64,000 bases of DNA, taken from the NCBI RefSeq assembly GCF_029227915.1, contig NC_079878.1:13082001-13146000 (forward strand), read 5' to 3'. Shown here piece by piece: positions 1-64,000 of this stretch. The first letter of the stretch is position 1, and each line of letters opens with the position of its first letter. Origin of the DNA: Hydractinia symbiolongicarpus (lineage: Eukaryota; Cnidaria; Hydrozoa; Anthoathecata; Hydractiniidae). The position numbers and the translations under genes were made by a program. Below the pieces are notes generated by a model. That model did no database searches. It was given only the letters and a program-made list of their open reading frames with translations, and had not been told where the DNA came from.

Positions 1-3000
1 AATTTGACATATTGAATTTCTCCGCTATCTGGACCCATATTCCACCATCAAGTTTATCGAAAAGCCCTGGAGCCCTCGAAAAGCCCTTAGAACAATTGTG
101 GAAGACAAACAGAACAATAATTTTTTAGAATTTTACCTCTTAATAGGAACTTTAAATTGAAACTTTTCTTGGAAAATCAAAAGGCCAAAAATTTATATAT
201 ACCATGTATTTTATGTATAAAAAATTGAAACTACTCAACCATATTAGCATAGTCTATAAGGTTTTTCTTCTATAGACTATGATATTAGCTAGCTGGCTAC
301 AGCTCGCTAGCTGGCTAAACATCTCATCCAATGAAATTAACAGCTAGCCAACTAATAATATGGTTGAATACGATTTTTCTGATTCTTCATAAATATAAAC
401 TATATATAAAATACAAGACGTATGATATACGCAAACAACCTCGCGAATAAAGTTTACAAAAAGCTGTCTATCAAATTGGGATTTTTGTTACGAAGTTAGA
501 CACGACATATTTTACTATTCAGATACGCAATAATATTTGTTACACACTTATTTTTCAAAATTGATTTGTGAGATGGGTCCGTCTTGGGTGAACCGACTGA
601 CAGGAAGAGGAAAGACCACAAACCCACAAACCCCAAAATTTGCGAAATTCATTAATTCAGTTAATTCTGCCTACATTCACTTTTAAAAAGTTTGGTGGAA
701 ACACCTTTCTTTACTAGTTAGTTAAACAAGTGTTTTAAACACTTGTCTTATCTTTTTAAAAAAGAAAAAAGAAAAAAAAAGTAAAAATAGTTACCAAGAT
801 GAGATTCGAACACACGACGACTCCCGTGTCGGTGCTCAGAGAGGCAAAAATTTCCATTCTTGTAGGACACATTTGCGTTTTAATACAAGCTCACGAGCTT
901 GTAATAATGTATAACACATGCTCTACCAGCTACCTAGCTAGCTAGCTACGATTTTCACTCTACTGTGTCCAAAAACTGGCCGGGTCAATTCAACAGTACC
1001 CAAAATATGATCTTCTAATGTGCCTGAGAATGTTTGTTGGGACTTGCAAAAAACAGAGCTTGTGTGGTACATCCCTTCTTTAAAATCTAAAGGGCGCCAA
1101 GGATGGGCCTAACATGGTCTTTTGCCCAATCTTGTGACGCCCTGCAATTTTATGTTCAAAGATTGGGCAGCGTCTTAAGATTGGGCAGAACAGATCGACC
1201 ATTGAAAAAAAATTAAGGCCATGCTCATACAGTTCGGATAGGTTTCATTCAGGAATCGTTTTGTTCCGGAACGAGGTGTAAACATGTTTTTCGAAAAAGA
1301 CAGGACCAGAATCATTTCCCTTTTTGAAGCGACACTAAATCTTTGATTTTCATAGCAGATGGCTTCGAAACCGTGTCGCGCAAGGCCCATCCAATATGAA
1401 AAATCGTTCCGAAACATACCCGCAACGTGTGAACATAACCTAAACCCGACAAAAAATCAAAATATGGCTAAAATGGCGGAGTTGTTGTTATCACAGATAA
1501 TCTGCTCCACGTGCATGGCCTGGAGCTAAAAGAAAGGAAAAAAAGAACCTGTCCTACCTAGCAAACATAGCTGGCTAGCAGTTATTTTTTTAAATGGAGC
1601 AAATATAATAGCCTTGTTTTCCTATAACATTTACTCTTATAGTGGTTTCTGGATCTGTTTGGCCAACATGACATGGTCTTTTTTTAGTGTGTAGTAGAAG
1701 TCAATGTACAGTACCCCATGTTTACAGGAATCAAACAATTGTTTTGTTCAGTGGAAAGAAATATATATATTATAGCTAACACCATAATGAAAAAATTAGT
1801 CTTCCCAGATATAAATTATTTTATAAATTCGCTAGCTAAATTTGGAAAATTACAGTCGTCCCTCTTTTTTTGTGTTTAGCTACCATAATTGCAGTTGTGT
1901 ACCAAAAAAATTCTGGTTGCTTTTGTACTTTCCACCATACTATGATCTCCATTTGAGAAGTTTTAAGATTGTCACTCATCCATAATATGAGTGTTGTTTA
2001 AGAGTTAAAGGTTTCACTCCCCACAGACATGTTTCCATGTAATAAGTCAATCATTAGCCAATATACAGATTATTTTTCTTACAGCTGTTATTATGAACTG
2101 GTGTGAGCTTGCTGTAAGCATCGCATTTAACAACCTGCATAAATTCAAGATAGGTTGATTCAAGGATCTCTTTCTTTTTTGGATTCAAATATGTTGGTTA
2201 ATCTTTGCCAATACACCTTTACGATAATTCGGGAAAACTAACACTCCATCGCAGCTTATTTTTTGATCGGAGGAGGTAAACATCACAGTTTTATAAGAGT
2301 TTATTAAGGAGAAAACACGTTCTTTCGTGATAACTTTTCTTGCCGCGTTTTGTTTTTAATGAAAAGTACATGTAAATTGTATCTTATTATTTTTACCGTT
2401 TCCAGACAATTTGAAAGAAATTGATACGACGGAAGTTAAAAAACTGAAGAACACGCTTTCGTCTCTAACAAACTGTCATAAAAACACGTTTTTTACCTCC
2501 TTTTTTCTAAAATTGTAAAACGATAGGGAGCCGTAGGAACGCATGTACAATTGAATTATCGTAAAGGTGTATTGGCTGTATTTTTAAGTGATTTTTGATT
2601 AAGATGGTCCTGAAGCACTTTTACAAGTTGGACTTACCTGAAAGGTTTTCATGAGAAATTTCGAATGTAAATGTATATATGTTAGGATCCCTTTAAAGGC
2701 GCGTAATCGCCCTTATTGAAAAAAATTAACATATACATTTTATTTATTTATTTCAAAGTTCAGACGGAGTTATGACTTTCCTGAAAATTTGAGGATGTAA
2801 AACGTACACTAGAAATGGAAATAATGGTACTTTAGTATCTTGAATTTATTATTGTTTTTTCCAGCCACAATATTTAACGATCTTGTTGATCTCTTATTCT
2901 TGTCTAATAACCGGGCCGTTGCAAAATGTTCGTGTGAAACCGTAGGTAAACAAACGGCCTTAACTTTAAATGAGCTCTGAGATGGAGTTCGATAAAATCG

Positions 3001-5300
3001 CCAATATGGTATGCTCCGTTTCACCATGCTGGTGTTCTTTTTGGCTTGTTTTATCTTTGCTCAAAAATTGGAAAGAAATTTTGGTTCTGTTTAAAAAAGT
3101 GGCCCAGCGTAAAAACATCCGTATCACTTTCTCCACTTAGATTTAATTTTCCTCTATTCTATTCGTCATTGTTTTTGGACAAAACAGAAAGAAGAAATCA
3201 CAGCATTGCCTCGTGGTTATTAATTATGATAATTAATGCTTATCACGCTCTTTCTTTTTTATTAGCATGACCGGGATTACTGCATATTAGAAGCCAAAAT
3301 ACCCAACGGGGGAGAATGCTCATTGTGATAGTTGAAGATAGTTGAAGCACTATGGAGATAATTAAATTTTGAGAATGAAAGGGGAAATTCTGAAAATTTA
3401 GATATTCTAATTGTCTAGACCTGATACTGTCTCCATAAGGAAACGACTAACTGTTTGAACAAAAGAAAATAATCAAAAAGAAGAGCGAGACGAAGCTGTC
3501 TTCAGAAACAACAACAACAAGTGGGCAGTGTTGCAAAGAAGTCTGATTTCAGTAAGTTTAAATGTTTAAATAATAAAGAATAACACAGAAACGTCGATTG
3601 ATTTATCGTGTTCGGAATTTTGTGGATACATTTATAAAAGCATTACGATGGAAACACAGCTACGGATACTCTCCCTCTCATTCATTATTTTTTCTGTAAT
3701 GGCATGAATCCAGCAACTATGTAATCGATTTCGCTGTGCGTTTATTATCGTATGATAAGTACCTCTAAAAAAATTGCCTACAGGGTGATTACGCGCCTTT
3801 AAGGTTTCTATTGTGAGGTTTTGCCGGGAAAAGTCCATGTTTTACCCTATCTGAAGATGAGCAAAGAACTATGTCACATGACAATGTGTTAACAGCAATG
3901 GATAGGCACAGCCCTTAAAATTTGCATTGGCATTTGGCACTGCTGAAGTAATTGCCGACATAAAGTATGAAGATAGCGTAGTTGCGTCGGCAATTTTTTT
4001 GCCAATGTAATTTTGTTGTGAAATTTTTAAAAAACAACAATTGTGGTATTGTTTGAGCTACTCCCACTAATTGCACTCAATTTATCACTAACTAAAATCA
4101 ATCAAGCTACAGAATTTCCATGGTGCCATTCGATTCTCGATAATAATCGAAAAAATTGCATATCATTGTTGCTGCTGCTGAGGCACAGCAATGCCAGCTT
4201 CTAGGCATCCCTTAAGATCGTGTTTATATTGCAGTGTGTGTATAGTTTTATTTCTGTTGTGTGTTCATAGCCTTAAGTTTTATGTTAAATGTTTCACGTC
4301 ATTAACTTTATGTTACATGTTAGTATTTTAATGTATGTTATTGCTGTCTTGTTCCTCTCTTCTTATGTCTGTTAACGGACCATTGTGTTACTCGTAAAGT
4401 TCTTTTGTTTTTTGCATTATTAATTTGTTGCGTTTTACATTTTTAGCATGTAGTGGATTCATGTGTGTGTTTTTACTTAGTATGTGTGTATTGCTTGTGT
4501 GTGATGTTGTTTGGTGGTGGTTTGTGAAAGTGGTTTAGTAAGATATTTTGTTTTGTTTTTATGTTTCTATATCTATTTTGTTCGTGCGTTCTTGTTTGCT
4601 ATCTTTTATTATTTGCTCTTTTTGTATTTTTTTAACTAAAGTTTTGTATTTTATTTAGCGTTTATGGATTAAAACCTATCGTTTGTGGCATTAAATTCGT
4701 ATCCGTTTGAACCCTAACAAATAGTGTCGACTTGTGTGTGTGCGACACTTTTTTCCTACACGACACAGCAGGCAATAAGTCAGCCCTGCCCTTGGTTTTG
4801 TGAGGAGATCCGTTCTGCAAAGACTTTAACATTTGAGTCTCCTGTTCAGTTTTCCTTCATGTTTTACTGTGCCTGTGACAAGCATTTTCGAAACATGTCA
4901 CCTGCGACTTCTGCGATATACAACGCAATGATGCCCCAACCTAATTAGTTCAGCTCTAAACATAAAAAGCCAGTGAACTATTAACTTAATGAAGTTCACC
5001 ATTAGTAAGATATGCCAATGAGACTTGTACTCCATTTTCATTTGTCATCATCTTAGGAGATCAATACATTGAATTTCTGAGAAGTCTAGCCCCAATACAA
5101 GGTGAATGGCAAAAGTTTTTGCCAGCTAGAAAAATTCACCACAAAAAAATATTGCTGACGCAAATCAGGTGAAATGTATCTCACATTATGATTATTTGCT
5201 GTTGGCATTCACACTAATCTTTTTAAATTGTGCATTTTAAATTGAACAATGAGATTGTGAACTTGCATGTTTTTTACCCAAGTTTTCTTACACTTAGATT
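1..5300. other. Gene-free AT-rich stretch
   Basis: No open reading frame here has gene-like composition, splice-phase partners or a recognisable domain. The stretch holds short TAGC-rich runs (about 284-345 and 926-946), a small hairpin (248-281), an inverted-repeat element (2207-2576), and a 22-nt motif that occurs at 2692-2717 and, in opposite orientation, at 3784-3806. An in-frame stop at 5301 closes the reading frame ahead of the next gene. Confidence 0.6.
2207..2576. mobile_element. 370-bp MITE-like element with 24-bp terminal inverted repeats
   Basis: Bases 2207-2230 and 2553-2576 are perfect inverted copies of each other (24 bp, core CAATACACCTTTACGATAA). Inside, the two halves are also loosely complementary: a GGAGGTAAA block near the left end mirrors a block near the right end, as does an AACACG...TTTCG segment. 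This is the architecture of a non-autonomous DNA transposon derived from a fold-back sequence. No transposase frame is present and I could not fix a target-site duplication, so the superfamily is open. Confidence 0.7.
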
Positions 5301-5339
5301 TAAGTAGATTCACTACTTCACTGTCTTATAGTCAATAGT

Positions 5340-8300
5340 ATGAAAATGAAGCAAAAGAAAAATATAGGGGATATGTCAGCTGAGGAGTTTATGAGGTATG
5401 GTCTTGATACTGATGAAGAAAAAGGAAGTGACAATGAGGAGGAAGAAAAACATGTAAAGTTGAGATCAAACAAGAAAACAAAAAATCCAAAGAAGTATGT
5501 AGAACACTGCTGCCATTTATAAAATGTGTACATCAAATAAAAACAAAAGCACAACATATGTTTGATGGTTTCTTAAAACATTGATGTAATAAAATTGTAC
5601 CTATATAGTTTTTTAAGTTCGATTTAAATGTTTGTATAATACGTAATTGTAGGAAGTTTTTTTACCTAATTTAGAAAGGCTGTAACATCTGAATCAAGTG
5701 TACACAAAAAGCAAATTGATCGCTTAAAGGATAAAGATCCAGAGTTTTACAAGTTTCTCCAAGAAAATGATGAACAACTTCTTGACTTTTCTGGTTCTGA
5801 TGATGACAGTAACAAAAATAATGAAGGTTAACTTTTTTGTACTTTAATTTTTGTTATTAATATTTCAAAGATACTGTAAGGCCTTGTAATTAACTTAAGT
5901 TGCATCAAAATTGTCAACATTATTCATAACTAAAATCATGACTTTTTATTGGGATCATTTTGTAATGTATCATTTTAAAAATGAATATAGAAAAATGTCC
6001 AAAAATAAAAAAAGATTTTAACCAAGATTAACTTGTGTATGGTTTCTTGAATCAAATTTGACTTGCTCAAACATCTAAGAGAACAAGTGGTGGCACAAAA
6101 CATTTAAGTAATTGTAAACAAAAATGGAAGATGTGTATCTAACTTTTAAATTATCTAAAAAATTGTGTAATAATAATACAATTCTGTTTCAATAGATTAA
6201 CGATTAAAAGAATAAAAAATTTATATATAATTTTCAAATCTTCTTTTCTATCTATTGTTTGTATTGCTAATTTTATTCCAAAAGTGTGAAAATGCATGTT
6301 GGCAAGGAAGGGATACACAGCAGGGAGGTAAGGCAGAATGGTTCTTATTTCCAATCGGTTAGGGCTACACACATATAAAATATTTTGCCATGAAATCATG
6401 GCAAAATATTTTATGCCTTAAAAATTGTAGATACAAACTTTTAATAAAGTGTTTATGTTATGATGTAATAATTTTTTATCTTTAATACATTTGCAGTTGC
6501 AAATTTTAATTAAAGACTTGTACCACACTCTACCGTTTTTTTTTTTTTTTTTTTTTGAATGCTAAAAAATTGAAATTCTTATTTAAAATCTCCACAGTCA
6601 CAGTGACGCAGAAAATCATTTTTTTTATTTTAAGCACTGTTATGTCCAGTTCTGTTCTTTAGATTTCTTTGATCTTTTGATATCAATAAATGCTAGAAGT
6701 GAATATTTTGGATTTTAAAAAAAAATCAATTGTTGAAACATGCCTTAACTACCCCAAATTAACCATAAATAAAATTTTTATGTTTGTCTAAGAATTTCAT
6801 TGTTTTGTTATTTATGCTCATGTTTGATATATGTCCATTATGCAAACTTATTCTAATCGGAACCAGACTGTGAATTAAATATGTCCTTGTTATCAAGTTA
6901 CTAAATCATTCTCCTCCATTGTCTCCGAATGCCTCAAAAATTTCAATCGTATCATCTGGGTGACATTTTTTGTTTTATCACCATCAATTCTCACATATCA
7001 TTCCTTTTCAAAAGGGTATAATATGCCTTAAAACTGTGCTAGTCAACAGAAAAAGTAACTCTCTGAACCTTTTTCAACCTTTACCACACAACCTAACTAA
7101 CATTACTTTGAATGGTCTCTGGATGTGTGTTACTTTTTCTATTATGCCAATGGTAATGCTATTGTGAATTCACAGGGCTGTTTTTGGTTTATCAAGTAAG
7201 AAGATAATTTCAGCATGGCACTTCAGTATGTCAGATTTAGTATCCAAGTTATATTTTATTTAAAATATTTTGTTTAGATCAGACAGAAGTTGATGATGAT
7301 GCTGACAAAAATGATGATGACAAAATTGATGATGATCCAAGTTTTGATGACAGTGATAGTGATGACGAGGAGAATGGAAATGAATCAATGGGATCAATAG
7401 AAGATGATGATGATGAAGAACAAAATGAAGAAGACAAAGAAGAAGAAGAGCTAACACAAAGTGGAAAGGTAGTGGACATGGAGATAATTAAAAAATGGAA
7501 AGAAAGTTTACAGGTAAGCTAAATATTCCTAAAAAATTAAGGAAAGTATTTCAGGGATCAGGTTAAAAATTTACATTTTGCAACAAAGTGGTCACCTTGC
7601 TGCAGTCTTCGGGTCCCACACCTCAATATTATTTAATTTATTTAATTTCCTTTTACTTGAAATGGGGCAAAAGTAATCTTAAAAACAAAATACAGCAATG
7701 TTTAAATATCACAAAATAATAGTGTGCTTAAAGAATTTTTGTGTGTGTTGAGTTCACAATAAACTGAATAAAAACTTTAGCCCTGTAAATTTGTTACCTA
7801 AAAGCCTAGCAAAATTGATTCAAGGACATTTTTTTATGTTGCCCTTAAAGAATGTGGAAAAAAAATTTCGTAAAAAGGTGAGAAAAAAATAAGTTTTTAA
7901 TACCTCCTTCACTCCATTTTATCCTGTTTCGTAGAATTCGCATCTTCAGTTATTTCAGATCTTGAAAAATTGACTTTGCCACTCTAAGGGAAATAAAAGT
8001 CAAAGTTGTCAATGAATTGGAAGTATAACACCTCTGCAAAAGATACATTTAAATCCCCGGAGTAAGGAGAATTTAATGTGCCAAACCACTGAAATGCCTC
8101 TAAATCAGCTTTGCCAACCTCAGTTCATAGTAGTTTGGCAAAATTTTGCCATGGCCACCGAGAATCAGCGCTTTTATGCCTACTTTCAGTAATTTGGATG
8201 CACAGGGCTGTTAATATGTGTTTTCAAGAGAAAGTATAAGACATTGAGCCTTACTACCAAGCCCCTATTAGTTAAATTTTATGCTACTAGTTTGTTGTAC

Positions 8301-11300
8301 TATTTACAACATCATTATAAAATAAAATAAGTTGTTCTCACTTAGTTTTTCTGTTACTTAGTATTTCCCACACACTCACACATATGAACACTGTGTCTTT
8401 TTTTACATTAAAACTATTATCTTCCTAAAGTGCCATTGATTTCTTGTGTTTTCCTAGAGCAAAATTATGTTGTTATTCTTTTAAAATAAAATGTGGCATT
8501 CTTATTGCCTTTAAAAAATGCAAACCTTTTACATAAGGTACCATGTAAAACATTTATGATTATGTCAAACTTTTAATTTTTAGAAAGATTCTGTAAAAAC
8601 TTTAAAATGTGTTTTCAATGCCTTTCATGCATCAGTGGAACAATTATCTCCTGAAGATGATGAGAAATTGAAAAAAAAGAGTAAATATGTTGTTCATGGT
8701 GGAACCTTATTTAATAGTATTGTCGCATTGTGTTTTAAATATTCTGTGGATGTGCTTGAAAAATATCTTGCCTATGTCAAAGAGAAGAAAGTTAAGAAGT
8801 ATGTATTTTTCTATAGTGTTAAATCTTATGGCAGTAATATTAAAATCGAAAATGTATCTATACAAGCATAAGCATAAACCCAATGTAAGTAGCTTTTTAT
8901 GAAAAAAAATTATCACTGCATATTATTTAAGGGAAGGACTTCAACAGAAGACACTTTGATGTTAAGTGAAAAAAATGGGTAAATCGAAAGAAGTTATTTT
9001 GTAAAATATTTTACTGGAATTACTTTCGTGAGTCATAATCGGTGTTAATTATTATTTGTTCAAAGAGGTCTTAAAACAATAATTGATCATAGAGTGGTAG
9101 TAACAATAAAAACATTTGGATGTATTAAAAGGTTTTGGCCAACAATCACAAAATCATGAATGTTTCTTCCTTTAAAGTAATCAGAATAAACTATAACTTC
9201 CAACTTTTTTAGGTGACCAGTTGAAATTTTAATCATTATTTTTTTTCATTTTAGAACACATTTGCCATCATCTGGTAAACAGTGGATGAATGTAAAAATG
9301 CAAGTTAAACAATATCTTATGGATATTTTGCAGGTTAAATCTTAATTTTAATTTCGGTTAGAAAATAAATCAATGATTTGTCAAGTTTGTAAAGAATCCA
9401 GTCAGACCTAGTTTTTTAACTTCTCTGGATTTAGCAATTGCAAACCAAATGGCAACATAATCATTGTATTTTCAAACTCACATTGGCTCACATTAAAAAA
9501 TTAGCTATCTACTTTTTCCTATCATTCATTAAACATGTGGTGGACACTAACTTGGCCTGAATAATTGATCTCATCCATATTTTATCAGAAAGCTTTCGTA
9601 TTTTCTTGTATGTAAAGATATACACAGAGTTCGATTTTGCAACTGTAAGAGTTTGCATGTGCTAACAATTTTTATAGGGAAAGTAGAAATGTGCTGTTGT
9701 TACTTCCAGCTACCATCTTTTAGGTCGTGACATGAACATTATATAATATAGACTAGTCTTTTGCCCATAGAAATTTCAGGGGGATTCACCTGTTGTAGTA
9801 AAATCAATAAAAATATATGGCATTTGTTATTTTGAGTTTGTTATTTTTAGTTTGTGCCTTGTTTAGCATGACCTTGTTATGGGTGCAAATAAACAGACAG
9901 CGGGTATAGAGATCAGACCACATAGTTATAAAAAGAAGGCAAAACATCTTTTGAGGATGATCTAAATAGCTTATATTATTGCACAAAACAGTGAAAGTAA
10001 AGCATAGCATGAAATCCTTTACCTAGGTGGCTGCAAACAAGAGTTTTATAAATGTGACTTTAACTTTATATTTCGTATTGCTAAAAAATAAATTTGTTTT
10101 TACTTCAGTTACTGCGTCAGCTCACTGATCCTACCATTCTGACAATTACCCTTCGACATTGCCAGTTACTCTGTCCATATTACGCATGCTTTCCAAAAAT
10201 TACAAAGATGCTACTAAAGGTACACTTTATTTTTAAACTACACCTAAAAACATTTTTTAGAATATAGCAAATTTTTAAAGTCTGTGGATGGTTGTCTGTA
10301 AAACAAGTTCATTGATTTTAGCGGTTAGTGCGAATGTGGTCTTCTGGAGATGAACATGTTCGAGTGCTAGCTTTCCTTTGTATCAGAAAGCTTTCGATGT
10401 TAGTCCCAACCTTGTTTGAGTATGCAATGAAGGTTAGTATTCTTATCAATTTGAGATTAGCAGATTTTTATAAGCCAATCATAGAAATGTTTGTGGCCAG
10501 AGACCTAGAAACCCTCGATAAGTTAAGGAGTAAAAGTAAGAAAATGTTGTCATATAAGATTATTAAATTGAAAATAAAAAATCGGTTGATAACCAGATAT
10601 TATTTTTATTGGGGTTTTTAAATTTTGATAAGTGGTAAATTTTGATGAAATAACCAGATAGATAAACGGAACATTGTAGTTATAATTTTCATTTCAATGA
10701 ATACAAACAGAGATTTGACAGTACATGTGTAAAAAAAACTAGAGCTTAATTTTAGTCTTCTTCAAATTTTTAAAAAACTCTTTTCGTTCTCAAGATATTC
10801 ACAAAAGAATTTTAGATTTAATTATGCTGCATGAATTATGATATCATAAACTGTATGTTTTTGGTGCAATGCAAGTAAATAGAAAATTTTACAGCGTAAA
10901 TTTGCGCATTTACTATATTATAGGGAACCCAAGTCTTTTTCAAATTATCAAAAAACTCTTTTCGTTCTCAAGATATTCACAAAAAAATTTAGATTTAATT
11001 ATGCTGCATAAATTATGATGTCATAAACTGTATGATATAGTTTTGTAAGAACGCTTGAAGAAGAAAACAAAAGCAGAAACTAAATTTCTGCTATTGCAGG
11101 TTATCCTATATTTATTATTTTCAAAAATGGATCCACTGAAATGTTTAAAATCTGCTAAACTATGCGTGAAATATTATTCCTATTTTGTGGAACATAAGTT
11201 GGATTAAAAAATGTTTGTTTTTTGTGCTAGACTTACACGTGTTCTATTTTTCAGAAACTATATCTCTCCTTTGTTCGCAACTCTAAATTCGTCAACATGG

Positions 11301-14300
11301 CAACAAAACCAACGTTAATGTTTATGCGAAACTCTCTTGTGGAGATATTCTCTTTGAATGAAACCGCCACGTACCGTCATGCTTTTGTTTACATTCGTCA
11401 GCTGGCCATTCACTTGAGAAATGCTATTATGGTGAAGAAAAAGGTAATTTGTGTGCTGACATGCTTTTTTTATTGATTTTTTTCACCAAAGCCCTTTCCG
11501 TTGATTTTCCTGTAGCAATAATTTTTATCTTATTAATATTCCTATTATTTCACATTTAATAAAATGATGTCAACTTTGGTATGGAAGCCATTTTACACTA
11601 GGATCATGTGTAATACGTAGTCTCAATTTTGTTTTTACAGGATGCACATCAATCAGTGTACAATTGGCAGTTCATTAGTTGTTTACAGTTATGGGCACAA
11701 GTTTTAAGTGAATTAAATGGTGAAGTTTTAAAGCCTCTTATTTATCCAGTTGTGCAAATAACCCTGGGTGTAATCAGGTAGTGTGCTTTGCGGATGGTTT
11801 TTTTTCGTCTGGTGGGTTTTTGGAGTGTGGCTACTAGTTCGAAAAGTACCAATAATAAAATTGAAACTTTTTTTTACTTAGGCTGATACCAGCAGCGCGA
11901 TATTTTCCACTGCGTTTTCAGTGTATCAAATCGCTTAATGAATTATCCAAGAAGACTGGTGTTTACATTCCAATCGCTTCCTTAGTTTTAGAGGTATATT
12001 ATGAGAGCTTCTGACTCCCCGTCGTTTGTAATCAATTTTTTTGTGAAAGGAAGTGTGAGGAACTGTAGAAATTCAATTTCAGGTTGTTGAATCTAAAGAG
12101 TTTCAAAAGAAACCGAAATCTTCCGAAAAACCACCAGAGATTACTGGAGTTCTCAAACTTTCAAAAACACAATTACAAACCAAGGGTTTTCAGGTAAGAA
12201 CACAAAAAATTACTAATGAAACAACAACCACACTGGATTGTGATCCCAGGGTACAAAGTGTTTTTTATTTTCATTTATTTTTTGTCAGGATGTGACCATT
12301 GACATGGCATTTGAAGCCTTGATGGAGCATTATGTAAACCTTGCCAACTCTATCGCATTTCCTGAACTAGTGTTTCCAGTTTGTCGCAGGGTAAGAAGCA
12401 ATATTTTTTATCTTTGCTGTTTTTGGTTTTGCACAACAACGATGTTAACCTTAATTGGTTTAAAACAACGCACGCGATTTAATTTAAGTAATTGTTCTAC
12501 GGCTTTGTTTTTTAATTAGTTGAAGCACCTGGCCAAGGTCACGAAAGTGTTTAAACTCACTAAAGATGTCAAAGTGTTAATTGATAAGGTACGTATTAAA
12601 CATGGTTCTAAAGGATATTGCCTTTTTTTACTAAAATCGAATGAGTTCCCTCTTTCTTTGAGAAAGTATAGAACAACATGCTTAATATGATAGTTTGAAA
12701 AGGTTGGCTTAAAAGTAAGGTGAAAAGAAATTTACCAAAATGCGGGACAAGGTTAATTTTTTCTCCCACTTTTATAGCTTCAAACTCATTCAGTTCATGT
12801 GACGAAAGAGCGTTCGAAAGTAGCTTTCTCACCTAAAGATGTTGAAGAAGTGGTAAGGGTCCATTTTTATTCACACTTTTTTTCTTGATTTTGTATATAA
12901 AAAAGTGAATTTACATGCTTTCAAAAAAATAACGGAAAAGCTTGAAATATCTGAAAAAATCGAAAGAATTAATAAAAAAGCTTGTATACAATTGATATAC
13001 AACTGATACGTCCAATGTCAACTGATATAGGGATTCGAATAGGTGAGTCTTATTGATACCAATTCTTGACTCTAGGTGTAGTCAAAAAACACGGAATGGG
13101 CAACAGGGAAAATATGGTATATAATGAAGAAAATATCAGCGAGACAGCCCCTATGGCTGCTTGGTTCATGTTTGTACAAACACTAAATATTTTTTACTTT
13201 AAGGGTTGCATGCGTTGGGTTTATCGAGTGTAAATTTATATTTTGTTGTTGTTACTTCAGTAAAAAAAAGTCTAATTTAACTGGATTTTTTAAGTTCTCC
13301 TTCAGTTTGTTTTTGATGCTAAGTTCAGGCGAAATAAATAATTTTAAAGGGCGATTTCATCTATCTGGCATTGAAATTTCAAAAATTTTTGCTAAGTAAG
13401 CTCCAATCGTAGTGAGGCCTCCATTGTCACTTAAAATGAAAGAAAGGTTTATGAGTTTATAATTTCGCCCCTACAATAAAAAAATGACTACGGCTCTGTT
13501 GAAGCTTTATGAGAACTGAAAAGTCGGTAATCGAAACTTTTAATAGAAAGAACTGATAAAAAGCTAGTTTTTAAACACGTCGACGTGGTTTTTTAGAAAT
13601 ATGGATTTTCTGAAACAGCATGTACCACAAAATCTGTTATTGATCTTTTTGTTTGTTTAACATTTAGAGAGCATGGGAAGCCAAACAAAAAGAGCAAAAA
13701 AATGGCCTTGCTGATTTTTACGATACTTGGCAGAAAATGAGGAATATATCTGAAAAAAATGAGCAAGTTGAGAAGAAAGTGGTTAGTTGGTTTTTACTTA
13801 TATACCGTAAATAACGACACAAAACGTGGCGTTAGTAAAATACCAGCGACAAGTATAAGAATGTCGGAATTTGGTTGATATAGGAGAGTGAGGGAGGAGT
13901 GAGTTTGCGAGACTTATAGAGCTGATGTTTTTATTTTTAAAGAAATGTTTTGCATATAAGTTTGTAAGTTATGTGGTGATTCATCTCAATGTCTCACAAA
14001 CAAGTAGTCTGTCATTTTTTCTACTTCTAGCCTTAATTGAAAAGGAGGCGTTTATTGTGGAGTGCTGTTTGTTTAAACGGGTGTTATTTCGGTCATCTAA
14101 CTTAGACACTTTTTGGCCTTTTGGTTTTTACCGACAAAACTCTGGTTTTAAAGACCTCCTTTATGTTTAGGTGCCTGCGAAAAGAAAGAAAAAGAAAGGC
14201 ATTAATGAAAATAATGATAAAAAAGTAAAAACTAAGAAAAGGAAAACAAACGAAGGCGCACAAGTTTCGCACGAAGATGACATTATTGAGGACTTTATGT

Positions 14301-14329
14301 TTACAGACGAAGAAAGCGATACAGAGTAA
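5340..14329 (+). CDS. NOC2L: NOC2-like nucleolar complex protein, complete, 16 exons
   Basis: Exons 5340-5494, 5675-5826, 7278-7513, 8584-8798, 9255-9333, 10109-10219, 10322-10432, 11255-11443, 11641-11777, 11882-11993, 12083-12193, 12289-12390, 12520-12588, 12778-12852, 13668-13781 and 14171-14329 join in frame through GT-AG introns into 708 residues; human NOC2L is about 750. The first exon carries the family's N-terminal [11 protein letters not shown] signature. A strongly acidic Asp/Glu tract (residues about 103-165) follows, then the conserved NOC2 helical-repeat domain (about 190-620; for example [61 protein letters not shown]), and a lysine-rich tail ending in acidic residues. In yeast the homologue acts with Noc1/Noc3 in pre-60S ribosome maturation in the nucleolus; the vertebrate protein also inhibits histone acetylation. 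An in-frame stop at 5301 supports the ATG at 5340. Confidence 0.95.
6375..6414. repeat. Perfect 19-bp hairpin in NOC2-like intron 2
   Basis: Arms 6375-6393 and 6396-6414 are exact reverse complements with a 2-nt loop. It lies in the long second intron of the NOC2-like gene. There are no flanking direct repeats that I can see. Confidence 0.8.
6538..6556. repeat. Poly-T tract
   Basis: About twenty T residues in a row inside intron 2 of the NOC2-like gene; a mononucleotide microsatellite or the reversed tail of an old retroposed copy. The adjoining sequence is not recognisable as a retroelement. Confidence 0.6.
10761..11034 (+). repeat. Direct duplication inside an intron of the NOC2-like gene
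   Basis: Two copies of a ~97-bp unit at 10761-10857 and 10939-11034 share a long identical core (AAAAAACTCTTTTCGTTCTC at the start of each) and end in the same ATAAACTGTATG. They differ by a few substitutions and short indels. The copies are 178 bp apart, which indicates a local segmental duplication or two insertions of one element. Confidence 0.85.
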
Positions 14330-14863
14330 GGAGAGGTAGTAAACGAGACAATAATGACGTCATGATCTTATCAAAACACTCATTGCTGTCGGCACTTCAC
14401 TGTTTCCTCTGTGGAAACGAGAAAATTGCTGTTGTCATTAAAATCATTTGTGAATGTAATTTTATTGCTTGACAAACGAAGAAAATTAAATCACATTTTT
14501 ATGAAAATAATTTTTTGTTATCATTGTTGTTAAAAAAACACTTACATAAGAAATTGTTAACGTTAACGGTTAATGTTTTCAAGTAAAGCGTACTGTTTTC
14601 ACGTCAAATACGCTTATTTTAAATACTCGCTACAAAGAGAGGAGACTGGAAACGACAACAAAGTAAGCCCTGTTTTCTTCCCAGTATCAAAATTGACATA
14701 ATGATAAAGATGGTATATCTGAAATATTGTTTGCCTAGAATTAAAATAACTGTACAAGTCGACAATCGAGGAAATAGATGTTTTGCGGTACAAAGAGACA
14801 AAAAAACTTGGCATAAGAATGAATCAAATAAGGAAGCCTGAACTACTCATTCATTCATAATGT

Positions 14864-14962
14864 ACAAACCACGTGGTTTGTGACGATTCTCGCTACACAT
14901 TTCCACGTGATTTCATTGAACCAATGAATCGTTCGAACAGGTTAGCATTGAAAAGCCAACCA
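14864..14962 (+). promoter_or_regulatory. Putative promoter with two CACGTG E-boxes and CCAAT boxes
   Basis: Positions 14864-14881 form a perfect 18-bp palindrome, ACAAACCACGTGGTTTGT, centred on CACGTG. A second CACGTG is at 14904-14909, and two CCAAT motifs follow near 14922 and 14958. All lie 250-340 bp upstream of the ATG of the acidic prothymosin-like gene and downstream of the stop of the NOC2-like gene. CACGTG is the core site of MYC/MAX and related bHLH-Zip factors; use by such a factor is inference. Confidence 0.5.
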
Positions 14963-15203
14963 ATCAACTTTATGAATTACCATTTAATCTTTTGCCATAG
15001 CCGGGGGTAGTAAGCAAACTTTTAGCCAGCTTTTACAATTAGTGAACTATTTTGTGCTACCCCCTGCTAACGTAATATACTAAAGTCAGAGATTTGGCGC
15101 CACAAAACACAAGTTTTCCTTTTGAAGCGGAGCAGCTGAAGCGGAAAGACGTTAGCTAGAGACTTCATTTACCTTTTTAATACTATACTACAACTAGAAG
15201 AAC

Positions 15204-15822
15204 ATGGCTGACGAAACTGTTACCCAAAAACCAGAACAAACCGAGGCTGCTCCTGAGAAAGAAAAGGTTATTAATAATATTTTTAAGTGTTATACAGTTA
15301 CTTGACCGATAAAACTTCAAGCCCCAGCTAAGAATATGTTTTTCTCGCTCTATCCGAAGCTAGTAAATTCGACCAGCCAGTTTTATTTCTTACTATCTTT
15401 GCTATTGTTGCTATATATAAAATTAAAGCTTGTTTAAATTTACTAAGCTAAAAGAACTCTAAATCAAATTTATTTCTTTTTTCAGGAAACCGAAACCAAA
15501 AAGACAGAAGAAACAAAAGAAAGTACAGAAACAGAAACAAAAGAAGCAGAATCGACTGTAAGACTTGTTTTTTCAACTTGTTTCACACTGTTTTGATATT
15601 TTGTCAAAAGATTTCCAATTTTTTTAGACCGAAGAAAATACTGAAGAGAAAACAGAAGATAACCCTGTGAACGGTGATGTCAAAGAAGATGAAGAAAAAG
15701 ATGATACTTTAAAACGCAAAGAATCCCCTACAGAAACCGAAGAAGACACGTTAAAGAAAAAGAAATTAGATACGGAGGAAACAGACACAGCCAAAGCTGC
15801 AGTTCAAGAAGCAGAGGCATAA
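15204..15822 (+). CDS. Small acidic disordered protein, prothymosin-alpha-like
   Basis: Three exons (15204-15266, 15486-15557, 15628-15822), both introns in phase 0, give 109 residues. The start reads MADETVTQKPEQTEAA. The chain is almost entirely Glu, Lys, Thr and Asp with no aromatic residue, so it should be intrinsically disordered. Two basic clusters near the C-terminus (LKRKES and LKKKKLDTEE) resemble a bipartite nuclear localisation signal. Size, extreme acidity, MADE/MSDA-like start and a KKxKxD motif near the end recall prothymosin-alpha, a nuclear chaperone of histone H1. Such low-complexity proteins converge easily, so the family call is tentative. The gene starts 875 bp after the NOC2-like stop. 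Confidence 0.75.
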
Positions 15823-16259
15823 AATCACAGTTTTTTTAATTTGCAATGTAAATATACATCCATCAAACACCGTGCCAGGTTGCGGGACAAGTTAACTGCA
15901 GACCAGAGGATTTACAGATGCTGTTTTATTCGCCAACGTTTAATGTATATACTGTTTCATGTTTGTTTGTACAATTTTTCTCAATTGATCAAAATTGTTT
16001 CGTTTATTCAAACAAGTAAATTTACAGAAGAGCATTTTATGTTCGTGTAGTTGTTAAAACAGTATTTATTAAACATGCAAATACAGTTGTATTACAATTC
16101 ATACTTTTTCCTTTTCTGTCCCTATTTACCTCAATACTGTCCTCCTTGCTTGTGTTTAGTGTTTTCCTTTAAATTTAGGCTTAGCCAGAGTTTCCCTGTG
16201 AGTTTGAACGGTATGCCTGGCTCTTTAGATTTCTTTATGAAGTCTAATTTGTGAAAAAC

Positions 16260-18600
16260 AGTGTATTATTTGAGAATTTTTAGGTCAATTACACAATTTC
16301 TTTTTTTTTTTAATATTTACCAAGAATTTAAGTATTTTTGTGATTTTAATAGTAAATATAAAAAGTACTGAGCGTGTTTTGTTTTATCAAAACAACTTTC
16401 GATTTTACCACGGCGTATGTATTTTGCAGAACATAACACTTCACCGCCAAAAAGCTAAAACATAATTTCTAACAATGTTCAAGAAAATAATTTGAAAAAG
16501 GTCAATACACTTCATGTGTGTACAATGTCTTACACCTTGACCTTGTTGTTTTTGGAGGGATGCACCAGGATGGAGAGCAACATTAACGAAAATCTTAATT
16601 GAGCAGTTTTACGTATGGCATATACAAAAGTGAGACCCAATACCCGTAACTCGAGACCCCTACACCTTGATATTTTTGTTTTGAAGTGAAAACTTGTACG
16701 CGTTCGATCAACTCACTTTTGTTCGTATTTTTTTAAAGGACTTAATGCGTAGGGCTGTTAGGGTTTTAACTCATGTAATATTTTTACCTGTTCTTGTCTG
16801 TTTAGAGATCTCTTGGTGAATGCAGAGGAGGGGCGGATACAGGATTTTTTTTTCTTCTTAGATATTTTTACAGCACGAAGCATAGTACGTTTTTGATAAC
16901 AAACCAAGCAAAGTCCTATGATTTTAGTGAACAAGGAGTGTCTTATGTGGCTTATTTCAAATGAAGAAGGACAAAAAATGTATCTAATATAATAGAATCG
17001 AAATATAACAAAATGTCATCTTGAATATGTACAAAAAACGTTCTTCGATTCTATAGCATTATCATTTTGAAGAAAAATTTAATGAGTTAAAGACCGTTCA
17101 TGAACAGCAGGCAGGAGAGTGGAGTACATAAATTGACTTTCCGGGTATTGCGTCCCGTATCCTGTGTAATGAGTTTCGGTTGCCGCGTATCACTTAAGGT
17201 ATCGGGTCTTACTTTTTCTATGTTCCCTAGGAATATTAAAAGAGGAGTACTCAGGACCCTAGCATGACTCAAGAAATGTACAAAATCAAGGCATTTGGCC
17301 TTGATTTTGTACATTTCTTGAGTCATGTATGCTAAAATCATAACAAACCATAACATTGAAAGTGTAACTCGCACTGCTGTTGCAGTTACTGTCTAGATGA
17401 CATTTTCATTAATGGCGATGGTGGATGGGAATAATAAATGTTTCAAACAAAGTAGAAAACTTGCTATATTTTAGGCCGAAAAAGCCAAATGAGTCGGACC
17501 AAAATTGACTCGATCTAAATCCTGCCAAAATCTTAACAATTCAATACTTCCAAAAATGTTGTCACATCCACAGACAATGACAGTGTTTTTGTCACTTTTT
17601 AACACCGGGAATAACGGGATAAAAAATCCTGGGGTCCAGAATGTAAATCAACAGAGTGACGTTTTTGCACAGAAATCGCACAGAATTGTTGCTTGACTTT
17701 TTTTTTTGCGAATTTGGCCGCTGATTCCAAATTATAAAGAACTAGATCCCGTAAATAAAAAAAGTCTGGACTATATTCATAAAAATAAATTCCGCGACTT
17801 ACTTTGTAAACGGGAATTTATAGAGTGTTGCAAGGCAATCTTGTCGCCATGGCTTCTTTTTTGCTTCTTATTGCGTACTATGCTAAGAAAAAGTCCTCTA
17901 GGGACGAGATTGATCTCAAAGATTCTATGGAAAAACATACATTTGTTCACGGCGGAAGTTGCTTCTTAAAATAGGATCCAATTTTAAAAAGTAAATCATT
18001 CTAAACCTACAAAAACTTCTATTCAATCGATAGAATAAATCCATCAAAACATTTATTCAACATTTATTAGTCCTTTTTAGGTAGGCTGAGTTGTATGTCT
18101 GGAGGTTGCTTTTCACATTCTTCACATCCCAGCGTCTTTAGTCCCTGAGCTGTTATTCCGGAGCGACCAATATTTAGTCTGTGCCAGGGTGTTTTTGTTG
18201 CTACTTATTAATCAAAAAAGGCAAAAAAGCCTAGGAACAAGGTTGGACTCTGCAGTCATATAATAACAAACTGAGGCTATCTGCTGGTATCTATATCTTT
18301 CTTCTTTATATACTTTAATGTTCGCTTACGCAATAATTTGTGTGAGAACTGTTAACCTCGTCCCCAAGGTTTTAGATTTTGCCCCTTAATGGTTATGATT
18401 ATAAGCAGCAGATTACAGTACTGATGTAGTATGATAAGCGTCCCATATTTTGTTGAAGTGTTAAAGCTTGGTTTACATTAGCATAATTTTGTAGGAAAGT
18501 GATTGTGTAACAGTAATAACTGCGCTTTAAATAGAAGCACAACGAAGAGGCACAAGTAATTTGCACAATCTTGTAGAGAAAACCAAGCTTACTAGGTAAT
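16260..18600. other. Intergenic, no gene recognised
   Basis: Only short frames without domain similarity. The notable item is the long perfect hairpin at 17264-17326. The G+C content is locally higher around 17.1-17.4 kb than in the flanks. Confidence 0.5.
17264..17326. repeat. Perfect 29-bp inverted repeat with 5-nt loop
   Basis: Left arm 17264-17292 and right arm 17298-17326 are exact reverse complements over 29 bp, with loop ATTTG. Arms begin ATGACTCAAGAAATG. A transcript would fold into a perfectly paired stem. This could be a young fold-back element, a small-RNA precursor, or a local inverted duplication; nothing in the sequence decides between them. Confidence 0.85.
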
Positions 18601-18639
18601 ATAAAATACTAGCTGTTTCCCGTGGAAGAATCCACTGTA

Positions 18640-20400
18640 TTCCATTTAATTTATGTAGCAGATATATGTCCATCAAAAAACAAACAATACAGCAGTGCGC
18701 ATCTTACATCTGCATTATTATATGAATGACCAAAAAAATTAAAGGTTTTCAACAACTGCAGTATTTATGTGACATTTAAAATCTAAATCTACTAAAATTA
18801 CTTGCTCTGACCATCTGACAAATGCGAAAATTATTCGGAAAGAAGTTTCCAAAAGCATTTCAACATACATCTCACCCATAAAATTTAAATCACTCAAAAC
18901 GCCACATATATACAAAAAAGCTGATCAATGTCAAACACAAATCTCTCTCATTGTATATGTTAAAATCAGTTAGTTTATTGCAAACCCTGCCAAAGGTTGA
19001 CACACAATGTGAAAAATAAACAATAAATTGTGCCTCTGACAGAATTTTTTATCTACGGTGTAAAAAAAGGGATTTGCAAGGACAAATTATAATGCAATAA
19101 AACATTATTTGATATATTGCATACAGTCCTTCCTCACCAAACTTTAGACAAAATGCCAACAAAATAACGGTGTTTAAATCTAAAATTAATAAAGTCCTTT
19201 TAGCAATTTGCATGCTGTTTTACCATCAATAAAGTAAAAAAAATTTCAAATCTCACATAGTATTCTGTCACAAATTTTCATAAAATATATATATAAGTCA
19301 TAATGAGTCATGTTAAACAACAGCAATCAATCTGTATATAAGTTCATTTTATGTCAGTTTTTGCACCAATTTTGCAACACAAAATACAAATTCTAAATAA
19401 TACTAAAATCTCTTATTTTGGTCCTTCGCATACCGACGGTCTCCCACAAAAGTTTAATCAAAATGTAAAAAATGAGAGGTAACGACAAAATCAAAGTTTG
19501 CAAAATTTAACTATTTCAGTACATATATCTACTGCATATGCCCTCTACAACAATATTTTAATCCAAAATGCCAAAGAAGAACAGTTTGCAACAAAAATCA
19601 GTTATTTCGATAATATTGCATACACTCTTTCCTCACAAAAGCTTCACAAACTGTAAAAAAAAGAATGGTTGTAGAGAGTGCTTCTGATTCAACAAAAAAA
19701 GTTTTTTTGACATATTGCATCTAGCCCCTACCCATTAAATCTTACACAAAATTTCCAAAACTATATACGATTTAGAACACATCAAATTTAAATCGAGAAG
19801 GATCAGTCATTTCGATATATTGCAAGGAGTCCTCCCCAGTAAGAATTTATACAAAATATAGAAAAACAAAGCTTGCAAGGTGTAAAATTGAATTCTTCTT
19901 CTGTGTATATATATATGGTCCTTCCTCACAAAATTAACATAAAATGTCAAAAAGGTTCAGATATAACATCTAACACAACAAAAATCAGTTCTATCAGTAT
20001 ATGTCATGCCATTGTCTTCCACCAAATGTTCCCCTTAAAGTTTCACAGACACAGCCTGTAAATTAAAAACAACTAAGATCAGGTATTTTGGTCTATTTCA
20101 TACCATTCTGTTCCAAATAACTTATAAAATGTAAAAATTGAGTGGTAAAACAGAAATGTCAAAAAGAAGAAAAAAATAGCTTACAAAGAGTATAAAATTG
20201 AAATCAACAAAGTAGCTCTTTTGGTGTATTAAATATAAGCCATACGCACAAAAGTTTACACTAAATGTAAGAAAATGGTTGTGTTTAGTAATTTTAAATT
20301 AAGAAAAGTCAGTTCTTTTAGCATGCTGATTAAGGTTTTTGCCCACAATTTGAAACAAATTAAATTTACATTTTTAAAATAAGTAATTTCTGAACTTTAT
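18640..20400. repeat. Degenerate ~100-bp tandem repeat array
   Basis: A recurring pattern runs through the block: a CAGTT(A/C)TTTCGATATATTGCATA-like start, then GTCCTTCCTCA(C)CAAA, then GTTTA(C)ACAAAATGTCAAAAA. Recognisable starts fall near 19107, 19430, 19510, 19605, 19707, 19809, 19905, 19987, 20081, 20216 and 20313, so spacing is mostly 80-130 bp. Copies are diverged, which marks an old minisatellite. No coding potential. Confidence 0.7.
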
Positions 20401-20529
20401 TTTCAGAATATTTGGAGGAAAAGAACTTCGCAAACCAAAAAAAACCCAGAAAAATGTTTAAAATTTTCAGGGTTAATAACGTTTGATGTGTTTTGTGGGA
20501 ATATATATACTGGGAATCTTTAGTTTAAA

Positions 20530-20660
20530 GCTAGCATTAGCTAGCTACAGCAGCTAATAGCTAGTCACTTAAATATAAACTGGAGACTTAGCTAGGTATA
20601 AAGAACATGGCTACATATATATATATATATATATTCCTAGCTAGCTAGCTAGTTGTTGGT
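20530..20660. repeat. TAGC-rich and (AT)n simple repeats
   Basis: Clusters of the tetramer TAGC/CTAG flank an (AT)n run at about 20611-20632. Similar TAGC clusters occur at 284-345, 926-946, about 46858 and 48353-48425, so the tetramer is a recurrent simple repeat of this genome. Confidence 0.7.
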
Positions 20661-21600
20661 GGTGGTTGGCTTTTTATGATGCTAGCTTTAAAACATGTCT
20701 GGCAACAATAATATAATCAAAACTGAAAATAAAACATGAAAAAACCTTACAGAACCTTGCTATGATTAATTTATAAAACCATGCTCTTCTTCAAATGTTT
20801 TTTTAAAGATTTATTTTGAATGAAAGAGTAGAGAATACTAAAAAAGAACAGCCATCTTTTTCGTAAACACAATTTCCGTTTTATGCTAGGAACTTCATTT
20901 AACAGTCCGTATGCTTTGTGAATATCTAATACCGTTTCATATGTAGCGATACCTATATATATATGCTAACATAGAGTTTTTTGGCATAAGGGTATATATA
21001 TTTATATCGTTATTAGCAGCGGGTTATATATTTACACCTTATGTGCGATTTCTATGAAGTACATCCCTATTCTTTTTAGTTAAATTTTAGCGTACAGCCA
21101 CGTCATAAGAAAGTGACCCGTGATTTCCGTGTCGTGGACTCACAGTTTTACTCACGCAAGGGAATTAATATATAAGATAATTACAACGGAAGAGTAGTTG
21201 TATTTGCATCGTAGAGAGAAGCGTAGTATACTAAAAGCGCGAGAATGTGCATGCGTTACGGCTGCTAAATTTTCATCAATACGGCAATTTAGATAAAAAA
21301 AACAAGAAAGTAATTGCAACGAAATGTTTTAATTGGTGAGACGTTGAATGATACTTAATTTGATATTTAACGCAAGTACCATTTTTCATGTTGCAATTGG
21401 AAGAACACTGAAGCACTTGTTGTAATATTCTCTGCAACAATATTGTGTAAAATGCCACACTCGTTTGACATAAATGGTACATGAAGTTGCATGGTCAGTA
21501 TTCTTGTCTCCAGGGTTTGTGTACTGATGTTAAAGCCGCTTGTCAAAAAAGGAAGAACCTCTGTAGATGAGGTTGACATGATCAGGTTACATGTTACAAT

Positions 21601-21640
21601 ATCGATCCAACAAAATGAAAGTTATTTTTGTTGGATCGAT
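21601..21640. repeat. 15-bp perfect inverted repeat in a GCAACAA-rich block
   Basis: Arms 21601-21615 and 21626-21640 (ATCGATCCAACAAAA and its reverse complement) flank a 10-nt loop. The surrounding 21.35-21.75 kb is rich in TTGCAACA/TGTTGCA words in both orientations, suggesting remnants of an inverted-repeat DNA transposon. No transposase frame is left. Confidence 0.6.
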
Positions 21641-22063
21641 GCTGCAACAAAAATCGTTTAATTTGCTTTGTTGCATTCGTTTGCTATGTCCATGCAACAT
21701 TCTGTGCAACAATTTCGCTTTTTCCATGCTAAATCAGACCCCAAATCGATAGTAATACCATGAACATAAAGTTCTTTGCATTGTAAAGAAATGAAATAAA
21801 AGAAAGATAAAGTAGAATTTTTAATTGACCTATATATAAAACCACAGTGAAAAATACCTTGCGTCTGAGACATTTTTTGTAAAGATTACAGCATAAAAAA
21901 TGTAGAAGAGAAACGGTAAATGACATCGGCGGAAACCACAGTCAAAAAGGTTTATCCCTTTGCTCTCATTCTGGCATCACAACGTCTTATCTTCTTAATG
22001 TCCATGTTTTTTTGGGAATACAGTTTGCTCAATTAGTGCATCAAATATTGCACTTGCTTGACT

Positions 22064-22103
22064 AGCCATAGAGATATAATAAAAGAGATATATCTCTATG
22101 GCT
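22064..22103. repeat. 15-bp perfect inverted repeat
   Basis: Arms 22064-22078 and 22089-22103 (AGCCATAGAGATATA and its complement) with a 10-nt loop, only 420 bp from the similar hairpin at 21601. It is not placed where it could serve as a terminator of a recognised gene. Confidence 0.6.
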
Positions 22104-22981
22104 GACGCACAACTAGAGTGACCATCACGTGCAAAACTTTTCTGTTAGAATGATCATTGTGCAATTTCAATTACAACTGTCCCTGTCAAGGTGCCAGGTA
22201 TACGTGCGAAACACCAGCGCTATCAGAGGGCTAAACGCCCTGCACATGAGATTGAAGAGGTCATACATGTATTGTTTTCCACATTTGACATGTATAGGTT
22301 TTATCAGATGGCGTTGTTGCTTTGACTGAGCAAAACGCTGAGTGAGACTTACTGCTAGGATCCTTTTTTGGATGTTTCGGAAATATATAGACTGTGTGAC
22401 TAAAATGAATATTTAGCATGTTCTATCTCGTGTATTTTTTGTAAGGAAACTGATTTATCTTTCTTCAGTCCCGATTACAACGAGAGTTTTATTATTTGAA
22501 TAGGAGATAAGCATGCAACCAAGTTTTGGTAAACAATCTTAATAAGTATGACCAGTCTACCCTTTCTAACTGGAGAGAGAAAAAGCATGGGAATGAAGTT
22601 GAAGATGGAAGTTATGAAGTTTATTCTTTGCAACTAAGAACTGGTATACATACTTCAGCCAAGTATTTGGTCGAAAGAACAAAATCCGGTAATAAGTAAA
22701 TAGTCCATACCCGGACGGAGCAGAAAATTGTTATTAGCTACGATAACATTGAACTGACGATCTTGCAATATACATAATAACAACCAATAGCACGCCTCGT
22801 GTCCATGTAAACTCTACTATTGGGAAAGTACGATTTTTCTTCACAATAAAGGGGAATAGTTCTACAATTTCCTCAATTTCTTTACTTAGCATTACTACAC
22901 TATTCAATGTAACAATCAACTCAGTGTTTACTAGGAAGAAAGATGAGCACGTTCAAATAAAAAGAAATCTTAAACTATATA

Positions 22982-22987
22982 TTTATT
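22982..22987 (-). terminator. AATAAA poly(A) signal for the PYF precursor gene
   Basis: Reads AATAAA on the minus strand, about 170 bases downstream of the stop codon at 23156; a second copy is at 22990-22995. Position and orientation fit the 3' end of the precursor mRNA. Confidence 0.5.
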
Positions 22988-23155
22988 GCTTTATTTGTGT
23001 ACAAAGCATGTCGAAAAAAAGTAGAGTTACAAAGAAAGTCTTTTGTTATTTTTGATAATCTACACTACTTACAAAAATGAACACAAGTACAACGTTAAAA
23101 GTATATCGGGCATTGTTTTAAATACACTATTAGATTGAAATAATTGTCCAGCTTG

Positions 23156-26100
23156 TTATTTCTCTTCTTCGCTCTTCTTCGTTTCTTCCGTTGAAGATTT
23201 CACTTTTTCGTCACTCTCCTTTTTTGTTTGCTTAGCATCTCCCCAACGATTATTTAGCCAAGCTTTGTGGGAACCGCCCTTCTTTTCATTCCCAAACCTT
23301 TCCCTTAACAAGGGAGCGATAAGATTCTTTAGCTTTTCCAAATCAGCGTCACTTACCGATCGTTCACCACCAATTATGTCTTCTTTTCTTCCCCAACGAT
23401 TTTTGTACCATGTGCTCGAGGGGCGTGACCTTATTGTGCGTGAAGACATATCTCTGCGGTAGTACGGTAGCTGGTTTGTGTCATCATCTACCGTTTCTCT
23501 TCCAAAGTAAGGTATGCTCTCGAGCTCTTTTCGGAAATATGGAATGGTTTTAGCCTCTTTTCGGAAATACGGTAAGGTTTCAACCTCTTTTCGGAAATAT
23601 GGAATGGTTTTAGCCTCTTTTCGAAAATAGGGCAAGTTTTCAGCCTCTTTTCGAAAATATGGTATTGTGTCAGCTTCTTTTCGGAAATATGGTATGGTTT
23701 TAGCCTCTTTTCGGAAATAGGGTAAGGCTTCCATTTCTCTCCCAAAGTACGGTATGTCGTCGCTTTCTCTGCGGAAGTAAGGTAACTTGTCAGCCTCTTT
23801 TCGGAAATATGGTAAGATTTCAGCCTCTCTTCGGAAATATGGTAAAGTTTCAGCCTCTTTTCGGAAATATGGTATGGTATTAGCCTCTTTTCGAAAGTAC
23901 GGCAATTCACTTGCCTCTTTTTTAAAGTAGGGTATATTCAGCGCCTCCTTTTTAAAATAAGGCAGTATATCGGCCAATCTTTTAAAATACGGTAATTCTG
24001 CATCTCTTCGGAAGTAAGGCAAATCATTTGTTTCTTTCTTGAAATATGGCAAATCAGCTTTTTTCTCCTCGGACGACTTTTCTAAAACTTTTGCTAGCAG
24101 CGATGATGCTCTCTTTAGTACGTCACTTTCAAGGGAAGACAAATCTTTATCAGCTTTTGTTGATTTTTTGAAGTAAGGCAAGCTTGACGATGCTTCGTCT
24201 AAACAAAAATAAAAGAAGTTATATTTCGCCGTCTCCGCGAAAAGGTCCTGGTAACGAGGTTGCAGAGTTTACAGAGTTAACAGCACAAATCTTGGATAAA
24301 GTTCCTTCGAATCAGTTTAACTCCAATGGCTTGCTCTTGATAACTCGAACCTATGACGGACCAAGAAAACATTTCGAGTTACCAAAAGTTCGAGTTATCA
24401 GGGTTCAAATTATGGGGATTATACTGCAATAGGCAACCTGGTTCCCAGCGTTTATTGTCTCTTTTTATATCGAGACATCGAGACAAATATCGTCGTCTCG
24501 ATGTAGGAAAAATACAACATGGCCTGGAGACGGGGTTGGGTTTCAGGTAAATCGTTTTTGAAAATAAAAATCTTTAGTTTTATGTCCAAAAAATTAAATA
24601 ACTTTTTACGAGACAAATAGTTTTCTATATAGCAATTAAATATTTCATACATAAATTGAAAATTATATACTCTATGCAAACTTGTTTTTGGAACTGTGTT
24701 TGTGATCTGAAATTGGAATTGGAAGCATTGGATTTTAAAAGATTTAGGAACCTTTCGATGGCGTGTCGACATGGGTGGTCTGTGCATGAAAACTTTTACA
24801 TCTTATACAATTGGTCACCAGTCGTTTTAAAAACCCAATCATGTATACAATTGTCTTTCATTACAAGAATATATTTGTTATTAATTTATATTGTCTATTT
24901 CAGTCGAGAGGCGTAACATGTAGGCGTGAGTTAGAAAGGTGGGCGTAATTTAAATTGAACTATTTCTTAGACGATTAATATTCTCCAAAAAGTAAAAAAT
25001 AACAACCTTTTGAATTTTGTTTTAATAAAATGCACTTCTTAAGGAAATGCGATAATGACTACGCTTTATTTCCACTTTTGCTTTTACAAACACAAAACAC
25101 GATACAACTAGATATTTCTAATAAATCTATTCTTCTCAATCTCTTTTTACAATCAGCTTTTTATGCTTACGCCTTGCTCAAACCAGTCGAGTCTCCATGG
25201 CAAATATTTTTATTGAATATGGAGACATAATTCTTAGCTGTTCTCACGTCATTAAATTCAATGTGGGAGGAGCAATGCGCCTCTGGCAGAAAACCTTTTT
25301 TTCAGTATTTTGCTTAGCGAAAAAGTGTGTTAGAAAAAAAAGCCTTGAAGTAGCCAACTGCATAGTAAAGCTCGATCTCTGTCATTGTTATTGACAGGTG
25401 TTGTACATTGCGAGTATTTCAAATTTCGTTTCTAAAAAACAAATTTCGTTTCTAGAAAAGCTGTAAAGGGAAGCAAGATTCTGTCCCCAATTTCGCCTTC
25501 ACTGGCCTTAAAATTAGCAACTTTCAAGATGCAGCACATTTCAAGGGGTGCATGAAACACAAAAGCTATTTTGAAATTCAATAAGAATTTTCTTGTCACA
25601 TGTAAAGATAATCACATTCGTCGTTGACAATAAATAACAATTTTTTACAGTAAAGACCACGCTGTGGTTTTTTAACCAGATGTAAAGTAATGACACTAGT
25701 TCTGAACCTAAAGTCGAAATACCAAAATACCAAGTAACAGAAATATGTTGTTTTTTGTTCTATCAATTTGAGCTGTAACAACGCTTTCCAACCAATGTTT
25801 AATAACTGCATGTAAGGTAGATAGATAATTAGAAACAAAGTTTTAACTAATTTTCTGAAGAATTATGATTAGTATCTGCATAACCCATATTTGACCTCAT
25901 GCAGAAACTTGTTGCCCAGGAAATATAATATATCTAATTTGTTTATTCCTATGGGTAGTAAAACAGCTGTAATGATAAGGAAAATCACATAATCAACTTT
26001 TTCATCCGCCCACACTCCTTTTTTTGTCGCCAGTTTTATCAACAAAGTTGTCTCCGTGAAATACTTCACGCGAAGCCTCTTTAATAAGTTCGTGGGTCAA

Positions 26101-28090
26101 ATATAATATAAAGATGGCATGGCCTAATGAGAATTTTTAACAAATGCAGGGACGTATGCGTTTTGCTTGTAACCGTAATGTTGCTGGTTTGAATCCCCTC
26201 TCCGGCTGCAGTGTTGTCAGCCCGTCTAGTGGAGCATCTGCAAAACTAATTAAGCAGTGCTATGTGTGCAGATAATGAAAAAAAAAACTCTCCGTTGCTT
26301 ACTGAAGAAAATATTACATTGCGGGCTGAAATAATCAGTCAGTTTATCTACGGGCCACTAGTCAGTGGCCTGTAGATAAATCCACGGGTTCGCCCGTCCT
26401 TTAGCGTGTCTTGCTACTGAGGTTACCATTTTTCGTGACAGACAGACGTATACGGGTACTGTAATATAGTTAAGGGCTGCCAAGTGTCTGGACCGACCAA
26501 AATAAGGGCCTATCAAAATAAGACTCGACTAAAAACAGATTCGACCAAATAAGGGCCGACAAGGTTCGTGCTGATGATAAGGCATGTAATGCTTGGCCTT
26601 GCATTATGTTATCATTGTTATCCTTTTACAGAAATGTCACAAAAACAAAATATTTTTACCTATTTGTTGGGAAAAACAAAGAAACGGAAAAGAAAATATT
26701 TGCGCTTCAAATTCGTTGCCAGTTCTTTTTCTGATTTTTTAGCAAACCTTGTGGCAAAAAGGTGAAAAATAGCTCCATGTGTGATTTTCAGTCTAAAATT
26801 AATCATGTTTTCGGTGTCTTTATCAAACAGTATTTTGTTATCAAAACTGTAAAAAAAAATTTTCAATGTGGCTACCAAAGCGACCACACATCAATAATGC
26901 GTAAGAAAGATTATTTTTGTTCTTTTCCTTTTAGAGTTTCATTCCATCTGTCGGTATAACCCGCCGTTAATACATTTATTTCAATGAGAAAATGTTGGGT
27001 AGCTATTTCGTTACTTGCTTTATACATTTATTTCTTATCAATGCCTCAAAAATTTGTTATCGTTAATATGAAGATCATGGAGCCATTACGTTTCGAGGTT
27101 AGATTTCCGTGCAGGTTATCTTTCAAAACCGAATTTAAATGGCGCATCAAAAAAGCACTGGAGACGAAGTTTAAGGTTGCGCGCTATCTAAGATACAACG
27201 ATGAGTAATGCTAACACGATTGATGATGATTGTTTTGTTTATTTATTTATTTGTTTACTAAAAGTAAATAAACTCAATTATCAAGAGCATGATGATTTCA
27301 TTTTTTCTTTCGTTTATAAAAATCAATACGTTTATAACAGAAAAAACGCAAGCAAAGTATTGTTACTAATTTTTGGTCTGAAATTTTTGGTTCTGGACAT
27401 GGTAATATTTTTACCCTCTTTTCCCCTTTACATTTTGTGGGTTATTTATATAGCATCATTGTTTCTTAAAATCGTGGAGGCGTTTTAAGCAATAAATTGT
27501 GACTGTTGAATGAGAAATCCCGTAATTGCCGACATGATTCTGTTTCACAAGGATTGCAAATGATTCACTAACACTTACGACGGTAGACAAGAGAAGAAAG
27601 TTACTTTGATGAATGCATGCCTTCCTTTTTAAGGATTAACTTCAATCAAGAGAAGTTATAAAATAAAAGGGAAAATATAATGGCGCCATTTTTTCAGCTA
27701 TTCCGTCTATATCAATATTATTGCTTAAAATTTAATAGCGGCCTGACGAAGAATATATACAAATATATACAAAAACAAAATTAAATTCGAAACCGCTTCC
27801 GCGAATTATTTTGCGAGCTTTATAGAGAGTCCACTGTGTTTTGACCAACAACTATTATATTGGTAACATAAAAAATAAGTTACACATTGTTTTATTTGCC
27901 TCGCGGATTCTGCTACCATTTTGTGCCACACACAGTTATTTTTCTGTTGTTGTCAATCAAAGAAGAAAATAACTAATACAAAAAGGTATTGCTGGAAAAA
28001 GAATTTTTTACCTTTAGCAGTTTCCTTTTGTTCAGTCAATCCATATAAACACACCACAACAGCAATGACGAACCATCTTGGAGCAGCCAT
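23156..28090 (-). CDS. Multi-copy [L/I]PYF neuropeptide precursor, two exons
   Basis: Exon 1 (28012-28090) starts at ATG 28090 and encodes MAAPRWFVIAVVVCLYGLTE, a classic signal peptide, then QKETAK plus one base before GTAAAA. Exon 2 (23156-24198) starts after TTTGTTTAG with the two bases that complete an Asp codon, giving TAK-D-EASSSLPYF; the total is 373 residues. The mature region has 21 tandem units, 20 with LPYF or IPYF and one LPYY, mostly 10 residues long. Most are followed by KK, RK, RR or KR, as for prohormone-convertase cleavage. Two units read IPYFGR, which would give an amidated end. The C-terminal part has WYKNRWGRK, a candidate RW-amide peptide, and a sister motif WLNNRWGD without a basic site. 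Secretion from neurons or gland cells is inferred. I do not recognise a named family. Confidence 0.88.
23485..24075 (-). repeat. 30-bp coding repeat array of the PYF precursor
   Basis: About twenty near-identical 30-bp units encode (R/K)(K/R)EAxx(L/I)PYF. The core (residues about 89-220 of the assembled protein) is regular at 10 residues; the outer units are irregular in spacer length. The other two frames are also open over long stretches because of the repeat, which creates a false frame at 23488-23910. Confidence 0.9.
26145..26270 (+). mobile_element. tRNA-derived SINE fragment
   Basis: GTTTTGCTTGTAACCGTAAT followed by a box-B-like GGTTTGAATCC and CTCCGGC matches the tRNA-like element at 61693, including the downstream TGTTGTCAGCCC. 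The 5' part with box A is eroded. It sits in the 3.8-kb intron of the PYF precursor gene, on the opposite strand. Confidence 0.65.
26343..26380. repeat. 17-bp hairpin next to the SINE
   Basis: Arms 26343-26359 and 26364-26380 pair over 17 positions with one G-U wobble and a 4-nt loop. It lies about 75 bp downstream of the SINE fragment, inside the PYF precursor intron. Confidence 0.65.
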
Positions 28091-31000
28091 TTTGGATTCC
28101 TTTAAGCAGCGAGCGGACATACGTGTTTCACCTAGCTGTATAACTCTTGTATTGAAAAAACTTGCTTACAATGGGTTACATATAGTTGTGTTGTGTACCG
28201 TCGGAAAAAAGAAATAAAAAATTGTTTGCTTTTCTGCCTTATTTAATTTCTTGCGATGAATAGAACTCATGCATTATACATGAAGCTTCCTGCGTGTAGT
28301 ATTATTCAAAGCGTAGCTGGAAATGATAGCTAATTTTATCTTTATGCAAGTGGGGAGACCACGTGATATAAATGTGACCACACCTATTTTCCTCCCTTTA
28401 AATTTATTTATTTTCAGGAATGCCTTGAACACAGCTGGGGATAGAGGATGCACTTGTATTTGCAGCGTGATGAGTTTTTGTAACCTTTGTTTGGAAGTTT
28501 GGAGCGTTGTCGTGAAAATTTTCAATGGCTCTCCACCCAGCTGACTTATTGCACAAAGTCATCGTGTTGGTGCACTCTAAAGACGTATTTAACTCCCGCG
28601 TAGAAGTGCTCTTTTGCGGCAAAGAACAAAAGGTAGTATAAAAGCCACAAAGTATTAATTTCATATTTTTAATATAAATTTGATCCGTCTGATGAATTTT
28701 TCGAGAATTTTTTTTTTTTTTTGACAAATTAATTTAGCGCTTCTATAAAAACAAGGAAGATGTTTTTAAGACGTATATTTCATGCTGTGTCTGTTTTTAG
28801 GATGTTGCATTACAACTGAGAAAGGAAATGAGAGAACAATACAATTTGTAGTAGGTTCCACCTGTTCAATTTTTTCCCAATATTAGACACCATAACTTTT
28901 TAAAAACGAATGACGAAAAAACAATTTAATACCCAGACTGTGTACAATTAAAATTCCGTTGAAAAATATGCAAGACTTGGGGAATTAGATTTCAAATACG
29001 AAAATGCTAAGGCATTACACTCAGCCTGCATAAATTGCCTTAGTAGTCTTTTGACAACATCAACATAATCCACAGGTGTATCTGAGCCTTGTTTTCAAAC
29101 AGGGACAAACTAAACTGTAGCCACATATGTTGAACATGATAAAGAAGATTTAAAGCCACAAAGGAACAAAAATGTGCGTCACTTAGAAGTAGTAATCCAA
29201 GGAAATGTATGCTAGCTATAACCATGAATAATTTGAATAAAACAAGAATTTACTTTTTTTAAGGAATAACTCATCAATCGAACCCCAACCCGGCACCCCT
29301 CCATTTTAATTTAAAAAATTTATCCTCTGAAATCTTTAAGGGATTAGAAATCGTTCACTTAATACTTGTCGAAGTACTTTTTTTATTCGTCGAAAGTTTT
29401 TTGTTTTTATTATTTATAGGAAGAGTTCTAAAACTTTCTTATACTCCACCCAAATTTTTGTTGCAAAATTTTTTTAATTTTGTTGGAAAATAAATAAATT
29501 TGTCAAAATAGACGTGTTTTTTGAAAAGTGGATGCAAACTGTTTTTGACCGTTTTTTACTTTATTATTTTGAATTAGACAAAAAGCTACAGAATTAGCCG
29601 CCATCTTATCTATGGAGTTTTTTTATACTCAGATAAGCTTTTTTTTGGTTCCAACAATTTTTTTTAAATTTGCTTGCTCCCTAGCTACTAAATCGATTGC
29701 ACACAGTTTCTAAGGGAGAAATTTATAAAGTGTTTAACCGTCGCACGATTCAGATATTTAGATAACTTTTTTTAACCTCACATAAAAAAAATCACTGCTG
29801 TTGATCGTGGGTTTGCATCAAGCATTGTTTCAACCTACGTTTACGAGAAAACAAACAAACAACAGCTTTTTCTTTTATAAATTACGTGCTCGGAAAGCAA
29901 GACCTCTCGCTGTTTTAGATTGGCCATGGAAAGCACGAAGCAGTAAAAAGGAAGACAATTTTTTTGAAGAACGTGCAACAATATTTCCAATCTCAAAAGT
30001 TGAAAAAGATAAAGTAACAAGAAATTAAATCTATTTCGTGTCCTATTATTAAATTAATCTTTTTATCTATTTCTTTATTTTTTCCTTTTAATTCCATTTA
30101 AGTTAAATGTAACATGAATCAGAGAATAAAACAGCTGGATTTTCACGGGAGAACAGAAAAGGCCCAATTAACACGGAAATAAAATCGCTTAAGTTTTATA
30201 ATTAGCTCCTCTGAGAAAATCCATGTGGTAATCTCACATAGTTTACGAAAGTCAATTATCGTTCGGCTTTTATACTGTTTTATATTGTATGTTATCGACT
30301 TGAATCTTTAATTTCAAAAACTCTCCCTAAGATCCTTCTTTTCCTAAATTTTTTATCCTGGTGGTTTATCTTTGTCTAAAATTATAGCCTTTTGTGTGAG
30401 TTGGTATAAAAGATTAATGAAAAACAAGCAAAAAAGAAAAACAAGCAATCTAAAATTCCCTTTTTTACTTTTGTTTTTATTTTTTTCCATTCTTCCACTT
30501 TACTTTATTTTTTGCATCTTTTTATGCCAGTAAACTAAAGCAAAGACATATTGATTCTTTGGGAGGCGCTTATTTGAGACGGGACGTTTGGAGTCTTTTC
30601 TTAAAATGTGGTAAAGGTGCATTTGAGTCATCACTGTTTCTATTATCCTATTTGGAGCCATAAGTACCAACAGACCCATGCCGTAATATTGCTCTTTCTG
30701 CTTCCGGAAATTCCGACAACCACGTCACAAGTTTTTTTGTTTTAAAGGAGAACTAACGATTTATTCGTCTTTTTTTTTGTACTAAAACATCTTAAAGACA
30801 ACAGGTGCGTTAATTTGCTAGTTTTGAAAACAACAGTTCGATGAGGAAGTCATTTTGTGAAAGCAAACCAACACAAAAACAGTCTCAAAGTTTTTATTTC
30901 TGAGCCTGTTTTTGCATGTCAAATTCGTGGAAATTCATTTTTTTACAAGGATGTTTTTTCTACTAGAATTTAGCTTCTATTCTTCATTGCTCGAACCTCG

Positions 31001-31543
31001 AGACAAATTTAAATCACTAAAACAGAGGAAAAAGTGACGGAATCTTCATCCATCGTCTTGCAAATCCTGTTGAGCTATGCACCATGTGTGACGTCACAAA
31101 TCATCAAAACATGAGCGAACCAAGCTGGCTTTTGTTTGATAATGGCGGCGACCGTTAATATAATTATCAATTTTTAGGGACAAAAATTAGACACAAAAAA
31201 ATAAAAAAATATGCCTTTTTATCCCATGTTGTTTTCGTGACATGTAAGAATGTTTTAATTATAAAACAAGAAGCCCTGGGGGCTCTAAGAATTTCCGCTC
31301 GCTACCAAAATATTTGATGACAACCTGCTAATTCGTTGTGTTATCGTGCCAAACATTCGAAGAGGTTTGGTTTATGAAGCTCTGAAGATAAAGCACACAA
31401 GTTACATTATATCTTACAACAAACGCAAACAAAACGAAACGTGTCATAATAAACTCACATTTTAAAAGAAATTGCTAACAAAAAATACAGCCTATCATTC
31501 ATGGTTGAAAGTCTTGCGATTAAAACGTTTATGGTCTTAAACG

Positions 31544-32010
31544 GCATTTAGGTGGCAAAAAATCAAAATTTTGATGTGAGCATCATTTTCGGCATACTTT
31601 TTTTATTAACTGTGCCAATTTTTGTCGAAAATAAAGTAGTTTTAATTTTTGGACAAATTTTGGCCTGAAATGACATTTAAGTGACAAAAAATCAAACTTG
31701 TGTATCATCATCATTTTCAGCATACTTTATTTGTTAACTGTACCAAATTTGGCTGAAAATGGCATTTAGGTGGCAAAAAATCAAAATTTTGATCTCACCA
31801 TCATGTTCAGCATACTTTATTTGTTTACTGTGCCAAATTTTGTTGAAAATAAAGTAGTTCTAATTTTTGGACTAATTTGGCCTAAAATGACATTTAGCGA
31901 CAAAAATCAAAATTATGATGTCACCATTATGTTCAGCATACTTTTTTTGTTAACTGTGCCAAATTTTGTCGAAAACAAATACCAATTTTGGCCTGAAACG
32001 TCATTTACTA
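31544..32010. repeat. Four-copy tandem repeat, 93-126 bp units
   Basis: Units begin near 31544, 31670, 31763 and 31888 with (G/A)CATTTAGGTGGCAAAAAATC. Each continues through ATCATTTTCAGCATACTTT and TTAACTGTGCCAAATTTTGT. Units 1 and 3 also share GAAAATAAAGTAGTT...AATTTTTGGAC, so a higher-order dimer period of about 220 bp is visible. The short frame at 31770-32018 is only the repeat read through. Confidence 0.85.
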
Positions 32011-32190
32011 GTACTTAGGGAGCTTGGGAAAAGTACGAAGTTTAAATCTGTGACGTTTCAATTGACCATTTGAGACAGGGTTAGTTAGTTAGTCAGGTAT
32101 ACCAATACATCCTTCTCTCAGAGGAACGTGAAATCCCAGGGTCGATTTTTTCTCAAAAAATGCTCCGAAAGAAAAAAACGACGGTTTTAA

Positions 32191-32221
32191 AGAATTTCCT
32201 ACGCCTTCGGGCGCGGAAATT
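32191..32221. repeat. Short hairpin with UUCG-type loop
   Basis: GAATTTCC and GGAAATTC pair around CGCC-TTCG-GGCG, which would form a stem with a stable UUCG tetraloop in RNA and two mismatched positions between the stems. No adjacent RNA-gene motif was recognised. Confidence 0.45.
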
Positions 32222-32844
32222 CAATAAAAACATATATGTAGGTTTTACCGTTAGTTAGTTCTTCTTAACAGAGCGGCTGCCGAAGTTGAGAGTTTACGGC
32301 TCTGAAAATGCGAGGAACAAAGACGGCGATATGCAGCAATATGTAGTTAAAGTATGGTAAAACCATAGTATTTGGACAAAGCATTTCATTAAAATGAAAG
32401 AAAAGCCTCACACACACTCCTGGTTTGAGATTTAATTAATAACTCGAGGATCAGACGCAAACGAACCCATTTTAAACGAATAAAAATTACGCGTCAAATA
32501 GTAGTTTTAGATAGTAGTTTTAGTAGAAAGAGAGGCAAACGCCGAACTAGCTAAAGTCTTAATCTGCACCTGTACTCGATTAAGCCCCTGGGCCTTATTT
32601 GTCGCAAATGATTTTAGAATATATTAATTGTTGTCAATACACAACTATGACAGTTACTGGCATAAAAAAAGGTACCGCTACCAACATATGCATTCCCTCA
32701 AATTAAAAGTAGGGGTTTATCTGTTAAAATTTCTTTTAAGGCTTGTGACTTATTCAAAGGAGAGGCTTATAGGAAAAAAGGGTTCAAGCAAACCAACAAG
32801 AAACTTACAGATGCAATGCTATATGCACCTCAGCATTAAACAAT

Positions 32845-32915
32845 GGCGGGGAGAACAGTCAACCGTTAGGGTGAAACCTCCGAGAATGATATAATTTTCC
32901 GTTACTTACTTACGT
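32845..32915 (+). mobile_element. SINE tail fragment
   Basis: GGGGAGAACAGTCAACCGTTAGGGTGAAACC...CCGTTACTTACTTA parallels GGGAGCCAGTCATTAGGGTGGAATCC...GCGTTACTTACTTA at 62145-62205 over about 65 bases. The shared 3' end ending in TTACTTACTTA marks one repeat family. No tRNA-like head is present here. Confidence 0.6.
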
Positions 32916-33577
32916 AGATAAATAGCAAGAAATGACGTAAACAAATAAAAACAAAATGTTTCATAAACATTGAACACTTTCTATGTTTGTTTCTACTTCA
33001 AGTCCAGACAAATATTTTTATGGAATATTTAAAAGTGCAGAGGATAGAAGAAGGAAAGGTATGTTTGCATAAGATGCATTAACAACTAAATATTGAAAAG
33101 GCAATAGGCACCAATTCCAGGGATAATTTGCTGGTTTCCTCACGACATTTTTTTAGATAAAACATCGCGTATACAATATGTCTGTCCGCATGGTTAGTTT
33201 TGGGTGGATTTTACGTTTGTTGTGGAGGGTCTTGTTCGCATTTCATATCTAAAATAGGCTGCGCTTAATCTCTTAGCTGCGAGGTTGTATGATGTTTTTC
33301 ATCACACCCTTTGAGTTTAACATTGATGATACACGAAATATATACATCAATATAGTTTTAGTTGCAAAAACCCAGTCTAAAAGTTAAACAGATTTGATTA
33401 CTATTAAAATTTGCGAAGAAAAAATAGTTCCCAGGGCATTTTATATTCTTGATTGATTTAACCGCTAAGCAACGGTTCAGGGTCCAAGAACCTCCGGGAA
33501 TGAGGATGTTGGAACGCAAGTAACTTTAACTGAAAAAAAAATTATAATTTTTATTTTAAAATTATATTAGTAAAGAC

Positions 33578-33606
33578 CTTTGAGATAAAACTCGTTTATC
33601 TCAAAG
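33578..33606. repeat. 12-bp perfect hairpin
   Basis: Arms CTTTGAGATAAA at 33578-33589 and the exact complement at 33595-33606 with a 5-nt loop. No neighbouring gene feature explains it. Confidence 0.55.
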
Positions 33607-35821
33607 AGATCGGGGTTCGAGAATGTCCTAAGATCTTAATATGCAACAGAAAGTATAAACGACCGATAAAACAGAGTACGTTACATGTCCATATGTCCAT
33701 ATTACTGACCCCTCAAACGATGTTGGTACACTATCTGCTCCACACTGCGCGCTAGTTTAATCCTTTTGGCTTAGAATCATTATCATAAAAATTATTGCGT
33801 TATCGTCGGCGTACATTTCCCCAAAATGTCCTGGAAACGAAGCTGGCAGTGCGCTTGCTTATAAATATAGTTATTTTTTTCAAACCTCGTCCCAAGGGGA
33901 TGTTAAATTTTTCAACAGAACCATCTGACATAAAGAATCTACCAAGCTCTGAAAACAAGATTGTATATTTTCTGATAACATCTCTAACCTTGGTTGATAC
34001 TAGAAACCGAAAAAGGTTGGCAGAATCTTCAGTACTAACACCATGTAGGGCATACACCATGTAAAATTGTCAATTTTTTTATCGTTAATCCCATGCAAAA
34101 CATTATTGTTTACACTGAAATAATAAAACCTTCCCAAAAAATATTTCTTTGAGGATTTGACATGAAAACTATTGGATTATTTTTACGTAGGACGTGCGCG
34201 TTTCATATCCTCAGTAAACTACAATAATGACACTTAATTACAAGAAAAATTCCACATTAGAAACAACTTTGTAATGACAAAACGCTCGTACACAAATCTA
34301 ATACATAGTGAGCGTAATATTGTAGAAAAACACCATGGTGGAGAACGCTAGGAAATAACTTCACAGTAGAAAAAATAGGTCATAAAAATTCGATATGGTA
34401 ATGTGTATAAAAGATATTGTTTTTGTTAAGCGTTTAGAGAAATTGATGTTTACATCAAACGTTGTTTAAAATTAAAGTTTTTGCTTTACCTTAGGTATTA
34501 TATATTACGAGGATTTTTGTTGTAGCATATTTTATAGACCATGGTTATAAATTGGTTGAACAAGTAGAAAAACTTTTCGAGTATGGCGTCTTTTCCTTCT
34601 CAGGAATTTTGGACAATGTTTAGGCTTAACCTATAGGCAACATTTGCTGCGTCAAGCCAATATCGGCTATAGTTGAGTTAGCACCTTTTGTTTACGTGGC
34701 GTAGTGACAGAACATTTTGCTAGAAAGATCTAGAAGGATCCAGAATGATCTAGAATGTTCTCCATATCCCATTACTGCTTAAAGTTCAACATATCTTGTA
34801 GTTGATTCATTGGATATAGTATATACAAAGAAAAGTAAGTACAGACATGACAAGTTTTTTAAGGGTACATTTTGGATTAAAATATTTTTACTGCTGTTTC
34901 TAATAAGCCTTGTATATTTCACTGCGTTTGTCTACCATATTTGTTTTTATTTTAGCGCAAAACAGCGCGTCATTAGAAAGTACGTAATTATTCACGAACG
35001 TCAATTTTTATTGGATTGGGAAATTTTATTAAGCTTGAATAAAGTATTATAATTTTAAAGTAGTTTCGCTTTAACAAGATCTTGCTAAGAAAAAGAGTTG
35101 TTATAAAACGTTAAAACGTTAGTTAACGACCAGTGAAAATTTTCGAAATGTTACTTTTTGTATCAAGCTTTTTAGAAAATATCATACGGAAGCTGTTCAA
35201 CGTCGATCCCGAAGCATCAAGAAAGAGATCTGGATACAAGATTGTGCAGATGTTATTGCCTCTATCTTTAGCTACTTTTCGTTGTGGTTTATGAACACTC
35301 ATTAGTAATTCAAATAGTGAATTTTGAGAATAGCTTTTCACAAACATTTATATGGTACAATAAGTTAGCACAAATATTAATGATATTTCTCAAAAAAATA
35401 TCAAACTCGTTCTCAGAGCCCCTTACTTTAATGTTCGAATCCCCGTCCTAATTTCAGAGAAGATACAACGTGCACTGGGGACGAAATTGAACATTTAAAA
35501 TAATATTAAGTCGTACGAAAAAAGATTTTTCATCGTCTTCTCTCATTTATAAAAAAGACAAAAACCCTGGGGACGATGGTGCAATGATTTAGTTATTGTA
35601 TATGATTTTTTGGAAAATAAAACTGGGAAAATTAGTTGAAAAAAAATTCCACTGGGAAAATATTTCGAGACAGTTCGTCAATCTATGAAAATTGAGTTTT
35701 CTCAGTCTATTTTGAGGTTATTACTTTATTCTATTATTGTTTCATAGAAAAAAATACTGGAAAAGGATTAACTAGAAAATAAAATTCCCTATTTCTCTTT
35801 TTCTTATCAAACTATGTTTTC

Positions 35822-35831
35822 TTTCATTTCA
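35822..35831 (+). promoter_or_regulatory. Splice acceptor just upstream of the paracaspase ATG
   Basis: A pyrimidine-rich run ending TTTCATTTCAG stops 17 bases before the start codon. As the CDS has no introns, it must serve either a 5'-UTR intron or spliced-leader trans-splicing, which is known in hydrozoans. The choice between them is inference. Confidence 0.5.
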
Positions 35832-35848
35832 GTAGTAAAAAAATAAAC

Positions 35849-37990
35849 ATGGCAGGCACGGAGTTAATAAAATCGCTTTCTGACAGTGTATGTTGGAGAA
35901 TAGCGTCAAAACTAGATCGAAAGGAATCACCAAATTGGAAAGCGCTAATTGAACAAATAAACTCAACAGCCAAGACATATAATGAAAAAGCTATTTTGAA
36001 ATTTCAACTAGCGATATTAAAGCCACACGGTAGCCCAACATTACAGTTATTAGAAGATTTAGGTCGAAAGAAAAAAACTGTCTTGCAGTTAATAACATGG
36101 ATGAAAATGTTAAAAGACTTTCCAGATCTTGTCGAGCTGTTGGAACGTGGCGAAGATGCTATAAAATTATCAGCACCTGCCATTATTACACAGCCTCAAT
36201 CTGAAGTATACGTGGTTGGCGAGATCTTGCGTATGTCGTTTGACGTTCGTGGAGAAAATCCTTTAAAGTTTCAGTGGTTTAAGGGAAGCTTGGAATTGTC
36301 AAATCAAACCATGCATGTATTAACATTGACAGATCTACGAATTGAAGATACTGGTTTTTACATTTGTAGAGTTTCAAACGAGTATGGGTACGTTTTTACA
36401 GATTGGGCAAAAGTTGATGTCTCCCATACACCTTACCGTGAAACATTCAATGAACCCGTCATCACAATGCATCCTCGATCAATGACCTATGGATGTGGGG
36501 AGACACTAACATTATACGCAGATGCTGTGGGAAATCCAGCACCTTTTTTGCAATGGTTTCTTAACGATGAACCACTGTTAGGGAAATGTCAACGTGAGTT
36601 AACTATACCGAATGTAATGCTTGGCGAACATGATGGTTTATATAAACTGAAAGCTTCCAATAAACATGGCTCCGCCGTGTCATTACCAGCTCAAATCAGC
36701 ATAGGTAAATCCGAGCGTGTTGAAATACCAGATAAACCTTGTATAGGTAGAAAAGCAAATGTTAAGGGGCAGACGTCAGGCCGTGGGCCCGACGTTGATG
36801 TTAACGACACTGGTGTGTCGATCGTAGCACCTAATATGCCGTCGGAAAAATTTGCCTTGGTGATCGGTAACCAAGACTACGTCGAGCATGACTCACTTGG
36901 TCAGCTTGTTCACCCAATTAACGACTCATATGAGATTGCAGCAGCGTTGATGAGCATTGGGTTCAAGGTTGTTTCACTAGTTAACTTGGATCTTGATTCG
37001 ATGAAAAAAGCTGTTCAGTTTTTCTGTAGTTTGCTGGATTCTGGCTCGTATGCTCTCTTTTACTTTGCTGGGCATGGATTTGAAGTCGATGGAGAGAATT
37101 ATTTAATGCCTATTAATGCAACGAGTCATTACAAACCATCAGAAAACGTTTCACTTTCTAACGTGTTAAAATCAATGACCGGTGGCCCCGAATTACCCAA
37201 GTTAAATGTTTTGTTACTCGATTGCTGCCGAACAGAACCAGACTTTCTCCGTAAGGATCCCATACCTAAGCTGTGGCAACAGCAACGTAAGAACGTTGTC
37301 ATTGGTTACGGTTGCTGCTCCAAAGGTCGTGTTTTAGAATCTCCGATGATGAAGAATGGTTATTTTGCTCAATGCTTAGCAGAAAACATAGTCAAAGAAG
37401 TAAAAATTGACGATGTTTTGTTCGAAGTATCTCGAGCAATACATCAAGAACGGATAGTGGACCCAGCAACTGGCCGTACGCAGGTAGTTTACCGTCACAG
37501 TACCGTAGTAGATGAGTGTAAACTGACTGATCTTTCTAAATCGCAAGCCAACTTAACCGAGAAACCACTCGAAAAGACGTTACTATGGCAACAAGCTCAC
37601 AAGGCGCCTATGTCCCCTGTCACCATCCTTGACAACGAACTTGGAACTGTCAAGCTGATCTTTACAGCGCAATTTTCGAACTGCTTGCTTATTCAAAGCG
37701 AGGTAAAGCCGAATCCAAACACAACAGCGTATAGTGTAATGTTTATTTTACCGCAAACTATTGGTGGAGCGCAAGTTGAGATTATCACGCCAGAGAAAGA
37801 TGAGAAAGTCGAAGATAAAGTTGTGCGCATCTCACGGCTGGAATATTTGGAGGGCGATATAAATATTCACGTGCAGGTGCAATTTGAAGTCAATGGCGTC
37901 TTGCAAAATCAAGCGGCGTTTTATAGAATCACAGAGAAGCCGCTCTATGCAAAAGTTTCTGATGAAATAAAGCAATTAACATTGAAATAA
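35849..37990 (+). CDS. MALT1: MALT1-type paracaspase, intronless, 713 aa
   Basis: A single uninterrupted frame encodes a death-like domain (about 5-100), two Ig domains (about 112-192 and 203-287), a caspase-like protease (about 332-555) and a third Ig-like domain (about 583-705). That is the order in vertebrate MALT1. The catalytic His is H409 in FAGHGFE and the nucleophile is C460 in LLLDCCR. D359, D458 and E497 align with the acidic S1-pocket residues that give MALT1 its Arg specificity, and W580 (LLWQQAHKAP) aligns with the tryptophan joining protease and Ig3. The long C-terminal tail of human MALT1 (about 824 aa) is missing. In mammals MALT1 works with CARD and BCL10 proteins upstream of NF-kB. 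A splice acceptor, TTTCATTTCAG, ends 17 bases before the ATG; AATAAA follows at 38002. The lack of introns is unlike every neighbour. Confidence 0.95.
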   Translation: MAGTELIKSLSDSVCWRIASKLDRKESPNWKALIEQINSTAKTYNEKAILKFQLAILKPHGSPTLQLLEDLGRKKKTVLQLITWMKMLKDFPDLVELLERGEDAIKLSAPAIITQPQSEVYVVGEILRMSFDVRGENPLKFQWFKGSLELSNQTMHVLTLTDLRIEDTGFYICRVSNEYGYVFTDWAKVDVSHTPYRETFNEPVITMHPRSMTYGCGETLTLYADAVGNPAPFLQWFLNDEPLLGKCQRELTIPNVMLGEHDGLYKLKASNKHGSAVSLPAQISIGKSERVEIPDKPCIGRKANVKGQTSGRGPDVDVNDTGVSIVAPNMPSEKFALVIGNQDYVEHDSLGQLVHPINDSYEIAAALMSIGFKVVSLVNLDLDSMKKAVQFFCSLLDSGSYALFYFAGHGFEVDGENYLMPINATSHYKPSENVSLSNVLKSMTGGPELPKLNVLLLDCCRTEPDFLRKDPIPKLWQQQRKNVVIGYGCCSKGRVLESPMMKNGYFAQCLAENIVKEVKIDDVLFEVSRAIHQERIVDPATGRTQVVYRHSTVVDECKLTDLSKSQANLTEKPLEKTLLWQQAHKAPMSPVTILDNELGTVKLIFTAQFSNCLLIQSEVKPNPNTTAYSVMFILPQTIGGAQVEIITPEKDEKVEDKVVRISRLEYLEGDINIHVQVQFEVNGVLQNQAAFYRITEKPLYAKVSDEIKQLTLK

Positions 37991-38001
37991 AAACGAGTTT
38001 T

Positions 38002-38007
38002 AATAAA
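38002..38007 (+). terminator. AATAAA poly(A) signal of the paracaspase gene
   Basis: AATAAA lies 12 bases after the stop codon. This is close but usable, and the compact 3' end suits a retrogene-like locus. Confidence 0.5.
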
Positions 38008-38029
38008 TTTTGTATGTGAAAAAACAAAA

Positions 38030-39570
38030 GAGTAGATTTCTATCTAAAGAGTTTGTTTTTTATCATTTTGGATATAAGAACATTTTTGAGAGATTATAGG
38101 AGTAATTTTTATAAAAATTTAAGATGTAATTCTTAATTTATGTTTTTATGTTTCAATTAAAAGGTCAAAAATCGAATAGTTTTCGACGTAATTTTATCGA
38201 ATTTTTGTTTTAAATAATCTTACGGAAATTTTAAAAAATGCATGGACACTAATTCCATATTTTCGCCCTATTTCAAACTTAATGCGCGGTCTAGGGCTAA
38301 GTTAGTGTACACATGAATTTGGTTTGTTGTACATCGGAAGGAGAAACCATTTTGTTGTAAGTGATTTTCCCGCATATAGTTTGGGTATTTTGTGGTTGCA
38401 TTCAACATGGGTCCATTACAATGTTCTGTTTTCAAGTGTTTAATAATAAAAAGAAATTTAAGGAGTTGTTGAATTTATAATGCGATGTACACTCTGGGAA
38501 ATAAAGAACGGACCGATCCCCCCCATCTCGGTTGTATTGTTTTCCAAAACGGTCTAAGGGTATTTCTGTAAAAAAATGACGAAATAACGAAATTTGTCAT
38601 AATAAAAGAAAATATAACTTTCAACTTTCTTGTAACTTAAAGAATGTAATTCTAGAAAAATATATAAAGGGTCGCCAAATATTGCAATTTCAGCAAATCT
38701 CTTAGAGGATAAATTAATACAAAGGTTTAATACTGTCAACATATCCTGTGAGTTCATCAAAATAAGAAACTTTGACACTAAGCCATTTTGTAGTGCTTCT
38801 CATCCTTATGACGGACAGGTCTCGGTACGAGTTTGTTTTGATATATACGTCACTCTTTGGAAGAAGGGAAATTAAATAAGAAAGAGTTATAAAATAAAAA
38901 GTTTTTTAAAAAAAAATTATTTACAATTGAGAGTTTGTACAAAAATATAATTCGCATTAGCATAATTTCTTCCATATATCCCCATAAGATCAATTACATA
39001 AAAGTATTTTATCTCCATCATTTTTTTCGAGTAGGAATTGGCGGCGGTGTGTTCGGTTCTTCCTACGAAAGGAATACAGAAGAATTAGCAAAGCATGTAA
39101 TGGAACCTTGGTCTATGAACTGATGTTGTATTTTTCGTACAGGATACACGCGGGTTCACTCTACGGTTAACTTCAAAAAAATTCACTTTTAAGGCTTGGT
39201 TTACAAACACATTAAGTGTTTCCTTGTTACCTGTTACTATTTATGCGTGTTAGCGGAGACCAAATTTCTTCTCAGTCAAGGGTAGAAAAAAGTGCGAATT
39301 TTAAGTTTTTCGTGTGATACGATTAATAGTGCGCCATTTCTGGGGGGTTTGTATGGAATTAAAAAATTCGATTTTTGCTTAAATTCGCCATAAGTTCCGC
39401 ACTTTTCCATACAGCACAATTTCTTATACCTTTTCGCTAGGAGTAAAATTTTGGTCATGGATAAAATTCTAATTCCCTATTTTATGTTAGTTTATAATTC
39501 TGATTTATTCTAATTTCCTTAATTTATGCTTGTATATCTATGATACACAACATTTTTTCGAGGCTTTTTT
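38030..39570. other. Intergenic between paracaspase and SHP2 genes
   Basis: AT-rich; no coding exon recognised on either strand. A minus-strand AATAAA at 39579-39584 probably ends the SHP2 transcript, which comes from the right, so the two genes are convergent. Confidence 0.5.
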
Positions 39571-39578
39571 TGACGGCT

Positions 39579-39584
39579 TTTTAT
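39579..39584 (-). terminator. Candidate AATAAA for the SHP2 gene
   Basis: Reads AATAAA on the minus strand about 345 bases past the SHP2 stop codon. Other A/T-rich hexamers lie nearer, so the choice is uncertain. Confidence 0.35.
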
Positions 39585-39929
39585 TCGTATTTCATGTGGT
39601 GAAGAAAAACTAAACTTGTTACAAGGTTAAAAAAAAACAGTGAACAAGAGAAAAAAGTAGAAAAAAGTAAACGCAGGTGAACATTTTTCAAACCTACATA
39701 AAATATTTTAAATCAAAACATATACAATGAAATCTGTGATTGAAAATTAACGTATCATAATTATTTTCTGTAATAAAATACGAAGCGTCTAATTTTTTTG
39801 TGGTTTTAAGTAGATTTAAGAAAGGTTTGTAATTTGTGGGAGTTTTAATAGAGTCTGAGGCTGTTTCAGTTTTAATTCTAAAACACAGAGCAAAATTTTC
39901 CTTCGAAACCAAAAAAACATTACAAACTC

Positions 39930-42900
39930 TTACCAAGACAAAAGAGACGCGTGTATTACAGGAGATCCAGGCTCTAAACGAACAAACATGTTACTTGCCT
40001 CTTTGGGTGGTGGACGTCCCAACAGATTTGTCATTGGTAAACCAGAAGCTGGTTTTCGATGCGGAATTGCTGGAGGAAGTTCTCCATTTACAGCTATCAC
40101 TGGTGGTTTAGGTGGCACTCTAAAAGGAAACCAGAAAAGCTTTCCGTTATTACTATCTAGTCGACTAAACTCTCATAGACTCTGGTGACACAGCCGAAGC
40201 ACAAGAAATACTTCTCTTCAAACAATTTAAAATATTCAGGATAGATATAAATACAGGTATAAAAGATATTATAATTAAGTAAACATTGCAATAATAAGCA
40301 AACGAACAAACCTGTGAACTATTGGTGGTGGAGTATCAGACGATGACATTTGCAAAGGTGGTGGTCGTTGCCGCCTTTCACTGGGCGTATCAGGCGTTCT
40401 TTTTGATGTGCTACAGCGCATTTTAACATCTGCAGGCTATGGAAAAGAATCGTGGACAAAAATATATTTAGTGTTGATTATATAACAAATTTGTTTGTCG
40501 TTTTGTCAATCTTGTAATATCAGTTCCAGCTTATACGCAATCTATAGGTCAAAAACTTAGGTTTACTGGAATTTCAGGAAATAGGTCTCCAAAAATAATT
40601 TAAAAAACCTTCAAAATTTAATTACAGAACCAGAGAATAATTAACAGCATAATCTGTGTATGTAAAAAAAAGACGCATTGCATACACAGTAAATACGTGT
40701 AATCCACCTACAAATAATAAATGATTCAAAACTCCAGAAAAATGATATTTACAACAACTTTACAACAAAAAGAAATCCACTGCTTACAGGTGACATGCTG
40801 CGAAAGTTGTGCTCCATCTCTACATAATGCGCTATGGCCAGATAAATAAATTTGTATTGGGCCTAAAAACAGATTAAAATTCTTTTAAAGTAAACGTATA
40901 TGACATTTCATATAGAACAAAAGTATTGATTTATAAATCAGAAATATTACATGAAGTACCCTAAAAACTTTAGGGTATAAATAACGCACCGGTAGATTGC
41001 TATAGAAACCACTTAGCTGCCGATCCAATATTCTTACAACAGTGCGGAATACACAAGGAAAGTGTAGTGCCCTTTGTTGGACCAGAATTCTATAAACTCG
41101 TGAAAAAACACTGAATGATACGGAGTAGCGATATGGATATCTGCTGACTCGGTAGTACTATGGTCATTTTAAGTCATGTGAATTGGAGTGAGAATAGTTA
41201 CCTCAAGTTGCACCATTCCTGCTCTTTGTGTGCGGACATGCTGTACAGTTTTCTGCACATCAATCTCACAGTCAAGACCTAGAAGTAAATAACACTTAAA
41301 AAAAAAGAAAAACTGTACAAATATACTCTCGCGCATAGAGTTACACTTTTAAAAAGCACTACTAATCGCAAGCAAATTCTTATTAACTGGCATGGAATAT
41401 CATAAAACTGCTTGTTTCACCTTGTTTTTGTAGAATCTTTACCAAAATATCAATCACCAGAAAAGCAGCCGTCCTTCCAATACCAGAGCTAAAAACAGAC
41501 AAGCAGTTATTGAGATTCGCCACGCTGATCAAAAAACAGGGATTGGGATTCTAAAGCAATCTGTTAATGTTTTTTACAATGTTATTCAATTTGCATGTGT
41601 AATAAGCAAAAAAAACAAACTTATGTTTCTTTTAGGGTTCACATTGCATCTTCAGATTTTATTCTCATATTTAAAATTGATTTTAATCTTGGAACATCAT
41701 ACACAGAAAAAAATATATAAGAATCTCCAAGGAAATTTTTCATTGTATTTAAAGCAAAGGTCATTTCTAATCGAATCACATGTTCACTTATTCGCGACCG
41801 AAAACACTAACTTTAAAGTGAAAGATAACCTTTCCTAATATTTAGTTTACCTGCAATGAGCAACTATGGGACCAGGGTAGTTGTTCGACTTTTGTTTCAG
41901 ATTAATATCATGCAAAATGCCAATTACAGAGCCTACATTTGATGGTGTACCATGTTCAGGCCATCCAATATACTGGTAATGATATATGGTATGTTCTCCT
42001 TCTTCTGGCTGTAAATAAGTTCGTTTAAAAAATGATAATTATGAAGTTTTCACACTAGCAAGGGATCCGGACAAGGTACAGAATTTTTAAAAAAATGATT
42101 TCATGACTTCCCTGAAAATCATCCCAACTTTTTTTCAGACCATGTTTTGGAGTTTTTACTAATTTTCATTCCACTGAGTTGACGTCTTAAGTTTACCAAA
42201 ACACACACAAAATTAAACACAATATATACTGACTATGCAATAATTATAAGAAAATAAGTAATAAAGAAAATAACTAATAACAAAGATATGTTTCAAACAG
42301 CAGTCAAAATCAATTACCTCGTCTCCATTCGTTAACTTTAATTCTCTGTAAATGAACTCTTGCGTTTCAGTCTCCTTACTATTGAATATAGTGAAGTTTT
42401 CGACCTCCATAGATAAATCGACATCTGGCCAATATTTTGCACACCGGCTCTGAATAAAAAAACAACAACACACGTTGGCATTTTCCAAGATTTTTTTTTT
42501 AAATTTAGACATCATTAAAACCAGTCAAGGCCACCTACAAAGTTGTAAGACTATATAAAGCCCAAAAAAGCCTTAAAAAAGTTAAAAAACTTTACTTGGT
42601 AAACAGAATAAAGAAAATCCTCTGGTAAGATATTTTTTTTATATTTTGTTGCCCCTTCTTTCACATGGAAATAAAATCGCCATGGACTGCACTGAAAACC
42701 ATGTCTGAAAAGTGTTAACTACTGACACGGTTGATAAAACTCACAAAAACCAGCTTTCTATCAGATAGGCTAAGTATTTGTTTTCAAAAAAAGCTCTTTT
42801 ACCTTTCCACGTTCTACTTCCCGAGTTATCATCAAAATCACACAACTATTTTCCTGATACACCATCCTCCAAAAATCATGTATTGTTTCTGCCAGTGGAC

Positions 42901-45900
42901 CTTGTGTTGCAATATATTCATGATCACTCTCCCCCTGTAAACAAAAACATATGTATTTTGACTTTAACAATTTGACAGATATTCTTTTACTTTTTTCCTT
43001 CGTAAATCTATAACTAAATATGGCAACTTGAAGCCTTCACGTAATTAATTATTTAATGCCAACAACACTTAAAGAATATTATGATAAAATAAAAATATGC
43101 AGCCAGCAACATAACAACGTAATAAAGTCAGTACTTTGACGTAGGAGGCATTGATATAGTCCTGCGTAGGATCATCAGGATCTCCATCCAACAATTCAAC
43201 TCTTGTATGATCGACTACATAAAATGAAAGTAAAAAACAAATACATATCACAAAAAAATAAAATCTTATAAACATTTTTTTGTTGAAATTAAGAAAAAAA
43301 TACCTACACGGAACAATATTTTTAAATCTGTTTTTAATTTTGTTTTCTGAGGACAGTCCCACTTTTCTACTATACCGATGTTTACATTCTTGTTGTTGTA
43401 GTTGCTAAAAGTAAACAGATACGTACTGGAAAATATATACAGGAAATTCAAATTTTAAAATTCTCAGACTGTGACGTTTTTGGAGGGAAGTTGTCCAGGG
43501 GGAATTGCCCTGTCACCACTTAGATGAAAGTGCGGTGATGTGGCTTTTATTCACCAAGCCTTTGGAGGTAAACTAGTATCTCTAGAAGTGAAAGTGTACA
43601 CTTCTGAAATAAGGAAAGTATTATACCTCAAATTCTTCCCAGAATCCATCTTTGTTTGGTACTAATGGAGTCTCCCTTTGCAATTCAACAACCCGGTCAC
43701 CAATAGACGATGCTGTTATTTTAGTTGCATTAAAAGGCTAAACATAATTTGTAAATTACTTTGAAAGTATACAGAATTATACGCTAAAGTTTTAAACATG
43801 GTGGATGCAAAATTATCCAGTATTCCTTGGTTCTAGAAAAAATAGTTGTCACATTTCTTGATTAAACTGTAAGCTGGGAAGAGCAAATCTGTGTAAACTA
43901 ACTTAAAATTAAAACATGTTAGGAAGCCCAAACATCAGAATAAAATGAACAACCCTGTAGTAATATACAGTAATTTCTTTCCCATTCTTTTATAATCAAA
44001 AGTGTACGAATACCTGTTTTAAGTGCACTACAGTGCCACCATTTTTTTCTACCATAGGATTTTGCCGATAATAGTCAACTAAGTCAGTGATGGTTTCGAA
44101 TACCGGTCCTCCACCAATATCATACTTGCCGTCAACATTATAAATCATGACATGCAAGACAGTTTCATCAGATCTAAATTAGGGAGAAGTTCCCCAATTT
44201 ACCAAATCTAGACTTCAGAAACGTGCATCAAAACATGTTAAATATATCAAGATTATTTGCTTACTTGATAGTCAAAACGTAATCGCCAGGCTTGCTTACA
44301 CTTTCTCTGACTAAATAACTGCCATTCTTGCCTTTATCAAGCATTAATCTTTCTGCAACCTTACTTGACATATGACCGTGAAACCATCTTCAATTATAAA
44401 TTAAAAATGCAAGAAATGTAATGAATGTTACTCAGTATGCATATTTATCTCAGGGCAGAAACCTTAGCAGATAAAAGTTCCTGAATTAGTTCCAAGTGGA
44501 ATATTAGTGAGGTATTTATCATACCTTTCAGATGTAGGGTCTTTACAGTTCAGTGGATATAAAAGTTCTATAAGCTCTCCGTTTTTTTCTCGCAGCTCTC
44601 TTTCCATGTAATATTGGATAAGCTCTGATAATGTAGAGAAAGGCTCACCACCAGGCAAATCATAATAATCTCCATGGTTTTGTATTTTTATGTGAGTTAC
44701 ACTGTTGTTTCGTCTAAAAAAAGAAAACTCATCGATTGGCAAATCATAAGTCACTTCGAATGGAAAATGAATACTGTAAATACTTTGAAACTTAACCCAA
44801 AACATATGCAAAAAAAGTTTTGAAGTATTCTAAGGTATGTTCAATAATTTTTTCAGTTATATTGTATTAATCTTGAAAATTCACACACATGGAACAACAC
44901 CAAAATGCCAACCAATTTTCATGTTTTTTAAATTAGTAAAAGCAATTTTGAAAATGTTTGAGGCAATTTTTATTCTAAAAATAAAAAAAAATAGAAAGAA
45001 GTTTTCCCAGCCATGGTTATTTTGAGCTGTACTTAAATCACCAATTCTCCATGTGAGATAGCAATTCTAAAGCCACAGACATCTCTTTAACTGTGCAATT
45101 ATTAACAGCCTATACATCTACATGCAAAATAGCATTTTTCATTGGAATAGATGAAAATTCCAACCTCAGTTAGTGAAGGAAAAATATTGATTTTGTTCCA
45201 GGCCAATATCCTTTTGCAAGATTTCAGCTTTACGCTTGTTATTTTTATATATTTTTAATGTATATAAGGCTTTTTTAATTTAAAAAGCTGCTTTATAAGT
45301 TGCTTGCTAAATTTGGTCAGTTGATTTCAAATTTTTTTGTCAAACCCTTGGTTGAATATGTAGCTTCTACATGTTTTCAATACCATACAATGGTAATTGC
45401 TGCATAATTTTCAATCTTTTTTATGCTGTTGCATAGAACAGCTGCTAGGATATTTAAAGCAGAAAAATCCACTCAGGCAGAAGAACAATACGAGATATGT
45501 CATTTAAAGTAGAGCTTATAACTTTGTATCAAAATTTAAATGACTTTGTATCAGATTAAATTAAAGCTTCAATCATTGATACAATTACTTTAGGCAAATG
45601 GTTGCAAAGGGTTTTATGGTTTGATGTTTCAACTTTTTTTTTTCTAAATGTGCAAATAGCTCTTTAAATAGGAATTCTTGCAAAGCAAATGTAGATGGTG
45701 ATTTTACTTTTTTCAACACTGATCCAAAAATCAGCAAAAACAAACATTACCATACCTCACAGAAAGTGTAAAATCATTTTTGTTTGTTGAGCTAGGTCTG
45801 CATAGAAAACTACCATCTCTTCCTCTTTCCATAAGCAGTTGCTCAGCTTCCTGCCCTGTTATGTTTTGATGAAACCATCTAGAGAGGTAGCAACAATATG

Positions 45901-46038
45901 TATCACATAACTCAGTAATGCAATAGAGAATTAGAAAAAAATTTAGAGAGGGTCTGAGCAAAGAATAAAAAATATGTGAGCTATTACTTGCTACATAAAT
46001 TGTATTAAAACATAAATAAAAAACCTTCTGGATGTCAT
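39930..46038 (-). CDS. PTPN11: SHP2-type protein tyrosine phosphatase (PTPN11/corkscrew), complete
   Basis: Sixteen exons in frame: 46025-46038, 45756-45878, 44525-44713, 44265-44387, 44014-44173, 43627-43737, 43308-43404, 43135-43214, 42803-42934, 42318-42449, 41851-42008, 41421-41488, 41202-41278, 40788-40862, 40312-40436, 39930-40119. The product is 617 aa (human about 593). Exon 1 encodes only MTSR plus two bases of the next Arg, and the assembled start MTSRRWFHQN is nearly identical to human SHP2. N-SH2 spans about 6-102 (phosphotyrosine Arg R32 in FLCR), C-SH2 about 110-215 (R136 in YLVR), and the phosphatase about 240-510 with HCSSGIGRT (C439, R445). D61 and E76, which hold human SHP2 closed, are kept. 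Unusual: WPE (E405) replaces WPD, and the proline-rich tail has no tyrosine. It should act in the cytosol downstream of receptor tyrosine kinases in Ras/ERK signalling. Confidence 0.96.
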
Positions 46039-46910
46039 CTTGATCAACTTTATATTTCAGCCATATTGTCCAACAAATACACTAATATGAAATTGTAATA
46101 GTTTTCCTAAAACATCAATAATATGTTGCAAATATATAAAAGATAAACTAGGCAAACACATGCTTAGAATGATTTACCAATATATATAATTTATTTACAT
46201 TGATTGTGTTGAGGCACTAGCCATTTACAAAACATCTAAAGCAATACTCACAAGCCATACATTTTTAAATACTACCAAAAGCAAAATTAAAGTAAGAAAA
46301 GAAAACAAATCTTAATATAGATATTCGCAGTATTCCTTTAACAAATGACATAACACACATTTAAAATTTAATCTAAAAAAACTCAATACTTATGACCTTA
46401 CTTCACTTAGGTGCTTTTTTTTTCACTCAATAACGATTTCCTTTACCATTTACTTACATGATTCTGGAGATCAATTTTTCTTTTGTATTGAATGTTATTC
46501 TAATCTATTTATGTGAAAAGTTTTGCTTTGTTTCAGTGTCAGCCATTTTTGTTTCTTAAGTGTGTCTTCTTAGGTTAAGTCAATTTTAATTTTTCAAACT
46601 CAATATTATTGTCACTCTAGGATTTGTCAGTTCAAATTTTTAGTTTATTTAAAAATTTTGTTAAAATTTATTTTAGTTAAAACATATTTACAAGTTACAA
46701 ACAAGTCAATACTCAATAACACAGTCCGCATTACAGATGATCCCTAACCCAAATTTTAAGACTAAATTCAAGAGAATTTGAGAATTATCATTTTATCTTC
46801 TTTTGAATGCTAATATTCTTTGTGATAAAGCCCATTTATCTCTTTTTATTCCTTTTATAGCTAGCTAGTAGTAGGTAAAAAGTTTCAGCTTCTTTTTTTC
46901 CTGTCCAATA

Positions 46911-47015
46911 GACCTTTTTAAATGTTTAAATTTTCTGTGGTAAGCCCTTCTGGCTCTAACAACTGCGTAGCAGGCAGAAAGATGCGGAAGCTTGCAGAAG
47001 AAGGTCTTTTTCACC
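46911..47015. mobile_element. Half copy of a TA-flanked MITE
   Basis: Begins TA-GACCTTTTTAAATGTTTA and carries TAAGCCCTTCTGGCTCTAAC and GATGCGGAAGCTTGC, matching the left arm of the complete element at 48518 over about 100 bp. The right arm is absent; a SINE-like segment begins right after it. Confidence 0.75.
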
Positions 47016-47026
47016 CCATAGCTCTT

Positions 47027-47265
47027 GGTTAACCCAAGCCATGTGAGGGAAATTGGGGTGATGGTGCACTGTGTAGGGCGTTGGATGTTGCAGGGAGTTG
47101 TCTGGCAGAAGCGCTGACCCTAATTGAGTTTGCGTAGCTCAAAGAGAGCATTAAATACTCCCCATCACAGCCAGGACCCCTCCTGGAAATAATGGACAGG
47201 GTTTATTCCTTGATATTTGTGGGGCTAGCCATGTAAAATATAGCTATACATCTACATCTCTAGGA
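47027..47265. mobile_element. SINE-like segment
   Basis: GGTTAACCCAAGCCATGTGA followed by GGGAAATTGGG matches the reverse complement of 61914-61945. A second patch around the CAGGACCCCTCCTGGAAATAA stretch also resembles the reversed 61780-61900 segment. G+C is higher than in the flanks. No intact tRNA-like promoter was found, so this is a body fragment. Confidence 0.55.
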
Positions 47266-47764
47266 TGGGTTTGATCCCTTTCCCTTGTCTTGTGCTTTTT
47301 TGCGTACTCTCCTTTTTGGCAGAAATTAACTTAAACAGTGCATTTCTTCAGTTCTTTCTGAAAAAATTAAAATTAGCATATTCTTAAAAATTAGTGAGGT
47401 TAGCTAACTACATAAAATACAGAATTGTACAGCTTTCTTTTTCCTTCCTCACAGTTTGGTTTGCTTGCAATACTTGTTTTTACATAAATCCAGCTATGTC
47501 TATTTTGCTTATTCTATTTCTCGCGCAACTAATTGCGATACCTCAAAATCGCTTTGTTGTGTAAATATTTCGCCTGAGCTGGCCAGCCACACGAAAGCAG
47601 ATAAACTTTCTACAAGCTTTAATTGTTAACTTTATTAACATAATATTGCTCAATTGTATTACTTTCAACAAATTCTGTTTGATTGTTTATTTGCAAGGAT
47701 TCCTATTATCTAATATGGTCTAAAAGTTATTCTAAACTGTCACTTCTTGATACTTACAAAGATG

Positions 47765-48197
47765 ACTTTTCCCACTCTTAGCGGACTCGTGGATCTATTC
47801 TTGGTTTGATAAATCCCCCCACTGTGTTAACTAAATCCTTCGGCTTGAACTCTATTCGAAGTCAGTCCATTTACTCATGGAATTTTGTACAAAACTCCTT
47901 TCCTTCAACTCAACTAGTCTCTCTCACCTCTCTCAAACTAACTTCTTCTCTGATCCAATTCTTTTTCTCATTGTACTGCTGAGTTTGTCGTCATTTGTTT
48001 TTTTTTAATATGTTACTGCATTTTGCATAGGTTTTTGTTTGTTTTGTTGTTTTGTTTTTGTATATTAAGGGTGGCCAGCATCTTGTCATAGCCGTAGGCT
48101 ATTAATGCTGGTCTCCTTACAGTGATAGCCTAATTTTCTTCATAAATTTGATATTTATTTGACTTTTACCTCGTGTATGCTATTAATGTAGAATAAA

Positions 48198-48229
<32 letters not shown>

Positions 48230-48232
48230 CAT
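47765..48232 (+). mobile_element. LINE (non-LTR retrotransposon) 3' end with (CTT)n tail
   Basis: One open stretch reads RTRGSILGLINPPTVLTKSF and, a little further on, NSIRSQSIYSWNFVQNSFPS. This fits the motif (G..SIRYQG...WNSLP) found after the reverse transcriptase domain of CR1/Jockey-like LINEs. A stop, a GCCAGCAT...TGCTGG stem and AATAAATA follow, then nine CTT repeats at 48206-48232. The element is 5'-truncated and only the last ~60 codons remain, as usual for LINE insertions. Confidence 0.7.
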
Positions 48233-48352
48233 GTGCTCTCGCCTGTTTTACAGTGTCTTAGTTGAAAGCTAAAGTCTCAACAATCTCAAGCAAAACCCCC
48301 TCTTCTTGTGTCTGGCTCTAAACTACACCAGAAGGGGAGTAGGTGAAGGTAA

Positions 48353-48425
48353 TAGCTAGCTAGCAAGCTACAAAACAGAACGTACGAAACAAATCCTTGG
48401 TTAATTTAGTTAGCTAGCTAGTTAT
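48353..48425. repeat. TAGC/CTAG simple-repeat cluster
   Basis: Two short runs of the TAGC tetramer lie on each side of a short unique piece, the same simple repeat as at 20530-20660. Confidence 0.6.
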
Positions 48426-48517
48426 AAACAGAAAGGTAACTGTCAAAATTTTTAAAACTTATATATACATCAGCTAATATTATCTATTTACTTATCTATT
48501 TACTCATTTATCTTATA

Positions 48518-48848
48518 AACCTTTTTGAATGTTTACATTTTTCGCGGTAAGCCCTTCTGGCTCTAACAACTGCGTGGCAGGAAGAAAGATGCGGAAGCTT
48601 GCTGAAGAAAGGTCTTTTTTAGTCCATTTCTTTCTACGGAAATATTTTCGAGGCTTTAAACTATTATCAATTGTAAATAGATAACTTTTGATTGACATAT
48701 ATTCATATAAAGTCGTAATGATACCTTCGCGCGAAGAAACAGACTAAAAAGGACCTCAATTCACCTAGTGCCTGCATCTTTTTGCCTGCCACGCAAATGT
48801 TAAAGCCGAAAGGGCTTATCGCGGAAAATGTAAACATTCAAAAAGGTC
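48518..48848. mobile_element. Complete 331-bp MITE with ~100-bp terminal inverted repeats and TA duplication
   Basis: Left arm (from 48518) and right arm (to 48848) are inverted copies over about 100 bp. Shared words are ACCTTTTTGAATGTTTACAT, TAAGCCCTT(C/T)(T/C)GGCT and GCGTGGCAGG. The dinucleotide TA flanks both ends (48516-48517, 48849-48850), as in Tc1/mariner insertions. The centre is short and non-coding. Confidence 0.85.
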
Positions 48849-48859
48849 TATGCTTGAAG

Positions 48860-51800
48860 CATGTTTTATTCCCCTGTCCTTTTTATTAATTAAAGTACAC
48901 TTTCACTCTACTAAAACAGATAATCACATATAGCATATTGCACAAAGTAGCTAAACATGTGTTATCAAATAATATCATGAGTTGTGGGAATAGGAATGAA
49001 CCATTGTGGACACTGCTGGACAACAAAAGCTTCATCGTTTGCCAGCAGTGCTTGGATAGTTTATTATAGCTTGGTGGAGCTTAAGAGCTGATGTTGCCAT
49101 CAGCTATTGAATCATCATTTAAAACAAAATACAGCAATGTTTAAGCTCCATATACTACCATTTATAAGCTGATTTTCGTCCCAGATAAGACAGTTTTAAC
49201 GAATCGAACTGTCAAGTGAAATTAATTTTTGCTTTTGAACTAAAGCTTTTAAATGGATTTAAAACAATCCAACACGAATTGAAGCTGTTTTGAGGCAAAT
49301 TGGCAGACCTATATGTCAAGTTATACATCAACAAATTTGTTATAATGAATTATAAAGACAAATAACTGGAAGTTTAGGGAAAATAATATTTAGAATTACT
49401 ATTCATTTAGTAGTTTTAACAGTATATAATAGTATGTAGATCAATATCTTAAGTAGTTAAAACTTCCATGTGTGAAAGCTGGAAGTTATCAATTGATTGA
49501 TGTTTTAAGGGAGACAGGTCGAGTCAAAAGATGTGGTTGTTGTTTTGTGAGGATTTTTTTTAGCCTCAGGGCTCCCTGAAATATTTTGTGCAGTAGAGAA
49601 AGAAGAAGAAAAATTAGGATGGCCACAGAGCTCTAGTATGGACCATTTTTTTCTAATTTTAAGGAGAATGAATGAAAAACCTGCATATATGTTTTAAAAA
49701 CATTCTTACAAACTGCAATGTGATACGTGTTAACACAACAAGGAAATGAAATACAAGAAAACTATTTGACTATTATTGTTTTATATTCACAACAAATATA
49801 TAATTTTTGAAATTAAAACATCTGTAATTTTTTCACTTTTTGAACAAAAATATTGTTTTGGTATATGTAAGGAAAGTGAGCATCTACAAATGATATTTCT
49901 ATTTTTCCAAAAAAAAAAGTTTTTAGTTACTAAAAGGTAAAAAATCTTTGTTTCCGAATAGTCTAAGAATCATTTCGTAAAAAATTATAGAATAAGGATC
50001 TTATTATTATCATATTTTCCTTAAAATTTATTCATCCAGATTTTTATGCTAAATGTATGAACATATGCTGCAAAAACCTGTGAACTAACAGCTGTTGCTA
50101 AGGTGTTTTATATGCAAAGTACATAATTTCTGTAGAAATAACTTTTAAAACTCTTCTTCACAGAATTCAGTTTTTGCCATCTCCATTTTAAAAACTACAA
50201 AAGTATGAAGAGAGAGTTATATAAATTTAATCTGCATTTTAATTTAGAACTGTTAAGAGATTTCGAGGTTTGATGAGCAAACATCAATCATGGAAACGAG
50301 TTCTGTAAATGGAGAGATGCATTAGCAAAAAAGTAATCAATTATTTTAGTATTTTTTATTTAATTTTAAATGGTTTTACTGTCATCTTATCATAAAAAGC
50401 CCAACTATAGCTAATTAATTGTTAGTTCTCCTTTAAAGAGCTGCTTTGTAGTTTGTTTTGACAACAATACTTTTAATTTTTTGCCAGTGATATGGCATAT
50501 TGATTCCCCCTTTTTTGCTGGTCAAAGCTAACTTTAGTCATCAACCTGCAGCAAGGGAATTAGGTAAAACAATTACCAAGACCAATACACTTTCTTAAAT
50601 GGAAATCAGAGAAAATATGGTTAGAAACCCAAAATTGAGCTAAAGTAACTTTCAAATTTAGAAGACCTTCACATCAAATCATTAAAATGCAATTGTGTGA
50701 ACCCATGATTTTACCTTGTCTTTTTTAATCTGTAGAACCTTTTCTCTTTTTCTTCAATAATATAGGGCAAGAGTTTTTTTTAAAATACAGAGGTTAGATT
50801 CAAAAGTAAATGGTGACTTATATATATCCTAAGTATGGTACACAAGATGTAATTTAATCTAGGCATAATAATGCTGCAAGAGAAAACATGCAAATGAGAT
50901 TTTTTTTTTTAAAAAAAAGTTATACTTCTGCATTTTTTTGCTTTTGTTAACAACAAGGCCAGTCACACAAAACAAATTTTTTTTGCAACAACAACATAGT
51001 TTAGTCTGGCCTAAGAAAGATATTACATACAACATGTTCGTTTATAGTTTTGGTGTTCAAGGTTGCTTATTGAATGGTTGTTTAAGAGACTATGTAAATA
51101 AAAGTCAAACAGGATTTAGGTCAATTAAGGATAACACAATATATTATCTTGACGACCTGTCCAAAATTGACCTATATGCACTTGCAAAAAAAAGCTTTGC
51201 AATGTTTTGCGGTGATATCTATTTTTGTCACACACTTTTTGCTGAGTCAAGTCTTTTTTAACCATTGCGAAAAAATCATCCCTACCAGATAGAGCGTTGG
51301 GATCAGGATAATCAAAGATTATGATTGGTAGGCAAAACTTTACTTTGTTTTATGGTACTTATACTTAAAATGATATCCAATGATTTTTATAGTGATGCCT
51401 CAACAACAAATAAGAAGTACATTGTATAAATTCATACTGATATGGGCATGCATTTGTTGTTATCCTAATGTTTTCTTTTCTATGTTTAGAATATTTAATT
51501 GTTGTGCAGATTTAATTCTCCCCACCACCGTCCTAAGCTATTTCTTTTACAGTAAACCAAAGGCCAGTGGCTGTATTATTAAAAAAAATAATTGCATGTA
51601 TTTCCCCTGTACCATGGTTTCTTTAATTAACTATATTTATAGAATCTATCAAATATATGCTTTTTTATAATCTGTTATTACAGCCACCATAAAGCTGTTG
51701 AGATTGAATCACTTCAGGTAAATAATGCTTAAAATAAAATGAGTGGTCAAGTTTTAAATGTCAGTAGTTAGGTTTATAAGAAGTTTCTTAAAACAAAATA

Positions 51801-54180
51801 TAAATATATATAACTATAAGTTTATAATGCTGGTAATTAATTAGTTACTTTCTTACTTAATGAATGGAGTTGTATATTTTAGCTTTTCTAATGTATAGTA
51901 ATGTATTATAGTCATTACAGATTCATTTATATGACAGTGATTTTCATATGAGTAATTTATGGAACATTTTACACTCCTTTATTTTTATGATTCTGTTTTT
52001 CTATCCATCAGATAAATGCTTTTGACATGTGTTTCCCAAGGGCTGTTTTGAAGTAAATTGGAAACTCTTTTTAGTTAATCGTTTTGTGTTTAACACATTT
52101 AACTGATTTGTCAATGGAAATAATAACTAATGTTTACTGAATTACTTAGGAAAAGTGTATTTATTATTTAGTGGTATCTAACTCTGAAGCCTTTGTCAAA
52201 AATTTTAAATATTGTTGTCAGATTTTATTTCTTTTGTGTGTTTTGAATACATTATTTTGTTTTAAGCTATCTAAATTTGTTAAATCATAAAGCTAGTAAA
52301 GGTTTGATGCACAGATTTGAGTTATGTGATATTGTAATAACATTACTTAGTTTGTTCAGTCACTACTTTATTATTGCTTAACATGTTAGACCTTTATATC
52401 ATTTTATAATAATTACACACTTTTTAAAAAGAAACTTTCTTCTATGGTCTTGTTGAGTTGCTTTTCATTTTTTTGTTAGAATCCACATTGCGGTCCCTGT
52501 TTCATATCGTAAATTTACTCTTTTATTTCTTTAATAAAATATTTCGATTTTTTCACTTTTTCTCGATTTGACAGTTCTTAAATAATCCCAACTCTTGTTT
52601 TTTTAAATATAACAATGTGCACTTATACCAGACTTTCTGGAAATTATTTAACAACGTCTTCACAACTTGATTAATTAATTGTTGGATTTTCAAGTTTCTA
52701 TCTTTGTAACTTGTCAAATTGTGTCATTTTGTGTCATTAATTCGGTTTGTCTGACGTAAACTAGAATGGACTGCCATCATCAGGCAAAATAGGAGAAGGA
52801 TCTCCTGAAACGTTGCTACTAAACTATTATGTTCAAGAAATGATAAACTTTCCACAGTATTGTCAAATTGTGTTTCAAATCCCCCACCATTGTTTGTAAT
52901 GTTATTATATCATTGTCCAATTTAAAATTCAACAGGAAATCAAAATTCAACTTTTTTATCCTGTTGACATATTGAAAGTTTCAAAATGACTTATCTCTTT
53001 AATTTCATTTTTAATAAAAAATCTTTGCTCTAGTAAAAAGAAAGAAACCAAATAAAAATGCATACACTCATCATTAATAAGCATTTTTCCAAACTAAATG
53101 ATAATGTACTGTATTTGTATTGTTAATTACCTTTTATTTAGTTAATACCTTTTAATTAATTGGTTTTATTAAGAAACAGTAAGTAGTAGTGCTTTTTTAC
53201 GAAAGACGTAGGACTAAGAAATATCTTTCTAATTGATCACAATAGGAATAATAAACCATTGTGTATACATCATGAGAATAAAAAGAATAGTGGAAGACAA
53301 GTTTCACTATAATGCTGAAGACTGTTGGTAATTTTATATATAATTTGGTTAACAATCTTATGCTATGGTTATGAAGAAAAAGATTTTGCTATATACAGTT
53401 ACTTTACCACATTTTTGGTTAAGGTGCTGGACTGCACATGTCACCATGGTGAATTTAAAGAAGGTTACAATTAACATTAAATGAACAACGTATATATCAT
53501 GGGAAAAATGAAACTCTTTATAAGTTTCATATTTTAAAATTTTAAATCAAAATTTTTTTATATATAATTAATATTTTTGTTATTACATTGAAGCAAGTAA
53601 TTAATAAATTTGCCAAAATGTGTTGGATTGCAAAATACTTAGGTGTTACATTTAAAAGCTTCCTTATTTTTGTCATCACAGCTCAACAGAAGGGTAAAGT
53701 GTTAATGTATGATAAATTGTTTTTAAAATTGAATTTTTTTGTATATGTCAATTGCTCATAAAAATCTAGCAACAAGGAAAAAATGTATATTAATTTAGAA
53801 AAGGATAGATTTGAATATAAAACAATGGCTCTTAGAATTCCTTAAACAAGGTTTCTCACTTTAAAAGCTGCAGCTGACTGCTCAGATTAATGCTTAAATC
53901 AAGATTCTGATTTTTTTTGAAGTTGTAGTTTATTAAGTAGGTAGCACCACTTACAAAGCCAATTTCTTTATGCCTTGTTTTTTTTTTGAAAATCTTGCAT
54001 TGTTAGTGTCATCATGTAATTTTCGTGTTTGTTTTCATTCCTTTGTTTTTGTGCAAATATTGTAAAATTATCCTTTATTCAAAATTAATAATGTTATCTT
54101 ATATTTTATAGTAAAATGATTTTAAAATCACATACAATGATAGACTTAAATTCAGCTCTTGTATGGATTTTGTTGTTGTT
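48860..54180. other. AT-rich stretch upstream of the RhoGEF gene
   Basis: Frames here lack domain similarity. A 34-nt segment at 51684-51717, bounded by TTATTACAG and GTAAAT, could be a 5'-UTR exon of the downstream RhoGEF, and a smaller one may lie at about 53693. Both are speculative. Otherwise nothing is seen. Confidence 0.4.
51684..51717 (+). other. Possible 5'-UTR exon of the RhoGEF gene
   Basis: A 34-nt segment sits between a good acceptor (TTATTACAG) and donor (CAG-GTAAAT) and contains no ATG. It is 2.5 kb upstream of the acceptor at 54185-54187 that precedes the RhoGEF start exon. Only splice-site quality supports it. Confidence 0.2.
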
Positions 54181-54258
54181 TTTTCAGGGAAAATAAACAA
54201 TAAATTATTGAGACATTTGATAACAAGTTGAGCTTAATGTTGTTGTGAAAAATACGAA

Positions 54259-57200
54259 ATGTCTGACTTTGGAGAGAGTAATATCAATATAGCAAATAGA
54301 ATTAAACATTTTTCAGGCACTGTGGATAGTAATTGTAACAATGTACATAAAAAACCAAGCCCTGTTCCAAGAAGACGTCCACAGACTGAGGAAATAAATT
54401 ATAATATAGGATTGCATGCTTTAAGGAGGAGTTCTTCGGATCATGCAATAACTCCAAAAAAGCCAGCAGTACCAACAAAACCTGTCCCTGCTCCTAAAAC
54501 TTCTCATGTACAAGCATCAATACAAATATCAAAACCTCAAGTTGCAGCACGAGGGAAATCCCCAAGACCTGCTAGCACTCCTGTGTCGCCGAATTTAGAA
54601 CATAAAGTAGTAAGTGAATTGAGTACAAATCAAAAAAAGACTAACAAAGCTTTAGAGAATAAACCAAAGCTGCCTATGAAACCTAATATTAATTTGTTAG
54701 ATAGTAAGGGGTTTGGTACACAGGTGAAGTCGATAAATAGTGAACAATCCTCTTGGAAACAAACAGCTGGACCACCAAAAAAGCCTGTACCCTTTGGTCC
54801 TACTAAAGTTATAAATCAACCTACCACTAGTCCTCCTAAACCACCAAGAGGACGAGAAAGAAGTGTATACGAAAACCATGAACTTGATACTTCAAAAAAT
54901 ATAAAAAATATTGCAAATAATGTTAGTGAGAGAACAGATACTTTGGATGGAATGACGTTTGGAGTTCCTAAATCATGTAAGTGATTTTTTTGTTTCATTT
55001 CTTTATCAAAATATGTGTTATATTAGTTTTGAATGTGTTAGGACTTGTTTTATTTTGCTTATATTTTGATGGTCTGATTGCTTGTTTATACACTCACCTA
55101 CCCACAACATTGTAAACCTGTGGTACTTTATGATAAGTTGATGCAATCAAAAGCACAGAATTCCATACCTTTGATAAGTTGACACAATCAAAAGCACACT
55201 TAAAATACTTCAAGCATGCTATTTGTGAAGTTTCAGTAATCCTACTCTTTAAACAAAATGTAGGCATCTTAACATTCAAGCAGCTTACATGCCATGTTTC
55301 ATGTGGAAATGTACTGACAACTTTAAATGTTGCATATAACTGAAATTAATGCCACCATATTTTTAAGTTTAATATTTTTTCTTCATGTAGGATTATTTAT
55401 AACATACTTGAAAATATACTTGAAATTTGATTTTGAAGAATAAAAATACTTGTTAATTATTTCTCAACATACAGGGATTTAAAAAAAATTGTGACAAATT
55501 ATCTAGTATGTAAAGTTTTTTATATGCTGTATAACAAATTTCTTTGGTATGTTTGAAAAACTACAGCATTGAATTACCTCTTCAAGCTTCATTAATACGC
55601 CGTATATGCTGCGTATTTATACCATATTTTTTAAAGTTAATTGTAATAAGTACCCTGAATTACAGCATGTCACATTATAGTCTTTTACAGGGTAAAACAA
55701 TAATTTTATTTAAATCAAGCCCTTGATTGAAAGACAGAACGAAATTGTTGTGTCTGCATCCAAACAACGCCAAAAGTTAAATTCAATTTTCATGATTTTA
55801 AACAAACTTTAAGCGGTGCTATTAACAGTCATGACAATAATTATTTGCCTTGCTTCAGCACCTCTAGTATTTTTACATTATCATGCATGTAGATCACAAC
55901 ACACACATTAAAGCGAAACAACAACAATCTGCTCCTGCAACTACGCATGTACCATTCACATCAAAACCATATGGAAAACAAAACATTGCAAATTCATCAT
56001 CAAGGACAAAATCTACTTCAGCAGGTATAGATCTTATTGAGTTGGGTACACATAACTCGTAGCATCGTGATTTCTGTTCTTTAAAATTGCTTGATTCTTA
56101 TTTAAATGCTTTTTATATTAATATCTGTTTTGGTGCAAGTCCATAACGCAGAAAATAGAGACCCACACAATATATTTGATTGCAGAAATCCTGAAACGTT
56201 TTCCACAAGCTAGCTACTAATGTTTAATACTTCAATAATCAATTTAATGAATTTTTAAAAGCATTTAATTTTGCCCCTAATTTTTTTTAAGATACAGTTG
56301 GATGTATTTAGGAAAGATTTGCAAAATTTAAAATAAAAATCATCCTAGGTTCTTATTTTTTTACAAGTATTATGTTTTTTGTTAGAAAACATAATATCAG
56401 TTGATCTAATTTTTATTTTTACTTCAGTGGATGATGATTATGATTATGTTTATGAGGGGGTTAAAAGTCGAACACCTGTAATGTCTCAAAAAAACCTATA
56501 CGATCAGGCAGACCCTCGCGCTGTTCAAGGTTTGTGTTCATTTATGTTGCTGTTGTTGTTTTAACATCTATAAAAAGATTTTGTAGATCAGGGGTTGCAC
56601 CAAAGAGGAGAAGAGGATTGGATTTGTAGTAAAGCAAGAGTTATAATGTCTGTTTTAAACTGTCAATGTGCATTTTACAGTTTCCTTTTTCAAACTTTTT
56701 GCAAGTCTTTTATTTCAATCCCCTCAGTTTTAAATCTCAGTTCTACTCCTGAATTTCAGAATAAAATTGGGACAAAACATTTTTTAATAGGTTTTATGAA
56801 GTCAATACAAAGCAATGGCAGTGATGATCTTTATGAAGATCCAGATACAGTGGACTTTTCTTCAAAAAACCAAAACAAATGTGTTCCTAATGCGGACACT
56901 AGTTCTCAAGAAGATTACGAAGAACCACCTGATGCTAAGGGTCCACTAATACATATAAGTAATAACGATTTTTAATCAATGTTTTTACCTTCGAAAAACA
57001 TAAAGTGTTAGGATAAACTTTTGTCATATTTTGCGTTTGTAATGTAATATATACTTCAATTTTTACCTCTCTGCGAGCAAAAATTGTAACCAAAATCTCA
57101 ATTATGTTACAAATGCACAAGTATTTAAAGTCAAAAGGGTATGGAACAAGGGCTCGTATATTCATTCTCTAAGTGTTTTTTTGAAATATAATTCTATATG

Positions 57201-60200
57201 TACTACTCATGAATTTTCCTGCAGAGCTTGCAACTCTTACAAATACCGCATATGTTTAGAAGACACTTCTTCTGATGACGATAACGATGATTACGATATG
57301 CCCGATAGTTATTATCCTCCTCCCGTCCCTATGCACAAAAACAAATCTAACAAAGATACTCCACCACCTGTGCCTAGTCACAAAAACATCAGTGATGACA
57401 ATAATCTTGCCTCTTCTTCAAGCGATGAAGATGCCTGTCCCAATTATACAGATCCAGAGTCGTATTTCTCAAAACCGCCTGTTCCAATATATAAACAGCG
57501 TCTTGGTAGCATGCGAAGGGGTAGCAATGTACACTTTCAACCAGCTGAGTACATGCCGGTGTGTGAATTTGTTCCAGAAATTGACTCTGATGATGAACTT
57601 ATACGTGACTCTTCGTATATTGATCCTGCAATAGCGTTTCCAACTTCACCTACCTCCAAAGTCCGAATTAAAGCTAATGATGAACAAATATACAGTGATG
57701 GTATGTACTAGTTTTTCTTCTTAAAGAAATTTTTTGTTTACTTTTTTATTTTATTTTTGGCAATTAACATCCCTCACATTCCCTGCTCTGGATATCATTA
57801 GTTCATATATTTACCAATCCTTTGTCACTCACATTAAAATTTATGCTTTAAAATATAAAGTAAAACAGTGTAAGAAGACATTACCTGCAATCTAAGTGTG
57901 TGGTCAGGTACTGTATGAAAACACTTTAAAAATATATAATCAAAGGTTTTTAGTTCTGTTTTCATTCGGCAAACATGCTATCAAAGACTGACTTTTGTAT
58001 TTTCATATTTTGGCCTGTCAAAAGGGTTATCCACATGTTGAAAAGCCTCATCAATCTGTGATCAAATTTGCAAGCAAATGACATTCTTACACTGTGACTT
58101 TAGTTTTTTGTACTTCATTATTTTAAACTTGACTTGCTGTAACAATATCCCCTCAAAAAAGTTTTTTGCTTCAAACTTTTTCTTCAAAATGTTTTTCTTC
58201 ATTTTCATCACTTAATACACAAAATGAAAAACCATGTTTTTGTAACCATAAACCTGCCTTAGGGGAAGAAGTTTTGGTGAGAAAAGAAGCAAGGATTTTA
58301 CCAATTTTAGTAAAATCGGTAGTGTTATATTTCTGAAAAAAAATTCTAAAAGAGCTGTACATCACTTGAAATGGTGTACATTTAGTTAAACAAATATTAA
58401 AGGAAACCCTAATAAAACTAAAACTTTGGTCACCTAATCTCCACCAGGGAAAGAAAAATTTCCATTCACCAAATCCTACCAAATGTACATCTTTATTTCT
58501 TTTAAAAAAAATTACATGGTCAAATTAATGTATTATACACTCTGTGTTTCTTTTCAGAACCATTATATCAGGTGTATAATGCAGAAGTCAATGAAGAGCA
58601 TCATAGACTCAGTAAGAAAAAAGATGACAAAGAAAATAATAATATCTGTCCTGATATTCTACATGGTGGAAAGTCCATACGTATGTTATGGGAAGAGCTA
58701 CCTGCAGTCAGAACCAGTGGTTTTCTTGAAAGTATCACCGATGAGGAGCGGAAAAGACAAGAAGTAAGACAAACATATTTTTAATGGATATTTTCCATGA
58801 TTAGACTGTGATACATTATTATTACATCAGCTATCCTGAACAAAATACGGGTGTTAGTTAGTTATTATCCGCGGAAATATCCATGTGTTGGCCCGTTATT
58901 TATATTCTGGTCCTCAGATTATCGTCCATCATATATTTCGTGCATACTTAACACAAAGAAACGATTTGGCCACTATTTTAACAAAATACAGGTATATATT
59001 AAAGGAAAAGTGGTCTAGATCATAAAAATATGTCCTTGTTTCAAAAGGCTGTTTAAAATAATGTACAAGTTGTAAGATGGTTTGTCAATATTAAAAACAA
59101 AAAACAAAGCTAAAGAAATTCTTATTTCATTGTGATATAGGCAATGTTCGAAGTTATCACATCTGAAGCATCCTATCTCAAAAGTTTAGACATCTTGGTA
59201 TCACACTTTATGTTAAACAAAGATTTTCTTCCCAACCCACGCATGCCTTCTGCTGATACAGACGAACAACAGATGCTTGATCGACAGCAATATCATTTTC
59301 TGTTTACTGGTATATCTGCCATCAAGTCTGTTAGTGAAAGGTAATTGGGGCTTAGTATTTCTGTGTGATTACTGTTTTCCAATAAACTGGAAAAATATTT
59401 TGAATTTGATACTACATGAGGAGAATATTTAGTAATGTCATAAAATGCGAAGGTACAGGATATTCCTGATAAAACAGATTCATGTGAATTCTTATGTTCT
59501 CCAATAAAAAGTTTCCGACTAACTTCTATTTCAACTTTTATTATTTCTACTTATTATCTCTAATCTTATTTTACGTTGGTAATAGATAAAATAATGCAAA
59601 CGTGTTCTTGTTTTTTAGATTTTTAAAAGATCTTCGACGGCGTCAACAAGAAAGTATCTTGATCAGCACCATAAGTGATATTATTTCAGATTACGTATGT
59701 TTCAAACTTTTTTCTTCAACTTAATTATACATATTTGGTTATTTACTAGGGTTTGTGGAAAAACAAAGGAAGTTTTGTTTACATAACTGAGAACTTTTAA
59801 GAACTAGTCTCAGGATGGATACTTTTTTAATTACAACAAAACAAGACCACATTTTTTGAAAAAAAAATGACTTAAACCTATGAAGTAATTCAGAATAAGT
59901 ATGCTGTTAATATGTTAATACCTTCATGTAATATGTAATGTAATTTAGTATTTTCTTAATACGTTCTTAATCTTTTGGCAAAGCTTCTACTTCAACATTC
60001 TTTGAACAGATTTTTAAGGAATTAAAAAACTCTAATCTACACGAAAATTAAAGGTTAAAAATGTCAAATTTACATTGTGTGGAAAAAATATTTAAACGCT
60101 AAAAATTTTAGGTCATTTAGCTTTTGTTTTATTTTAGGCACAGAATAATTTCCATTGTTATGTTAAATATTGTTCCAACAAAGTTTTTCAAGATCGAACA

Positions 60201-62315
60201 TTGACAGCCTTATTGTAAGTATTTGGTCAACCATGTGTTTTCTTTGATTAAAATTTGTTGTGGTTTTTCTCTCCGCTCCTATTTAAATCTTCCACAGCTC
60301 AAACAGCACTGCTACTAATGGCACTGGAACTTAAGTGGTATTTTTAAGTTACCTAACATGAAGTTATATTAACACAACTAGGTTTTACACTGAAAAACTA
60401 ATTGTTGAAACTTTCACTTAAGTTTCTGTTGACTGAAAATAAAAGGAAGCGTTTTTTGATTCATGACTTCTGATTGGATGACTCAATTTTAGTTTCTATC
60501 CTCAATGTAAATATGAGAGTTATCTAACCTTATTGTCATGACAACAGTCAGTTGTTGGTGTGATTTGACAGGGAAAATGCTATAAAAAACACGAGTCTTT
60601 TTTGGCTAAATTTCCGCCCCTCCCCTGCTGGCTTTTTAAAAAATTTTTTTTTGATATGTTGCATAGTTTAATACTGAGTTGTAATATTTATCTATTAGAC
60701 ACTTGACGCGGTAGAAATCGGATTTTCGGGCAATCTTTGGCGCTTTTTCAGGCAAAAAACAGGAAAATCTGTTACGAACTATTATTCAAACAACTATTAT
60801 TCAAACAGAATGTAAAATTCGCTTTAGAACTAAAACAATTGAATTTTGATGAGGTAGTGGTATTTTGGACAAATTTTAGGCATTCGTTGACATCACAAAA
60901 AAACGCTCACATGAGCATAATTTTATTGCTGCCATTTTGTTTTTTCCATTACTTGCTAAAAGTGCGCCAAGTTTTTTTAGCTATTTCTTAAAGTTAATGT
61001 TGTTATCAAGTGTTTGAGCTTCTATTTTTTTTGTTCTGTGCCATTAATATTTCCGAGTTGTGTCAAAAAAAAACGAAAAACAGTTACAGACAGCTGACCA
61101 ATTCCATTAGGCTAGCCGAATTCTGAACGCTGGCTACCCAATTCATCTTGTACGACTCTAATTCACTAAAATGTGGAATGACATCAATTTTACCTTCGCA
61201 ATCTGTTTTAATTTTAGGCATTCCAATGCGCAATTTGCCGATGTTTTGTCTCAACTAGAAACTAATCCAATATGTCAAGGCCTTTCAATGCAGTCATTTC
61301 TAACTTTACCCATGCAAAGGATAACAAGGTTACCTCTATTGGTGGATGTAAGTTTTAAATTATATTTTTACAATTTTTTTCTTAATACAGTGATGAACAT
61401 AAAAGAACTTAATATTCTAGATATGCTTATGTGTCGAAAGCCTAATCACGTTTGTACCGATTTTTAGGCTATCTGCAGCAGATGCGAGCCAGGTAGTGAT
61501 GAGTTTCACGCAACAGATAAAGCTCTTAATATTGTTAATGTTGTAAGTATAAGCATACTGTTAACTATTTACACACGAGAAGTAACATTTTATGTTTGTG
61601 TTCAACTGTTGTTTGCAGAGAACCACAAGAAGAATATTTTTTTCTTACATCATTACATTATACTATTTGTTTGTGATTATATGTTATATAGTTTTGCGGA
61701 GATGGTGTAGTGGTAGCGCATTTGGCTTGTAATCATAAAGTTTCAGGTTCGAGTCCCCACTCCGGCGCACTTTTAATGTAGTGTTGTCAGCCCATTTGGT
61801 TATTATTATTTCGAATATTTATACATGATAAAGCCACTTCAGTGTTGGAAACACTGTTATTAATGTGGGTCCTGTGCTCTAAATGTATACATCAGGTATA
61901 TACCGGCTAGCCTACTCAATTTCCCTCATATGGCATGGGTTAACCCGTAGCTGTGGTAAAGACACCTACTAAACATGCCCGCGCTGTGGATCGAAACACG
62001 GACCTTGTGATTACGAAGCGAACGCCATAACCACAACGCCACGCGCCACAGTGCCATCTACTGTATGCTAATAGATTTGTGTAGCAGGCAAGCAAGTCAA
62101 GGCAATGCTTTACGAATCTCTAGCGGTATCTTTCAGAGGGGGGGGGGAGCCAGTCATTAGGGTGGAATCCCCAAGGACGTTAAATCTTCGCGTTACTTAC
62201 TTATAATTTACTTACTTCTATTTAGTTGGTCCACGAATCCAACGAGGGTGCTCGTAAAATGGAAAGAACTGAAGAAATGTATTTTATACAGAAAACATTA
62301 ACATTTAAAACAAAG
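54259..62315 (+). CDS. Ephexin-family RhoGEF, 5' and DH part (805 aa seen)
   Basis: Exons 54259-54976, 55893-56024, 56428-56529, 56791-56958, 57260-57700, 58558-58763, 59141-59340, 59619-59694, 60138-60214, 61218-61347, 61468-61542 and 62226-62315 join in frame. Exon 4 could instead end at 56940, also in phase. The first 520 residues look disordered, with proline-rich SH3 ligands ([34 protein letters not shown]) and many acidic tyrosine motifs ([36 protein letters not shown]). [11 protein letters not shown] and [18 protein letters not shown] are ephexin-type lead-ins. The DH domain runs from about residue 590 ([16 protein letters not shown]) to about 790, with [12 protein letters not shown] as the conserved late helix. 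DH domains load Rho GTPases with GTP. The PH and SH3 parts expected for ephexins are not in the window. A 5' acceptor lies at 54185-54187. Confidence 0.92.
55128..55205 (+). repeat. Short direct repeat in RhoGEF intron 1
   Basis: TTGATAAGTTGA(T/C)(G/A)CAATCAAAAGCACA occurs twice within about 75 bases. It is a small local duplication with no coding role seen. Confidence 0.6.
61693..61800 (+). mobile_element. tRNA-Thr-like SINE head
   Basis: From GCGGAGA at about 61697 the segment carries a box A (TGGTGTAGTGG), an anticodon-like loop CTTGTAA (TGT, Thr) and a perfect box B (GGTTCGAGTCC). The acceptor and T-stem pairing is imperfect. TGTTGTCAGCCC downstream is shared with the copy at 26145, which marks it as a SINE rather than a working tRNA gene. 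It lies in the RhoGEF intron before exon 62226. Confidence 0.7.
61914..62056 (-). mobile_element. Second tRNA-like SINE head, opposite strand
   Basis: Read on the minus strand from 62056: GGCGCGTGGCGTTGTGGTTA (box A), CTTCGTAA as anticodon loop (CGT, Thr) and TGTTTCGATCC (box B). The body segment shared with 47027 follows. It faces the other SINE head in the same intron, so the two form an inverted pair about 200 bp apart. Confidence 0.6.
62130..62215 (+). repeat. SINE tail with G10 run
   Basis: A run of ten G residues is followed by AGCCAGTCATTAGGGTGGAA and GCGTTACTTACTTA, shared with 32845-32915. It ends 10 bases before RhoGEF exon 62226. Confidence 0.55.
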
Positions 62316-62355
62316 GTCTGTACAATTTATTTTTATATATCCTATCTACATTTCG

Positions 62356-63840
62356 TTAAAATTCATTTGGCATCAAAAGCATTAATTTTTTTCTTTTGAT
62401 ACAAATATAACACATATATACAGTATTGATAAAATACACTGTTTTTGCTTCCAAACAATCGTCTTTCTTTTTTGTGATTTTTACGCATTGATCAAATAAT
62501 GTACCTCGAATGCGTACGGTTCTTCAGAAGCGGTCAAGTTTGGAATGAGTTGAACTTCATTGAATTCAGTGGGAACTAGAAGAAAATATGAAACTCAGTA
62601 TGTTGTAGTCAAGTATTACGGTTAGGTTTATGGGCATCTATTCTCCACCAGGAGTGAACATTGTCAAATTTTAATAAACTTAACACTCTTTCTCTAGAGA
62701 TTACTGGATATTACCTAAAAATAATAAAAATCTATACCTCTACTGAATCTCTTATAGTTAAGCGTCTGAGAAACGACTAATCGTACAACATCTGACGCCT
62801 TCTCTAGTTTTTCGGTTACCTCACAATGTGTTGCATTTTCAATGTTTTCTTCATCAATCCATAAGAGCTGATCACCTATGTAAAAAATTTAGGTTGTGAA
62901 AACAACTTGGGAGGGAAAAGGAGTGGGGGGAGGGGGTGCGGTTATGAAAAAGACATAGAAAAAAAGGTTTTTAAATCTGGTAAATGGGAGACTTGCTACC
63001 ACTTCAAAAGAAAGATTTTTAGAAGACTTTTGAGGATGTTATTTTAACTTATAAAATATGGACTACGTGGTCCATACCTGAAAATTTACACCATATAATA
63101 GAACTATCTTTTCGTGACAGTTCGCTAAAATTTGTGACATATGTTTGATTGGAATCTCTCTACGAACTTTTTTCCTTAAACAACTGGAACAGAAAACCTT
63201 TTAGCTGTTACTGTTGGTACATTTTTTGCATTTTTTTCTTGAAATCTTAAAGCCTTCGCTACTCTTCGTATCTGGATTTGCTTTCCAATACTCATAATTC
63301 GGCTGCCGGACTAAAAGCTTATTAGCTCTCGATGACACGTATTTTTTTATGTCGTGCATAGTATATACACCCACCTATTTTCAGCCGTCCATTTGTGTGT
63401 GCTGTTCCACCAAGAGTGATAGCATCAACATAAACACCTTCACGTTTGTCCCAACTTGTTGTAAATCCTAAAATTAAGAGCTCCTATCTTACACTAAACA
63501 TGAATTACGTATCGTTTCAGATGCTCTCTTATTCTTTACACATTGCTTTTTGGGCCAAAAAATCGTCCTGTCACCTCTATCGACTTCCTTGTAAGTCACT
63601 AAATTCAAAGATCTATTTTGTAAGCAGGAAAAACAAGTTAATATAATAAGAATATCTCGCTTAATGGTGTTGATGCTAGAAGAATGGAAAGCACATTGAT
63701 CGAGACAATTTCTGTGTTGTAACCGAGAAATGCTTACCAAACGTGTTATCGTCGCCTCGCTGTAATCTGATTATCTTTAACGTTTTGTAGTTGCATTGCT
63801 GTTTCGTTGACTTTCTTTTTTCTGTGTCCACCCACGACAT
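62356..63840 (-). CDS. PDZ-domain protein, 3' end uncertain
   Basis: Exons 63738-63840, 63375-63467, 62738-62875 and a fourth from 62576 join through phase-1 introns. The start MSWVDTEKRKS is followed by one PDZ domain (residues about 19-110): LKIIRLQRGDDNTFGFTTSW with the carboxylate-binding loop TFGF, then GVYVDAITLGGTAH, GRLKIGDQLLWIDEENI and ASDVVRLVVSQ. PDZ domains bind C-terminal peptides of membrane and scaffold partners. If exon 4 is read through, a stop at 62356 gives 184 aa, with a minus-strand AATAAA at 62326-62331. If it splices at 62505 (CGAG-GTACAT, again phase 1), the gene continues and more domains could follow. The last ~45 residues of the read-through look unlike a folded domain, so splicing is quite possible. 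It runs antisense to the RhoGEF. Confidence 0.8.
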
Positions 63841-64000
63841 TTTGTGAAAAACAAAGAGTTTTTTTATCTTTCGCTGGCAGATAACAGTTTGTTCTTTTGC
63901 AACTGAGCATTCCAGTTTCCTCCTTCAGCTCAATCTATACGGACAAAAATCTTCACCCTCCATCTACGTTCTGTTCAATTATTTGCACCTTCGTTATGCC

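Follow-up and report, generated by a model that had tools for sequence, protein, structure and literature searches.

Cnidarian peptide precursors share hallmarks that, in the available text of a hydrozoan survey, comprise C-terminal basic sites, acidic residues or N, S or T along with other residues on the N-terminal side, and X-Pro protection (PMC8638164). GRFamides (e.g., pQWLKGRFamide) come from multi-copy precursors (PMC8638164), and the anthozoan LRWamide is described as a single-copy RWamide placed right behind the signal sequence (PMC7523074). Some internal copies within known cnidarian precursors are reported to be non-amidated (PMC6909153, PMC8638164), and Hydra LW-peptide precursor A encodes peptides that lack an amidation glycine; a non-amidated LW peptide is bioactive and contracts Hydra, and in the extracts of that work the authors found no homologues of the precursor in other organisms (PMC12440616). 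At least two cnidarian surveys, as their available sections describe them, are keyed to amidation: the script of the hydrozoan survey retains open frames with at least three GKR/GKK/GR sites, with TBLASTN using known sequences as a further route (PMC8638164), and the reduced database of a Nematostella peptidome excluded non-amidated peptides (PMC6756747).

The closest motif to the one described here occurs in Clytia, where a 2025 paper, in its available text, mentions a gene whose product repeats IPYFAN several times, with dibasic-like sites but without glycine, and assigns its expression to the GLWamide neural cluster in larvae (PMC12225738). That paper was the sole relevant one among the literature matches listed. 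A named PYF peptide family was not found in the open-licence literature (queries LPYF/IPYF, PYFamide, IPYFAN, and PYF with hydrozoa or cnidaria; matches largely judged by title), and the term PYF is absent from the main text of a 2025 pipeline whose list of new Clytia precursors also covers repeat peptides not named as amides (PMC12440616, available portion). An initial annotation of the present locus had called its peptide family undescribed-looking. That claim is not fully supported, as the Clytia gene had already been mentioned (PMC12225738, extract).

Gene Structure and Repeat Array

Within the window, meaning the whole stretch of 64,000 nucleotides that was analyzed, we confirmed a predicted minus-strand gene for a multi-copy peptide precursor with 21 tetrapeptide cores, 20 of them ending in Pro-Tyr-Phe (Table 1). 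Exons at 28090-28012(-) and 24198-23156(-) are united by a predicted in-frame GT-AG junction into a precursor of 373 aa, the first exon translating as MAAPRWFVIAVVVCLYGLTEQKETAK. Hydropathy reaches its maximum of 2.86 at residue 8, compared with values of at most 0.57 beyond residue 30, and the strongly hydrophobic segment at residues 8-18 is signal-like as judged by hydropathy only. The GC content of the predicted intron is 0.341, versus 0.403 for exon 2, which is included in a 370-codon open frame at 24268-23156(-) and closes with a TAA stop codon at 23158-23156(-). An upstream in-frame ATG at 28120 would add 10 N-terminal residues. When 24199-35780(-) was scanned under thresholds for other possible first exons, four candidates emerged in two places; the place at 32970, a possible but less favoured alternative, has a weaker hydrophobic segment (hydropathy 2.15 versus 2.86 at 28090-28012) and an equal donor score. 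A MALT1 gene is also present within the window, close to the precursor gene, as is an SH2/phosphatase gene. In a MALT1 tree the window clusters with Hydra, not with hexacorals, so that the animal is most likely hydrozoan.

Table 1. Features of the PYF precursor gene in window coordinates.
Feature	Position	Strand	Details
Exon 1, coding part	28012..28090	(-)	start codon; signal-like hydrophobic stretch; donor in phase 1
Predicted intron, GT-AG	24199..28011	(-)	donor CTAAAG/GTAAAA; acceptor TTTTTGTTTAG/ACG
Exon 2 (every peptide unit, the C-terminal part and the stop codon)	23156..24198	(-)	open frame and translation
Four irregular N-terminal units: LPYFKK, LPYFKK, LPYFRR, LPYFKR	23978..24181	(-)	
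16 in-register 10-residue units, LPYF/IPYF with basic pair or GR	23498..23965	(-)	residues 105-260
IPYFGR unit, predicted IPYF-amide	23738..23755	(-)	residues 175-180
IPYFGR unit, predicted IPYF-amide	23498..23515	(-)	residues 255-260
Variant unit LPYYRR	23453..23470	(-)	residues 270-275
WYKNRWGRK, predicted RW-amide, full amidation/cleavage site	23384..23410	(-)	residues 290-298
LRERFG motif (ERFG-N-E)	23291..23308	(-)	compare ERFG-K-E in P0001
WLNNRWG, second WxxNRWG copy, then DA	23240..23260	(-)	
Two AATAAA polyadenylation signals, 3' of the stop	22995-22990 and 22987-22982	(-)	

Recomputed from the translation, the repeats comprise the 20 LPYF or IPYF copies and single LPYY that the initial annotation had listed, and its account of mostly 10-residue units with a dibasic pair likewise agrees with ours. 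Between residues 105 and 255, 16 units begin at intervals of exactly 10 residues, and the array is also recognisable at the DNA level, where the repeat is spaced by 30 nt. A basic pair stands directly after the Phe of 18 of the 20 PYF units (6 IPYF, 12 LPYF), as counted before, and Gly-Arg after the other two; LPYY is followed by RR, and a C-terminal basic cleavage site is found on 21/21 units. An amidation Gly precedes the basic site in two units and is absent from 19. The earlier view of a cnidarian multi-copy, mostly non-amidated precursor is supported. All 21 cores start with [LI]P, which fits the cnidarian N-terminal-side hallmark, and the core is preceded in 16/21 units by one of D, E, N, S and T, the remaining 5/21 having I, K, A or Q there. 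The spacers are mostly acidic or neutral, with E-A-x-x in 11 of the 20 between units, and a 37-residue stretch follows the first irregular N-terminal unit.

The direct basic sites are of the RK or KK type in 14/18 cases, and such pairs are less canonical as cleavage sites than KR or RR. With processing itself a prediction, this composition, together with the mix of basic residues and aromatic repeats, could suit a secreted product without a signalling role (a defence peptide, a gland secretion or a structural repeat) in which the basic pairs are not processing sites. We regard that as quite improbable: a strict PYF core beside a basic pair, amid variable spacers and in two precursors, has the look of a cleavage unit, and in two of the 20 PYF units the pair gives way to GR, the change expected of an amidation site.

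Selection on the Pro-Tyr-Phe Core

Across the 16 in-register units, changes in the PYF codons number 0/96 at positions 1 and 2 and 21/48 at position 3, a third-position confinement with p = 2e-12, and pN = 0 with pS = 0.743. The pattern therefore points to selection on the PYF peptide itself, and the PYF core is under purifying selection while the spacers drift. The basic pair varies, with other basic residues or GR in its place, at a dN/dS of 0.85. In 20000 shuffles of the residues from position 27 on, [LI]PY[FY] occurred on average 0.023 times and at most twice, compared with the 21 occurrences observed. The 30-nt spacing could also be taken to indicate a minisatellite that is open in one frame by chance and encodes no functional protein, but over 23434-24198 the coding frame contains no stops and the other five contain 5, 22, 9, 14, and 9. 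A second precursor also exists, and the codon pattern of PYF argues strongly against such an artefact, to which we assign a negligible probability.

A Second Precursor and Relation to Described Families

Searches with the precursor alone (E ≤ 1, 7049 candidates) and with a two-row profile (E ≤ 10, the 7997 candidates with the most words in common) returned a single relative, P0001, a second and distinct precursor that belongs to another species or is a paralogue and whose sequence is incomplete. It has 11 LPYF units with a basic pair after 11/11, no PYFG units and no amidation Gly before the basic site (0/11). Its spacers, 1 to 6 residues long, differ in length from those of the window precursor, and a clear alignment between the two outside the repeats was not found. 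These searches scored only length-limited proteins with exact words in common; an IPYFAN-type relative could therefore escape them, and they support no claim of absence elsewhere. Assignment of either precursor to a known Pfam family was rejected, all matches falling below the curated cut-offs. Among viral contigs, 0 of 234 pattern matches were confirmed, and one weak plasmid match, in a Leifsonia record, was taken as chance (E = 1e-3, near ParA and outside the listed genes of an incomplete gene table).

Like Hydra LW-peptide precursor A, the window precursor encodes peptides mostly without an amidation glycine, but these end in PYF instead of LW. Because Gly occurs in only 2/21 units here and 0/11 in P0001, we class the precursor as a mostly non-amidated variant and not as an amide family. 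The proposal that the main units lie outside the GRFamide, GLWamide, and PRXamide families stood up to motif scans. GRFG[KR] is absent from the precursor, and across six frames of the window [GNSRK]R[FW]G[KR] matched only NRWGR at 23401 and a stray SRFGK at 44212, and neither G[LIM]WG nor PRxG was matched ahead of a basic residue. GRFamide precursors are likewise multi-copy, but the terminus of the main units here is PYF instead of RF, and the glycine is mostly absent. Nor do they end in RW; the sole complete RWG site is remote from the signal segment, unlike the placement of the anthozoan LRWamide.

The C-terminal part, 98 residues long, holds two copies of WxxNRWG, a motif that the initial annotation did not mention; in shuffles of that part the motif appeared once in 10/200000 and twice in none. 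One copy, WYKNRWGRK, forms a complete amidation site, while WLNNRWG has no obvious cleavage site because DA comes next. ERFG.E, found once in the precursor, arises in 7/200000 shuffles, and P0001 bears four RFG motifs. WxxNRWG resembles the WLKGRFG of GRFamides (PMC8638164, extract), and an origin from a GRFamide precursor via the WxxNRWG and RFG motifs is only a lead.

Compared by description only, the Clytia gene shares with this locus an IPYF-starting multi-copy motif, dibasic-like sites and the lack of glycine in a hydrozoan (PMC12225738, extract). It differs in the AN that follows PYF, a position occupied here by a basic pair or GR (AN in 0/21 units). Another parallel is offered by the Hydra PW family, whose Hym-33H (AALPW) is very short, ends in Leu-Pro-aromatic and is printed without an amide in two reviews that, in their available parts, term PW peptides epitheliopeptides (PMC4346854, PMC7266959); the PW preprohormone is reported, again in extract, as strictly ectodermal-epithelial. 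The window gene could by analogy be an epithelial, non-neuronal precursor of secreted peptides that work like the PW family, whose short peptides restrain neuron differentiation. We consider this unlikely, since all 21 units end in PYF or PYY and not in Pro-Trp, and the Clytia gene with the closest motif sits in a neural cluster (PMC12225738). A 2026 paper, in its available part, names the group "PWamide," and the free-acid parallel with PW is therefore not beyond doubt.

Proposed Processing and Function

We infer that the gene, from a cnidarian and most likely from a hydrozoan, probably encodes a secreted multi-copy prohormone that would mainly yield X-Pro-protected, free-acid LPYF and IPYF. 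The putative signal peptide would route the preprohormone to the secretory pathway, where a prohormone convertase would cleave behind the basic pair of each unit and a carboxypeptidase would remove the basic residues. An aminopeptidase could then trim the spacer from the N-terminus until halted at [Leu/Ile]-Pro. Together, these steps would yield 18 free-acid LPYF/IPYF tetrapeptides (or short N-extended forms) as the main products, accompanied by two IPYF-amides, a single LPYY and a single RW-amide. The peptides may serve as secreted signals, most likely neuronal, acting on a putative receptor. Precedents are the Clytia IPYFAN gene (PMC12225738) and the bioactive non-amidated LW peptide of Hydra (PMC12440616). 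Weighed against this reading are the RK or KK type of most direct sites, the basic-pair dN/dS, P0001 as a single, incomplete relative that does not align clearly outside the repeats, and the absence of PYF from the main text of the Clytia pipeline (PMC12440616).

A broader and more tentative possibility, which we think somewhat less probable than its converse, is a hydrozoan-wide free-acid PYF family that includes the Clytia IPYFAN gene as an orthologous member and whose peptides are co-released with GLWamides from larval neurons that control settlement. Such a family would represent an old non-amidated transmitter system, largely missed by amidation-keyed searches and sharing a single precursor here with an amidated relative of the RW type.

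Under the three-site amidation rule, P0001 would be lost, having only a single GR, and the window precursor passes solely through RWGR and the two PYFGR units. The presence in two precursors of a selected, repeated core that is mostly free-acid, along with the gene of Clytia larval neurons that shares its motif, suggests a signal class that is under-counted by amidation-keyed methods. LPYF and IPYF are concrete tetrapeptides for synthesis, with settlement, contraction, and orphan receptors as readouts, and the PYF precursor appears to represent a genuine, scarcely described type of signalling peptide.

Gene Model and Peptide Units

The [LI]PYF precursor gene is predicted as two minus-strand exons joined in frame across a 3813-base GT-AG intron and encoding a 373-residue protein. 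At the N-terminus, a single 11-residue stretch at residue 8 is strongly hydrophobic, with a Kyte-Doolittle mean of 2.86; no mean beyond residue 30 exceeds 0.57. Two AATAAA signals lie ~160-175 bases 3' of the stop. An in-frame ATG at 28120 would add ten residues to the N-terminus. When 24199-35780 was scanned with thresholds, one alternative first-exon place emerged, at 32970, where the donor scores equally but the hydrophobic segment is weaker.

The initial annotation had counted 20 LPYF or IPYF motifs and one LPYY, each with a basic pair behind it, mostly in ten-residue units, and our recount gives the same 20 and one. Sixteen units (residues 105-255) keep an exact ten-residue spacing. The basic pair directly follows Phe in 18 of the 21 units, as had been claimed (RK 10, KK 4, RR 3, KR 1); GR follows PYF in two, and RR follows LPYY. 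The C-terminal part adds one ERFG and two WxxNRWG motifs.

Chance, Repeat, and Selection

The unit array exceeds both chance and a mere DNA repeat. Shuffling the residues 20000 times produced at most two [LI]PY[FY]-type motifs, vs 21 in the precursor. Among the 16 in-register units, 0/96 bases at positions 1 and 2 of the PYF codons differ from consensus, vs 21/48 at position 3 (Fisher p = 2e-12) and 28/128 at positions 1 and 2 of the spacer codons (p = 4e-8), p-values that are merely indicative because units of one gene may exchange sequence and are not independent lineages. All four Pro codons are in use, and the basic pair varies among K, R, and GR. Nei-Gojobori dN/dS, trustworthy as a ranking only since dS nears saturation in several residue classes, rises from 0.04 (LPYF) through 0.14 (E-A pair) and 0.69 (the two spacer residues after E-A) to 0.85 (basic pair).

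Neighboring Sequence

Features of the window
Feature	Coordinates	Strand	Remarks
[LI]PYF precursor, exon 1	28090-28012	-	
[LI]PYF precursor, exon 2	24198-23156	-	
MALT1 paracaspase	35783-37990	+	open frame, 735 codons uninterrupted
Direct repeat	31539-32004		122 nt, three copies; other two 89% and 66% identical to reference
SH2 and tyrosine phosphatase pieces	42213-46081	-	four open frames, Pfam
RhoGEF domain piece	61162-61467	+	E = 1.5e-9
Noc2-like piece	12244-12519	+	E = 2e-6, slightly below Pfam cut-off
Open frame	54238-54984	+	248 codons
Open frame	57043-57711	+	222 codons

The MALT1 frame, apparently one exon, encodes Ig and caspase-like domains. Its best match, protein P0002, is 97% identical; the next, at 44-55%, include a Hydra vulgaris protein (47%) and a protein with a TCONS name, which we take to be Clytia-style. 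In a 24-row tree the window protein, P0002, and the TCONS protein fall within a supported set of 11, adjoined by Hydra and a further protein, P0013, with hexacorals and bilaterians outside. On this placement the window is from a cnidarian, most likely a hydrozoan. The SH2-phosphatase frames run, in minus-strand order, from SH2 positions 1-43 and 40-77 to two phosphatase pieces scoring close to the Pfam cut-off; from these matches, the SH2 pieces may form a single domain and the whole is perhaps a split SH2-phosphatase gene. Neither unassigned open frame has a Pfam match at E 0.001, nor the 248-codon one a PDB sequence match at E 0.1.

A Second Precursor

A homologue search of ~5.8 billion proteins returned one relative, P0001 (227 aa, E = 6e-25), from a 774-base ENA contig, which may be a paralogue or belong to another species. 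Its 11 LPYF units are each directly followed by RR, KK, or RK, with glycine after none, and are separated by spacers of 1 to 6 residues. The last 14 residues resemble what is presumably translated sequencing adapter, so P0001 is probably cut short. Four RFG motifs occupy its N-terminal part, so that each of the two precursors combines PYF units with R-F/W-G motifs, though these sit at different positions.

Processing and Precedents

In PMC8638164, the peptides of cnidarian precursors are described as flanked by basic sites on the C-terminal side only, preceded by acidic, N/S/T, or other residues, and protected at the N-terminus by pQ, XP, or XPP; the N-terminal trimming is ascribed, by assumption, to unknown aminopeptidases. 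Judged by sequence, the window precursor fits this pattern: all 21 units start with [LI]P and 16/21 are preceded by D, E, N, S, or T. The main products would be LPYF and IPYF as free acids, with IPYF-amide expected from the two GR units and an RW-amide from WYKNRWGRK. We infer the processing, release, and receptor of PYF peptides alike, and the predominance of RK and KK (14/18 sites) is a mild weakness of this reading.

Short non-amidated peptides from hydrozoan precursors have precedents: the bioactive Hydra LW peptide, the first in Cnidaria to its authors' knowledge (PMC12440616), non-amidated copies within known scyphozoan precursors (PMC6909153) and Hydra preprohormone C (PMC8638164), and the Hydra PW peptide AALPW, which two reviews print without an amide and call epithelial (PMC4346854, PMC7266959); one 2026 paper, by contrast, writes "PWamide" for the PW group. 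WxxNRWG resembles, as a lead only, WLKGRFG of hydrozoan GRFamides (PMC8638164).

The precursor had been called undescribed-looking, which holds insofar as the main texts searched name no PYF-ending family. "PYF" is absent from those of PMC12440616, PMC6909153, PMC7523074, PMC6756747, PMC9545775, PMC8638164, PMC9525235, PMC13004499, PMC11087051, and PMC6402141, and is not named among the new Clytia precursors in the first of these, which include QQ-, KIM-, MLS-, and LT-peptide repeats. However, a motif-sharing gene is published: in the GLWamide cluster of Clytia planulae, some cells express a gene with multiple IPYFAN repeats and dibasic-like sites behind them, without glycine (PMC12225738), by motif alone the nearest gene described in these texts. 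The window precursor has one relative, P0001, and one published motif-sharing gene. It is real and under selection and belongs to a recognized kind of peptide precursor, but its predicted product is uncommon and, for the most part, non-amidated.
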